Positions 1 to 64,000 of a stretch of 64,000 nt of DNA are shown here, piece by piece. The notes below the pieces were generated by a model, which worked only from the letters and a program-made list of their open reading frames with translations, was not told the DNA's origin and did no database searches. Both the position numbers and the translations under genes were made by a program. The first letter of the stretch is position 1, and each line of letters begins with the position of its first letter. Origin of the DNA: Agarophyton chilense. Its lineage: Eukaryota > Rhodophyta > Florideophyceae > Gracilariales > Gracilariaceae. The stretch covers positions 1,860,001-1,924,000 of the forward strand of contig JARGXX010000092.1 of the NCBI GenBank assembly GCA_030374765.1, given 5' to 3'.

Positions 1-130
1 GCCCAGCTACAATCGTCGTTATCGCACGCTAGCGTCATTCTTGCACACCTACGACAGTCACCGTTATTAGTGCCCGTCTCCTTCTCGCCCAGCGAAGAGA
101 AGTTCTTCAAATCATTAAACGCGCGACAAA

Positions 131-718
131 ATGTCTCTCGTTGCATTTGCCGCTCCGTTTACCGCAACTCGCTCGCCTTTCCTCTCGGCGCCTCTCAGCA
201 CCTCGCGTCCGATGACAGGCCGCTCAGTTCGCCTGACCCCACGCGCAGAACTCAGCCTTGAGCCAGGAATCCCATCTGGAGTGGACCCGCAGGAAAACGC
301 TCCGCTTCGATACTACAAATCTCGCCCAATGGAGACCTACGAAAAGCGCAGCTTTGCCACCACGCTCCCGCGAAACTGGGCCGGGGAAGATAATACGATT
401 GGAAGTGGGGATATCGAGATTGATCCACGCACAAAGGTTCAAGTTTTTATGAGTCGTGAAATCCAGGTGCCGCAGGAATCTACGAGTGCATTTTTGGAAT
501 ACTCCATGCAGATGAAGGAGGAGAGGGAGAAGGCTTTGCAGTTGCAAAAGGAGCAATCTGAGAAGGAGCAGACTGGCCGTGCGACGTGTGGTGAGGAAGA
601 GGGGAAGGAGTTAGTCAGCAACTATCGAACTATTCTTGTTGACGGAGTTAAGGCTGTGGAGTACTGGGGCGAACCGAATGGCCCTGTTCCCAGGCTTTTT
701 GGTGGCCCAAGTGCGTAA
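131..718 (+). CDS. Hypothetical protein, possibly plastid-targeted
   Basis: Single-exon ORF of 195 residues starting at an ATG preceded by CAAA. The first 40 or so residues are rich in Ser, Thr, Ala, Arg and Pro with few acids and have Phe residues near the N-terminus, which fits a red-algal plastid transit peptide. The rest is hydrophilic with one charged helix (about residues 120-150, Glu/Lys/Gln rich) and an aromatic C-terminus containing EYWGEPNGPVPRLFGG. No transmembrane segment is visible. I do not recognise the family. The conserved-looking C-terminal tail suggests a small structural or assembly protein, but no function is claimed. The plastid location is an inference from composition only. 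Confidence 0.65.
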   Translation: MSLVAFAAPFTATRSPFLSAPLSTSRPMTGRSVRLTPRAELSLEPGIPSGVDPQENAPLRYYKSRPMETYEKRSFATTLPRNWAGEDNTIGSGDIEIDPRTKVQVFMSREIQVPQESTSAFLEYSMQMKEEREKALQLQKEQSEKEQTGRATCGEEEGKELVSNYRTILVDGVKAVEYWGEPNGPVPRLFGGPSA

Positions 719-2158
719 GCTAAGAAGAGTTTTCCAGGTCTAATAGTCTTCTCTAGTAAATCTTGACTATATTTGTTTCACTACTGGCCAGTTTACCGAG
801 TTTGCAACTGTCCACTGCAACGCACAGGCTCCACCACTTGTCGTCATAGCTGACATGCAGTGGCGTGCAAGGTCGAATCGAACGAAATCTTTCAGCGTAT
901 AGAACAGTGTTGCCCACTCACAAGAGGAGCATGAATAGTTTGCGACAATGGTAGGAACGGAATAGACCAAAGGGAGTAGCCTCTTGCGTAGGCTCCGAAT
1001 GAAACAGGCACCGTTCAATTGTTTCTGATAAGCATCCTGACCCAAGAGAACGATGCACTGCGAATCGTTTCAGATCTCTCTCTATCTCCCTATCACACAC
1101 ACACACTCCAGCTCTTTCTTTCTATGACGGAAAGCTGAGCTTCAGTTCCTCCCTCACGCAGGGGAGTAAGCGTGAGACCCATACAAACCTCAAGTATAGA
1201 GCTCCGATAGAGCTCTTCCTCCGAGAAACCTTTCATTATCAACGAAGGTCGAGAGATTTCCCGACGACGGGCTCTTGACCTACCGTTCGTATGGCAACGC
1301 GAGGGCCTCTAATCGACATATTCCATATGTCCACAAGTGCGATTGGGAAGTTTTAGGTGTCTCCAGCCATCCTGCGCGTTCTTCACATATAGTCATAGGG
1401 GTGTCGTGGAAGGTAGTGTTCCTTAATGACAGCTACTCTTGGGACCAAAGGAGCCGGTGAATGGGGTCTCGACCACAAACAAATGCGTTGGAAAAACTGA
1501 ACTGGCTCTAGTTCCCTTTATAAGGTCCAGAGCTTGCATGGACATCTTACATACTCTGCTCGCAACAGCTAGTAAACGTTTTGGGTGTTACGGATCGAGA
1601 CACGAGCCGTCTGACACTGCAAAAAAAGCCTCATACCATGAGACCCCATTCATCCTTTATATTGAGATGCAATCGCCACATTTATCTAAGTACACTGTTC
1701 TCTTGACTCAGCACGCAAGAAAAGAGCGCGAGTGTATGTAATTAGACGATTCTGAGATTTCTCTGTAAGAAGTTCGGGCAGAAAACTTGAACCTCGAGAC
1801 AACCAGGAATTGATCTCGTCACCATTCATATAAAACACATACACCAAATCTTGGGGCATAACTATTGTGCGCACAATACAAGCTTCAAATCATAATAGAC
1901 ATGGTGTCAACAGATGCTTTGATCCAAACCGTTCTCCGTCAGCGTCGGAATGCTGGCTGCTTTCGTGAGCCCCTACCACACATGTGTGACGGACAAACAT
2001 TGGATGTGTCGCGTGACGATGCGTTGGCAACAAGTGTAGTATCCCAGTTCTGTTTGGTGAGATAATGATTCAGAACGTTCAATCTCAGTTGACGCAAAGC
2101 TGCGAAGCGCCACTAAAGTGACTCAGTGGGTACAGTAAGGCATGGGCGACGCGGAAAA
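719..2158. other. Intergenic region without a supported gene
   Basis: About 1.4 kb between two genes that converge here. It contains a short AC dinucleotide run near 1095-1106 and several small unsupported ORFs. No RNA gene or repeat was recognised. It probably holds the 3' UTRs of both neighbours. Confidence 0.5.
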
Positions 2159-3256
2159 CTACAAGCTCGGAACATCCTTGTCAGAGATGATGGGAGATGT
2201 TATATCGTGTTCGGAAGGGACGCACGAAGCGGTAGTACATCTCTCGCGATGGCCCGCTCGCCAACCATCGCGCTGACATTCTCGAGAACAGTAGTAGACC
2301 TTTTGACAAGAGGCACAAAACTTGGTGACACCAGCGCGTCCACACACGTCGCAGATCTTGTCGGAAACAGCGCGTTCACGTTGGACTTGAGTCACAACGG
2401 CTTCAAGAACAGGCCATTTCGAGGCCATTTCGCGGGTACTGACTCCGGTTCGGTCCGGTATTGTCAAGTCAACGCCTGCGCGAAGCAATGTAGCAAAGGC
2501 GTCAGTGTTGGCGCCTATGATACTCGACACGATGATGGGCTCTCCAAAGCGGGTAGTTGCATTTGGATCAGCTCCGTAGGCGACCAAGACGCGCGCCATT
2601 CGCAGCGTAGTGGGGTTAGAAAGAAAGCTGGAAGCAATACTAAGCGGGGTATAGCCTGCGATGTCACGCGAGTCGACACGGGCGCCCGCGCGACACAGGG
2701 CGTGAACGACGGCAACGTAGTTATTGGTATCACGCTCCGAAATATACGAGCGAGATCTAGCGCTGAAACAGGCGTAATGCAACGGGGGGAGCCTCAAGTT
2801 AGAGAGCCGACGCTCAAGCAAATGTGTAAGGGCATTCGAATGGCCGCGATGCAGTTTTTCGCGCGCGGCGCGGATGAGGGCGTGGACGGACTTGACGTCA
2901 GCATCCCAGGCGGCGCGGTGGAGATTACGCGAAGCAGATTTGGTGAGGACGATGTCGCGGGCATCAAGACCGGTTGCCCAGGCCTTTCTCAAGGGATGGA
3001 AGGTGAGACTGGCGAGGGCGGACTGGTCGCCATCGCCAAAGGGGTCGGATTGTGCGGCATCCAAGGCGTGCTGCACGGCTTGCCAGGCAGTGGGGGACAG
3101 CGGGGAGCACACGCTGTCGCACATGGCCTCGATTGAGCTGCGCAGCTGCTCATCTTCGACGAGCGGGACATCGGATGCGGTGGCGGTGGCGGCGGTGGCG
3201 GTGGCGGCGGTGGCGGCGGTGGAAGGGGACTGCGCGTTCCGCCTGACACGGCGCAT
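2159..3256 (-). CDS. Ankyrin-repeat protein with C-terminal MYND zinc finger
   Basis: A 365-residue protein using the ATG at 3254-3256. The reading frame extends upstream, but only as a Pro-rich stretch. After a low-complexity Ala/Thr tract (a GGT/GGC hexamer array in the DNA) there is a helical region. Ankyrin repeats follow (ALTHLLERRLSNLRLPPLHYAC; DIAGYTPLSIAS; ARVLVAYGADPNATTRFGEP; FATLLRAGVDLTIPDRTG). The C-terminus is a MYND finger with the Cys/His ligands in CDVCGRAGVTKFCASC, YYCSREC and HRERC. Ankyrin-MYND proteins usually act as protein-interaction scaffolds, often in chromatin or signalling, but the partner here is unknown. A TATA box lies about 230 bp upstream. Confidence 0.85.
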   Translation of the reverse strand: MRRVRRNAQSPSTAATAATATAATATASDVPLVEDEQLRSSIEAMCDSVCSPLSPTAWQAVQHALDAAQSDPFGDGDQSALASLTFHPLRKAWATGLDARDIVLTKSASRNLHRAAWDADVKSVHALIRAAREKLHRGHSNALTHLLERRLSNLRLPPLHYACFSARSRSYISERDTNNYVAVVHALCRAGARVDSRDIAGYTPLSIASSFLSNPTTLRMARVLVAYGADPNATTRFGEPIIVSSIIGANTDAFATLLRAGVDLTIPDRTGVSTREMASKWPVLEAVVTQVQRERAVSDKICDVCGRAGVTKFCASCQKVYYCSRECQRDGWRAGHRERCTTASCVPSEHDITSPIISDKDVPSL

Positions 3257-3484
3257 CTCGACGGCGGGGGGAGGACGCCGGTTGGGGCGGGGGACGGACG
3301 AGGAGGAGGGGAAGGGATGAGGATGGGGGGCCGGGCGGGGGTGGGGACGGTTGATTTTCGGTGAAAGGGAGGAAGGAGTGGATGTACAGATATAGCAGCA
3401 CAAGGAGGCGTGGCGGAAGAAGTAGGGGGGGGGGGAGTTGGAGATAAGGACATGCTATCGGGGTGTTGCACAGGCCGCGGCACG

Positions 3485-3491
3485 TTTTATA
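3485..3491 (-). promoter_or_regulatory. TATA box for the ankyrin-MYND gene
   Basis: The minus strand reads GTATAAAACGTG, a full TATAAAA element about 230 nt upstream of the ATG at 3256. A weaker TATATC lies nearer the gene at about 3389-3395. Position and orientation support a promoter; the start site is not known. Confidence 0.5.
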
Positions 3492-3720
3492 CAGATAACG
3501 GCTTTACAGACGTGCAGAATGCAGCGGTGTGCGCCACGCAGCAGTGCTAGCCTGACAGACTGTCTCTGAGAAGGCGGACGCAGGCACACCGGTCGCAAGA
3601 CGCGTGCACGCGCCTCTTGAAAATGTGTCATACGGGGGGGGGGCTTAGAGGAGGGGCTGGGAGAAAGCGGCAAACTCAGCGGCGGCTGCATCGGCAGCGG
3701 CATTGGCGAGGGCGACGGGG

Positions 3721-3763
3721 GGCGGAGGGAGGCAGAGGGAGGCAGAGGGAGGCAGAGGGAGGC
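3721..3763. repeat. 10-bp tandem repeat (GGCAGAGGGA)n
   Basis: Four adjacent copies of a 10-bp unit (the first with one change) in the GC-rich spacer between the ankyrin-MYND and APS kinase genes. It is a simple purine-rich minisatellite. Confidence 0.85.
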
Positions 3764-4502
3764 GCCTGTCGAGGGCGATGAAGCGCGGCTGGCGCGCGGC
3801 ACGCGACTCGCAGACCGCAGGAGCGACGTGCGCCACAACTGCCGCCGTCGCCGTGACTGTTTGATTGGCGGGTGCACGCTCATAGCACGCTCATAGCATG
3901 CTCATGGCACGCTCAAAGTACGCTCCTCTAGAGCACCCTCGTAGCCGCGAGCAAGACGCGCGACGTTTACCGGTTTGCGCCGCGCGTCAAACTCCACGCA
4001 CACGCGCGCGCCACGCGTGCCATGCACGTACACGTTGCTGTGCAGTAGCAGCTGCAACCGGCATCTGGCTTAGGGCACGTGCTCAACGCGTGCGCGTAGT
4101 CGTACGTGGTCATGTGTCCAGCGCTTACACGCGGTTGCACGTGGCCAACTGGCTGGCGCGAGCGCGTGGCCAGCTGGTGCGCGTGGCCAGCTGGTGCGCG
4201 TGTAGAGACGCTCTGCTGGGTGAGGTTCACGCTGCTGTCGCGTCGCTGTTGCTGTCGCCGTCGTTGTCGCTCGACCGCCGCGCCTACAAGAGCATGCCCG
4301 CGCGCCTCGGGACGACGCCTCGTCAGCTGCCACTTTTGCTCTCGCACACACACCCATCGTGCCGTTACTTTTCGACAAGACAAAAAAGACAAGACAAGAC
4401 AAGACAAGAGACGTCGCCCCTTCTGCCTACCACATTTTTACACTACTAGCTAGCTAGCGTAGACATTTCACGACGTAGTACTACTAGTCCCTCCAAAGGT
4501 GC
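3764..4502. other. GC-rich intergenic spacer
   Basis: No supported gene. It contains short direct repeats around 4150-4200 (a TGGCCAGCTGGTGCGCG motif repeated) and a (AAGAC)n pentanucleotide run at about 4386-4410. It lies downstream of the APS kinase and upstream of the ankyrin-MYND gene. Confidence 0.5.
4386..4410. repeat. Pentanucleotide microsatellite (AAGAC)n
   Basis: About five tandem copies of AAGAC/ACAAG, just beyond the 3' end of the APS kinase gene. Confidence 0.8.
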
Positions 4503-5228
4503 TCACACTGACCCGTTGGCTGTGCCGTTCACAGCTCCATTCACAGCGCCGCCATTCACAGCGCCATTCACAGCACCGTTTACGGCGCCGTTGGCCTCCT
4601 TCTTCATGGCGTCCTCGCGTTCCGACACAATGCCTTTCTCCACCAGATAGTCCAAGATGGCCTTCGCGCACTCGTTCACGCTCAGCTTGTCCGTGTTGAT
4701 CCGCACCTCGGGGTCCACGGGCGCCTCATAGGGGTCACTGATACCGGTAAAGTTCTTGATCTCTCCCTTTCTGGCCTTCTTGTACAGCCCCTTGGGATCA
4801 CGTTGCTCGGCCACCTCCAGCGGCACGTCCACGTGCACCTCCACGAAGGGAATTTCAGACTTTTCGTGAATCTGTCGCGCCACCTGTCGATCCGCAATGT
4901 ACGGTGAGATGAATGCAGACGTGCTGATCACGCCGACGTCTGCCATCAGTTTGGCTACCTCGGAGATTCTTCGGATGTTCTCTTTACGGTCCTCGGCGCT
5001 GAAGCCCAGGTTGCTGTTGAGACCGAACCTGATGTTGTCTCCGTCCATACGGTACACTAGATAACCTTTCCTGAACATCATCTGCTCCAGCGCTACAGAT
5101 ACCGTGGACTTGCCTGACCCGGACAGACCAGTCAGCCATACCGTCGCGCCGCGTTGATTCAGCATCGAGTACCGATGCTCCTTGGTGATAGCACCATCAT
5201 GCCACACGATGTTAGTAGCGGTCGGCAT
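4503..5228 (-). CDS. Adenylyl-sulfate (APS) kinase
   Basis: This 241-residue enzyme phosphorylates APS with ATP to give PAPS, the sulfate donor for sulfotransferases. That fits an organism making sulfated polysaccharides. The P-loop GLSGSGKS is at residues 34-41 and the APS-binding DGDNIR at 62-67. The RKENIRRISEVAKLM helix, an ISPY segment near 108 and the GLYKKARKGEIKNFTG lid motif (147-162) all match the family. The ATG at 5226-5228 is the first in frame. The frame stays open further upstream, but it runs through the TATA box, so a longer transit-peptide form from this promoter is unlikely. This suggests a cytosolic enzyme. Odd feature: a C-terminal tail of NGAV repeats (212-241), encoded by a 12-bp tandem array. 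Confidence 0.95.
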   Translation of the reverse strand: MPTATNIVWHDGAITKEHRYSMLNQRGATVWLTGLSGSGKSTVSVALEQMMFRKGYLVYRMDGDNIRFGLNSNLGFSAEDRKENIRRISEVAKLMADVGVISTSAFISPYIADRQVARQIHEKSEIPFVEVHVDVPLEVAEQRDPKGLYKKARKGEIKNFTGISDPYEAPVDPEVRINTDKLSVNECAKAILDYLVEKGIVSEREDAMKKEANGAVNGAVNGAVNGGAVNGAVNGTANGSV

Positions 5229-5387
5229 AGAGGAAAACAAGCTGTGAAGGGAAGAGATGCCGCGTGGAAGAGCAGACAGTTGGTGCAGTTGAGTGAAGAG
5301 AAGGGTGGGGGAGGGGGGGGTTGGGGGTGAAGCGGAGAGAGCGTGGGGAGGGGAGAAGAGCGTAGACAGAGCACGCTCCCCGTGAGC

Positions 5388-5396
5388 TTTTATATA
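5388..5396 (-). promoter_or_regulatory. TATA box of the APS kinase gene
   Basis: The minus strand reads CGCTATATAAAAGCTC, a strong TATATAAAA element 160 bp upstream of the ATG at 5228. The position implies a 5' UTR of roughly 130 nt. Confidence 0.65.
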
Positions 5397-5694
5397 GCGG
5401 TTGCCGACGAGCGCGGTGTAAGGGCGCGGGAGGGAGGGGGGGAGGGGGGCGTGTGGTCGCACACACCGCCTCGCGCGTTGCGCAGGTTCGCGCGTGCAGT
5501 GTAAGGCGGCGACGAGGCAGAGCTCGCCGCGCAGCCGTGCGCTTTGTGCGGGAATTATTCTTCAATGCAGCCACAGCGTGTGCTACGTGTGCCGCTGACG
5601 TGGCTTCCACATCCGCCACCCCCGCGTGTCGTGGCTACCAAGTCGCAGTGCAGCCAGCGCTGCTGATGCATTCTCTCCCTCCTGCTGAATGATT
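5397..5694. other. Spacer between APS kinase promoter and PMT 3' end
   Basis: A short GC-rich gap of about 300 bp between two genes on the minus strand. It probably carries the upstream control region of the APS kinase gene and the 3' end of the PMT transcript. No gene is supported. Confidence 0.45.
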
Positions 5695-7380
5695 TCAATT
5701 CCATCGTTTCATCCAGCGAAGCGCGTCTAACTGCTCGCGGCTCCGAGCTAACCCGTACGTCCACGCGCGGAAATAGAAGAACGATCCCGCCAACGCGCAA
5801 ATAATCAGCGTGCATGCCGCAGTGCGCGCTCGCGCGGGCAGCTGCTGCACGCTCAGCGCCGTCAGAACGCACGACATTTGCAGAGCTGGCAACACATGGT
5901 AAACAAACGTGCACCGTTTCACCCCGACGTACGGCACGAGATTCATCACCCATCCCACCAGAAACACTCCCATTTGCAAGCTGCTTTGACGAAGCTTGTC
6001 TGCTTTGACAGCGCTTTGCTCGTCACCCGCTTTTCTCAGTCTTGATATCCTCCACGGCGACAACACTATCATCAGTACGCTGCTTATCACCCCGCCAAGC
6101 GTTACCACGCACAAAACAGGGTTCATCAGCAAGTAGATCTGCTCTTTCAATCCTTCACCCGTCGTTTCATCAATGTAAAGAATTCCACGTGCATTGTAAA
6201 GCCATTCGTACCATTTTGACTCCCAAGGGTGCCTTGCAGTGATATCTCGGTTTGCACGAAACATTTCCCAGTTCAAATACCGAAACTTCGCCAGGAAACT
6301 CGGCGCTTTCTGCGTTGCGTCGAAGAACTCGCTTCCATTCAACGTTCTTCTGAAATCCATCGCCATGAACGCGTCACCCGGCCCACTGTTCGGTAAAAGG
6401 TAGAAATGAATCCAAAACGAAGCCATGTAGATTGAAATAGCTATCACTGCTGCCAAAATCATTTCTAACACGTCCAACGGCGCTTTCGGAAATACTATGC
6501 CGGTGAGCGAAACGATGGCAATTATGCCTGGTGCCACAATCGCCGTCCATTTCGTCGCCACTGCAAATGCCCCGAAAACCGCCGTTAATACCACAAATAG
6601 ATACCGTCTCGGCGTGCTCTTTGGCGTTTTCCACATCAACACAGCAAACAACAACGACAGTTGTACGTAAAGAATGAGCTGTGCGTCAGTGAGAATCAGG
6701 CGAGATTCCACGCACAGCAGCATGTCAAACAGCGCCATTGCTCCAGTCATTACTGCCACAGCCGTGGACAGCGAGAGCGCTCTTGAAGTCAAGTACAGCA
6801 CGCTTGGAATTAACGATCCAAGCGCGGCAGAGAAGGCTCGCTGTGGATAGTAGCTTATTTGGCCATAAGGCTTTCCTAGCTGGTCGAATTTGAAGGGTAT
6901 CGGATCATAGGACGTCAACTTTGCTATTGCCGTCAACGTAAGCTTCGCAAACGGAGGATGGATGTCAAATAGATATTCCCCCCGCATGTAATTGTGTATA
7001 AACGCAGCAAAATGGAACTCATCGAAAACTAGAGCCGTTCACAACAGTCAGCCAACAAAACAATAAAATGGAAGGCCCTTCATGAAAAGAGACGCACATT
7101 ACGTACCTATCTTCGCAGGATGTTCGAGTTTGTGAAAACGAGTGCATAACGTTATGAAAAACAAAACAATCGCTATGATAACATCGGTGACAAGCCGTCT
7201 TCTATCGGGCTGACTGAGTGGTGCATCACGTTTGAATGCACGTATTCCAATGACGTCTAGCACGGTGGAGGTGAAGGACGATCGCTTTGAGGAGACGAGT
7301 GGACGCGGTTTGGGTGTAGACACTGAGTGGGACTTGGCAGCAGACCTTCTCTTGCGACGACGCATTTTCGAAGAACTCAA
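5695..7380 (-). CDS. Dolichyl-phosphate-mannose protein mannosyltransferase (PMT family), two exons, MIR-less
   Basis: Exon 1 is 7107-7380 and exon 2 is 5695-7028. They join through a 78-nt intron (donor GTACGT, acceptor TCTAG) into 535 residues. PMTs transfer mannose from dolichol-phosphate mannose to Ser/Thr in the ER lumen. The junction completes the luminal-loop-1 motif VFDEFHF (catalytic Asp-Glu at 94-95), followed by FDIHPPFAK (about 112-120), the family signature. Multiple hydrophobic segments follow, then SGPGDAFM and an R-L-N-G-S element. C-terminal markers include HPWESKWYEW and YHVLPALQ. Eukaryotic PMTs normally have a MIR domain of about 200 residues in the central luminal loop. 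Here FRRTLNGSEFFDA runs almost directly to FLAKFRYLNWEM, so it is absent. Length (535 rather than 700-900) agrees. Confidence 0.9.
7029..7106 (-). other. 78-nt spliceosomal intron in the PMT gene
   Basis: On the minus strand AAGATAG is followed by GTACGTAATG, and the intron ends GCTCTAG before TTTTCGATGAG. Splicing restores the frame (codon G|TT, Val) and the highly conserved F-D-E-x-H-F motif. Without it the frame ends at TAA just inside the intron. Confidence 0.88.
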
Positions 7381-7558
7381 AAGTGGAAAGAATGAGCAGT
7401 CGTTGAACTCTCTACATGATAGAAATTAGCTATCTTATTAGCGACGCTGTCTTCAGTGCAGTACGCGTCGTTGTGGAAGAAGACTAGTTCTGTTTCCTCA
7501 TCGGCAGTCAATTTACTTCTAATTGATAATTATTTGAAGGCAACTGTAGTTTGCGACG
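7381..7558. other. Short spacer 5' of the PMT gene
   Basis: About 180 bp between the PMT start and the stop of the secreted-protein gene, both on the minus strand. No clear TATA element was seen. Confidence 0.4.
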
Positions 7559-8608
7559 TTAAAGATATGGGAGAAGACCAGCGCTCATGGCCTGCGTGTA
7601 ATGCTCGCGGTCATCTCCTTCGGAACGCCTGCGTATCACTGCGCGACGTCTCACAGCGAGTTCCGCTCGTTCCTTCTCCGCGACGCCGTTCAAGCCTCTC
7701 AAAATCCTTTTCCGACTGCCGTAAGCCGGGCTACCCAAGGGTACTTCCAATCGGTGATCATGCTCAGAATGCACCTCATCAGGTTCGGTGTCCTCCTCTG
7801 AACCTTGTAGCGACAACTGTCTTTTCTCCAGGTCCTTCCTGCGATTCATCGTCTGTGCCTGTGCCAACGCCAAGTTCAGGCCATTGATAGCGCTTGAAGG
7901 CTCCTGTGCTGGCGCAGTATCCGTTTGGTTCAATTCCCTTTCTATTGTTGTGAACATTCGGCGAAACAGGCGCACCAGGTCCCGTAGGTCTGTTTTTGTG
8001 AGCAGTTCCTCCTCTTCAAAGGTGGACGATTTCATGCCTTGATCAACTGCAGATTCGGCTTCTGGTGCAAGAACATGGCCTTCCTCATCAATGCCATAAT
8101 CAGCGGGATGATGAACGTCAAAGCTTTCCTTGAGAGACGAAGTATCCAATCGATTGTTTTCACTCCCCTGGGGCGATGGCGGTTCGATTCTGTCATGCTC
8201 TGTCTCTATAGTGTTATCAACATTGCCGTTCTCCTCTTCATTGACACCAATACCAAACAGCTTAGTAAGGGAACTCAGCCAGCCTGGGGCGCTAGCCTGC
8301 TGCTCTTGTGACGTCTCGTCCTTCTTTCGAGACTGTCTTGCAGCACGTTTCAAATCACGAGCGCTCATTTCTCGACGCTCATGAGAGGTTTTGTATCGAT
8401 TATTGCCGCTTTGACGTGCATATGATATGTCTCGTGTGTCAGCATCTTCCGGATCATGCGATGACTCGGACGTTGCGTATAGTTTTTTGGTGTGATGGGC
8501 GGTATCGAGGTGACGATGCTTCGGTTGCTCGTTGACCGGTAGCGCAGCGGTGATGGTTAGCAGAATAGCTAGTAACGAAGTTAAACGGATGGTGTTGTGC
8601 GGCATCAT
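7559..8608 (-). CDS. Secreted or ER-lumenal charged protein of unknown function
   Basis: A 349-residue protein from the ATG at 8606-8608. The frame is open further upstream but that part does not look like a leader. The N-terminus MMPHNTIRLTSLLAILLTI continues to TAALP, a classical signal peptide with likely cleavage near residue 25. The mature part is very hydrophilic: His/Arg/Ser/Glu-rich, with dibasic runs (RRKD, EKR, RRR) and one NQT glycosylation sequon. There is a helical patch (about 225-255: EEELLTKTDLRDLVRLFRRM). No transmembrane helix follows the signal. The composition suggests a secreted or pro-peptide-like protein, but I do not recognise a family. Confidence 0.65.
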   Translation of the reverse strand: MMPHNTIRLTSLLAILLTITAALPVNEQPKHRHLDTAHHTKKLYATSESSHDPEDADTRDISYARQSGNNRYKTSHERREMSARDLKRAARQSRKKDETSQEQQASAPGWLSSLTKLFGIGVNEEENGNVDNTIETEHDRIEPPSPQGSENNRLDTSSLKESFDVHHPADYGIDEEGHVLAPEAESAVDQGMKSSTFEEEELLTKTDLRDLVRLFRRMFTTIERELNQTDTAPAQEPSSAINGLNLALAQAQTMNRRKDLEKRQLSLQGSEEDTEPDEVHSEHDHRLEVPLGSPAYGSRKRILRGLNGVAEKERAELAVRRRAVIRRRSEGDDREHYTQAMSAGLLPYL

Positions 8609-11051
8609 TTTGGATGTGTCGGATGGACGGGTAGAATTGTTGGTTGGGGTTGTTCGGCTCGGATTTCTGGCTTTGCAAGATACGGCGTGTTGGATGGCGT
8701 GAAGGGACGTCTGGGCTTTCCATGTTGGATGCAGTTTGTTGCCATTTGTGGAAATTTGTAGGGGTTTCAGGCGAGGGGCTTGCGAGCAAACTGTTAATTG
8801 GAAGAGTGCGGCGCTCCAAACACGGGGAGCATGCTGTAGATCGGTTTGTGGAATTAAATGGCGCACCACGTGGAAGGGGACAGACGCAGCGGTGGACAAC
8901 GGAACGTGAAGAAGATAAATATAAAGATGCAACGGGGAACGGAGGGTAGCAATTGCTAACTTGAGTAGCTAGTAAGGTAATTGTTATTCGTATTCTGTGC
9001 GCCTGACAGCCCGGTTGGGTGCAGCAGCGAATGTTGCAGATGAAGGGGTACCGATGTCTTTATCGTTAGCAAATACACAGTAGCACATAGCACATAGGTA
9101 CAGTAGGTTACCAGAGAGCAGAGCGGAGGCGGCGAATGAGTGCGGGGTGTGATGATGACAGATGATCTATTTGGGGCGGCAAAGAGGTACGACGAGGTTG
9201 CATGAAAAGTACGAAGGGTAAATGGTCACTGTTGGTACTGGTAACCAAGGCCGACCAAGAAATGGCGGGAAGAGCGAGTAGGAACGGGTGCCACCTGCAT
9301 GTGTTCATTCAGACACGCGCCGCAGCGTTGGTACTGTAAAGGCACGCGGAGGCACGAGAAGATATCGGGTGGGGGTGGTATGGCGAAGTGAGTGGGGACA
9401 TGGAAGAGGCGGTGCTGTTTAAACGCGAGTTAAGGCCAAATTCAGGCCAATCACGTGGTGGGGGTTCTCTCTGCGGCACATGAACGCAGATCAAAGTGGA
9501 AGCGTTGCTTCCAGTAGCACTTGAGTTAGAGCGAGAAGGGAGGCGGTGTTGTGTGGGGTGTGGGGAGGGAGAAATCGAGGCGCCATCTCTCTCGCGATGG
9601 TGATGCGGAACGGGGGGGGGAGTGGAACAGGTGAAGCGATGCTGCTCAGTGGTGCGGTTGAGAGTCATGGACTGCGGCTTCACTGAGCATCAAAGGGACA
9701 AGCACCGGTGCACGGCAAGCACTGTGACGAAGGGGAAGGCGCACACTGCACAGTGCCAACACGCACGCGCAGCGCGGCCGCGAAGGGCAACGCTACGTGG
9801 CTGTGTCGTTTGCACAGTTTCCACCCATTGTCCACGCCCGTTTAGGGTTTCCCCCCCCCCGGCACCATGCCCTAGACACGCGCACTGTGAGCATGCTATG
9901 TCCAGAAGCACTCGCACTGTCAGTATCGCTGTAAGTGGCATGAACACGCGCCAATCAGCGCGACACACCCGGAACACGTCACTGTAAAGCCGGCACGCGC
10001 CACACGTGGGCAAGCCCACGCAAGCCGCCGCCGCCTCCGCCACGCCTCGCCGTCGTTTGTACTAAGCATGTGGGCCGATGAGCCGCGCCGTTTGAAACAT
10101 GCTGGTAGCTGCCGTGCAACGCACCGTCTGTCGCCCCTACCACCCCCCAAAAAAAGCACCCAGTTGCAGGCAACGTGCGCTCTTCTCGTGCGTGCACACA
10201 CAAGCACGCGCGTGCCATCGCGTGTGCTTGTGCCCCTCAAGCCCCCGCGAGCCCCGGTTGTGAGCGGCTGCCTGCCCCTTGCGCCAGCGCTCTCTCGTGC
10301 GCCCCAACACCGCCATTCCCCCCGTATCTACCACATGTACTCTTTAGCAACCGTCCGACTACCTTCCCCTCGCACCACCGCCTCCTCCCCCCCCCCGCTT
10401 CCCGTCCCGTCCCCCACCCTCCCTTCCCTCACCCCCCTTCTCCCCCCTCTTACCCCCTTCCCTACACGTCGGCCCCTCCCCCACTCCGCTTTCCCGCCGC
10501 AATACCTGCAGCACCCCCCTCCCCACATCCCCAAATCCCATCCATTGTTTACGCTGCTCCATCGCACGTTTTGCGCTCCGCCAAACTGCAGCGCTGCTAC
10601 TTTTATACCCTCGCTCATGCGCTGCATGTCCGTCGCGTCTGTCTGCTCCCCACTGCCTCCAGCCCTCCCCCTGTCCCTACCTCCTTTTCTTTCACCAACT
10701 GAGCAGCTCCTCCCTCCTCCAAAACCGGCCCATCTTCCCGTCCCCCTTTCGTTTCAACCTTTCGTTTCATCCTTTAGTTTCAGCCTTTCGTTTCAAACCT
10801 TTCCGTTTCGCTCCGCTTTCCCATTCCACCCGCATACTGTTCACCGCCTACTCTACCACTGTCACTGACCCCCATCTCGTCCGCGCTGCAAACACCGAAC
10901 ACCGTCTCCCCTGCACCGCCGTCGCTCCTTCTCTCTCTCTTTTCGTGCCCCCGTTTTCGTCCCTGCTTGTCTCATCCTACATCAATTTCCCATTTTCTTC
11001 GTTGCCAACATCTGCTCTCCCGGCTGTTTTGCTTACCCTCGTCAAGTGAAC
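8609..11051. other. Long intergenic region, pyrimidine-rich toward the Cyc8 gene
   Basis: About 2.4 kb between divergent genes. It contains homopolymer C and G runs near 9610-9620 and 9850-9860. A strong C/T-rich stretch covers 10360-11040 on the plus strand and probably includes the Cyc8 promoter and 5' leader. A TATAAAAG on the minus strand at 10600-10607 has no obvious gene to serve. Long Pro-rich frames here follow from the pyrimidine bias and are not annotated. Confidence 0.5.
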
Positions 11052-14000
11052 ATGGTTGATTACCCTGCAAACAATCCGTCGCAGGTGGATACCAACTTGA
11101 CCAACAGATTGTCAGCTGCAAAAGAAGCCGTCTGGTTTCGCATTGGAGTTTTACAATCTAACATGCGTGATCGCGAACGAGCTCTCAACGCCTTTGAACG
11201 CGTCCTGGCCGTTAACCCCAACAATGTACCTGCAATGACCCAAGCCGGTGCCGTTCTGGCAAAGAAGGAGTGCTACCATGAAGCTATTGGCTATCTACAA
11301 CGCGCAATCACTGCCGATGACTCTTGTGGCGAGACTTGGGCAGTCCTGGCCCATTGTTATGTAATGACTGAAGATTTGCAAAAGGCCTATCAAGCATATC
11401 AAAGCGCTCTCAGCAACATGCCCAACCCACGTTGTCCGAACCTGTGGTACGGTATTGGTCTTTTGTACGACCGTTACGGCAGTCTCGACAACGCCTTGGA
11501 GGCGTTTCTGGCGGTTCTCTCCATTTCTCCGGATTTCGAGAGAGTGGACGAGGTGTGCTTTTGTATTGGCATTATCTATAAGGAGCAACAAAAGTTTGAT
11601 GAGGCCCTCAAGTACTTTAATAGAGTGGTAGTTGCTTCAAATCCCCCTCCTCCTCTCACACGCGCTGACGGTTGGTATCAAATTGGCCATGTGCACGAGC
11701 TCAGACGCGATGTCGATTCTGCCATCGAAATGTATAAACAGGCTCTCAAAGAAAATCCACAACACCCAAAGACTTTACAAAACTATGGATGGCTTGAGCA
11801 CAGTCATAACAACAATCCTACGGAGGCTATTCAGCTGCTGCGTCAGTCGGCCGAACATGAACCCAACGACGGCCAGACATGGTATTTGTTGGGCAGGGTG
11901 TACATGTCATTGCGCGAATTTCATCAAGCTTATGATGCCTACCAACAAGCTGTTTACAGAGATTGTCAAAACGCCACATTCTGGTGCTCCATCGGCGTGC
12001 TGTACTACCAAATGAATCAGCGTCGTGACGCCATGGATGCATATCTTCGTGCTATTGGACTCAACCCATACGTCTCTGAAGTGTGGTATGATCTGGGAAC
12101 CCTTTACGAAAGCTGCGAACAGAATTCGGATGCCATTCACGCATATAGGCAGGCCGCCAGATTGGCGCCTGACAACACGCAGATTACCGATCGATTGCAA
12201 GAACTAGAAGGTAATCTTGCAGACCAACCTGCGCATCCGACATCTCAACAACAGCAAAGCACGCAGCCATTGCCTGCGCAAATGCAGCCTGTTATGCAAA
12301 ATGTTACCCGGGGACATGTGAATCCTCTTCTGAATCGATCTATTGGCCCGTCTATGCGCCAAATGCGTGAACCGCCCCCCCAGCAGAGGAGTGCTCAGCG
12401 CCAACCTCACACGGAACTTCGACAGCGACGCTCGCGTCAGCTACCTCCAGAGCAAGGTCGTGCTAGTATGGAGGGCGCTCAAGAGCGTAACGGTTCAGGT
12501 GAAATGGCACCCATACCACCTATTCGTCATCCAAACATGTCTGTTCCTGCGGCATCAAATGAATTTTCGCACCATCAGCGAACCTCAATGCCTGTGCCAT
12601 TGTCATCACCTGTGCAGCATGGGTCTCATCCACTGTCGTCAGCCGGTCAGCATTTCTCCCAACCGTTATCTACTCAACCGTCTGTTCGTATGTCTGTTGC
12701 CGCCCCTTCACATTCAGTGCCGCAGCAATATGACGCACGGATGCAAACTTCAGCAGCTCTGCAACACGTACAACTCAAACCACTTGCTCATCAGGCCTCG
12801 CCACACGAACCGAATACAAACCCGCAACTGCAACATTCTCGTTTACAACTGCCGCGACTTGCTCATCCCCCTGCGCAAGGGAAACTTCAGGCAGGAAATC
12901 AACATGCTCAACCTCGGAACAATTCTCAACGCCTCGAGCAACCGTCCTCGGCGATTCCTTCTCGAGATGGTCAGCCACAGTCATCTTGTCCTCCCGTGGC
13001 TCCTGTGAACGGTCCTTCCGAACCGCGGAGCATACCACAGCAACAGAGTACGCTATCACGGAGACAACCGTTGCCACAAATCCAGCACCTTTCACCTCTC
13101 CAACCCGCTACGACGACGACAACAGCTCCTAGCGAAGCTCAGAGAAAAGTTGCGAATGGGCTCGCATCAAAACACACAGAACAGTCAAAGGGATTGGAAG
13201 AAGATAAGAATGCAAGACATCAGAGCGACGACAGCAACCAAAGCCGTCTCAGAAGTGGCGAGCGCTTTCAACCCCAACAGGGTTCCTCAGATAACTCCCG
13301 TTCGCTGAAGGTCGCGCAGATAAATACCACGAACATCAAGAACTTATCCTCTCCTAATGCATATCCGAGCACCTCTCAGAGAATTCACATCTCTGCACAA
13401 GAGAATGGACTAAAGAATATCAAAGAACGTGGGCCGGTTCCTCTCGTGCACGGTGCACCTCGTGGTGATCCTAATGATGTTCGGACGAAGGAAAACGCAC
13501 TGTCGGAACAACATGGTAAATCGATTGATTCATCGCCAGAAAGGATGTTTAAGGCGGAGGGCTCTCCGACGCGTGAAAGAGATCAACGATCTGCCTCGAA
13601 CAACCTCAATGGACATATGATGTCTTCGAGGTCACTGTCTCCAGACAGATTACCCTCGGGGAAGCAGTCTATCATGACATCTAGTCCGGACGAGAATGTC
13701 CATCGAACACGAGAAGAAGCTAGACCGACTCAGTTACCGCCATTGTCATTGCCGAAACCTAATCAAAACTCGATTCCATCGCTCTCAGAGGTGGGTAGCG
13801 GGAAACACCCCTCCCCTGTATCTACCCTCATGGGAAACGGCTCGAAAGTCGCAGGTAAGACTTCTTCACTTCCACCGTTGTCATCCCGGGGACCCTCGAC
13901 ATTGGGCAGCGGTTCCTCCAAAGCTCCAAAAAATAACACGCATGGAATCTCAAGCATGGGATCGGCGTCGTCCATTTCAAAGTTTGGAAAAGGTATTGTG

Positions 14001-15410
14001 CAAACACCTTCATCTCCGGCCAACGATATCGTTGCATCGTCTTCGCTTCCAACGCCACTGCCGGGTAAGAAGACTTCAGATGGTGGAAACAGTGTGCATG
14101 TTCATCGCTCTCCCCGTGCTCCAAGTCAAGACCAATTGCCAAGCTTCAAAGCGATTTCTATTCCCCCGCATGGGTATCGAGGTCAGACTGATTCAGTTCC
14201 TTCACCGTCATCGCTTCCAGTGCTTTCCGCCCTTTCAGCTCGTGCAAACCATGTCGATACTGCGAAGAGCGCCAAGGAAAGAGAAGGACGAGGTGCATCA
14301 ATGAAAGAAGGGAATTCTGATGCAGAAAACAATGATGCCCAGAATTTTGTAAAAGGACGGATTGCGTTCCCGAAACGAACCGGAGACGGAGGTTCGCGTC
14401 GCAATGCCGAGCGCCCGTCAAGCAGTCACCCGATCCCTGGCATGTTTCGATCGTCCCCCGCTCCGAAGGCGGGGCAGGAGAGCCATGAGCGGAAAGCATC
14501 TGGGAAAGAGGAAAGGATTCGGTCGCCGAGTGCTCCGCCCCTTGAAAGACGAGGAGAGAAAACAAGATCATCGAGTGTTCCGATTCTGGGGAGAAGAGAT
14601 GGAAACACTTCATCGAAACGAGAAGGACTAACAAGGGAGGATTCAGGAAGAACAGCAAAGCGCCCCCGTTTACATGAAAGTCAGGAAGACGAAGTCGAAA
14701 AATCTGCACGATGGAGAGCAGAAGAGCAGAGAGGGTGGGAAGATGAGCCCAAACGCATGCTGTCAAATGATATGCCGCCATTCAGAGAATCGAAGAACGA
14801 AGGACGAGCATCTAAGAACTCGAAACTTCTGGACGTGAAAGGGTCACCTTCCAAGGAAGGTAAAAGTGGGGAAAATGAAAGAGTGGAACCGTCTGCACTG
14901 TCGCAAGCTGTGAATTTGCCTCGACTGTCAAACGCTAAGCCAAAATTGGGAGCGGCACCCCAATTATCGGCCAATACACCGCTTCCATCGTTTCGAAGCG
15001 AGCGAATGAACATGAATACGTCACGCTCGACAAATGGTTCGAGTACGTGCGGAAAGCAGGGCGTCCCAGACGGTAGTCGCAGTTCATTTTCGTTTGGGTT
15101 GCGGTCAACACCCGTTTCTGTTCAGGTTCGACAGTCGTCGGACAGCCCTTTGACACGGAATGGTGACAGACAAGAGTACCATAGCTCTCTTGGGGATAGT
15201 GAGGCCACTGGGAGACATGCAGACGAAAAGCTTGATTCTGGGACTAACCGAAAGAGTCCACGGGATGAAAAGCGGATAGAACGTTTAGCAAACAGTGACT
15301 CGATGAACAGCAGAGCGAGTGCAGGCCCAATAACTGTGAGAAGTGTGGGTGAGATGGGAAAGAAGGATGAAAAGCCGAACAGGGCTGAGATTCGCAGCAG
15401 TGCTACGTAG
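11052..15410 (+). CDS. CYC8: Cyc8/Ssn6-type TPR transcriptional co-repressor
   Basis: A single-exon protein of 1452 residues. The start is the ATG at 11052; the GTG six bases upstream is not used. Residues about 20-385 form roughly ten tandem tetratricopeptide repeats with the Cyc8 order and signatures (AVWFRIGVLQSNM; ETWAVLAHCYVM; NLWYGIGLLYDRYGSLDNA; WYQIGHVHE; EVWYDLGTLYES). Cyc8/Ssn6 binds Tup1 and is recruited by DNA-binding repressors to silence promoters in the nucleus. After residue 390 the protein is almost entirely low-complexity: a Gln/Pro/Ser-rich part, then more than 700 residues rich in Ser, Arg, Lys and Glu. It is much longer than the yeast protein (966 residues). The TPR assignment is very firm; the tail's function is unknown. 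Confidence 0.93.
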   Translation: MVDYPANNPSQVDTNLTNRLSAAKEAVWFRIGVLQSNMRDRERALNAFERVLAVNPNNVPAMTQAGAVLAKKECYHEAIGYLQRAITADDSCGETWAVLAHCYVMTEDLQKAYQAYQSALSNMPNPRCPNLWYGIGLLYDRYGSLDNALEAFLAVLSISPDFERVDEVCFCIGIIYKEQQKFDEALKYFNRVVVASNPPPPLTRADGWYQIGHVHELRRDVDSAIEMYKQALKENPQHPKTLQNYGWLEHSHNNNPTEAIQLLRQSAEHEPNDGQTWYLLGRVYMSLREFHQAYDAYQQAVYRDCQNATFWCSIGVLYYQMNQRRDAMDAYLRAIGLNPYVSEVWYDLGTLYESCEQNSDAIHAYRQAARLAPDNTQITDRLQELEGNLADQPAHPTSQQQQSTQPLPAQMQPVMQNVTRGHVNPLLNRSIGPSMRQMREPPPQQRSAQRQPHTELRQRRSRQLPPEQGRASMEGAQERNGSGEMAPIPPIRHPNMSVPAASNEFSHHQRTSMPVPLSSPVQHGSHPLSSAGQHFSQPLSTQPSVRMSVAAPSHSVPQQYDARMQTSAALQHVQLKPLAHQASPHEPNTNPQLQHSRLQLPRLAHPPAQGKLQAGNQHAQPRNNSQRLEQPSSAIPSRDGQPQSSCPPVAPVNGPSEPRSIPQQQSTLSRRQPLPQIQHLSPLQPATTTTTAPSEAQRKVANGLASKHTEQSKGLEEDKNARHQSDDSNQSRLRSGERFQPQQGSSDNSRSLKVAQINTTNIKNLSSPNAYPSTSQRIHISAQENGLKNIKERGPVPLVHGAPRGDPNDVRTKENALSEQHGKSIDSSPERMFKAEGSPTRERDQRSASNNLNGHMMSSRSLSPDRLPSGKQSIMTSSPDENVHRTREEARPTQLPPLSLPKPNQNSIPSLSEVGSGKHPSPVSTLMGNGSKVAGKTSSLPPLSSRGPSTLGSGSSKAPKNNTHGISSMGSASSISKFGKGIVQTPSSPANDIVASSSLPTPLPGKKTSDGGNSVHVHRSPRAPSQDQLPSFKAISIPPHGYRGQTDSVPSPSSLPVLSALSARANHVDTAKSAKEREGRGASMKEGNSDAENNDAQNFVKGRIAFPKRTGDGGSRRNAERPSSSHPIPGMFRSSPAPKAGQESHERKASGKEERIRSPSAPPLERRGEKTRSSSVPILGRRDGNTSSKREGLTREDSGRTAKRPRLHESQEDEVEKSARWRAEEQRGWEDEPKRMLSNDMPPFRESKNEGRASKNSKLLDVKGSPSKEGKSGENERVEPSALSQAVNLPRLSNAKPKLGAAPQLSANTPLPSFRSERMNMNTSRSTNGSSTCGKQGVPDGSRSSFSFGLRSTPVSVQVRQSSDSPLTRNGDRQEYHSSLGDSEATGRHADEKLDSGTNRKSPRDEKRIERLANSDSMNSRASAGPITVRSVGEMGKKDEKPNRAEIRSSAT

Positions 15411-16750
15411 GTGACATGTGTGTCCTATGCGCAGCGATGCTGTGTGTACAAGCCTGTAGATATGTAAAGAAACTGCGGAAGCAGAATGTTGGCATCATCA
15501 GATTTTTGATCATGGTCGGCGGAAAGCGCCATTTGCTCAAACGAACGCTCTCAAACGATTCGCAACCGCTCTACCATTTTTTGCTTGCACAGTATGAGTA
15601 AGTGTAAAACTGCCGTTGGTACAGAACCCTTTGCACCAAAACGAACGCACTACCCTCTCATTCCCACTACCACTGATCAACCGAAGGGTAATAAAAAAGC
15701 CTTCCTACAGTGCCCAAAACTCATTTACTGTGGGTGCCAATTTTTGGATCTGACACGGTGGGCCAAACTAGACAAAAAATGTCAGCGAAAAGAAAAGTCT
15801 TTGTAACTAAAAGGCCGAAATAGATGAATCTGATATTATCCTTCCCAAATAAATTACTTTCTTTTAATCTTCTTGAAACGGGTGGCAATCAAAGATGTCC
15901 GTCAATGATCACTAGTGTCTATACCACCACTGGCCTCATATAAAGCCAAAATTACAACATCGATAATTTTTGTTAACGTTGTCAATTTCCCTAAAGTTTT
16001 GTGCCTACAAGTTGTCAACGATCTCTTCTTGTGTGGCTTCAACCTCAATAATTACGTACGATCGTCCGTAACCTGTACAAAACACTATCTTCACCCCTTT
16101 CTTTCATAATATATCAAATACATCATCATATATAAAACTCTAACCTGTATTGAAAAACAGAAAAAACACCTGCTCACGTCCCTTAACATCAGAGAGTGAC
16201 TGTAAACGTTTCTTTAGCACGCAATCAAATATGAAACTTGTAAGTGTAAGTGGTACAAAAGCTGACTTTTTTGTCACAAATAACCGCAGGTACACTTCTG
16301 GCACCCTAAAATTAGAGATATTTTATCCGAAGAGTTTGTGAACTCTCACGATGTGTGACGTAAAAACCATAAATCATGTTGCGGTTCAGGAAAATGCATA
16401 AGAAGACGAAAACTCAAACGGAGAGATAAATAGTGCTGCGATTATTAACAAACATTTGAACAATGAAAAGCAACATACTGTCACAGATAAAAATAACATT
16501 TAAACAATTTATCCGTCACGCTTACTACTTTGACCAATAATTACACGCAACAAAGCTTTAATGACGTTCATTCGACCAAATGGACAACGGAAAATGAATC
16601 TTTGACTGTTAATAGTCCAGTATAAATGCATCAACAGAAATTCACGGAACCTGTTATATATTTTGTCTTCACTGTCCATGCGCCTTCGGAACTTTCTCCA
16701 TATTAAATAATCATATTGACGTTTTTGTAGTCTATTTCGAAAAAATAGTT
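15411..16750. other. AT-rich intergenic region after Cyc8
   Basis: A sharp drop in GC content marks the end of the gene island. The first few hundred bases are probably 3' UTR. No gene is supported. It includes one copy of a dispersed palindromic repeat at 15912-15953. Confidence 0.5.
15912..15953 (+). repeat. Dispersed repeat, CTAGTGTCTA...TGGCCTCATAT, copy 1
   Basis: Reads CTAGTGTCTATACC, then CACTGGCCTCATATAAAGCC. Related copies occur at 33177-33246 (opposite strand) and 41583-41640 (same strand). Copies 1 and 2 face each other across the piggyBac-like relic, so they may be its terminal inverted repeats, but no TTAA target site was found. Confidence 0.4.
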
Positions 16751-16879
16751 CGACATACCAACTCTTAGATGGAACGAAAACGTCTAAAGAAGAAGAATAA
16801 AAGGAGTGATGTTTTGAAGTTTTTCGGTTTGATGGTGTTTGATGACACCCTGTGAAGTTTTAAATAGAGTAATAATTTT

Positions 16880-17260
16880 TTTAGGACAACGCTTGGAGCG
16901 GAGACACAACGAAGATGTTTGGGATCTTCCTCTCTTGAGAGGCACGACTCAGGCGGAGGAGACGCGTCCCAGCGGAGCACAGCAACAGAGCCACTCTGGA
17001 AAGACACGACGGAGTCGGGTGTAAGACCGAGGCCAATCCTGCGGGATATACCTAGAGTGTTTAGATGAGCACGGCACAGTCCGGGGTGTGACCAATCCTA
17101 GGTGTAGCTCAATGCCTGCGTGCCGGAAAACACCACGAAGACGCTCGGGATCTTCCTCCACGGAGGTAGCTGAGCGGAAAAGAGCCCTCCCAGAGGTGAC
17201 ACGACTTAGCCGGGTTGTAAGGCCAGGGTCATCCGTCGCGACTTGCTCAGGGAGGTGAAG
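16880..17260 (+). repeat. Two diverged tandem copies of a ~200-225 bp unit
   Basis: ACGAAGATGTTTGGGATCTT near 16909 recurs as ACGAAGACGCTCGGGATCTT near 17132. GACACGACGGAGTCGGGTGT near 17003 recurs as GACACGACTTAGCCGGGTTG near 17199. The unit is diverged and has no coding capacity. Tandem monomers of this sort are typical of the 5' region of some non-LTR elements, but that link is only a suggestion. The surrounding GC content is clearly higher than in the AT-rich flank. Confidence 0.5.
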
Positions 17261-17740
17261 AAGGGCTCCTCTTGTGCGTGTGCCTCGGATTGAAAAAAAG
17301 GTCCACACGGTGGCCGTGATCCGACGTGTCGGTACAGCCGCGGATAGCGGGATGCTACCCGTAGTCGGGGAACGAGGAAAAGGAAAAAGGGAAAGAGGGA
17401 GAAGGAGGGGGACGAAGGTCGATGGCACCGAGTCACGCGAGTGGCTCTGTATGATACGGCACAGCCGGAGACAAACCCTTAACAAGGCGAAACACAACAA
17501 CAGTTGGAAAAACACTGGCAGCGATGGGTCTCTTTAGGCGGGCAAGGGGGATGGTCAACCCGTGTGCTACGCGCTACTCCTCGTGAGAGGTGATTAGCCC
17601 GCGTAGGCAGTAGAGACCAGAGCCAAACCCAGATCGGCATCCTCGGGGAAGATTGAGATCGGGACCCTTGATGGGGGAGTTTACTGGTGCGGCGGCCACT
17701 GCCGTCGCACTAAGTACTGTAGCTCCCCTAGTGTAATTAC

Positions 17741-17775
17741 TAAATAAATAAATAGATAAATAAATAAATAGATAG
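17741..17775 (+). repeat. (TAAA)n / (TAGA)n microsatellite
   Basis: TAAATAAATAAATAGATAAA continued by TAAATAAATAGATAG. Such A-rich simple repeats often mark the 3' end of non-LTR retrotransposons, but no reverse transcriptase was identified beside it. Confidence 0.85.
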
Positions 17776-18719
17776 GGAGTTCCTATCCACCCACCTACTG
17801 TGGTCATAACTACACCTGCCAACCGTCCCACACGTGTAGACATTCCGGCATTCCGGTGAACGGTTATAGACTGTACTCATATAATGAGCAAGTGCCGGAT
17901 GTTCCGGAAAAATACAAAGTCCAAGAAAACTTCAGCGGGCGTGCACTTCACTAGGCGGAGCGGTACCACGGCGATTGTCGGAAAAAGAGCGAGGAAACAC
18001 TCGTATGAGGTGGACGAGCGGGGTGAGTGGGGCGGCCACTCACGAGAGCCAAAAAGGAGAATAAGAGGAAAATGGGGGCGAAGCCCTATACAGAGGCGAG
18101 ACTACGACAGGTGTCGGCGATTTAAATATGAATCCACGGTGGTGGTAGCACTCTGTTCGACAGAAAGGTGGATGAACTAACGTGCGACGGGCGCCCATGC
18201 AGTATGCGGTGAAGATGCGCCGAAGGCGAAGAGTTCAGAGCCAAGACTCTCTCCTTGAGATCTCCCAAGAGGTTGTTTACTGGCGAGCAGTGCTCAACCT
18301 CCTAAGTAGTGTGGCGCGCGGACCCTGACAGTGGGCGCGCGCCCAAAAAATAGATACTAAATAGCGATAGCGTAGCTAAATAATACTAACCATTAGGTAG
18401 AATCTGGACCACGTGTGGCACGCCTCGCACTCGAGCGTCGGCATCCGTGCAGTCCACGTGTTTCACCAGTGTGCATCTCCGGTCTTAACCGGCCGTCGGC
18501 ACGCAATAGCCGTATAGCTTGTCATAGACCAAGGTAGTCCTCAAGCGAGCGAAATCTCTAAGTCCTGCGAAGAAACCCCCTTGAATGGCATTGCCCTTCA
18601 ATTTTGTCTACAGAAACGTTTTCAAAACACAATCACTCTCCGCAGCTCGGAAAGATCATATCATGCCATCAGTTTGAGCATATAAAAGAAGGTATCGTTT
18701 TTAGTGGCTTTTAAAACGA
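17776..18719. other. Unassigned repeat-like sequence
   Basis: GC-rich sequence with no recognisable protein between the microsatellite and the piggyBac relic. A 98-residue basic ORF (17884-18180, plus) is rich in Arg and Lys, but I cannot tie it to a family. Its base composition contrasts with the AT-rich piggyBac DNA on either side, so it is probably another insertion. Confidence 0.35.
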
Positions 18720-19820
18720 TCACATTAGAGAAGAAGCCATATGTCCGTGTGTTTTTGAATTTCTGAAAGCTATAAATGACAATCGAAAAGCTATTGTAAA
18801 TCGGTCACACACTTTTTGAGTGATTAAAAGGAGGTCACGTTGTTATGAACTGTGGGGAAACTGGATTTAAATTGGATTTACGCATTACACTGATCTTGAT
18901 TCGAAACCTGAAAATGGTTGGGAATTAAAGAAGATTTGTTGTGGAAGGAGTGGAATCATTCTCAAGATAGAAATCAAAAAGAGAGCTACACAATCAGATT
19001 TTCAGCCTTTGGCATCTAAACATGCGCATGGAACAGCTGTTGTAATGAGACTGGTTGAAGGTTGGTTCGAAATTGATCGAATTGTTTGTGCCGATTCATA
19101 TTTTGCATCTGTTGAAACAACAGAGGAACTTTTGGAAAGAGGGATGCTATTTATTAGTGTTGTAAAAACAGCCACCAGAAGGTTTCCTGCGAAACATATT
19201 TCCGAACTTACGATGAAAGCACGAGGCCAGCACGTGACAATGGTGAAGAAACTTCCAGAATTTGATGGGAAGATGATATCTGTGCTCTGGGTGGACCGTT
19301 AGAGGAGTTATAACATCAGAACTTGTAGCAGTACCCAACCAGAAACTCCCTTTTCTTGTGAAAGATGGGGGATAACTGATGAAATAACAATGAAAATTCC
19401 GCTTTCTATTGCTGTTCCAAAGGTTTTCGAGGAGTACTATCCTTATTGTTTTAGAGTTGATAGGCATAATAGATCACGTAAAAATGATCTGAATATGGAA
19501 AAGAAGTTCAAAGTCAAGGAATGGTCTTTCAGAGTAAATACTTCTTTGCTGGCAATGTGCATGGTTGATGCTTGGAATCTCTACAACGGTTCATACGGGA
19601 ACACATTAAATCTTATACCGCATAATTTCTATTGTAGTCTCGCAGACAGATTCATAGATAATAACTAGGATGCTTTCCGAAATATGAGAACAAAATTTAA
19701 GGAGTAACATGAGATAGAAAAAACCTAAATGGCTGATACCAGCATACATTTAATGAAGAAAACTCGAAAACGAAGGACGTTAGATGGTTTGTTTCTTCTC
19801 AAACAAATCAAGGACGATGT
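18720..19820 (+). pseudogene. piggyBac-like (DDE_Tnp_1_7) transposase relic, 5' part
   Basis: Degenerate transposase read in several frames. Recognisable family segments are a C-C-G-R-S-G-I block before 18965, then HGTAVVMRLVEGWFEIDRIV and CADSYFASVETTEELLERGM with the conserved catalytic-region Asp, then ISVVKTATRRFP (ORF 19009-19302). A further ORF (19390-19668) reads VPKVFEEYYPYCFRVDRHNR and WSFRVNTSLLAMCMVDAW, the usual C-terminal part of PGBD-type transposases. At least two frameshifts or stops separate these pieces. The coding sequence is cut at 19820 by an LTR retrotransposon and resumes at 32555. Confidence 0.8.
19816..19820. repeat. Target-site duplication GATGT, left
   Basis: Five bases immediately before the LTR terminus TGTAGTATTC. 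They are identical to those after the 3' LTR at 32555-32559. A 5-bp duplication is standard for LTR retrotransposons. Confidence 0.85.
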
Positions 19821-20206
19821 TGTAGTATTCTACTACTCTCGGAATACTGATGGAATATTTTTCGTATTACTAGGATGATACTCATAGGTGAGTGCAACAG
19901 CTATGATGAAGTTATGAAGCGGCATCCCGCAGATAGCCAGCGAGGTGGTATGTTACACGTGGGATCTCGGTCTGCAACGGCGCATCCGATTCGACCCTTT
20001 GTAGGGAAATACTGGATTGGCAACCGCGCATATAGTTGGTAGCCACGTGGCAACTAAGCCTATCCTTCGTAGGTGGAAGCCCATTTAGAGCTAGTTATCC
20101 CGTACTGTAGAAGGGTTAATTGGCTAATCAAGTTTATATCTAGATATTATTATATGCGGCGCTCAGCCCTGTGCACAGTACACAAAGCACAGAGGGCAGG
20201 GCCGAC
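19821..20206 (+). repeat. LTR1-A 5' LTR, truncated
   Basis: About the first 386 bp of the LTR1 sequence (TGTAGTATTCTACTACTCTC...), alignable by eye with 31904-32290 and with the complements of 47985-48359 and 55500-55597. It stops at GGCCGAC, where LTR2 begins with TGTAAC. Confidence 0.85.
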
Positions 20207-20652
20207 TGTAACAAAATGAGGGGTGGGTCAGCGTACGGGTCTCGACCGGTGGTAGCGTGGTAGAGCGGGTCCTAAGGTTCGAATCCTTGACGGCGGCATT
20301 CCCAGAGTACTTGGTGCAATCAACTGGCGTTTACTGCGTAGTCGTACAGGTTGGAGCTACGGAAACGATGGCTTCAAGACCAAAGGGTGGAACTAATGTA
20401 CCAAAGAGGTTTATTTAGTATCCAAACGGTGCCTACCTTACTCTAAGGGAGAAACGTCACTCGAGCCAAGTAAATAGTACTGGCGAGGGGCTGGGATCTC
20501 CCTGGCACTGTAATGCTAGTCTATTACACTAATCAAATTTAATTAATAATCTACATGAGTCCACCTGAGGTCGACCCGTACACGTGTCATCTGCAAGATC
20601 CTTCAGGGCCCGGCGGCTTACAAAGCTCAACCGCTATCATCGCGTCTTCACA
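20207..20652 (-). repeat. LTR2-A 3' LTR (left copy)
   Basis: 446 bp. On the minus strand it starts TGTGAAGACGCG and ends CATTTTGTTACA. It pairs over its full length with 29656-30103 with scattered differences. Confidence 0.88.
20253..20298 (+). other. tRNA-like D-arm/T-arm relic inside LTR2 (left copy)
   Basis: TAGCGTGGTAGAGC resembles a tRNA D-arm (A box) with three bases missing. It is followed by GGTTCGAATCC, a perfect B-box consensus, within a foldable T-arm (TAAGG/CCTTG) and a CGGCGGCA tail. The anticodon arm is absent, so this is not a functional tRNA. It lies on the strand opposite to the element's gag-pol and is also present in the other LTR at 29702-29747. Confidence 0.45.
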
Positions 20653-20668
20653 TACCTCCCTCCTTAGG
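20653..20668 (-). promoter_or_regulatory. Polypurine tract of LTR2-A
   Basis: The minus strand reads CCTAAGGAGGGAGGTA directly before the 3' LTR start TGTGAAG. It is the expected plus-strand primer site and agrees with the minus-strand direction of gag-pol. Confidence 0.65.
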
Positions 20669-21094
20669 ATTCGGCCGTCACGGCGAAGTTCAGATGGCCT
20701 CATGCTTGACCCAGGGGATGCGAGCACTTCGTTGCTCCCGGTACCATTGGGCGCGACGGGACGTCGCGTCGTCATCGCCTGCGGGGAAGCGGGGAAGCGT
20801 GAGCTGACCATTGGCGCCGAAGGACAATTAATTTGAATAAGGACTGAAACTCCCACGCGCCGTGAGCGCTGGCCATAGGGGCATCGCCAGCGTACTCCTC
20901 GCTTCCCGATGCCGAGACGGTCCTTTGGCTTCTTCCTTAGTCTTTTTTCTTCCTTTGGCGACCCTCCGCGCTTCTTCCACCGTGGTTCACGCCTGTCAGT
21001 CCGTCCGGGTCGATTCCGTCACCTCGCCTTATCCTCGTGGTACTTTTCCATTGGTCGCGCGCGATGCCGAACTCGCCTTATAAGCCCATTGGAT

Positions 21095-23081
21095 ATGCCG
21101 TTCTCCCTCCGGACTTTGTCGCTTCCGTCGGTTGTTCTATTCACCTCCCGGCGGACCAGCCTGTGGGCAGCGGCACCATGGCTTCGAGCAACCAACCGGG
21201 GAGCTCCTCGGGATACCAAGTGGCTTACGAACGTTCTGGAAACTGCTATGATCATACCATCGGACGGAATCCGCGGGCAGTGCGTCATGCCTTTCTCCCG
21301 TCCTCTGTGGAAAATACCAGCTATTTCGACATATCTATCTCGTCGTTCGACGGTTTGCCAAGATACCCGATTTCCGGAGGGGCAACAAGAACGCGCGCAG
21401 CGTCTCGTGGTATATCCGATGGTTGCATTTTCCTGTGGATCCGCGTTCGGCGACGCGATGTAGCACTCTCATCCAAACGGACATGCCGTACGTCCGCTGC
21501 GAGGAGGAAGCCGACTACCAGTTCCGGGTGAACAAACTCCTCTCGGACGTATACACGGGTTTCATCTCGCCTCATGTGCGCTTTCCTCCGGCTTGTCATA
21601 ACCTCTTGGTGCTTATGTGCTTCCGGCCGCCGTATGACCGCTTGTTATGGATGTCCAACCGGGTCTATTGGAACGAGATGCACGAGCCCGATAGTCGTCT
21701 GCGTCAATCCCTGGGGTTCGTCTTTTGTTGGCTCCAAGTGGAGTTTCACGACATGAGCGCAGACAAACGCCTCCCGTCGTACCTCTCGCTTCCCCACGAG
21801 GAGGATGATAACCAATGGGCCATGTATTGGCGTGTACCGCCGCTCGTTCTGGTTCCCACGCCGTCCGTGGTGGCGTACCACTCGTCCCAACTCATGGGCG
21901 ATGACAATGACCGAAGTTCATGGCTGTCCTGGGAGTTACTCTTCGTCGACTTCGGCGTGATGTCTCTCACGGCCTTCCTAGATACCGCGAAGTACGGAAT
22001 CCGTGGTAATGTCCGCCCGGAGGATTGGAGGGTGTGGTACGATGAGAACATACCCGGTCCTCGAGGTTGCTTAATCACCCTCCTGGACATCATGATCCAT
22101 TTCCTAAGGAGCCTGGGCATCCAGGATATCGTACGTGGGACCCAGTTCGACGTCGAGGAGACCAAGGCCCTTTTGGATCATGTCCTACAGGTGGAATGGG
22201 GCAAAGCTCCCGGGTTCCTTTGGTATGACTGAGATACCGACTCATTCACGCCGATTCGGCTGCATCCGCAGGGTTGGGACGACAACCCTTTAAGAAATAA
22301 ACCATCGGACATTCCGAGGCGTCATGTGCCCGACTATTATCCGAAGGCCATTGGATTCGATCCTCTGTGCTTCGAGCCTGATGTGGAAGCCACGCCCTTG
22401 GTTCTTGCTGGTATGTCCGATGGAGAATCCTTCGGTGAAGACCCCTTCGTCCTACCCGTGGAGGGCGTTCATCCTGCGTTCGAGTCCGCGGTTGTGTTGC
22501 CGACCGCTTCCCCTCCTCCAGCTCCTCCGGGCGCTGCTCCTCAGGATGAGCTCCCGTATGAACCGATTGTCGCCCAAGTGAACATCCCTCCTGGCGAGGT
22601 TACTGTCGAAGCCGAAAGTCCTGTAGGCAAGGCCCTTGCTCAAACGTTAACTGGGGGCGTCGACATCGCTCAGTCCTCTCCGTTGCCAAACCTTCCTGCT
22701 TCGGTCACTGCTGCAGCTGCGGATCTCCGTCATGTCTGCCATACCGTTGGTTTTATGGCCTCGATGGACATTGCGACAGTCCTGAGGAAAACATGCTCCT
22801 GAGAGCGTCGCTCGGCTCGCTACGCCGCGGTTGTCCAAGAGGGTCAGGATCTGAAGCCCGCCATGGTCAATATCCTGCAGCAGAATGCGCAGGCGATGTC
22901 CCAGAGGGTTACAGCCGACTTGGATGCCCGGTATGGTCTAAATTTGAGTGACCGTGAGGCTTCCGATGATGACAATAGTTCCTCAGGTGAATCTCCGCCG
23001 AAGAAGCGTGCTTGGCTCGCTGGGTCGTTTCCTGCAGGTTCCAATGAGGACGCCGGAGTTACTCCTGGGCCGCCCCCGTGA
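21095..23081 (+). pseudogene. Antisense accessory gene of LTR2-A (novel family), broken
   Basis: Runs opposite to gag-pol between the chromodomain end of pol and the 3' LTR. The frame from the ATG at 21095 is open to 21463. A shift of frame near 21410-21460 leads into 21423-22232, which continues in the same frame past a TGA (22230-22232) and a second TGA (22800-22802) to 23081. The total is about 640 codons. The middle part (KLLSDVYTGFI; DSRLRQSLGFVFCWLQVEF; WSWELLF-like block) lines up by spacing with the LTR1-A antisense protein (KLIYQRLHRFI; DVRDAALCFRRPLLRADF; YWTVVFSEF). The last 150 codons are Pro/Ala-rich and end acidic with a PPKKRAW basic patch. No known domain was recognised. Confidence 0.6.
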
Positions 23082-23277
23082 GTCCTGTTGGTGTTCCGAG
23101 CGCTTCCGCGACCCTTGAGGTCATGGTGAGGGTTGTTCTACTTCTGTTAGCTGTCAAATAAATTAATGTTTGTGCTTTCCAAAGGTCGTTCTTGTGTCTC
23201 AAACGTGCATGCCCCGGCACAGCGCCCAATCTTGAGAGAGTCTCGGGTCTTGCTCAGGTATTTCCAAAGGACTGATC

Positions 23278-26200
23278 TTATTCCTTGATGCGGGAGCTAC
23301 GACGAACCATTGTGCTCCGGCGAACCGTCATGTCGGGAGGCAGTTTGGGAGGCGTTTGGGGACTATTCCGACCAATGGTTGCCCCCTCCTGAAGGCCGCA
23401 CTCCGTGTGGCTGATTCTGCGCCAATAGCGGGCGATATAATTAGCCGGAATGGTTTGAGGCTCTTGCCAAGTGTCTTCCACAGGTGTGTAGCAGAACCAA
23501 CGGACGCGATAGCGCATAGTTCCATCTTCTCCCTGACAGGCGGAGATGATGCGCTCAATCACATATTCCGGTTGGTGTTCATTCGCCCGAAGGAGAGTGT
23601 GGTCCAGAGGGGCGATTCCATCTGAGTCGGTTGGGAGAGATGGGACATAGTAGTTGGCGTTGACCATCTGTTCCATCGGGCTAGTGGAGTTTGCGGGAAC
23701 TGCCTTAGGGGGTGTGGAGACTTGCGCGTCGACCTTAGGTCGTGGTGCTTCCGTTGGGTTAGGGGGCTGGGACTTTGGTGGTCCGGAGGAATTAGGAGCT
23801 CGTGTCACGCGGTCAATAGACACGGTGTCCTGTAGGCCGTCAATGAGTAATGTGATAGTGTGCTCATTGGCCTTAAGGACTTTGTATGGTCCCGTAGAGC
23901 GGGGTAAGAGCTTCCGCGTAGAGTCCTCGAGTTTCTCACTGTCATTTGGTGGCCAGTCAAGATAAACCAGATCTCCTTTCCCAAAGGTCGGAGAATACGC
24001 CTGTGGAAGCGTGCATCTGCGTGTTGTAGACATAAACCAGTGGCTCATCGTAATTGTCCCAGTCCAATTGGTGCTCCGAAACGTATTGCGCCAATCGATT
24101 TAGAAGGGTGCGGTTGAAGCGTTTGGATTGGACATTGGTTTGCCGGTGGTACGCCGTGGTGGTCACATGTTTTATACGTAAGGTAGCACAGACATGCGGG
24201 AAGCATTTGGATACAAACTGGCTGCCGTTACCCGTAAGGAGGTAGAGTGGCATGCCATATGGATATACCCAGTGGGCCAAAAAGGCCGTGGCGACATCCG
24301 TGGCCGTTGTCTTTTCTAGGAGTAGGGCTCGGGTAAGTTTGGTAAACCTATCGGTTATAACCAAAACAAACCGTTTCCCATGGGACGACTTAGGCAAAGG
24401 CCCAAGTATATCCATTGCGAAAAATTCAATTGGACCTGCGGCGAGGAAGAACTTCATTTTGGCCTGATGGTTGGCGCGAGACCCTTGGATCTGTGCGCAC
24501 GATGCACATTTCCGTGCGGTTTGCCATAGGTCCTGCGCCATTAGTGGCCATTAGAAGAACTTCCATAGGGTCTGGTACATCCGTGGGCCTCCACGATGAC
24601 CACCCAAGCGAAGGAAATGGGCGAGGTATAGGAATTGCGCCCTCAGCAAAGTTGGTATTACCCGTTGGAGTGCGCCATCCAGCGTTGAGCGGCGACATAG
24701 TAGTCCAAATCGGTCATAGTCTAACAAGCATCCTGGGGTTCCTACCAATTGGGCTGTTTCTTTGCAGTACCCGTCTTCGACCTGCGCCTGTAGGAGTTCC
24801 TCAATAGTTATAGGGACGAATTCTTTTTCCTCCGGGGCTATCGCCTTAACCTGAGGTGGTGCCGAATTGGGCGGTACTGTCTCCCAGTCTAATAGGTATA
24901 ATTCGTTCTCCTTTACCTCAGGATCCTTCGATTTCACCTTATCCATAAGGTCATCTGTTTCGGTATAGTTCTGAGGTCCATCGTCTGTAAAGGGGGTAGG
25001 AATTAGGTTGTCCAATGGAGTGTCGTCAGTTCCGTCGGTAATGATTCGCGAAAAGGCCTCTGCTGCCTAATGATTGATGTCTGGCCTATAGGTTATCTCG
25101 TTGTCATATTCGGGGAGCCTGAGGGGCCACGTAGTGAGGCGCCTCGATGCATCGGTCATATTGAATAACCATCGGAGTGAATCATAGTCTGTCCTCATGG
25201 TAAACCTGGTTCCCTCAAGGTACGAACGGAGTGTCAATACAGATCATAAGATGGCTCGATATTCCTTTTCGGTCGTACTGTAGTTTCGCTCCGCGCCGAT
25301 GAGCGTTCTGCTCCAGAAGCCAATAGTTCGATAGTCCTTCGGTGACTCTTGTTCCTGTAGCAGTGCACAACCCACTTGGACATCAGAGGCATCTATGTTC
25401 AGGCAGAAATGCCTAGTACTGGTCGTCGGAAAGGGCTCCGAACTCCGAAGGTGTTCCCTTCTTCAGCATCGCGTTGAGAGGGGCCGAGATCTTGGCAAAC
25501 CCTTGGACGACCCGTCGGTAAATGTTTCACAAGCCCACGAAGGATCATAGTTCTGTGTGGTTCCTAGGAGGCTTAGCCTGGCGAATCGCATTTGTGGTCC
25601 GTGTGGCCACTTTTAGCTTTCCTGGGAGGACGACATGACCAAGATAGTTCACTGAGGCCTGGAAGAAAGCGCATTTGCGGAGTTTCAGTGTTACTCTAGC
25701 GTCCTGTAGGATTATTAGCACCTTCTTCACGTGGCGAAAGTGTTCCTTTAAGGTCCGTGAGAAGATTATAACGTCATCCAAATAGACCAGGGCGAACTTC
25801 CATTTGACTCCGGACAGTACAATGTCCAGTACCCCTTGGAAAGTGGCTGGTGCATTCTTCAAACCAAAGGGCATGCGAGTAAATCTGAACAGACGTTCAT
25901 GGGTGGTAAAGGTTGTCAGCGCTCTCGTATCTTCAGCCAAAGGTATTTGCTAATATCACGAGTTAGCGTCCAGTGTGGTAAATACGACAGCTTCGCCTAA
26001 GGAATCCAGACAGTCGTCCATGTGTGGTACCGGGTATGAGTCCCTCTTGGTTACTGCGTTCAGATTCCTGTAGTTGACACAGAACCTGACGGAGCCATCT
26101 TTTCGCCACGGGGACAAGGGGACTTACCCATTCGGATTGGTTTGAAGGCGCCAGCTCTATGACTTGAGCTTTATGCATCTTGTCCATCTCGTCGGCGAAA

Positions 26201-27270
26201 ATTTCCCTACCTTTAAGGCCGGTGCGGTATGAGTGCTGGAACTGTGGTCTAGCATCATCCTGAAAGTCAATGCGGTTTGTAGTGGCTCTGATTGCGCCCA
26301 ATCTAAGTGACCACATGGCCTGGTATTCTTTGAGAATATCAAGTACCTGGGGCCTATGGGATTCGAATTCTTTCCCGATGGCGACCGTTCCCTCCCAAGA
26401 GTCGACGTCCTCGGCGGGTGTTGGCGTGGCAGGGTTATCCATTTGGGCCTCTATAATGGCCACGGGCGCGGGTAAAGTGATACCAATCACTGCACCTTTA
26501 GGTAACCGCACGGGTTTCTCTCGGAAGTTGCTGATTGTGACCGAAAAGGACCTGTTGGGGTGGATGTCCATTACTCCACTGGCCATCAAGGTCAGGTGGT
26601 TTAGAACCGTTTTCGGGTGGTTCTGAATCGTTACGAGACCTGAGGAGTGGGAATGTACCGATACAGCGATTTGGGTCATCGCCGGTATCGTTATGGCATT
26701 TGACAGGCAAACCTTATTGGACTTCGTGTTTTCGGAGACAACCGCTCGTTTGCGGTTTGCTCCTGGCCCTGGGGTTGAACCAGTTATGGAGATGGAAGGT
26801 GCGCGGTAAAACGCGACTTTCCCAATGCCTGGATAAATGGCCTTAATGTATCGGTCGATAAAGGAGGTCACTAGGATTGTCTCGGCGCCCAAGTTAGGAC
26901 ATACAAGAAACCACGTGCAGGCTTTGAATTGTCCTGCCTGGAGGTAAAGTGGTACTACCCCTTTAATGTCCATCGGTCTGCGAGACGCATCGGTAATCCT
27001 TGGGGTCTTCCTTGCCTGAACGAACTCTTTCCAACCAAGTGAGAGTAGCTTAGGATGGCCCAAGTTGGGACCAGCACCTGTGTCCAATACAGCTGTGGTC
27101 ACTCGAGAGTTGTTGGAACGAAGTCCTACGGATACTCGAACTTTATAGTTCTCTTCCCTGAGAATACAGACGGGGTCGTGACTGTGTTCCAATTGTGGTT
27201 CATTCTGAGTGGTCCATTGTGGGTGGTTTGCATTGGGAGGTGAGGAGCTCTTTGGCTCATGACCGTCCAA
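23278..27270 (-). pseudogene. LTR2-A pol: protease, RT, RNase H, integrase, chromodomain
   Basis: Protease: VTTAVLDTGAGPNLG, with the active-site DTG intact. Reverse transcriptase: FTRMPFGLKNAPATFQGVLD and VYLDDVIIFS, the catalytic YLDD intact. RNase H/connection: RTDYDSLRWLFNMTD and RLPEYDNEI, with stops around it. Integrase (23957-24541): CASCAQIQG of the zinc region, MDILGPLP with the first Asp, then LTGNGSQF and RQTNVQSKRFNRT. In the last two motifs the usual Asp of DNGSQF and the usual Glu of V-E-RFN are replaced, so integrase is dead. C-terminal chromodomain: PEYVIERIISACQGEDG and RVRWFCYTPVEDTWQEP. Several frameshifts (near 24540, 25540 and 25950) break the polyprotein. Confidence 0.88.
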
Positions 27271-27320
27271 TTGGTTGAGGCAGGGGCTTAAAGAGGGAGT
27301 ATTTGCCTCGAGTCGTCCCT

Positions 27321-29620
27321 CTAGGAGGTTTCCGATGGCGTTTCCGTTTCTTCCTCAGGATAGAGTTCTTCCACGGGGTCGTCCGTAGGATCTACAATGG
27401 CGTGAACCTGTGGGGCTTTGATCGGAGTGTCCGGAGGCGTGGCATTGCGTAAGCTTCCAGGGGTCCCTGTGGTTCGTTGCTGTGCCCGGTTATACATTCC
27501 TTCGGATCTCCGCACCCGGTAATTCTCTTCCCTTAAGGCTAGGAGGTTTTTACGTGCGTCCTCAGGGAGATACCTCGTACATTGACAAGGTTGGGTCACA
27601 GAAAGGCAAAGGAAGCAAGCCCTTGAGGAGCGAACAAAAACGTCCTTGCGGGGCGGAAAGGGAGAATATTTGGGTGCGGGTGGTCCAGTGGTCGCTGTAG
27701 TTCCTTGGGAGGTATATGATGGGGGCCCGGAAGGAGAAGCACTGAAATTGACCGCGAGGACATCTCCCGAATCGGCGCGAATGAGTGAAGCATCCATGTC
27801 CGACTCCGTGGAGCTAACCAAATGGGCTTGGTTGGGTTTACGCAATGGAGTTGTGTGTCCTCTGGTTATATCAGTGATGCGCCTGGAGTTCCCGCAGGTT
27901 TCGCTATGACCCTTGGAGTAGGTAACGAGCCTTCAGAAGGAGTATTGCGGGGTTCCCGTGTGGTAATAGCGCTCATGTGGCCGAATGGCAGGGAGCAATC
28001 CCGTGATGAAGTGACATTTAAGCCATCCTTGGGAGGACACGTTTCCACATCGCTAAGCTTTCTTCCATAGGTCGTCTGCGAAAGCCGATTCGGTCATGCT
28101 GGAGCTCTGACTAAATGATATTACTTCCTGGTGGGCATCCATTATAACGTCATCCGTGGCGTAGCTTTCCAAGAGGTAATGAACAACCTGAGGGTATGGC
28201 CTGAGGAGCTCACGGTCTTGAGCATCCAAGAGGTCAGCTGTGCCAGATATCTTCGAAACCACTCTGTCATGCGCCTGTCCTGTAAGGAAGAATTGGAAAA
28301 GGTACAAAGCGGCGCCCTCGTGGACACCGTTCTGACCGCAGGCCGTACGGAACAAATTGAGAAACCTAAGGACAGCAATGGGATCGAAACCCGAGAACTT
28401 GTCCGTAATGGTTAGTTGCATCCGTTTGGCCCATTTGGCGACTCTGCGAGCTACCGAACCAGAATATTTTGCGGACCTGTCGGCCAGCCGGTGATTCCGG
28501 TAGTCTACAACCTTAAGAAAAAGTTCGTTTGTGGTTGTCAGTGGTCTGAGGCCTCGAACGGCAGCCTCATTCACATCCGAGTCGGTCGTTTCGGTCGAGG
28601 CCGATTCGGAATCACTCGTGTCCGAATGGTCTCTTCTCTTGCTTCTTCTGTTGTTCTTTCTCCTGCGGTTACTTCTTTTCTTTCCATCTGAGTAGGGACC
28701 TAATGGATCGATCTCTCTATCTGATCCGATGGAGCCCTAAGGTCGACCTCATATAATTCATCGGGTGGGGCCAGCGGTCTCTCTTCTAGACGCGGAGCTT
28801 CTCTTATGCTCCTCGATTGTCCCTCTCTTGGTTTCTCCTGATGGGCAAACTGTCTCTCATCCAAACGCGAAGATTCTATTCTACTCCTAGATTGGCCCAC
28901 CATGAGATTTCCCTGATGGTATTCCCGGCGAGGGGCGGATTATTCTGCCGCACCTGGGGGTTCAGTAGGGGGTTTCCATATGGAGACCGGATGGTTGATT
29001 TGTTGTGTGGTGGTCCTAGGGACCAAATTGCCTTCCTGGCGGGTGACGGCTCCTTGAACGGCCTGCAGTAGGGAGTCTATGAATAAGTCAGACTCCGATA
29101 CCTTAGAGACCATTCGAGCGATGAGGTAATCCGTATGGTCAGCGATCTCCGTAGAGAGTCGCACATCCATAATGGAATCCACGTGGGTAGAGCAGAGCTC
29201 ACGGAGACGGGGCCAGAAAAGGTCGGCAGGACCTGTGGGCAGGTTTTCTCGAATTCCTTCGGTCTGGGGGGTTTCTCCTTAAGGTTTCCCTGGCGTAGAG
29301 GTGATCTTGGTGAGGCGTTCTCGTAAATGAGCTTCCACCGTGGGTTCTCGGCGAATCCTTTCAGGGTTATCCAGTAAGGTCAGTACTTCTTGCGGCTGGC
29401 TCCTCGTGCTCCTGCGGTCGCTAGCGATATCAACCTGAGGGTCAGGCGAAATCGCCGGCGTGGTACTCGCACTTCTTTCTGACGTAGGATTCCTATGGTC
29501 GGGTCGGTTCGGTGTGTTTCCTGCATCCATATTGGCGGTTGCTTCTGTACTCCTGGTCCGTTGGGGAATTAAACCAAAGGTTAGAATCCGGATAATTCTT
29601 CGTTCCAGTGGTCCGTTCAA
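27321..29620 (-). pseudogene. LTR2-A gag
   Basis: Broken into minus-strand frames 29279-29620, 28940-29182, 28700-28903, 28053-28574 and 27321-27845. The 28053-28574 piece has the retrotransposon gag/capsid look (FDPIAVLRFLNLFRTACGQ; ALYLFQFFLTGQAHDRVV; VVHYLLESYATDDVI). Upstream, 28700-28903 contains two copies of a repeat around RLDERQFAHQEKPREGQSRS / RLEERPLAPPDE. The last piece has a Cys cluster (CFLCLSVTQPCQCTRY) like a nucleocapsid zinc knuckle. Gag packages the element RNA in cytoplasmic particles. Confidence 0.75.
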
Positions 29621-29632
29621 TTATTACTTGAG

Positions 29633-29652
29633 GTTTCTAAGTCGGGAGACCA
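29633..29652 (-). promoter_or_regulatory. Primer-binding site of LTR2-A
   Basis: The minus strand reads TGGTCTCCCGACTTAGAAAC three bases after the 5' LTR end TTACA. It begins with TGG, as expected for pairing with a tRNA CCA end. It nearly equals the LTR1-B site (TGGTCTCCTGACTAAGAAAC). Confidence 0.7.
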
Positions 29653-29655
29653 AAA

Positions 29656-30103
29656 TGTAACGAAATGATGGGTGGGTCAGCGTACGGGTCTCGACCGGTG
29701 GTAGCGTGGTAGAGCGGGTCCTAAAGTTCGAATCCTTGACGGCGGCACTCCCAGAGTACTTGGTGCAATGAACTGGCGTTTACTGCGTAGTCCTACAGGT
29801 TGGAGCTACGGAAACGATGGCTTCAAGACCAAAGGAGGGAACTAATATACCAAAAGGGTTTATTTAGTATCCTAACGGTGCCTACCGTACTCTAAGGGAG
29901 AAGCGTCACTCGAGCCAAGTAAATAGTATTGGCGAGGCATTGAGATCTCCCTGGCACTGTAGTGTTAATCTATTACACTAACTAAATTAAATTAATAATC
30001 TACATGAGAGTCCACCTGAGGTCGACCGGTCCACGTGTCGCCTGTAAGATATCTCAGGGGCCGGCGGCTTATAGGGCTCAACTGTTATCATCGCTCCTTC
30101 ACA
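29656..30103 (-). repeat. LTR2-A 5' LTR (right copy)
   Basis: 448 bp, TG...CA ends, next to the primer-binding site. It diverges from the left copy at many scattered positions, which implies an old insertion, or two different source elements if recombination formed this copy. Confidence 0.88.
29702..29747 (+). other. tRNA-like relic inside LTR2 (right copy)
   Basis: The same A-box-like and B-box-like segments as in the left LTR, with AGTTCGAATCC in place of GGTTCGAATCC. Presence in both LTRs shows it is part of the LTR and not a separate insertion. Confidence 0.45.
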
Positions 30104-31780
30104 GCTGGTACGGTGATTCATCATGGCGGTAAGTGCAGCACGATCGCCTTGCAGCTGTGCTTCGGGGAAGCCCGCGTCTCAGAGGAAGTGTCTCAACGGT
30201 GCCAAAAAGGGATCCTCCGCATCGCTCGGTTGTTGGGCGAACCCATGATGGTACCCCATCGACGGGTTGTCACCCGATGCCATAGCCGTTGGTGGCGAAG
30301 CAGCCGTCACAGGCGCAGTACCGGATAGCTCGGGTTCATCCTCGAAATAGAGTTCTGCATCAGCAGGTGGAGCTTCTTCATTCTCCTAATATGCGAACTC
30401 GGAAGGTGAGGACTCGTACACATATCCAGTACGCTGATTTGAAGGGAACTCCCTAGGATTCGCACGAAGGTCAAGAGCCTGATCAGACGTGATTATCTGG
30501 CTGGTCCAGAGATTCTACCATACAAAATCTCCAGCATTAGCTGTGCGTCCCGGAGAGGGATCTCGATGAAGCACCCTTGTGCCTCTAGCTGATTGCTCCA
30601 ATGGAACCCCATGCCAGTCGATACTGTCGATCAAGTCTACCAAGAGTAGGAATTCGTCATAATTGGCACGGGACCCCAACACAAGGGAAAGATTGAGTTG
30701 TCTCGCATATCTCCGCGCTGTTGGCGACATGTACCAAACACGATAAATTTCGTAGGCATCCCAGAGGATATACGCCGCTATCTTGGCAATGAACTCGGAG
30801 AACACGACCGTCCAGTATCCCGAGAACGGGTCTTTAATCAACGCGGAACCGATATAGATTATTGCAGGAGGAAGCTCCACCGGACATCCACGAGGGCTCT
30901 TGACTTCCTCCCAGTGTTCTGGCAGCGCAACATAGCGTCCGACGCGAGGATTCCACCTAATTCGATCAATCTCGATCATTTGGTATAGAACCAGGTACCC
31001 CAAGCGGGATCTCTTATATCTTTCCCAACGAGGATAATCCCAGTAAGGAATGTCTCTTTTGTGGAGGAAGCGGAAGTCCGCACGGAGTAAGGGCCGGCGA
31101 AAGCACAGTGCCGCGTCGCGTACATCGCGTAAGCCACGCCATTCGTCGACGTCGACTTTGTATAAGACCTTGATGTACGAGTATCCTTCGCCATTCGTGC
31201 GAGCCATCCAGGTATCCAGCTTCCAATCTCCTGGGAGAACGACTGTCTTAATGAAACGGTGCAGACGCTGGTATATCAGCTTCGTGAACCGAGTTCGGGC
31301 TTCGTCCATACTCTCATTGGTATACCGGTCAATCGCGTTATCTGGCAAAGCACAGTAAGAAAGCCAATCGTGGCTGCGGATAGCTTCATAAGGAATTCCA
31401 TCTGGAAGGTAACCGTTGAAGACATACTGGCTGATCAACGCGTCATCGCGAAGAGCGACTGGGTCAAACCATGGAGCCTGCGCGAAGATGTCAGCATCAT
31501 CGAGAGGGTCTCGTTCCACAAAGTCCGCGAGATGTGGGTAACTGAGTTGAGCCCGACGAGACGGCGCTCAAATGATCCCAACGGAGGATACATACGCTGC
31601 ATTCGGCATCACACCTAAAGATGAAGGCTGTAAGGGGAAGGAGTGGAAACCCACGCGAGGAGACCGCATTGATCGGAAGGTCGAAGGCGCTGCAGCTTGC
31701 GAGTTGAAGCCACTGCTGGCATAAGGGTTCTCTGAGGGTACGTCTCCGTTGTTGGAGTTGTGCGGCGCGTGTGGGTTTGT
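30104..31780 (-). pseudogene. Antisense accessory gene of LTR1-A (novel family), 559 codons
   Basis: Runs opposite to LTR1-A between its lost pol and its 3' LTR. From 31780 down to 30104 the frame has no frameshift in 559 codons and only four stops (31568-31570, 30515-30517, 30386-30388, 30179-30181). The longest open piece is 30515-31519. The N-terminus (HAPHNSNNGDVPSENPYASS; FRSMRSPRVGF) and C-terminus (GFPEAQLQGDRAALTAMMNH) both match the short LTR1-B protein, which has an ATG where this copy has ACA. The centre is rich in aromatic and Arg residues (YPRWERYKRSRLGYLVLY; YRVWYMSPTARRYARQ). The gene is cut two codons before its end by LTR2-A. No known domain was recognised. Confidence 0.7.
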
Positions 31781-31890
31781 CGCTGATCAAGTCGAAACCG
31801 ATGGTGCTTTCGTCGAGACAAGGAGATTTTGGAAGGCCGATGCATGTTCGGGCATATAAAGACCTCTTGCATCGCCCGTGCTTCGCGCTT

Positions 31891-31903
31891 AACAGGGAGG
31901 ATG
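31891..31903 (+). promoter_or_regulatory. Polypurine tract of LTR1-A
   Basis: AACAGGGAGGATG lies directly 5' of the 3' LTR. The same sequence sits at the matching place in LTR1-B (complement of 48360-48372). It marks the plus-strand primer site of reverse transcription and fixes the element's orientation. Confidence 0.75.
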
Positions 31904-32554
31904 TGTAGTATTCTACTACTCTCGGAATACCGATGGAATTATTTTCGTCTAAGTACGATGATACTCATAGGTGACTGCAACGGCTAGGATGAAGTTATGA
32001 AGCGGCACCCCGCAGATAGCCCATGAGATGGTATGTTACACGTGGGTCTCGGTCTGCAACGGCGCATCCGATTCGACCCTTTGTATGGAAATACCGGATT
32101 GGCAACGGCGCATATAGTTGGTAGCCACGGGGCACCTAAGCCTATCCTTCGTAGGTGGTAGCCCATTTAGAGCTAGTTATCCCGTACTGTAGAAAGGTTA
32201 ACTGGCTAACCAAGTTTATATCTAGATGTCATTATGTGCGGCGCTCACTCCTGTGCACAATACATAAAGCACAGAAGGAAGCGCCGACTCCAAAGTAAAA
32301 CAGACAACCACGGGTTTACAAAATATCTTTTCATTGATCAGGATTCCTTAACCGGAGATCCGGACGAGCTACAACAAGTAGTCGTCCGTTTCAATAGTAC
32401 TAACCACCCTGATTGGTGAATAGGGCCTTAAACCCCCCATTATAGCTCGCTAATGTTGTGCTCTACCACATCTACCTCTTAGTCGCAAGCACCCATACGG
32501 CAGTTTCGAACACTTTCGGAGGTGTCTGTTATACCTGTTAGAGCGGATACTACA
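31904..32554 (+). repeat. LTR1-A 3' LTR, complete (651 bp)
   Basis: Starts TGTAGTATTC after a polypurine tract and ends GGATACTACA. The ends form an 8-bp inverted repeat TGTAGTAT/ATACTACA. The length agrees with the LTR1-B 3' LTR (652 bp). Confidence 0.88.
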
Positions 32555-32559
32555 GATGT
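32555..32559. repeat. Target-site duplication GATGT, right
   Basis: Matches 19816-19820 exactly and shows that the outer LTRs belong to a single insertion event. Confidence 0.85.
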
Positions 32560-32720
32560 GAATTCTGCAAAACTAATGACAATTCATAATTTGTTTGTTA
32601 AAAATGCAAAACTTACAATGATATTGATTTTTATGTATGCAACAGTAGAACCTGTCGTGATTGTTTTAAAAATCAACTGGTTGATATTCATTATATTTTG
32701 AACAACATTTAGTCGACAAC
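32555..32720 (+). pseudogene. piggyBac-like transposase relic, C-terminal Cys-rich finger
   Basis: Directly after the right GATGT duplication, one frame reads KCKTYND followed by YVCNSRTCRDCF, the Cys-rich zinc-binding tail typical of piggyBac-type transposases. This is the expected continuation of the relic interrupted at 19820. It explains why the fragments lie 12.7 kb apart. Confidence 0.65.
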
Positions 32721-32949
32721 ATTGATTTTCATGTGTCAACATGCGTTTTGAAGATTTAGAGGCAATTTTTAAAATTATACAACAGAAGTTTAAATCATCT
32801 TAATCTCTCTACTAATTCATAATTTGCTAAATTTATTATGGTCTCTGACGAAATTATCTTTTTATCAGTTGTCACCGTATTATTTCTGCTGTACAAGAGG
32901 ACGCAAATGCGTTCTTAAACCATAACATGTTTTAGAATTAGTCGGGCTC

Positions 32950-33045
32950 CCGTAAGAGTTTCCGAGTTACACTGAACTTCGCGAGGTTTGAACCCTGTGT
33001 TTATCAGTCTCCGAGCCGTCGTGGAACCACTGAGCTGGTGTTACT
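32950..33045 (-). other. Pseudo-tRNA or tRNA-derived SINE head
   Basis: The minus strand has an A-box-like CAGCTCAGTGG (33028-33038) and a B-box-like GGTTCAAACC (32985-32994), about 43 bases apart. An Ile-like anticodon loop CTGATAA lies between them, but the anticodon stem does not pair. This fits a decayed tRNA or the head of a SINE, not a functional gene. Confidence 0.4.
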
Positions 33046-33176
33046 GAAAACAATTGTCTAAAAAATGTACTTTAAAGAAGGTGGAACATGATTAGAAAAC
33101 TAGTTTTTACTTGGAAAATAGAATACTCCGCTGCAGTATGGATACCAGCGATTTTTACTAATTTTTTGGAAAATAG

Positions 33177-33246
33177 AACTGGCCTCATATGAGGCCAAGC
33201 TGGCCTCATGTGCGGCCAATCCGCCGGGCGTGTAGACACTAGAGGG
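33177..33246 (-). repeat. Dispersed palindromic repeat, copy 2
   Basis: The minus strand reads CCCCTCTAGTGTCTACACGC, then TTGGCCGCACATGAGGCCAG and TTGGCCTCATATGAGGCCAG: two nested palindromes. It is related to 15912-15953 in inverted orientation and to 41583-41640. Confidence 0.55.
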
Positions 33247-34083
33247 GTCAGAGTCTAGTTTCCGGTCAAACACTGGGTCCATCCCAAAACTCGCAGTTCT
33301 ACCAGTTTTACATTCTTGAAGCAATTGAAAAGGCGCCATCTAGCTTAGCTTTACCACTGTAGTGAAAGTGTGGTGGGTATGCAGAACCCCCCCCCCCCCC
33401 CCCCATACTCCTCCAGATGCACCATTTTTGTAAGTAAACTACGTGTTTACGCCATATACGCATACTTTCAACCATGCTGTGGTATAAACCAGGTGTGTTC
33501 TTAAGAATACCTACAAGATTGAGCGAGAGACGGCACCATTTTTTTATGTGAGGCATCGTCGTTGAGGTATCGGCCTTGATGCTCAAGACTTTAAGTTTTA
33601 TAGATTCTTGAATACGATCTAGATTGCTAGGATGGCATCTGCAGAGGAGATGGAAGACCCCTACTGCTGGTCCGCTTGTGTGTAAAGCGACGCCCCCATC
33701 CGGAAGCCTCATGGCAGAAATGATCGTCGCTGACAGCTTGCAGATTGTGTGATTGCTGAATTCGATCTGGACAGATTTTAGATGTCTTCCCACGCACGGT
33801 GGGCAGCATCATGAGGCATGACTGTGGTGCTTGAGAAGTAGCAGCGTCAGAGTGCTTTAGGTCTTGTTCGCAATTGGTGTGGAGAATGGTTGGCCGCAAG
33901 CTGAGGTCGTTGCCGGCAGAGTATTGGATCGGGATGTGTCTGCAACAATTGCGCCCAAGCTGGGCCATGAGATTCGGTCCCGGACATAAGGTCCAAAAGC
34001 TCCATGATAAAACACATCAGGTTTTGAAGTTGCGCAAATCGCCGTGGTTGGCACGTTGCTCGTATTTCCCTCCCCACAACAAC
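33247..34083. other. Intergenic region with an 18-base poly-C tract
   Basis: Contains a run of 18 C at 33387-33404. No gene is supported; open frames on the minus strand cross the poly-C tract. The last part is the probable promoter and 5' UTR of the beta-propeller gene. Confidence 0.45.
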
Positions 34084-36198
34084 ATGTATCCGTCTCTTCC
34101 CAATGCGCCGTCCGACTCACAACCACCACCCCATCCTCTCACCACTTCCACCTCCGCCTCTAGCCCCGTCCCTGCCCCTGTCTCCGCCCCCGCCTCTGTC
34201 TCTGCACCTGTCCGCACCGCTGCTCGCTCCCGCCGTCGTCCGTCTTCTGCCCCGCCACGCCCCCGTTTCACCACACCCTCCATCGACGCGCTCACACTCC
34301 CAGACACCTTCGACGACTTCATCCGCCTGGGTGATGGAGTGCTGCCCCCAGCGTCGCAAAGCCCACCAGAGCCAACGAATGCCACTCGCGACTCAAACAT
34401 TCCTGTCCAGTTTTTCACATCACTCGTGCGAGTCGCCACTGACACCTTCGAAACAGGACTCAGTCATGCTGCCCGCGGCGGCACCGGCATGTTGAACGTC
34501 GCTGGCGGAGTACTGCCTGCTCTGGGCGCTGTGTTTTCCGAGCGCACAACGCGTGAATCCACCTCGCGCTACGCTGCGCGCCCCGCACAGCTGCGACCAA
34601 TGCGAGCCCCCCCCGAGCCGTTGCTGTTGGTCCCGTCACGAGCTACAGTGGTGTGTGAAACCGCCTTGGCCAGACTTGCACCTGTGCGTCCTGGCATCGT
34701 GCAGATACCGTTGGAGAGTGAGCCACGAATCCAAAATGCGTCTAGTGTTTCATCGGGCGTCTCATCTCCGACCCGAGCACGCAGTGTGCCGCGCGTCACG
34801 GCTGCTGCCTTCGCGCAGAGAGATGCACGGTTTGTGATGGGTGTTTCCACGAATTATGTATACAGCTTCTCCGTGGGCCTTAGGGATAGGCGCGTTTCGC
34901 GTTTGTTGAGAGCGACACCCACTAGTATTGCCGTGTCGCCCGACGAGCGATTTCTATACGTAGGCACATCTGATGGCTATCTTCATGTCATGGACTCCGA
35001 CTTATCGATCCGTGTGACGTTCTTACCACCGGAAATTGTTAGTGCTTCCTTGGGCTCAGCCTTCCGACATGCGCCTGTGTCTTTTGTGACTGCTTCTTCA
35101 GACAGTGCATTGCTATGCTACGATGAGGGAGTGGTATGTCACGTCAATTCGGAGGGCGACATGTTGCATCCTCCTTTCATGGCTCATGCTCGTCGCACAT
35201 CAGGTGTACTTTGTTTCTTTGAAGTCCTGGCTCTTACTATTGGGGATGCCACAGACCCATCGATCTCTTTGTTTGAGCTTTCTACAGGACGATGCCTTCT
35301 GCGTAGGATGTTGGTATACGCTCCAACGTGCTTGAAGCGTGTCAGTAGGTCACTCAACGTCGTTTCAAGAGATGGAGAGGTGTGCCCATCAGAAACCACC
35401 TTTTTGGTAGGTGGAGAGGAAGCGCATGTAGAAGTTTTCCGTCTTGTTGTTCTTTCACCTCAGAAAGTGGAACTGAATTTGGTGTATACCGTCAGTGAAC
35501 GCATAAGAGGCAAGGACAAGGGCGTGGTCGACTTGCACTACCTTCCTGAGGAAGCTATGATCCTGGCTCTTTTGTCTTGTGGCGAGGTCAGGAGATGGCA
35601 TCTGACTCGAGACCAGGCCAGCTCATTGACTTTGGTTGAAGAAAATTCTTTTTCACAACCCACATTCACGGAAGACAATGTTGCAGAGGCTACAGAACAG
35701 GATTTTGGCCTACCCGATTATGGACGCCATGCAACGACGAACGTTCTTAAAGCACAAACGGTGCTTGCTACTATCCTGGACGAAGATGCTATTCCCGAAC
35801 AAATTAAAGATACGCTTGTCACGGAGTTTACCAAAGAGCAGTCTTCCATGGTTTCAAAGCTTGTGCACTGCGACACAGAACTTCGTCGCGCTCGACGGAG
35901 AATCCTTGCTCGGTTTACAAATGGCATACGGTCGGACAATGAACTCGGCTCTCTAGTAGAGCGCACTTTGGCTAGGGCCTCGAAACGTATGGCCGCAATG
36001 GAGATGGAGTGCGTAACCAGACATCACTCTGAAACGTTTCGGCACATCCAGAAAGACGCTGTTGTGAAACTGAAGACAATGTTGAAGAGCACTTTCTGTC
36101 TCCCTGTTGTGGTAAGGGCATATTCTGATGCTTTAAACCAGGCAAAGCGAGATGTGGAATGTATAGATCCAGAAGACATGCAGACCGGTTGGAACTGA
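34084..36198 (+). CDS. WD40/beta-propeller-like protein with C-terminal helical domain
   Basis: A 704-residue single-exon protein. I chose the ATG at 34084; the open frame upstream has no coding look. Residues 1-60 are Pro/Ser/Ala-rich. Residues about 230-540 show propeller-type blades (DARFVMGVSTNYVYSFSVG; TSIAVSPDERFLYVGTSDGY followed by LHVMD; SFVTASSDSALLCYDEG; TTFLVGGEEAHVEVFRL; MILALLSCGEVRRWHL). Residues about 545-700 are helical and rich in Arg and Glu (DTELRRARRRILARF; LARASKRMAAMEMECVTRHH), perhaps a coiled coil. No transmembrane segment or signal peptide is visible. Such proteins act as assembly scaffolds. I do not recognise a named orthologue. Confidence 0.8.
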   Translation: MYPSLPNAPSDSQPPPHPLTTSTSASSPVPAPVSAPASVSAPVRTAARSRRRPSSAPPRPRFTTPSIDALTLPDTFDDFIRLGDGVLPPASQSPPEPTNATRDSNIPVQFFTSLVRVATDTFETGLSHAARGGTGMLNVAGGVLPALGAVFSERTTRESTSRYAARPAQLRPMRAPPEPLLLVPSRATVVCETALARLAPVRPGIVQIPLESEPRIQNASSVSSGVSSPTRARSVPRVTAAAFAQRDARFVMGVSTNYVYSFSVGLRDRRVSRLLRATPTSIAVSPDERFLYVGTSDGYLHVMDSDLSIRVTFLPPEIVSASLGSAFRHAPVSFVTASSDSALLCYDEGVVCHVNSEGDMLHPPFMAHARRTSGVLCFFEVLALTIGDATDPSISLFELSTGRCLLRRMLVYAPTCLKRVSRSLNVVSRDGEVCPSETTFLVGGEEAHVEVFRLVVLSPQKVELNLVYTVSERIRGKDKGVVDLHYLPEEAMILALLSCGEVRRWHLTRDQASSLTLVEENSFSQPTFTEDNVAEATEQDFGLPDYGRHATTNVLKAQTVLATILDEDAIPEQIKDTLVTEFTKEQSSMVSKLVHCDTELRRARRRILARFTNGIRSDNELGSLVERTLARASKRMAAMEMECVTRHHSETFRHIQKDAVVKLKTMLKSTFCLPVVVRAYSDALNQAKRDVECIDPEDMQTGWN

Positions 36199-38243
36199 GG
36201 TAAGATTATCTGTTTTGTTCAATGCCTATTGCGAGTGTCAACCACATTGCAGTGCAGAGGAATCGATATACTGCGAGAAAGAAAGCCAAGATGGTGGCGC
36301 GACGATTTCAAGATTTCGAATGATCCCTCGCAAGCTCTGATACTTTCCCTTTGGGTTTGAGTGTGCCACGCTTGTATGATGATGTACGTAAGATACATGA
36401 GAGTGAATTGGCATTATTCCATGCTACTCGACACTGCCTGTGGACTCGGGCCTTCCTTTTCGATCCACCCCAACACCCTTCGCACACTTTAAGAGTGTCA
36501 TAATGCGTCCTTTCGGAAGGGAAGGGGAAAGGCCGTTGTTACGAAAGCAGAAGTTCCGTGCTTCATAGTGGAAGTGGCGGAGACGGAAGGTTAGAACGAT
36601 TTTCCGCTCTCTGCAATCCTTTTATTTGGATGGGCTTTATCTACTTTCCTCGGAAACCTGTCCTGAGTTCGAACTTGCTACGATCCTGCATATGACATCT
36701 GATTATGCTCGTCTCAATGGTATTCGCACACCTCGTGATTATGTCTAACATAGATCACGAAAACGAAGCTGTCTCAAGCCGAGATTCGCATTAGGTTTCA
36801 TAAGACGAAGGAATGTTTCGAGAGTCGAAGTTTGTCTTTCTTACTGCTGCCCTCGAGAATTGAACTGTGTTTCAATCATCTCCATTGAATTCCAAAGACT
36901 CTTTTCTCTCTTCGAATCACGTGGACGAGTTCTTTAGCCAAAAATATTACTTAGTGCAGGGGCACTACACCCATGATGTAACAAAACACTCACAATCAAA
37001 CTGGCCTTCCACAGACTCTTCCAGTACTATGTGCAAGAGAGACAATTTCCAAAAATTGTGTGAGGGTCCATGATACGTCCATGTACAGAGTGTTGCATCT
37101 CTTCTGGGCGTTTGTTTTTGGAAACGCCCATCTACGTATGTGACAATTCGTTCCATTTTCCCGATATATACGCTGGGCGAACACACGTTCGTAGGCATAT
37201 ACCTCGAACATTAAATACGGGTGGCCATCGGGGAAGATTTCTGACAGCTCACTCACTCAAATCCCTCTGCTCCAATTGTCTTGTTCTGTCTGCCCCTTCA
37301 AAACCTGGAACGTGTGTGGACTATCAATTCATGTTTCTGAAATTGTCAGCTCTACGTTGCAAAGTGCAGAAAAGGCAGAAGACAGCCTGAGTCTCTGATA
37401 CATAGCACTAGCTAGCTAGAGAATGATCGCATGCCCACCAATGCCCATATCATAACGAGAAGGCTCTCGACTCGATTTTTTTGTAGTTCAGAACTGGTTT
37501 CACCAGCACAGAGCAGTTCATATCCGTGTGGTCAGCGGGCTTGATTAGACAGTACAGTTGTCGCTTCGCCTAAAAAGTGTGCCATGGGATTTCTCTATGA
37601 GAATACGAGGAATCGGCAATGGCGGAGGATTCGAGTCCTCAGTTCAAGTTTTTCGTTCTCTCTCTCCTCTTTGCTGGTTGCCGTTCTACGCTGCCTTAAG
37701 TAGACTACCGTTCTTCTCTACTCTGGGTATTCGCCCGTTCGCCGTTGCCATCTTTTCCTAGCTTTGTCTAGCTTTGCTTATGCTTACTGCCTGCCTTCTG
37801 TTTGCATTTGCACTTGCTATGCCTTTTCGCGTTCCCTCTTTTGGGATTTGCCTTTTGTTTCTTTTGCGTTCGGTCGCCCTCAGCATTCCTCCTTCCGTGT
37901 CTGTTCAGCTTATGCTTGTATTCAGACATTTGCCCTTTCGACGACCGGATTCCTTGCATTCGCCTAATTAATATCGCTTAGCCATTTTTTGTTGTTTTAC
38001 AACAGTATTGTAGGCACCTGTCACCTTGGAAATAATGATTTCTGTTAATTTCCACAAATGCGGAGGATGCGTTGCACTGCTGCACGAGAAAAATTATGTA
38101 CCATACCGCTTCACAAATACTGGAGATTGCCGAAGGCACCGGAGGTAAAAAATTCGCTCGGCGATGTCGGCCACACTACTGGGGCACTCGAAGATATGTT
38201 ACAGAACAGAGCGAAGTGTGACAACTGAACAGTTTCTTGAAGA
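36199..38243. other. Intergenic region, no gene supported
   Basis: About 2 kb with only small unsupported ORFs. A T/C-rich stretch at 37700-37970 contains short internal repetitions (CTAGCTTTG, CTTTTG, CATTTGC). No RNA gene was recognised. Confidence 0.45.
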
Positions 38244-39209
38244 ATGCTGAACCTTCGCTGCGCTTTTGTGAACTATACGCCGATCAACGCCTGCAAGCGT
38301 CTCTTGAAAGAAAAGAATTCGCGCAATGCCAAGCCTGAAGTTCCCCGGTTTCTGAATGTCAGAGAATCAAACAGGAGAGTTTCTTGGTTGAATCCTTATC
38401 CCAAAGTATTGATGGTGGCCGAAAACAAAGACAATGAAACATTTCGAGCTTTAGAGTTGGACATCAAAGAGTATCTCAACAACATTTCGGAGACATTACC
38501 AAATCCGCTGTCATACGTCAATTTAAAGAAAAAAGGAAGGATTGACTTGGTGTCGCGTGTCATTGATGCCGGGGGTTATATCGAGGTTTCAAGGCGATTA
38601 GGGATCCCAGTAGACAACAGAGAGTTTGTAACCCCACCCAATATATCCACAAATGGGTCATTTGCGCCATTTTTGAAGTCAGAAGATGAAGGCACGTCGA
38701 TAGTATTCGGAAGCAGCTTAGAAGATAGGATGAAATCCATGGCCGAGTCTGGAAAGGGGAGTGGCATATCAAAATCTATTACGTCACTATCAAACGCCCG
38801 AACTATTGATACAGTGCCCTCTGCCGTCGAGCTTATCAAGCAAAATGAACGAATAGCGCCTCCTGTTGTCGATGAACCCTTGATAGAAGGTGAGAACTTA
38901 TCGTTCACAATACTGATGCGATTGGGTCTGTTATCTCTGACAACCATAACTGCCATTGGGTTCGGAAAGGCAAGCAACGGCGTAGTGAGTCCAAGTATTA
39001 TCAACGCTTCTAAATCCGCGGCCAGTGGTTTGACTTTTGGTCATCTTCTCCTAGCGCTCTACAGTGCTCTCTTGGTCGCACCTAGAATGCGGCGTAACTC
39101 TACTCTCTGGTTTATCAAGGTTCTTTTGGGAGGCCCACTTGCTGTCGTTGAGTTGCGGAGTCTGGGTAATTCAGAGCTGTTCAAGCCCAAGCGAACAGAT
39201 AGTAATTGA
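38244..39209 (+). CDS. Hypothetical membrane protein, possibly plastid
   Basis: A 321-residue protein starting at the ATG at 38244. The N-terminus is basic with a Ser/Asn-rich part that could be a leader. Residues about 95-125 contain KKKGRIDLVSRVIDAGGYIE followed by VSRRLGIPVD. This resembles the G-R-x-D-L-...-A-I-x-x-x-G-G-...-V-A-x-x-L-G repeat of several plastid proteins, but the comparison is from memory. The C-terminal third has two or three hydrophobic segments (ILMRLGLLSLTTITAIGF; FGHLLLALYSALLVA; WFIKVLLGGPLAVV), so the protein is likely membrane-anchored. Function unknown. Confidence 0.7.
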   Translation: MLNLRCAFVNYTPINACKRLLKEKNSRNAKPEVPRFLNVRESNRRVSWLNPYPKVLMVAENKDNETFRALELDIKEYLNNISETLPNPLSYVNLKKKGRIDLVSRVIDAGGYIEVSRRLGIPVDNREFVTPPNISTNGSFAPFLKSEDEGTSIVFGSSLEDRMKSMAESGKGSGISKSITSLSNARTIDTVPSAVELIKQNERIAPPVVDEPLIEGENLSFTILMRLGLLSLTTITAIGFGKASNGVVSPSIINASKSAASGLTFGHLLLALYSALLVAPRMRRNSTLWFIKVLLGGPLAVVELRSLGNSELFKPKRTDSN

Positions 39210-39588
39210 ATCTCATGGTCTGTTCAAGGCATGCTTCCGAGCGCAACAACACATGAAGACGTGGTCAGTAGATTTCAAGGCACAAAATCTCTTTGTGAGG
39301 GCAATACGAAAGCTCAAGATGGAATGCGTGACTGAAATGTATACTATAACACCGATTGGCATTTACGAAGGGAAAGGTTTAGTAGGGTTGCCTTCTAGTG
39401 AAAACAGTGGTTGGAAGCAACCGGGTTTGTCGGCAACAACAGATGCTAATGAAATAAGAAATTTAGTCAAGTGGTTGTGATGTATGATGGTAATACTCCA
39501 AGTGATCTATGTTTACTAAATCAGTATTAAAATCTGACTCCAGATTCATATCAATGTATGTCTCTCAGTCGGCATGAGGTGATATACA
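39210..39588. other. Convergent 3' spacer
   Basis: About 380 bp between the ends of two convergent genes. An open frame (to 39480, plus) has no independent start context and is probably 3' UTR. Confidence 0.4.
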
Positions 39589-41079
39589 TCAAGGTAAGTT
39601 AAATGCGCGGAGGGAACCAATATCCTGGACCACGCGCGTACATGTCTTTGCAACATCCAGGAGCATTATAAAGGTGAAGACAAGCTGTGAAGCAACTATG
39701 ACAACTAGAAACATGATACGATTCCAGATTGAAGAAAAATTGATATTCCACATGACGAAGTCCCAGACAATAAGGTATAACGCATCAGCTAAAGACCACA
39801 CAACTATTCTCTTCGCACAGTCGGCGAATCGTGGTTTATGATACTTCAGTTTTGCCTCTGAGAGAATTGAAGATGTCTGTGCCAAACATAATGCTCCAAC
39901 GAAAAGTAGAACCACAGAGTTGAACAATGCTCTGACATGGGCAAATGAAAAGAAAGCCTGCAGGGGAGGCATTGTTGTCGGAACGACTCTTAAAGAAGTA
40001 AATACGGCAACACTCCAACTGACGAACCCAATAAAGGACAAATAAAAAGAGTTCATTCGTGGCGAAAGCTTGTGGAACGAGAATTGTGAGATACTTTCGA
40101 GGATATGAAAGGTCCATGGCGAAGAATCGAAGATTAGGAACAAATTAGAAAGCCAGACATACGCAGCAACAGCAGATAAGAGAGAAAACCCGTTCATGTG
40201 AAAATCGACAGCAATATCATTCCATAGTTGTTGGCGATACTTGTGCCACACCCAACTAAGATCGAAAATGCTATAACCCCACCAAATCCAAGGTTTCATG
40301 AACGGAGGGCCTAACCATTCAATGTCTCGTGCTGGTCCACATCCCGGGTTCTTTTCAAATGTAAAAGATAATCTGTTGTAGTATGCGCTGTGATCAGTAT
40401 GATAAGAGAAAGGGAATCTAGCAAAGGTCATATTCTTCCTTGGATTGTCTGGGTGAAATAGTGGTGCACATAGCATTTGCGGAAAGTATGAGTTGAGGAA
40501 CCCTTGATCTCCTCCATCATAGGAGGGGGTGTAGGGTAGAACGCTCACCATGTCCTGGTACATGGTGGCATTGGGGGAAACAAGCATAAGCCCACTGTTA
40601 AAGAAACATGGATTTATGAAGGTTGCACAAAACTGAGCGCAAGAAAACAAAGGCGATAGATCCTTTAGCACGAGCGAATCGGCATCAATGAAAAGAACTC
40701 GGTGGTATTCTGTCATGTTGAAGACGGCGAGCTTTGTCATGACCATGCCGAACCTAGGGTGAAATTTTGCAGACCCAATGTACGGAGATGCAACCGGCGG
40801 AATGCGAATTACACGGATACCCTCGTTCTCAAGTCGATTGATGTTGGCCTCAGATGTATCTCCGGTTTGAAGCACAACTCGCTCTCTCAGATTCCGGGAG
40901 TCAGGGCTGTTGATGAACAGGGATTGCATCATGACTCGGATCGGTAACGCATAGGTGTTGCCGTACAGAAGACTAACGTATGCCTCACGTTTGGATTCGA
41001 CGTGATCGCCACTGCACGACACGACGGTGACAAAAAGAAGGAAGAAAACTAATGTGATTGACCCGATAGTGCAACGCAT
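39589..41079 (-). CDS. GT8 glycosyltransferase with C-terminal membrane domain, IPUT1/PGSIP6-like
   Basis: A 496-residue protein from the ATG at 41077-41079; the upstream extension starts with TTG and is rejected. It has an N-terminal signal (about 1-24, SITLVFFLLFVTVVS) and then a glycogenin-type GT8 fold: YVSLLYGNTYALPIRVMMQS, metal-binding DAD at 132-134 (RVLFIDADSLVLKDL), FFNSGLMLVSP (about 159-169), DQGFLNSYF (191-199) and WWGYS. The last 220 residues hold about six hydrophobic segments. GT8 plus a polytopic C-terminus is the layout of plant IPUT1/PGSIP6, which adds glucuronic acid to inositol phosphorylceramide in the Golgi. The substrate here is inferred from layout only. Confidence 0.85.
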   Translation of the reverse strand: MRCTIGSITLVFFLLFVTVVSCSGDHVESKREAYVSLLYGNTYALPIRVMMQSLFINSPDSRNLRERVVLQTGDTSEANINRLENEGIRVIRIPPVASPYIGSAKFHPRFGMVMTKLAVFNMTEYHRVLFIDADSLVLKDLSPLFSCAQFCATFINPCFFNSGLMLVSPNATMYQDMVSVLPYTPSYDGGDQGFLNSYFPQMLCAPLFHPDNPRKNMTFARFPFSYHTDHSAYYNRLSFTFEKNPGCGPARDIEWLGPPFMKPWIWWGYSIFDLSWVWHKYRQQLWNDIAVDFHMNGFSLLSAVAAYVWLSNLFLIFDSSPWTFHILESISQFSFHKLSPRMNSFYLSFIGFVSWSVAVFTSLRVVPTTMPPLQAFFSFAHVRALFNSVVLLFVGALCLAQTSSILSEAKLKYHKPRFADCAKRIVVWSLADALYLIVWDFVMWNINFSSIWNRIMFLVVIVASQLVFTFIMLLDVAKTCTRVVQDIGSLRAFNLP

Positions 41080-42040
41080 TTCGGCCAGGACGAAAGTCCA
41101 CAACTGTTTCCAAAAGCAAGCAAGAGCATAGAAGGGAATATTGGAGCAAAAATACGATATGAGTAAGAGAATTTGGGGACAAGAAACGCGGCCAAAACAG
41201 TTGTCAGGAGGGTTAGAACTAATGATGAACTCTAAGCGAGATATGGACAGAGAGATTAGAGACTAGGTTTCGACAGCGATCATTCAGAAGTTCCCAAAAA
41301 TGACGGCGTGCACGACGATATTCGTTCTTTAATACCGATGAGGTAGAAAAAAGAAATGCCAGTCGTGCCTTATTTCTGTGGATTGTTCGTGTAAAGGGTG
41401 ATGATACTCCGGACGTCCACATGAAGATCCACTTGTCGGAGACCTGTGGGAGACCTCCTCATGCCTGCAAAGAAGATGTTGCAAGATAAGTTTTATAGCA
41501 ATATAGCACTAGACGCAAGAGTCGTTCCAAGTGTGTGTACAAGTGTGCAGAACAAGAGTCGCTTCAACCTTGGGGTTAGCACGAGTGTCTATACGCCCGC
41601 AATGCTGGCCTCATTTGAGACCCACTTGACCTTACTGTGTGTAAGGCCAAAATCTCTGTTAAAAAGTAACTGAAATTCATTCAGGATTTAACTTTTCAAA
41701 TTCAGAGAGGTAAAGAAGCTCTCAAGTTATAACAGAAACAAGAACCATTCATCCCTATCATTGACGAAAAGGCTCGGAAACCTGGTCAAACAGAGCTTTG
41801 ATATTTTTCTTTAGAATCTTTTTTTCTGGTGTAGCCAACCTACATAGGCGGAATTAAAACAATAACAATATATTTAAAGCTTCAATAAATTCCAAGAAAA
41901 CATGTGGAAAACAAATATCTCTTTGAATCGTCTAAAATTGTATACTTGAAAAAAATGCCAATTATCAGATCGCACACACACGCAGCACACGTGCGCCCGA
42001 AGCAAATATATAGTACTAGCCACCGATGCATCCACAAGTA
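41080..42040. other. AT-rich intergenic region
   Basis: Upstream region of the GT8 gene, followed by AT-rich DNA. It includes copy 3 of the dispersed repeat (41583-41640) and an (AC)n run at about 41970-41990. No gene is supported. Confidence 0.45.
41583..41640 (+). repeat. Dispersed palindromic repeat, copy 3
   Basis: CGAGTGTCTATACGCCCGC followed by TGCTGGCCTCATTTGAG, related to 15912-15953 and to the complement of 33177-33246. The palindrome half is degraded. Confidence 0.4.
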
Positions 42041-42760
42041 CACCCAGTAACTGCAATTAAAGTGGGTCACATTAATTACGGTAAGATATATCATATCCTA
42101 GAAACCACTATTATTGTGGGTCACACGTTCACTTGTACCACATTATTTAAGGTGCAAAGGCAAATAATGTGGGCCACATTAAATTTTTAAGACCCAAATA
42201 ATGTGGATATTGTTTCACTCTGTCTCCCGAATCAGTCGCTACATCGCATTTACGCCACCACTTTACCATCAAAGTGATCTCGGTGTTTCGCCACAATTTA
42301 TTTTAACTTGGGGAAAAGCTGGCGCTCCTCCCCTATCCCGTTCACATTCAATGATAAACCTGTCTTAATCATTGCTTTCCGAGCGTACGTTAATGACGAT
42401 TGACACCACGAACACAAAGCATTGCTAACCTCAAAAACTACGCTTTTCCAGGATTCTTCAGTTTTCTTGATGCCCCCAAGTCCCCTGTGCAATCTTGTTC
42501 ATCTTTCATATCTCCCATCTCGTATTCCAAGCACTCTAGTTTTCCTGAATGACGAACGAATCGGCCAGTTGCAAAAGATTTGTGGCATTGGGATGAAAGT
42601 ATCTAATCCCGATATAAATGTTTTCCAGCGCTTCCGAAAGAAAGATAATGAGATTTTGGCCACTCCAATTGTCTACAAACAAAGTTCTTTTTCGATTTTG
42701 CGGTAGTCTCTAAATAACTTTCTGTTCTCCCAACCACTGCGGCATTACAACTGTTTCCAT

Positions 42761-44495
42761 TCAGCCCTTCGGTCTGCTCCGGTACGAAACATAAGGCAAG
42801 TCATCTAAGACACCCTTGATAAGATAACTGCGGTTTTTGTTCTGGAATACCATTAAAACTGGATCTATCCTTGCGTTACGTCCTCCACTGATTCTGACCA
42901 CCATTTTCATTACCTCCCTACCAGACACGACATCAGAGTACTTTAACTCCTTTTCCCCAGAAAAGCCTAAAGTTCTTCCGTGGACCATTTTTATCACGAA
43001 ATGAGTTTCGTCTGAATTCTCCACATCATTGAGCTATCTGCTGCAAAAAGCTCTGCAAAAATTTAAAAGATGAAAAGCGACCTTTTTGTGAATCATTTCT
43101 TCCTCCTGTGGTAATAAAAGATTCTTTCCTGTTTGGGCCCTGCTCACAATTCGATATTTGTCCGTAAAGTTTTGTATCCACCGTCGCGTGATATGTTGTG
43201 ATAGGGGGTCTGTTATCGGAAGGCTCGAGCAAAAATGTCGTATAGTGGCAGAAGTTCTGACCTTTGAGGTTGTCAATGTACTACACTGACCCTGTAGGTG
43301 ATGGGTGCGAGGGATCATCGGCCATGCAGCTCCGGGCGAGCTACCATCTAGGTGTTGTCAGCCACGTGTAGTGTTGACATGTACTTTCTCGTGGAGTAAT
43401 TGTTTTTAATTGTAATTGTAATTATATATTTTTTAGTACAGTAGTGGAGTGGCCACCTGGCCCTGTAGCCAGTCCTGGCCAGGTGTCTGACACTAGGTCA
43501 GAGACCGTGCCTTGCTGGCACCTCCCGGGTGATCTGGAGAGTGCAGTCCACCGCATATAGGGAACTGCACCTCCCCCATCCTTATCTGATAAAGACAGGC
43601 ATCACTTCGGTCACGACTATACTTTTTGGTTCATCGTCTCTCAACTACCACACAGGCTTTCTCGCGCGTCGACGCCTACCATCGTTCACCTACACGGGAT
43701 AGGCTAGTTGCCCCGCCATTTGCCCCTGCGTGTTTTCATGGTGCTCTGTTACCATCAAGGTTTACTACGTCTACCCTCTAAGGTTGAGCTTCAACACGCT
43801 CCCTACGGTTGAGCGTCACTACGCTCCCGAGACAAGACAGTAGCATAACCCAGAGGTGATTGTACGACAAGAAACTTGCGGTAACTCTGATTTTCCGAAG
43901 TGGAAATCAACTACAGTGCAAGGTTTCGTAGAGTCCTCCAGTTGAATTTGACACCCAACTTCCGAAGGCGATCGAATTCTGCGAGCATGTCGAAATGTAG
44001 CGCATTTACCCACAGTCTCGTTTTCCGTCCTCTCCCGCACAATGCCTTGAGAATTACCCTTTTCAAACCTTGGTATGTTCCTCTGGTTATTGATTTAGTC
44101 ACACCGGAAGATTGCATAGTCCCATCGTCGTTAGTGTACTGTGCTCTTGAGCGCCAAAGGTGGCTGGCCTTTTGCAGATTGGCCTTCTGAGAGCTGCGAA
44201 ACAATCGCTCAAAACATATCACTGCTTTTGATATAATGTGTCGTGAATCATTTATGTTTGACTTGTTTACCATCCAGACAACAACTTTGGCGCTATCAGC
44301 GATGGTGAGCACATTATGGACTCTTCTCTTCACGAGTGTGCTGGCTTGTTCAACGGGTGAACTTGTAGTTTGGTTAGGGATGTTAACCGGTGTTTCAATT
44401 TGTGCGGAGAGTTGGTTTTGGTCGTCGTTGACTGCGTTTCGTCGCTGTACACTACGTTTAAATGCTGCAAAGATTGGTGATCCACTCGTAGGCAC
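42761..44495 (-). pseudogene. DDE_1 (pogo-like) transposase, broken
   Basis: On the minus strand, 43911-44495 encodes the DNA-binding N-terminal part (GRGRKTRLWVNALHFDMLAE; FDRLRKLGVKFNWRTLRNLA), continuing after one stop as LISTSENQSYRKFLVVQSP. An insertion (about 43353-43820) follows. The frame resumes as ITRRWIQNFTDKYRIVSRAQ (43034-43318), then NSDETHFVIKMVHGRTLGF and IDPVLMVFQNKNRSYLIKG, ending with VSYRSRPKGWMNG (42761-43024 and beyond). The D-E-T-H-F and F-x-N-x-N-R blocks are characteristic of DDE_1 transposases. The protein is not functional. Confidence 0.75.
43353..43796. repeat. Insertion inside the DDE_1 transposase, candidate solo LTR
   Basis: About 450 bp of unrelated DNA separates two halves of the transposase. 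It begins TGTTGTCAGCC and has a matching CAACA at 43792-43796, the TGTTG...CAACA ends common to Copia-type LTRs. No clear target duplication was found, so the boundaries are approximate. A 26-bp imperfect tandem repeat (GGTTGAGCTTCAACACGCTC / GGTTGAGCGTCACTACGCTC) follows at about 43780-43830. Confidence 0.35.
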
Positions 44496-44832
44496 TTACA
44501 TTTGGGGAGAACGAGATAAGTGATGGGAGGAGTCGATGGGTTGTATCAGTCACAGGAGAATCAGAACTGGCAATCTTGTGCTTTATTGAACCGTTCGCAT
44601 GACTTTCGCGTCATTTTCTGAGCACTTGAACTTCTTGTTGAACGTCTCACATGTGGCACCTACGGTTCAGCCCACATTAATTTCGCCACGACCAGGTTTG
44701 CTTGCACCTTTAATAACGTGGGCCACAATAAATCTGTTACCACACTATTTGTGCAACCACATTAAATGCAGTTACTGGGTGTAAAGGAAACGGGCCCGCT
44801 CTTTCTCGTCACAGGTTATGGGACCCCAAATA

Positions 44833-44924
44833 CGTTCCGTATACCTTACGCTCCATATACCTTGCGCTCCATATACCTTACGCTCCATATACCTTACGCT
44901 CCATATACCTTACGCTCCATATAA
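44833..44924. repeat. 16-bp minisatellite (CCTTACGCTCCATATA)n, left block
   Basis: About five to six near-identical tandem units. The same array continues at 46221-46312 on the other side of the Tc1-like element, which therefore inserted into the minisatellite. Confidence 0.88.
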
Positions 44925-46220
44925 ATTCTGTTTCAAAATCATATCCTTCGCGCAAATTTTCCAAAAATCGACGTTTTGGCAACAGTAAAACTAACAAAAT
45001 CAGCGTGAAAAAATATTCAAGTAAAAAAACTGTTTCAAAAACATAACCTTTATTGCATCCTTTTTATTCTAACGCGAGTTCAGTAGTTTATTTTTGCTCC
45101 TTTAGCCTTTGTAACACTTTTACAACGCTTTGGCATTGATTCGATAAAAGGACTGATAGCATTACAGTCAATCTTTTCCCAGAAATCTTTAATACAATTT
45201 TTTTATCAAAAACTGTATCAAATTGCCTTCCTTGCCCATAAACCATTCGGGCCAACATTCCCCAAATGTTTTCGATAAGGTTGAGGTCAGGAGAGCGCAG
45301 GCCATTCCATAACCGACATATTTAGACTATTGAACCCCTGTTTCATAGAATTGAACTTATGCACAGGTGCATTATCTTGCTGAAAAATGAATTCTTCTCC
45401 GTGCATACAGTATTCAAAAGGTAAGAGATAGTTTCCTAGAACCTCAGCATACTTCTCAGAGTTCATTGTAGTTTCATCAAAAGCCGTATCAGTTGCTCCT
45501 TTCGTAGAGATTCCAGCCGAAACCATTACTGATGCGCCTCCTGAATGCCTGATCACAACTTCTTTCTTTTCTTTTCGTAGATCATGCTAATAAAATTTAT
45601 AGCCATCTGGACCATCAAGGTTAAATTTTTTTTCGTCGGAAAAGATAACATTTTTTCATTCCGTTTTCCAATAAGCCTTTTGAAAACACCATTCAACTCG
45701 ATTCTTCTTGTGATTATCTTTTTAAAAAAGAATTCCTCATTTTTGTGTACTTGAACAAATTTTGACGGTTGACTTCACGCCATATTGTAGATCTTGATAG
45801 AAACAAATTTAGATTTTTGACAATTTTTCCGCAAGATGAAGTGTTACGGCATAGTTCTCTCTGAATTCCACGCTTATCGGCCGGGGATAGTGACTTAGGA
45901 CGGCCGGTTGAACGCTTTGTTCCGTATGTAGCGGGGTTTTTGATGAAGTTGCTGATTGTTTTTGGGCTGCGCTTGAGTTTTCGGGCTATATCTGCTGGAA
46001 TCATACCCTGACCTACTAATTCCATGATTTCCAGCTGTTCAGAGCGTTTCAGAGGTGCGCAACGAGCCAAAATTGAGCTAATGATTGTATAAAGGATATA
46101 ATTCTGAAACAGTGTTATTGACTTGGTGGTTTTAATTTGCTGTGAAATGTGCTCTACAGTACGCGAAATGCCTTTTTGGCGCAGTTTTTGTAAAGGGATA
46201 TATTTTTGAAACGCACTGTT
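44925..46220 (-). mobile_element. Tc1/mariner element with IR/DR-type doubled termini
   Basis: Each end holds two directly repeated copies of CTGTTTCAAAA-x-ATATCCTT-like sequence about 101 bp apart. On the left these are 44928-44948 and 45030-45050. On the right, in complement, they are 46091-46114 and 46192-46218. This is the IR/DR layout known from Sleeping Beauty-type Tc1 elements. The element is about 1.3 kb and sits inside a 16-bp minisatellite. It encodes a frameshifted transposase on the minus strand. Confidence 0.78.
45080..46070 (-). pseudogene. Tc1/mariner transposase, frameshifted
   Basis: The N-terminal helix-turn-helix domain is intact in 45714-46070 (SEQLEIMELVGQGMIPADIA; RKLKRSPKTISNFIKNP; STGRPKSLSPADKRGI, a GRPR-like linker). 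The catalytic part follows in other frames: FSDEKKFNLDGPDG with the first Asp, GGASVMVSAGIS, FIFQQDNAPVH with the second Asp (45287-45556), then after a frameshift SPDLNLIENIWGML with the third acidic residue. All DDE positions survive, but at least two frameshifts and a stop separate them. It is a recently dead copy by the look of its motifs. Confidence 0.8.
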
Positions 46221-46312
46221 CCTTACGCTCCATATACCTCACGCTCCATATACCTTACGCTCCATATACCTTACGCTCCATATACCTTACGCTCCATATA
46301 CCTTACCCTCAT
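46221..46312. repeat. 16-bp minisatellite (CCTTACGCTCCATATA)n, right block
   Basis: Same unit and orientation as 44833-44924, about five to six copies, one with CCTCACG. Confidence 0.88.
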
Positions 46313-47707
46313 CTAATCCCGTCTGTTTCTTTCCTTATCTCTAATCTACTGTCCTCTTTTCTTCCTTTTCTCGTAGTTGCCCCCTCTTCATACTTCATAA
46401 ATAAAAGCAACCTCCATCACAAAAAAGCTGCATTTTTTGCCCGGCTTGCTAAACGCGTTATTAATAACTCTTCGCAATCAAAAATCTAGTTTCCGACATT
46501 TTACAAAGCATAAAACGTCATGTAAGATACAGTTACACACCTTAACTTACTTCAAAGCCCTTTTTTTATATCAACATGGACTCTAATTTTAATTTCATTA
46601 AACTGGACAAAACAGTTCCTCTATCCTAGAAATTCCTATTATATTTAACTGCCAATAACTTAGACGCTATATAATATAAACCCCAGCGACCCATTAAATT
46701 CAAATGATCCAGTTCAGCTAATGCATTACAGCAAAACGACAAATACTGAGAGAGGACATACTTTAAACTATCTCATAAGACAAACTGAATATTCTCTGCA
46801 TCAATAATGACTCAAAATTCTAGAGGTTTGGTCGCAGTTAATCTCGAAATACTAGAGACAAACACTGCAGCAGACCACAAATATCAAATATTTGAAGCAA
46901 AGAACCTTTGTTACGTCGACTTAATGACAATGGATGACTCTGTCAACAAGAATCATACTACACGCGTTCAAATGATAGCTTTCTAGTTTCCCAACAAAAC
47001 AGACAAAACTCACACTGTTAATTTCTCTTCGATAGTTTTCGTCACAATCCAGACGCGATTTGCATAATGTAACAAAGTCTCGAGACCAACCCACCAATCT
47101 CCAAAATATTATGCCCTATTTCCGCTGACACAGTATATAGAATGGTAACCTTATTCATGCCCACTTCGACAATATATCCAACAATGTCTTTCGTTCCCAC
47201 AAACCCGCAACAGGCTGCCGGTCCCCAGAAACCTCCATTCAGGCGCCGCACATCCCAAGATACGGTATTACGACATGTTCCCGGCCTCAATCCATGCAAA
47301 TTCTTCCATTTATCCATGCTAGTTCCCTTGATCCATATAGATGATTAACTTTTTTTAATCTGCACTGTATTTAATACAGATCTCACACACCAAACCAACC
47401 ACAAGAATATTCACTCGCTTACAACATCAACCAAACTATTGTAGACTTTTTGCGCTCAAAACTGCATCATCCTACTCGACGAATCATTCTAAGAAAATGC
47501 TATGAAAGAAGTCACTTTTAAGTTTAAAACTTTCTTATAAGATGAATCAAGAAAGTCACCATACTATCTCTGGCACAATCACAGCTCGCAACGGACACGA
47601 AAGTTTGCTTTCGGACAACTTGGAACAATTCAAAACAACCTTCAACAGATGATCGAATTCGAATCTTGAGCGAATCCAGGGCGTTTCATGCACAACATCT
47701 CTGCAAC
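46313..47707. other. AT-rich region, no gene supported
   Basis: About 1.4 kb of AT-rich DNA. A 91-residue minus-strand ORF (47042-47317) with a Cys/Gly-rich middle (GFWGPAACCGFVGTKDI) is the only coding-like piece. I do not recognise it and give it little weight. Confidence 0.4.
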
Positions 47708-48359
47708 TGTATTATCCACTCTGACGGAGAGGGCAGACACCTGCGACAGTTTTCGGGACTGCTAAATGGGTGCTTGCGGCTAAGGGGAAGATGTGTTAGA
47801 GTACAACACTAGTGACCTAGAATGGGAGTTGTAAGGCCCGACTCGCCAATGACGGTGGTTGGTACTATGGAACGGACAACTACTTGTTGTAGCTTGTCCG
47901 GATTCCCGGTTAAGGAATCCTGAACAAGGAACAAGACAGTTGTTAAATACGTTGTGGTCTCCTTTGCTTTGGAGTCGATGGGCCCCTCTGTGCCTTATGT
48001 ACTGTGCACAGGAGTGAGCGCCGCACATAATAATATCTAGATATAAACTTGGCTAGCCAATTAACCCCTCTACAGTACGAGATAGCTAGCTCCAAATGGG
48101 ATTCCCCCTACGAAGGGTAGGCTTGGTTGCGACGCGGCTACACACTATGTGCGCCGCTGCCAATCCGGTGTTTCCCTACAAAGGGTCGAATCGAATGCGC
48201 CGTTGCAGGCCGAAATCCCACGTGTAACTTACCACCTCGCTGGCTATCTGCAGGATGCCGCTTCATAATTTCATCATAGCTGTTGCAGTCACCTATGAGT
48301 ATCATCGTACTTAGACGAAAAGTATTCCATCTGTATTCCGAGAGTAGTAGAATACTACA
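47708..48359 (-). repeat. LTR1-B 3' LTR (652 bp)
   Basis: The minus strand starts TGTAGTATTCTACTACTCTC and ends GGATAATACA. It is collinear over its whole length with 31904-32554. Confidence 0.88.
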
Positions 48360-48372
48360 CATCCTCCCTGTT
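48360..48372 (-). promoter_or_regulatory. Polypurine tract of LTR1-B
   Basis: The minus strand AACAGGGAGGATG directly precedes the 3' LTR and is identical to the LTR1-A tract. Confidence 0.75.
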
Positions 48373-48516
48373 AAGCGCGAAGCACGGGCGACGCAAGACG
48401 TCTTTATATGCCCGAACATGCAACGGCCTTCCGAAATCTACTTGTCTTCACAAAAGTAAACGAACTTCTGCTTCACATCAAATGATTCATAGTATTCTGT
48501 TTCGACTCGTTCAACG

Positions 48517-48720
48517 ATGAATCCTTCCGCGCCCCACAACTCCAACAACTTCGACGTACCCTCAGAGGGTCCTTACGCCAGCAGTGACTTCAACCCGCAA
48601 GCTGCACCACCTTCGGCCTTCCGACCAATGCGGTCTCCTCGCGTGGGTTTCCCCGAAGCACAGCTGGAAGGCGATCGTGCTGCGCTTACCGCCATGCTGA
48701 ATCATCATACCAGCGTGTAA
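48517..48720 (+). pseudogene. Antisense accessory gene of LTR1-B, internally deleted
   Basis: An open frame of 67 codons that starts with ATG. Its first 46 residues (NPSAPHNSNNFDVPSEGPYA; RPMRSPRVGF) match the N-terminus of the LTR1-A antisense gene. Its last 21 (PEAQLEGDRAALTAML) match that gene's C-terminus. About 490 codons are missing between them. In LTR1-A both break points read GGGTTTCC or GGGCTTCC, so the deletion probably arose between these short repeats. The result is a still-open miniature. Confidence 0.7.
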
Positions 48721-48806
48721 GTTCTTTGACCGACTTTTGATGTCGTCAACACCCCTGAGGCGATATTATAAACCAAATTCTTCTGTTTCCGTGACTTCAC
48801 GATTTC

Positions 48807-51800
48807 CTAAATACTTCTTCTTCTTCTCGAGTCTTCTCTTCTTCTTCCTTCACATCCTTCTTCTGAAGGGAAAGGGGATTTGCAATTGCTCCGCGAAATC
48901 GCGTCTAGAAAGCCCATGTTTGCGGCGTCGATCTGCGCAGGGAGTGGTATTCGAATGCGACGATGATACCGCACAAGCTGCGAGGGCGGGATATGAGTTA
49001 TAGGCTCCAAATTATCCGCTTCCGGAGGAAAACCGTACCAACGATTACAATACAGTAGTCTGTGTGTGTCTTCGTCTTCGCCGTGATCGATGATGCGATC
49101 TATGTCGTATTCCTGGGCATGTCCCAACGTTACGGAAAATGGCACGAGGTTCCTGTTCACCGGCTTATACCGTCTGACGAACGAACCCGTTGAATCCTGA
49201 CGGGATGTGACAACTTTGTCGTTTCCTTGAACCTCCCGAGGGAGCGCTTGGGAACTCGCTATATATTCAGGTTGAACCTGCGTAGTCTATTCGGGTAGCT
49301 GAGGGCTTTTTGTGCCACTGTAGTGCCGTTCTCGGCTTCTGACTGCATAGTCGTCGGGTCTACGGTTACCCGTTTTTCTTCACGTTGCGTGTTCTTTCTG
49401 TCTTTCTTAGGGTTCTGAACCAAACTGGGCTTCTTCACCGAGGGTTCGGCTGGAGGTGCATCCACCAACAATGGAGGTTTAGCCTCATCTTCGCCTTCTT
49501 CTCTTTGGTCGGCTGACAAGCGCGATCGCTGAGCGAGTGGCGTTCCACTTGACGGTTCAACCTGAAGGGGTAATGGCGTTTTGCAGTGGCTTCTGGACAG
49601 GATCTAATTGGTCCAAATTTGAAAATATCTTTCCGGTCTATCGGTACTGTGGTCGTACCAGAGTGCTGGCTCTTGCCACGGGGCTTATTCAGTTTTTTTC
49701 GAAGAATTGCGGTGGGATGCCACTGTACTGCCGCGCAGCGGGAGATCACGAGCCGTGTCAGCACCGTGTGCCACGGGAGGCGGATCGTCTGATTAGACGG
49801 GTAGCTCCCGTTCCTGCGGATATACAGCGCTTCCTTTCCCAGTTTCCTGGGGTTCCGAGTTGTCTGGTGCGGTTTCAACGCGATCGCGCGGAAACCGTTC
49901 TACGTCCTCTCCTGTCTTCAGGACTATTTTGTCATCGGTGAGCTCCATTATCCTGAAGGATTCGGATGCTATCGGTAGCAATTTGTGACGTGGTCCGTCC
50001 TGCTTTTCAGGTCTTTCCACGCGAACAAACGCGTATCCTCCTACCCGGGTATCTGACAACTGTCTTCGCCGTCGGGCGACCGAATTAAGTTTGTAACGCG
50101 CTTGGGTGTTTGCCAATTCTCGAGCCGCTTGCTCTGTCCTGAACCTCAGGTCGTTTCTCCACTTCAGATGGTTCTTCGCCGGTGCCTGTTTGATTTCCTC
50201 GACTTCGTCCAACCTAATAGGTAGTGACGGTGGGCTACGTGATATCACGAGATCAAAAGGAGCCGCCTTTGTAGACGTATGCACTTGTGTGTTGTACGCA
50301 TAACAGAAGGTGTCTGTGTACATGTCCCACTCCTACAGGTGATCCGCGATGTAATGCCGAAGTTCGGCTAATAACGTACGGTTGTAGCGTTCCACATGAC
50401 CATTACACCGTTGATGGTCGGTCGTGGTAAGAAGGTTCTTGATGCCCATTATTCGGCATACGTTCTGAAAGAACTTAGCGAACAACTGTTTTCCATTATC
50501 TGATAGCAGAACTTCCGGCGGTCACGTACACCCAGTGTTTGATGAAAGTCTGAGCCATTATCGAGGCGGTAGTCGCCTTCAACGGTACAGTCCGTACAAG
50601 TTTGGAGAATCGATTAGTAATTACCAATAGGTAGCGATATCCTTGATTGGAACGAATTAGCTCTGCAAGTATGTCGATGCTGACGAATTGTAGAGGCGCC
50701 TTCACCGGGAAGAGGGTCATCTTTTTCCTCTTCTTATAGAGTTTCATGCGATTCATCGCACACGTTCTGCATACCTTTACCGTCGCATGGCAGTCTATTG
50801 CCAACGTTGGCCAATAGAAGTCCCTTCTTAGGATCATAAACAAGTTGGTTCCTCCTGGATGTCCAGATAGCTTCGCATGATGGCCCAAGTAGAGTACAAA
50901 ACTCTTCACAGCGTGCGGAACCACGATCTTATCATTCTTCTCGACATTTCTGAGCAATATACCTTGTGAATCGAGCGAAAAGGGCAAATCTTACCCCCCG
51001 TTAAGACGAGAGCGTATCGCTGTATAGAAGATATCTGTGAGTTGCTCATTAAAGAGCTCAGTGATCGAGATACGCTGGAGTTAATCAGGAGGTTCAGTTC
51101 CAAAGGTTGCCGTGAAAGGGTCCAATTGGGAACAATCCCCTTCATCTTCGTGATCTTCAAGTTGCGTTTCATCTTAGTTCATCTCCATTGAGAAACACGG
51201 TAAATCTTCATCGATTTCTCCTTGGGTTTCCCCTAAAGTTCCCAACCGCGATAAAGCGTCGGCCTGTATGTAAGCCAGTCCTTTCTTATGTTTAACTTCG
51301 AAATCGAATTCAGAAAGGCGTAAGCGCCAGCGTGTCAATCTTTTGGAGGGGTCTGTTATTGATAAAAACCATCGTAGGGACGAATGATCCGTATGGATGG
51401 TAAACGTTTCCCCCTGGAGATAGGGTCGTAAATTAGTAAGCGCCCACACTACCACAAGGCATTCCTTTTCTGGTACGGAGTAATTCTTCTCTGCAGCGTT
51501 CAGCGTTCGTGATCAGTAACCGATTGGTTTCCTCTGACCGTCCGGATGGGTCTGAAAAAGGGCACACCCTACCTGATACTCACTGGAGTCGGTATCCAAA
51601 GAATATAGTAGGTTAGGTTTGGGCAAGGCCAAGATTGGTGCTTAGACGAGTTTTGTCTTCAAAGTGTTGAAGACTTCGTTTGCGGCGGGTCCGAAATCCT
51701 CGAGCTTAACAGGCTGTCCTTTACGAAACAATGCGTTCAATGGATCTGCAATGTGAGAGTAGCGCGGTATGAATCGTCCGTAGACGTTACATAATCCAAG

Positions 51801-52708
51801 GAAGGATCGCAATTGAGTCTGTGTCGACGGTGGTTGCGATTCGCGGACTGCCGCTGTCTGCGCTTCATGAATTGCAAGCTGACCATGCCTAATAATTTGG
51901 CCCAAATACTTCACAGTATTAGCGAACCATTCGCATTTCTTGAACTTCAAATTTATACGTGCTGTCTGCAACGCTTTGAGGATCTCCTCCACATGTCGCA
52001 TATGACTTTCCATATCTTGAGAGAAGGCAATGACATCGTCCAAGTAGACTAGACATGTTTTCCATTTATACTTCGAGAGTAATATGTCCAGGGCGCCCTG
52101 GAAAGTTGCCGGGGCATTGGTAAGTCCAAAGGGCATCCGCTTGAAACGGTATAGTCCAGCTTGTGACACAAATGCAGTCATATCCTGGTCTTCTTCGGCT
52201 ACAGGAACCTGCTAATAGCCAGTGTTGGTTTCAAGCGTGGTGAACACGTTCGCATTGCCTAAGCTGTCTATACACTCGTCCATGCCAGGCAGTGGATAGG
52301 TATTTCGTATCTTAACTGCGTTGAGTTTCCGGTATTCGACACAGAATCGTAAAGAACTATCAGGTGGGGACTAACACCACAGGTGAAGCCCAAACAGATT
52401 GTGCTGCTTCTATTTCTCCTGCTTGCATTCCTATTAGCATCTCAGATATCCGGCAAAGGACCGTAAAGAATTCTTTCCTGATCGGTGGGTTCGGATATCC
52501 GAATAAAGTTCGGTCCGGCGTCTCTGTCAAGAACTGTCAGGCGGCGGGTCAATAAATCTTTGTCAAAGCCGATGTCGGCATAAACTTTATAGTTGCTCTT
52601 CTGCATTATCGTAATAAAGTTCTCCCGTTTCGATGGACAAGTATAACGTCTCCAAGGACGATTGAGTTCACAGTCAAAGAGTACTCGCTTTCCAACGAAC
52701 GGATTCAA
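48807..52708 (-). pseudogene. LTR1-B pol: protease, RT, RNase H, integrase, chromodomain
   Basis: Protease remnant: LTVLDRDAGPNFIRIS, where the active-site Thr-Gly is changed, so it is dead. RT (51642-52181): FKRMPFGLTNAPATFQGALD and VYLDDVIAFS, YLDD intact. RNase H (51174-51455): FTIHTDHSSLRWFLSITDP and YIQADALSRLG. Integrase: zinc-binding H-H-C-C (LGHHAKLSGHPGG ... CRTCAMNRM) and core start VSIDILAELIRS in 50496-50987, C-terminal part with AYNTQVHTSTKAAPFDLV in 49793-50323. Chromodomain (48807-49160): YDIDRIIDHGEDEDTHRLL and NRWYGFPPEADNLEPITHIP. Frames are broken near 50330-50500, 51000, 51460-51640 and 52200-52440. Confidence 0.85.
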
Positions 52709-53073
52709 TAAGCTCTACGGAATATGATGAGTCCTCATCAGACCTTTGGGTTTACAAGCGCAGTAACAAAGAGGAGAGTACTCTCTGGTCGGCTCTACGC
52801 GATGGAATAGGTCCAACCACCTAGGGGTTCCCTCATTTACTTTTCCGACTGAGGCGGGTGGTCCGCTCTTTGGGCGTTGCTTCCAACTTGCGGATTATCC
52901 TGTGGTGCTTCGGTGTCCTGATTTACTGGAGCTCCAGATTGATGTCCAGGATGGCAGATAAGCCATGCTTTCAATTACCAGTAGGTACCAGCCGGCACTC
53001 GGGTTCTTTCCTCCACTGAGAGTTTTTCGTAATTCGTGAGGACGCAAACTAAATCCTTTGCCGGAGGGGTACA

Positions 53074-55019
53074 TTATGAAGACAGATGATGACGGCCATA
53101 GCACAGATAGCATATTAACGCTTCACGGCGTACTGCGGACATCGGTTGTGATCGATACGCTATTCGCGTGTCCCCCCATCCAGTTTTTCCATTCTTGAAT
53201 CCTCCACCCGGGGGTTTCATGTATGCACGGGGTACTAGGCGCCTGCCTTCCGTAGCAATTAGAGCTTCTCCGTCTAAGGATTCTGAGTGAGGTAGATCCT
53301 CTGTGGGCACCTATAAGTGCAAATGATTCATAAGGTGAATAGCGTCTTGTTGCGACTGGTTATCGTGTCTAACAAACGACGACTCTCGAGAGTCAACTGT
53401 AGATTCCACTTGTAACACCTTTCAAGTGGGTTCCGCGGCTTGTTTACGTCTTTCCTCTTCTTTGGATGCACCAAGCGTTGTGGTGTTCCGCGTAACTGCG
53501 CGAGCTCTTTCCACGTTACCTTGAGCTTGCACGAACTGAACCAACTCCAGAAACGAGGTTGTTTCATGCTTCTCTCGAAACCAATCCACTAGAGATTTGA
53601 TAGTGGGATCGAGCCCATCGTTGAACAAAGTAATCTTGTCCTCCGTTGAGTGAACGTTTCCAAGGCGCGTAGCCATTTTGTTAAGCCTCGAGCTATACTT
53701 TGCTTCTCTCTCACCAGGTTTCTGGGTTACATCACGAAGATCCAGAATTGCCTGTCGGATTGCGTTCGATGTCACATAGCTTCGCAGTAAGTACTGCACA
53801 GCCTCCGGCCAGGATGTCCCACCTCCTTCGTCAGCTGTAAGGGATCCGCAAACGGAACGATATTGCTCGGAGACAAAACCCGTCAAGAAATGTGGCAATG
53901 AAACCGAAGCTTGTGGTTCACTCATTTCTAAGTTGTCCGCCTCGGCAACGAAACGAGTAAGAAGCTCGATAAAGAGAATGGGCGTTTTGCCATCAAATAC
54001 TAGATCATTCAGTCCAAAACTCAACCGCTTCATATGCTCCTTAACCTTTGCGGTTTGGCGACCCGATCCCTTCTCTCCTCTTCTCTCTTGGCGATAATAT
54101 CTACAGTCCAGGACCTTCCGATACAACAGATTCGTACAAAGAAGTGGCCTGGGACGCTTGTACTCAGGACCCTTCTTTCTTAATAGCCAAGAAGACTTGT
54201 TCCTCTTCCTAGAACGGGAACTACTCTGATCATCATCACTGGCATCGTCAGTGGACCTATTCGACGAGTCAGACTCGTCAGCACTGGGTGCTCATCCTCC
54301 GATCCTGATGAATCATCACTACTATCAGTCTTGGACTCTCTCTTCTTGCGACGTCTTGACTTCGATTTCTTCGAATGATCTTCCCTCAAGGGGATTTCAT
54401 TTTCGTCTCTCACGACTTGGGTAGCAGTAGTCTGCTCATTCACTACTGCCTCCAGGCGTTCCAGACGAGGGTTAATTCGAGTAAGGATTTCTTCAAGGTC
54501 AACGGTGAGGCCCCGTAAAGCCTCCGGAGCATTACTATTCCTTTCCATTACTTGATCCAAATCCTCTCGCGAAGTTCTTACAACCGCGGAAATCGAGTTC
54601 CTTTCTTCTAAACGAGCGAGTACGCCTTTTTTTCGGCGCAAGCGCTCGACATCCTTGGTAATGACCGTAATCTGCGATTCCAATCCAATGATTCGCTCAC
54701 GATAGGCGTTTGACTCAGATTTGAAACCCAGCATCTGAGCGCGTAAATCATTTTCTCCAGCAGAAGTTACGACCTGTTAGTCTCTAGGTTCATTATGGGA
54801 ACCATTCGCATCCGTGGCTGGTTCAATAGCCAAGTCTGCGGGCGTGGGTACATCCGAGAGATCTCGTCTATCGGTCACCGAACGAAAGCGCGTCATTTCT
54901 TGACGATATAGTCGCTCTCCGGCTTCTGTAGATGAGGAGAGCCTCGGTCGTGGGCGTCGGTCTGAAGGGCCCGGGGCACCAGTAATATACTGCGTCTTCT
55001 TTTTCGGCATTGCGAACAA
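53074..55019 (-). pseudogene. LTR1-B gag
   Basis: 54777-55019 is the basic N-terminal piece. 54180-54734 is a likely coiled coil (AYRERIIGLESQITVITKD; LRRKKGVLARLEERN) followed by a Ser/Lys tail. 53422-54126 is the capsid-like domain (LIARFV-type helices: ILFIELLTRFVAEADNLEM; PHFLTGFVSEQYRSV; VQYLLRSYVTSNAIRQAIL), ending with KEEERRKQAAEP. 53074-53310 ends with a Cys cluster (ALICYLCYGRHHLSS) like a zinc knuckle. The order matches LTR2-A gag. Several frame breaks make it non-functional. Confidence 0.75.
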
Positions 55020-55203
55020 ATCTAATGTTCGAAGAAGAAATAATTGAGGTATTCAATTGAATACGACAGCGTGGTTAGCTACGGAACTCTGTAATAGCTG
55101 GACATGTTTGGAAACCGTTCACAAGATCGTGTTTTGCTCGAATTATATATCGGTATCGATAGCACGTTCCAGGTGCGAAATATTTGGAGTAGCCGACCGC
55201 AGT

Positions 55204-55223
55204 GTTTCTTAGTCAGGAGACCA
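55204..55223 (-). promoter_or_regulatory. Primer-binding site of LTR1-B
   Basis: The minus strand TGGTCTCCTGACTAAGAAAC lies two bases after the 5' LTR end ACTACA. It matches the LTR2-A site at 18 of 20 positions, so both families were probably primed by the same tRNA. Confidence 0.7.
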
Positions 55224-55225
55224 CT

Positions 55226-55597
55226 TGTAGTGTTCGCTCTACGGAGAGAGCAGACACCTGCGATAGTGTTGGCGACTGCCAAATGGGTGCTTGCGGCTAA
55301 GAGGAAGATGTGTTAGAGCACAAGTCTAGTGAGCTAGAATGGGGGTTGTAAGGCCCTACTCGCCAATGACTGTAGTTGGTAATATGGAACGTACAACTAC
55401 TTGTTGTTGCTTGTCCGGATCTCCGGTTAGGGAATCCTGAACAATGAACAAGACAGTTGTTAAACCCGTTGTGGTCTCCTTTGCTTTGGAGCCGGCGCTT
55501 CCCTCTGTCCCTTATGTACTGTGCACAGGTGTGAGCGCCGCATTTAATAATATCTAGAGACAAACTTGATCAGCCAATTAATCCTTCTACGTCTGTG
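55226..55597 (-). repeat. LTR1-B 5' LTR, truncated
   Basis: About 370 bp collinear with the inner half of 47708-48359. Similarity stops near 55590-55597, so the outer part of the LTR is lost or replaced. Confidence 0.82.
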
Positions 55598-55831
55598 TTC
55601 TCGGAAAGCTAGTATTAGCAGCTAGTTTAGTATGCCGCAAGATATCCGACAAAAAATCTGCGAAATATGACGGGTCGCGGATGCAGAAGCAATTTCTGTT
55701 AATTTTCTATAGTGCCAGCTAGTTTTGGCTTTCGATTCTTTATCAAATTCCTGCACATTATGAAAGGGAAATGAGTGCAGAAGCCCCTGATAGTTTACCG
55801 CCTATATTTGGATGCCAAACCCTAGATGTGA

Positions 55832-56323
55832 ATGACAAAAGTCGGGCTCAAACACCCTCACACCAACCCATATCACAATGATACCTCCCAGAACCAGCAT
55901 CCACAATACGACCTGATTTCGTCCACCCTCCCCTTGCACCCCTCATCCTCCTCCCCACTCCCTGCAATCCCCGCTACAAACCCTCCTTCCTCCTTCTCCT
56001 CTTCCCCATCAACCCCCCTACTCCTAGCTCCAAAAATCGTCCCACCTACCCTCCCAATCTGCAACCTACACCACCCATCCACACGCGTCACACCTCAATC
56101 CCGCCCGCCACCATTCTTCTCCCAAACACCCTTTCCATCCTCCACCTCCATAGCTTCCCCTCACAACCCTCTTCAAGATGGCAATGCAGACATTGCTGTC
56201 GTTTCAATCTCCGGCAGAACCTCTTCCCAGGTGACTGCGAACCCGCAGGTTTCCACAAACGTATACTATACTACTGCTCCCTCGAGGGACACTCAGCTTG
56301 CCGCCCATCTTAAGATTTCGTGA
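55832..56323 (+). CDS. Pro/Ser-rich hypothetical ORF
   Basis: An open frame of 163 codons with an ATG. The product is dominated by Pro, Ser, Thr and short hydrophobic residues, and the DNA is C-rich on this strand, which alone can keep a frame open. No domain is visible. I list it as a weak candidate only. Confidence 0.25.
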   Translation: MTKVGLKHPHTNPYHNDTSQNQHPQYDLISSTLPLHPSSSSPLPAIPATNPPSSFSSSPSTPLLLAPKIVPPTLPICNLHHPSTRVTPQSRPPPFFSQTPFPSSTSIASPHNPLQDGNADIAVVSISGRTSSQVTANPQVSTNVYYTTAPSRDTQLAAHLKIS

Positions 56324-56757
56324 GGGTATGGATTCCGAGCGTAGTTCAAAGACACAGAGCATCCGGTTCATTGAACAACATATTTACCATGTGTCACATT
56401 CCTAGCGAATCACGTCACAGAGTCAGCGAGAAACCTCCTGAACACAATTAGCGCAACATATGAACTTGAAATGATTTCTAAGAAACTATCGCAGCGGCGT
56501 GTCATCGTTGGAGTTGCTTACTCTAGCATGCAAGCACGAAGCTTTTGTCACACAGAGTTTTGCAGTAACTCAACCGCATTCGAATGTGTCCACCCCACTC
56601 TGCCGCACAGTGATTAGTGTGTGGAATTTCCTCTCCATTCGTGCGCGTCAAAGAGTTAGGACTGACACTACATCATGCATTTCTGCACTTGTTTGGGGGG
56701 GGGGCTTTGCTCTAATTTCTACAATAAATCGGTCCTCTGACGCACTCTTCGCTTCCC

Positions 56758-56765
56758 TATAAAAG
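56758..56765 (+). promoter_or_regulatory. TATA box upstream of a short ORF
   Basis: TATAAAAG followed 46 bp later by AGAATGGCC. The spacing is that of a normal core promoter with a very short leader. Confidence 0.5.
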
Positions 56766-56810
56766 TCACCCGTCCCATCCCGCCCCCTGCTCTCGTCTCG
56801 ATCCCATAGA

Positions 56811-56897
56811 ATGGCCAACCCCCCTCCCTCCGCCTACTTCAAAGACAGGATTAGAAAATCCCTTCAGGTTTCACACATAGTCAACGCTGCTGGCTAG
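56811..56897 (+). pseudogene. Short ORF with promoter and downstream intron-like segment
   Basis: ATG in good context 46 bp after a TATA box opens a 28-residue frame (MANPPPSAYFKDRIRKSLQ, ending NAAG) that stops at TAG. Three bases later an intron-like segment begins (GTACGT at 56900, TTTGTGCAG at 56981-56989, 90 nt). Its length is close to the verified 78-nt PMT intron. Joining the exons in frame meets another stop soon after. This is a decayed gene start, a non-coding RNA or a gene for a tiny protein. I cannot decide. Confidence 0.3.
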
Positions 56898-57703
56898 TCG
56901 TACGTATTTCTTTTTTCTTGCGTGTATTTCGGGGAGTCGCCACAATGAATCGTGCACTAACCAATGCCTCCTTTTCCTTCTTTGTGCAGGATTAGGTCGT
57001 AACAAGTCTCCGGGACCATCGGTCTCCAGGAGTAGCCGAGCTTGGACGTCACCAGAGGCTGATCAAAATGCAGAGGGAGCATGAAAGGGCTCGTGATTGG
57101 CACCAGTCAATAGTCCTAAGAACAAGTGCCCTCTGTACACCTCTGAGGTTGGATGTGTAGGGCGTACTGACCACTACCCGGCGACTCTTTTGTATTTGCT
57201 TCACGCATGCTGTCGACAGGATGGGCTAAAAAGCATTACATAAACAAGGTAAGTCACAGAGATAGGTTCTCATCGTCCAGCTGCATACTTTCGACTCGAC
57301 CTAGAACTAGAATTATGAATAGACTTTGTGTCTATCTGCTAGGATCTACGTGCGTTTTTCGTTCCGCATTCCGAGTTCCGCGTTTCCCAGCAGTTTCCCT
57401 GGTCGGTAGTGCGGCACCCTATCTGGTAGTGCGCTCATTCATTGCAAAATTGGCGCATGTGTCTCTGTTGAAACTTGTACTTGCTTCTTAATAAAGATCT
57501 TCCAACACAATTATGAGAGAAAGCTCACTTCAATATATAAAGTTGGATCCCGAGGTCTGAGGGGTTTTCCCAGATTCGAGAGTTAACGTTCCATAGTTCC
57601 CTCAAGATCTTTCGAATAGTGATTGGATGATCGGCATCACACTATCTATTTGTTCGGGCATTCGCAATAACCCAAACCCAGCTCAAGAGGCGATGACATT
57701 CGG

Positions 57704-60700
57704 TCAAGTTATTGCGGTCAACACTGCGTCGTTTCCTGGCATAGAACCATCAACGGGACTCGTGGACTCACGCGCCACCTTTCCGGTTCGGGACCTTTCT
57801 CCAACTTCAGCTTCCTCAACAACTGGGGTTGGATTTTCCCCAGAGGCGCCTGATTCTGAAACGTCAATGAGCGATGCACCTGTTTGTGTCGAGGACGTTT
57901 TCACAGCTTCCTCTGCAATTATTGAGGATGCCTCTGGAACCCTCTCAGTATTCAACCACACTTGGCTCATAGATACATCATCCCCATTCTGAATTTCACC
58001 TGTAAACTGTTGTGGAGGTTCAACCGTTTCGATCTTGGTACTTTGTACAGCATTTTTCAACTCAAACTCGTCACCTATAGCTAATCTTGTGCATTTGGGG
58101 AGGCGTTAGGTGGTCTTAACGCGAGAAGAGCTTTCATCTGTTGTTCCAGGACCATCGAACGTGAAAGCACCCTTTCCCTGTTCTGCTATGTCCCCGTCTT
58201 CTTCGCGTTGATTTTCTCCATGGCACACTTGGTTAGTTTCCATATCATGCCCGCTATCATCATTCACAACTGCGAAATCCACTGTATTTGCACAGCCTGT
58301 TTCTTTCACTTCTAGTCTTTGGCGCGGATGAGACGTGACATCGGAGCCTCCTCGTGATGTAATTTCTCTTGAATACACTATATCCAGTTCCATATCATCC
58401 CCAGCAACGGGAGTGAGTTCACGCAAAACAGCAGTCACCACCCGCAGCATTTGATTCCGTAATATCCGCACTTTCAAGAAATGGCTGCTTTGAAGGTGGC
58501 TGCGCTGATGGTGGCTGCGCTGATGGTGGCTGCGCTTATTGTCCTTCGAGTATTCTAACACCAGCTGCCCTGATCTCGCAAACCACAGCGCCGCCTGTAT
58601 CATTCGCCTCTCCACCCCTTTCGACGCTATCATCGGTCTCCCACACTTGCACGCTATCCTGAATATTCCCAGCCCCTTCAACATTTATGTCTGTTACCAT
58701 CCCTTCCACTTCCGAAGTTTTAAGTACAGGCTCTGAATCAAAAGCACATTTAGGCTCTACGGATTACTGCTCTGCCATTTCTAAACAATGATTATCATTC
58801 GATGTTGGATCTTCATTCTCATTGAAATCCGCAGACACAAATGTACCAAAATACTGAGGCATTCGGACGTTGGGGACTAACACGGAATCAAACTCACTAT
58901 TTCGTTCCGCATATTCGTTCACATGGAAAGGAATTTCAGCTGTTGAGGATGGCGCGGACACAAGCTTGCTGCTAATTTTTGCCAATTGTCCATATCGTTT
59001 ATGTTCTGTGTCAACGGCATTAGTTAACCCGTAATTTTCCTTCAGCTTTTCGCTTTAGGAGGAAGTCACCATAGCTTTTTCTTGGGCATCTAATCCACTG
59101 ACTGTTTTTACCGTGGAATGGATTTCAAATTCCTTGGACATTGCATTTTCGTTCGCTGATTCAATTGGTTCTCTGAGTAATAAATATTTCATACAAACAA
59201 GTGCTCCTCTTTCTCTTCCTGTTTCACCTGGCTCCGTATCTTTCGAACAGGGGACTGTTGTCATCAATGTAGCGCTTACGGGTTGAACGATGTCTTTTCA
59301 AAAGGCATCGTTCAACCCGAAAGCACCGGAAGCACCGAACGCTGACGGAAGATCCGTCAGCGCCCAAGTCCTGTTCTGGTAAGGCGTGGGTATCCAGAAC
59401 AGGAGCTGAATATTCATATTGTAGAATGCTGGCAACTGCCATTTCTTATGATGTCGGAGAACTGTTTTCGACCTTCAAATCCCCGGCGGATACTGCATTG
59501 AGCCCCGTACTTCTCACAATCGGGATCATTCTGCAGGGGACTTTCTGTTTTCAAAACGCAAGCAACGACTTCGTCGTCTGGATTTCCTTCAAAGTTTGGA
59601 AAACGTGGCGCTTCGTCGGCTGGAGTTTCTGAAACCCCTGCACACAGCTGAGTAACAAATAAACCTCTCTTGATGCAGGCTTTTGGGCTTCGGGTGCCAC
59701 CATTTTCTAAACCTCATGCTCAGCAAAAGATTCCACGTTCTCTTCTGTAGACTCATTTGTCGGCTGAATCCTATCAACATATACAGATTCAAATGCCTCT
59801 AGCAATAGGTCTGACACAGTCTCATGCGCATCAGTTCTGCCTTAAGAAGCTTCGCTGCCTGAGTCTAGATGCTCTTCAACCGTTTTTTCACCCACAGTGC
59901 TTTCAAGGGGCTCATTGTCGTGTGGAAAACCCTCTCGTCGTTGTTCGAACCAGTCAATTATTCCATGGTTGATTCCGCTTTGTCTTTTTGGTGTATTTGT
60001 AATATCAATCCTACCGTCGGATTCAGCATTGTTCCCAATGGCGGATTTGTCTACTCCCCAGGGCTCAGTATCCAACCCCCCACCAGTCTCTGGAGCTGAA
60101 ACTTTTCGAGATTTCTGACAGTTCTTGTCTTCTTCGCCAAAATCTGTCGCAGAAGTGATGCCACTCGTTTGCGGGGATTCTTGCACTATTTCGATGTCTC
60201 TTGCGGACAGTGCGCGATTCTCGCTTCGAAAATCTTTGATTTCAGTCTTTCTCTCGTCCGCCATCATTACGTTCATGAGTTCGCTCATTGACTTTGTTTC
60301 AGTGCCAAGAACTTTTTCAGAATGTGCAAGAATTGCACTTGAGATGGTTTCAGTTGCTTTTGTTTTTTTCCACCGGATGATGTTCAAGCTGTTTCCCATT
60401 ATCGACGGTCGCAGCGTCTTCAAAACCACTGCCAGCCTCTAAATGCGATTGTACGTTTTCGGGATGTTGAACGTTCTCATTTTCGACAGCTTAATCTTCA
60501 CGAGCTACTTCTGATTTTTCCCTGTGAAAACTTATTGCAGTGTGGGTCCGAGTCAGTGCCTTTGCTGTCGAAGCGACTTGCTTGTTAGAATTTGGCTTGA
60601 ATCCAATGTCCGCTTCAATCAGCTTCCGTCCAGCTTGTGCAATTTCGCCTGCACTGCGATCAGATTCAGCAAGCTTAGAAATGTCTGTTGAAGTGACTAG

Positions 60701-60904
60701 TTCAGCCATGGCCTCTGAGTGCACAACTGACAAGCCACCCTCATGGACTGCAGGGGTTCTGTTTGACCCAGAAGCCCCCAATTCTGTTAGATACTCATCG
60801 CCATGGACTCTGTCTACCATCTTCCCGTCGGATTGAAAATCATACTCAGGGGAAGTTTCATTTCTGTGGAAAGTCGGCGGAGCTCCAGAATTGCTAGATT
60901 GCAC
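57704..60904 (-). pseudogene. Degenerate Ser/Glu-rich coding sequence (minus strand)
   Basis: A succession of minus-strand frames (60491-60904, 59842-60429, 59224-59442, 58764-58985, 58106-58684, 57704-58060) with similar composition: Ser, Glu, Asp, Thr and Asn-rich, no hydrophobic core. The frames switch after short gaps. For example, after the stop at 60491 the frame continues VENENVQHPENVQSHLEAGS before shifting. This looks like one long disordered, acidic protein broken by indels. It follows the Pds5-like fragment at 60814-61311 and may be its former tail, but that connection is an inference. A 15-bp tandem repeat (GATGGTGGCTGCGCT) lies at about 58490-58540. Confidence 0.4.
59279..59403. 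repeat. Cluster of three adjacent inverted repeats
   Basis: (1) 59279-59298 and 59300-59319: 20-bp arms, one T:G position, one-base spacer. (2) 59340-59349 and 59353-59362: CGCTGACGGA/TCCGTCAGCG, perfect, 3-base loop. (3) 59369-59379 and 59394-59404: TCCTGTTCTGG/CCAGAACAGGA, perfect, 14-base loop. A short direct repeat (AAGCACCGG AAGCACCGA) lies between the first two. All fit within 126 bp. Confidence 0.8.
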
Positions 60905-61311
60905 TTCCCGTGTGGGTCCGGGGCGCAGATTCGCAACAGTTCGGCCATGCAGCAGGCGGTGAAGAGCCTAACGCAGTATTGGGGATGGGTAAGAAAGCGC
61001 TCGGTGGTGAGAGCGTCAGCCGGGGCGTGTAAATCGTCTTTGTCAGTGAAGCATCTCTCCGGAAATCTCTTGGAGTCCCTCGGCGTATTCTCAGCTGCAT
61101 CGACGAGGTTCAGGACTATCTGAAGACGCGCACGTAGCCAGCGCAGGCTGGCAAAAAGCTGCTCATCGGGGAGTTGGACGGTGCGATGTGCCCAAGAGGC
61201 GGTGAGCGCGACGCAGTCGGGCTGCTGTTGGTGCAGCGGGGACGCGGGGTCAGAAGCGAGTTGCGATAAGAGATTATTGTTTGAAGAAGAGAGCGGAGAG
61301 GGGGGTGGCAC
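60814..61311 (-). pseudogene. Pds5-like N-terminal fragment (cohesin-associated)
   Basis: 165 codons from an ATG at 61311. Residues about 45-135 carry a recognisable Pds5 N-terminal HEAT segment: a helix LFASLRWLRARLQIVLNLVD, a region FLTHPQYCVRLFTACCMAEL and LRICAPDPHG. This corresponds to the V-R-x-x-x-A-C-C-L-A-D-I-L-R-x-x-A-P-D motif. Pds5 binds cohesin and regulates sister-chromatid cohesion. Full Pds5 proteins have more than 1000 residues; here homology stops right after the APD motif. Either an intron or a truncation follows. Since no further HEAT repeats were seen downstream, I favour a truncated pseudogene. Confidence 0.5.
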
Positions 61312-61729
61312 TACTGTCGGGGGCGCTTCTGGTGGCGGCGACGTGATGTGCGGCTATTCTGTCAAAGTGGGCGCGCCGTTGCATGAAGTCGCGCACACAT
61401 CGCGCCGAGTGGCGGAGCGAAGTGCGGGGGAGACGGCACGGCGGGGTGGCATCGGTCACCGACGCGGCTGTGCTTGGGCGCGGCATGCCCCATGCGGCGG
61501 ATCCTGGCAGCTCGTCGGGGGGAATGAAGTCGAGGGGCGACGCCGAGCGGAATGCGTTAGGCGGAAACGGAGAGGGAGTGTGGGCAGAGCTGAATATAAG
61601 GGTTGTTATGCTCCTTAGAGGATACATACATGTGGTGCAGTGTGGTGGATACAGTGGCAGCGTGAGTTTTGGTGCGAGTTCCGCTTACACATGGCACGGG
61701 TTGCATCAAATGTATGAAATGAAAGAGCG

Positions 61730-62416
61730 ATGGGAAAAAGACGCGCTTTTGTGTCAGAAAAGGCTGCGGTAAGAAGGGAAAAGAAAAGGGCTCCCGAATT
61801 CGGCCCTGCACCACCCCCACTTTTATCGGATGCTCTCGTTTCACATCGTACCATTTCGCCACCGATCTCGGTTCCCCCATATAAGGAATCTATTCTTCGT
61901 CATGTTGTGCAGGAACCACCGCGATCGCAGCCACACATATATCATCCACACTCGCCCTCAGCCCATAGAACTATCTTTCCTGCCGGTACACGGGCTCCTG
62001 GAGCTTAATCGTCAAATGAGGCCAACCCCTCAGCCGCCCCACCACCACCGCCTTTCCCAGCCGTGATAGCGGAGGCCAAGACGAAAAATTTCATGGACAA
62101 TGTCGTGCTACAGTCGACCCAGGCATAACAGTTTGAAACGCAAGCCGTGCCCTCCATCATCCACCCTGTATTCCTGCCGCCAATGAGTTCTACCCACATT
62201 GAGAGCTCTGGTATTCAGCCAAATATGTCTCCTCCGCCATCACCACCGCGGCCTCTGCAGCGGAAACCAGATTTATGTGCTGGTGCCCGGACAGCAAGAA
62301 AAGACCCGTTTCCTACACCACCGCCTCCGGCTTTTCATCGCTCAGAGGAAGAAGAAGCGAACGTCGTCCAACCGGTTGACGAAGTTGGTGAGTCCAGCAC
62401 TGCCTGGCTAGTCTGA
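61730..62416 (+). pseudogene. Pro-rich hypothetical ORF with two in-frame stops
   Basis: A single frame of 229 codons from the ATG at 61730 to TGA at 62414-62416, interrupted only by TAA at 62006-62008 and 62126-62128. It has a basic start (MGKRRAFVSEKAAVRREKKR), many Pro residues, a short helix (VIAEAKTKNFMDNVVLQSTQ) and an acidic end. A TATAAG lies at about 61595-61600. Both TAA codons could derive from CAA (Gln), which fits C-to-T decay. Family unknown. Confidence 0.35.
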
Positions 62417-62771
62417 GAAACACTAGATGGATAATAACCAGCGATTTTTCGCTCTTCATTTCTGGTTTTCTTCATGCCCAAAAGCCTCCCATTCGTGGCA
62501 CCAGTCGTCTAAGATGTAAAGAAATGGTAAAACTGCGTAAATCAACCACAATTTTTACAGCTTGAACTTTGTAAACGCCTTTACTCTTCGGCGGACACTC
62601 ATTGCTATCAGAAACGCAGTGGTCCAAAAGCTTTGCGTTTCGTATTCATAAAGGCTCCTTATGTCCTTTCTCCTGAGATTTGCGCAGCCTATACCGTTCT
62701 CGTGCATTCCGATTATCTCGTTCTTTGTTTCTGGCTCTCTATTTTCTTGCTTTCTTCCTATTTATTTCCAG

Positions 62772-63054
62772 AAAAGAAGGGGTTGGTGAATCGCTCAAAT
62801 TACAAGAAGAATCATTAAAAAAGGGCTGGTACAACTCTCGTGCCTTCTCACTAAGAGCACTAGATGATAGAGCAGAGCCCGAAAAGTGTTCAGTACCGAT
62901 TAGAATCATATGCCGAGGCGGCGGTTCATTTTCATACCATATAAAGGTAACAGTCTCTGGCACAAGTGCCGAAATGACAAAGACGGATGGCCCCTCCAAA
63001 TTTCACATAAAAGTGCTATCAAGGCGATTAGACGTTGATCTTTGCGATGATTAA
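62772..63054 (+). CDS. Possible 3' exon of an unidentified gene
   Basis: A splice-acceptor-like CTTTCTTCCTATTTATTTCCAG ends at 62771. It is followed by an open frame to TAA at 63052-63054 (LQEESLKKGWYNSRAFSLRA; VPIRIICRGGGSFSYHIKVT; FHIKVLSRRLDVDLCDD). The beta-rich ending looks protein-like, but no upstream exon or family was identified. Confidence 0.3.
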
Positions 63055-63842
63055 GTGTTACCTTCCACATGAACAACTGATAATGCGGTTGGCAAGACTC
63101 CAGCTTTCGAAATCATGGTTTTCTCCATTCCTTTGTTTCTTTCACATGGGTTTTAAATTGTTAAACACGTAGTGTAGAGTTTTCGTCCTTCGGGGTCCTT
63201 CCCGGGAACATACATCTGAAGCAACTCATTAGAAGGTTGATTCCCACAAATGGCGTGAATTGGTTTTGTGCACTTAATGCAATTATGTGCGGCCTGATTT
63301 CCGATCATACCGTTTCCTACTCGACACGTATTCTTCTCTTTCTAAATGCAATAAAGGCTCATAACTTGAACTTAGATCTATATCGAACAGGGAACAGGTG
63401 TCATGAATTCCAGCCTATTCTTTCTTTCAGAGAAGCTTCACGATACAAAGCTTAGACACTGTCCGAAACATGCTAAAGTTTGAAATCAAAAATCGAGATC
63501 GAGATTACAGACCGAGCGTTTGGTATATATCAACGATTGTAGAATCACTGAGGCACCCGGCAAGCTTAGCCCTAACACGAGAAGAACATTGAGCCTTCAA
63601 GACACACAGCCGTATGCCGCTTCGTGCTTGCCAGAAATGTTAAACACAGCACTATAATCCCTTGAAGGTTAGTTACGGGGTGTTCGGGTGGCGAAGCAGA
63701 CTTGTTTTCGAAAAGGTCAAAGATTTCCCGAATATTTGCGTAACCATTTTCAAAACCGCCTAGTCCAATCAGAAACAAGTACTTACAATATCGCGTAACC
63801 GCGCGGCCCGAACAATGCACATCATGACTAAAGTGCCTTCTT

Positions 63843-64000
63843 TCATGAATGATCTGGACGAGTCCGCATATCTCCTTCGTTGGTCAGTGAAAACCAGGTT
63901 CCTTCATTCATCTTTCTCCATGCTTCTGACGTAATCGTGTCTTTTGCATCGTGCGGCTCTCTAATAATGCGAATGTAACGCAGCCTCGGGAGCAAATGTT
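63843..64000 (-). CDS. Partial C-terminal coding sequence at the window edge
   Basis: One minus-strand frame is open from the window end to TGA at 63843-63845 (RLRYIRIIREPHDAKDTITS; EAWRKMNEGTWFSLTNEGDM; RTRPDHS). The composition is protein-like. Its start lies beyond the window, so I cannot name it. Confidence 0.35.
   Translation of the reverse strand, partial: HLLPRLRYIRIIREPHDAKDTITSEAWRKMNEGTWFSLTNEGDMRTRPDHS

Follow-up and report, generated by a model that had tools for sequence, protein, structure and literature searches.

An antisense accessory gene between pol and the 3' LTR of LTR retrotransposons in the red alga Agarophyton chilense

Antisense open reading frames that lie between pol and the 3' LTR (aORF-3R) have been described in the LTR retrotransposons of plants and fungi, including maize Grande, rice RIRE2, Silene Retand, bean PvRetro13, and fungal Boty, and their functions are given there as unknown (PMC7264820). 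The Grande-type antisense gene is reported in most copies of its family, again with function listed as unknown, and the Grande gene23 protein is described as nuclear, its gene being read from a promoter that lies upstream (PMC7264820). For Retand, a non-chromovirus lineage of flowering plants, antisense coding regions are reported from every cluster of recently active elements and TRP28 from 97% of clusters (PMC11963269). A retroviral counterpart is HBZ of HTLV-1, a nuclear protein whose antisense gene is served by an antisense promoter within the 3' LTR (PMC7264820, PMC11963269). Both accounts treat the role of antisense accessory genes in LTR retrotransposons as an open question in the field (PMC7264820, PMC11963269). 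We found no report of antisense ORFs from red-algal LTR elements in the open-licence literature.

Here we describe such a gene in Agarophyton chilense, based on a 64-kb stretch of contig JARGXX010000092.1 (positions 1,860,001 to 1,924,000; referred to here as the window, with coordinates counted from its first base) and on copies elsewhere in the genome. In accord with a red-algal host, the genome contains 15 matches to the phycobilisome family, 14 of them on contig C39, and a phycocyanin beta chain encoded on C39 has its best match in the solved chain 2bv8_B, a Gracilaria chilensis phycocyanin, followed by two chains that likewise come from red algae. The first-pass annotation had put the gene forward as a candidate novel system, a label that is too broad given that the layout has already been described as aORF-3R in plants and fungi (PMC7264820, PMC11963269). 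By position, strand, and constraint the algal gene belongs to the aORF-3R kind, and it encodes a protein of an unrecognized family.

The antisense gene of the element LTR1-A is decayed and occupies 30104..31780 on the minus strand, where we counted 559 codons with four in-frame stops and no frameshift; rereading the minus strand from 31780 to 30104 agrees with the original description of this frame. Its longest uninterrupted stretch spans 350 aa (30518..31567, minus strand), its first codon is ACA at the place where relatives have ATG, and it is severed by the element LTR2-A shortly ahead of its own stop. The 3' LTR (31904..32554, plus strand) is preceded by the purine-rich tract AACAGGGAGGATG, with 123 bp between the LTR boundary and the antisense start position, and the 5' LTR (19821..20206, plus strand) is truncated where LTR2-A begins. 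LTR1-A is one insertion, flanked on both sides by the 5-bp target repeat GATGT (19816..19820 and 32555..32559), of which the antisense gene, the 3' LTR, and a portion of the 5' LTR survive around LTR2-A. LTR2-A (20207-30103) is nested within LTR1-A (19821-32554), and the LTR2-A flanks, CCGAC and GCTGG, do not match; this mismatch, together with the absence of the LTR1-A gag-pol from the window, suggests that deletion or recombination after insertion removed the latter. An antisense frame between the chromodomain and the 3' LTR had been claimed for all three copies in the window; this is true of LTR1-B and LTR2-A, and because LTR1-A has no gag-pol of its own, the position rests on those two elements and on other copies in the genome.

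In LTR2-A the antisense gene is a real plus-strand coding region (21064..23080, with the start near 21064 and the 3' end approximate), but the single frame 21095-23081 proposed earlier holds many stops and is broken by frameshifts. The open pieces that remain are 21252-22229 (326 aa) and 22233-22799 (189 aa). On the minus strand, the element has a 3' LTR at 20207..20652 with the purine-rich tract AAGGAGGGAGGTA upstream in sense orientation, a 5' LTR at 29656..30103 adjoining the primer-binding site TGGTCTCCCGACT, and a pol tail with chromodomain at 23278..24099 (E 3.2e-05; 24.2 bits, just below the Pfam cut-off of 25.1). The core of the primer-binding site, TGGTCTCC, is common to the LTR1 and LTR2 families.

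LTR1-B retains an antisense remnant at 48517..48720 on the plus strand, an open frame of 67 aa running from ATG to TAA that matches just the N- and C-terminal ends of the LTR1-A frame, joined to each other. Between them lies an internal deletion of ∼1.47 kb, bounded by similar 10-bp stretches; in the copy L009, the stretches at the equivalent of this junction are alike at 9 and 8 of 10 letters. We considered whether LTR1-B might represent a spliced form and rejected this, given that the junction falls between similar 10-bp stretches and that splice signals were not seen by eye. The remaining parts of LTR1-B are on the minus strand: a 3' LTR (47708..48359), the inner part of a 5' LTR (55226..55590) adjoining the primer-binding site TGGTCTCCTGACT, a pol tail (48807..49286) with a weak chromodomain match of 16.9 bits against the cut-off of 25.1, and part of the integrase (49793..50332), which has no Pfam match and was identified because it aligns with the integrase frame of the copy L044. 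Elsewhere in the window we observed two 16-bp tandem arrays (44831-44923 and 46221-46310) with units like TACGCTCCATATACCT, a nearby frame labeled by eye as a Tc1-like transposase (45714-46238), and a 557-aa open frame on the minus strand (39589-41262) matching glycosyltransferase family 8 (E 7e-08).

We searched the genome (79.76 Mb, 135 contigs) for LTR1-type antisense genes with the open 561-aa frame of the copy L015 as the query and scored the best 78 of 1,729 candidates, which gave at least 79 matches: 29 at 66 to 100% identity (LTR1) and 50 at 57 to 59% (a subfamily designated LTR1-C). In-frame stops are absent from 10 of these 79 best-scoring matches, 9 of them LTR1-C. An equivalent search with the 598-aa frame of the LTR2 copy L032, for which the best 73 of 1,281 candidates were scored, gave at least 73 matches at 70 to 100% identity, 3 of 73 being free of in-frame stops among these top candidates. 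Because only the best-scoring candidates were scored, all of these counts are lower bounds and are biased toward intact copies. Antisense open frames of ∼600 to 750 codons are present at other loci in the genome, and copies whose pol frames are open over a longer stretch also carry the gene. Across the two LTR1 subfamilies the antisense proteins share 57 to 64% amino acid identity; in 40-residue windows of the LTR1 and LTR1-C proteins, identity is highest in two central windows (80 to 82%), whereas the N terminus (42%) and the last full window (50%) are low.

Four LTR1-C antisense genes (C34:486338, C114:2893, C115:2627, and C115:49207) are stop-free and have equal scores, and two of them start <3 kb from the first base of a contig; these four arose by recent duplication or by recent insertion. 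Beside an LTR1 copy, at L020:217-2040, lies an LTR2-like antisense gene of greater divergence (63 to 68% amino acid identity), so that LTR2, too, seems to be divided into subfamilies.

Copies without most of the antisense gene occur as well. Of 40 scored candidates, at least 20 hold the antisense gene, 6 are without most of it, and 14 fall in neither group. The two sides of the LTR1-B deletion junction match in one piece in 3 of the 40, LTR1-B among them, and in 3 more (two on C68 and one on C37) the sides are just ∼150 to 460 bp apart. The short joined frame is open in LTR1-B and L047 and contains a stop in L048, where the junction is 6 bp shorter and the deletion is perhaps a separate event. 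The existence of these derivatives indicates that the gene is not required in cis in every copy, and they may have spread with help supplied in trans.

The position of the gene was evaluated at 22 loci (20 LTR1 and two LTR1-C), all selected because they hold it. At all 22, the chromodomain tail of pol lies 113 to 352 bp from the antisense gene, and at 21 of 22 the best chromodomain match is on the strand opposite the gene; the exception is L015, where a short inverted fragment gives the best chromodomain match and the integrase match is on the opposite strand. The original proposal of an accessory gene opposite gag-pol and common to two families is supported. Measured from the 3' LTR boundary, the antisense gene starts ∼120 to 170 bp inward in LTR1-A, LTR1-B, and one LTR1-C copy and ∼410 bp inward in LTR2. 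Since the 5' LTR of LTR1-B is short (366 bp), we considered whether the antisense gene might lie inside a longer LTR; this was rejected by the LTR1-C copy in which both LTRs could be read, where 620 of 668 ungapped columns are identical and the antisense start is ∼168 bp inside the boundary. The antisense gene is arranged tail-to-tail with gag-pol, between the end of pol and the 3' LTR. The DNA that separates the end of pol from the antisense gene has a strongly purine-rich sense strand at L044:3480-3790 and in the same place in LTR1-B; it is separate from the tract beside the 3' LTR and could serve as a second site of plus-strand priming or be no more than a low-complexity spacer.

The chromodomain at the pol C terminus (PF00385) passes the Pfam cut-off in L044 (26.7 bits versus 25.1), and we class the algal elements as chromodomain-bearing Ty3/Gypsy, a designation that does not imply membership in the strict chromovirus clade; chromodomain elements in brown algae have been placed outside the chromoviruses (PMC12477816).

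Evidence that the antisense frame encodes a protein comes from substitution patterns between the LTR1 subfamilies, computed after codons with a gap or stop were dropped. The comparison of L044 (LTR1-C) with LTR1-A gave a dN/dS of 0.148 over 546 codons (95% bootstrap, 0.09 to 0.20) with 131/116/310 differences at the three codon positions, that of L044 with L015 gave 0.174 over 553 codons (95% bootstrap, 0.09 to 0.24), and the L045 pairs across subfamilies gave 0.156 and 0.186, although dS between the subfamilies is 1.7 to 1.8 and near saturation. This range of 0.15 to 0.19 is below the values for the integrase (0.27; bootstrap limits, 0.15 to 0.41) and the chromodomain tail (0.34) between the same subfamilies. 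In the other five frames over the same columns, the two L044 pairs gave dN/dS values of 0.30 to 2.1 with 5 to 26 stops each. The antisense frame is therefore shown to be a real protein gene, maintained by purifying selection along the branches that separate the subfamilies, and a spurious ORF is rejected by this frame-specific selection. Coding on the gag-pol strand of the same DNA was likewise rejected, as its three frames hold 5 to 25 stops each; two have dN/dS values of 1.40 to 2.12, and the third is low (0.30 to 0.31), yet contains 20 to 25 stops, and its low value is ascribed to codon-position overlap. The sequence GTAAGT overlaps the antisense TAA stop in many LTR1 copies; an intron at this position was rejected, because the stop in L044 and L045 is TGA and neither copy has a donor at that point.

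Comparisons within a subfamily come close to neutrality (dN/dS of 0.86 for L044 and L045 and 0.92 for L015 and the window copy), which would be expected if their differences were mostly acquired once the copies had inserted, and selection is hence visible only on deeper branches. Neither refuting outcome named in the first-pass annotation was observed: dN/dS is well below 1 between subfamilies, and the frame is present in copies with longer open pol. Four LTR2 comparisons gave dN/dS values of 0.36 to 0.49 (two of them bootstrapped, 0.31 to 0.66). We also compared nonsynonymous-to-synonymous (N/S) counts for shared and singleton variants on the columns of the window copies, restricted to two-state columns with at least six gap-free codons. 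Variants present in two or more copies have an N/S of 1.33 in the LTR2 antisense frame, the lowest of the six frames, compared to 3.09 for singletons; next comes its mirror frame on the opposite strand (1.64 versus 3.27), and the remaining four range from 2.2 to 3.9. The corresponding signal in LTR1 is weak (2.00 versus 2.84), with one opposite-strand frame at 1.92 versus 2.81.

One blastp comparison between the LTR1 and LTR2 proteins gave an E value of 0.004, and an hhalign comparison of their profiles aligned 167 columns at 23% identity (probability, 49.7%; P, 1.7e-4) with a score of 43.0, against 16.3 for a reversed profile and 30.3 for the best of 98 column shuffles. The distant similarity that had been noted between the two is thus supported, weakly at the level of sequence, and the equal position and strand of the gene in both elements adds weight; the two proteins are probably distant homologues, a relationship that is likely rather than proven. 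The spacing reported for their common motif, K-L-x9-F-I, needs correction to K-L-x7-F-I, and the motif lies outside the block aligned by hhalign. In L044 and LTR2-A the reverse transcriptases are 55% identical and the integrases 42%, so pol is more alike than the antisense proteins, which implies that the antisense gene has diverged faster, if it descended with the elements.

The view that the family has no recognizable domain was upheld: neither antisense protein matches a Pfam family at the cut-off, and no relative was confirmed in the PDB, in viral contigs (IMG/VR), or in bacterial and archaeal contigs (GTDB; 18 pattern matches, none confirmed). These scans reach close relatives, and their eukaryotic coverage is the A. 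chilense genome itself. The best weak Pfam match, of one LTR2 sequence to CapR (E 0.016), is taken as chance. HBZ is a bZIP protein, and no bZIP match was recovered from Pfam for either antisense family; PF04195 (TRP28) had no match in 20 LTR1 and 18 LTR2 sequences at E values up to 0.5. A single-sequence AlphaFold2 prediction for the frame in the window had a mean pLDDT of 36.4 and was unusable. Both the LTR1 and the LTR2 proteins have acidic stretches in their C-terminal halves, and one intact LTR2 copy has a basic patch, PPKKRARL, which we take to resemble a nuclear import signal and which is degraded in other LTR2 copies.

The reading we consider probable, with some reserve, is that this is an element-encoded accessory gene, expressed from an antisense promoter that lies in the 3' LTR or near it, whose trans-acting and likely nuclear product regulates the transcription or silencing of the element itself. 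Such a promoter, within the 3' LTR or immediately inside it, would drive transcription of the gene toward pol, independently of the sense genomic RNA, and the resulting protein would act in trans, most likely in the nucleus, where it may regulate the element's own transcription or silencing by analogy with what has been proposed for plant aORF-3R proteins. The occurrence of deletion derivatives at several genomic locations is compatible with a function provided in trans, and the PPKKRARL patch and the acidic C-terminal stretches are hints only of a nuclear regulatory role. A bolder version, which we regard as doubtful though possible, would make this an ancient red-algal antisense gene of a new family older than the split between the two element families, acting in trans in the nucleus in counter-silencing or self-regulation, with an origin independent of those in Grande, Retand, and HTLV.

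Among the alternatives, the one that fares best is that the gene encodes a real protein serving the replication cycle, in particle assembly, RNA packaging, import, or the choice of integration site. The dN/dS of the antisense frame is as low as that of the integrase, the presence of chromodomains means that integration may be chromatin-linked, and deletion copies could receive help in trans here also; however, separate antisense coding would give such a protein a timing unlike that of the gag-pol structural proteins, and no recognized domain supports it, so we regard a replication role as unlikely while still a serious contender. We give little credence to the idea that the antisense RNA is what matters, with convergent double-stranded RNA tuning or triggering silencing and the open frame incidental: the convergent layout could yield overlapping transcripts, as has been proposed for aORF-3R (PMC7264820), but RNA alone does not predict selection at the amino acid level (dN/dS of 0.15 to 0.17 compared to 0.30 to 2.1 in the other five frames), and this frame-specific selection speaks against antisense RNA as the sole role. 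It is equally improbable that the element captured a host gene and carries it as a passenger from which it gains nothing, a possibility with which the lack of confirmed relatives in Pfam, the PDB, IMG/VR, and GTDB contigs is consistent but which sits poorly with the same location of the gene within the elements of two subfamilies and a second family and with constraint comparable to that on pol. Least probable of all is an Env-like or membrane protein: Env-like ORFs occupy the same place in some elements, but they are described in sense orientation (PMC7264820), and while the LTR2 protein has one borderline hydrophobic 19-residue span (Kyte-Doolittle mean of 1.73 in L032, with two charged residues), the maxima in three LTR1 proteins are 1.07 to 1.49, with no evident membrane span, and no viral glycoprotein family was matched at the Pfam cut-off (one LTR2 member matched RL11D with E 0.11).

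If the protein does counter host silencing, as the regulatory reading allows, it would represent a new kind of factor for studies of algal chromatin, and the compact 79.8-Mb genome of A. chilense lends itself to tests of antisense expression and silencing.

Compared with the described systems, the algal gene agrees in layout and differs in protein family and host. As here, Grande gene23 and its counterparts in RIRE2, Wallabi, and Gran3 are antisense genes between pol and the 3' LTR (PMC7264820); unlike Grande, the elements described here reside in a red alga and bear chromodomains, and the likeness to gene23 is one of layout. The Retand antisense ORF4, which encodes TRP28 (PF04195), occupies the same place and strand as the algal gene, but whereas TRP28 is reported from 97% of Retand clusters (PMC11963269), the algal proteins have no PF04195 match. 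Boty of Botrytis cinerea provides a non-plant aORF-3R with the same arrangement, again a likeness by layout (PMC7264820), and the resemblance to HBZ of HTLV-1 is likewise limited to layout, given that the algal proteins have no bZIP match. The algal gene differs from the known aORF-3R in its protein family, the host lineage, and the chromodomain pol, and the occurrence of such a gene in a red alga, far from land plants and fungi, with stop-free copies and evident constraint on the protein in two element families, suggests that this layout either arose repeatedly or is very old.
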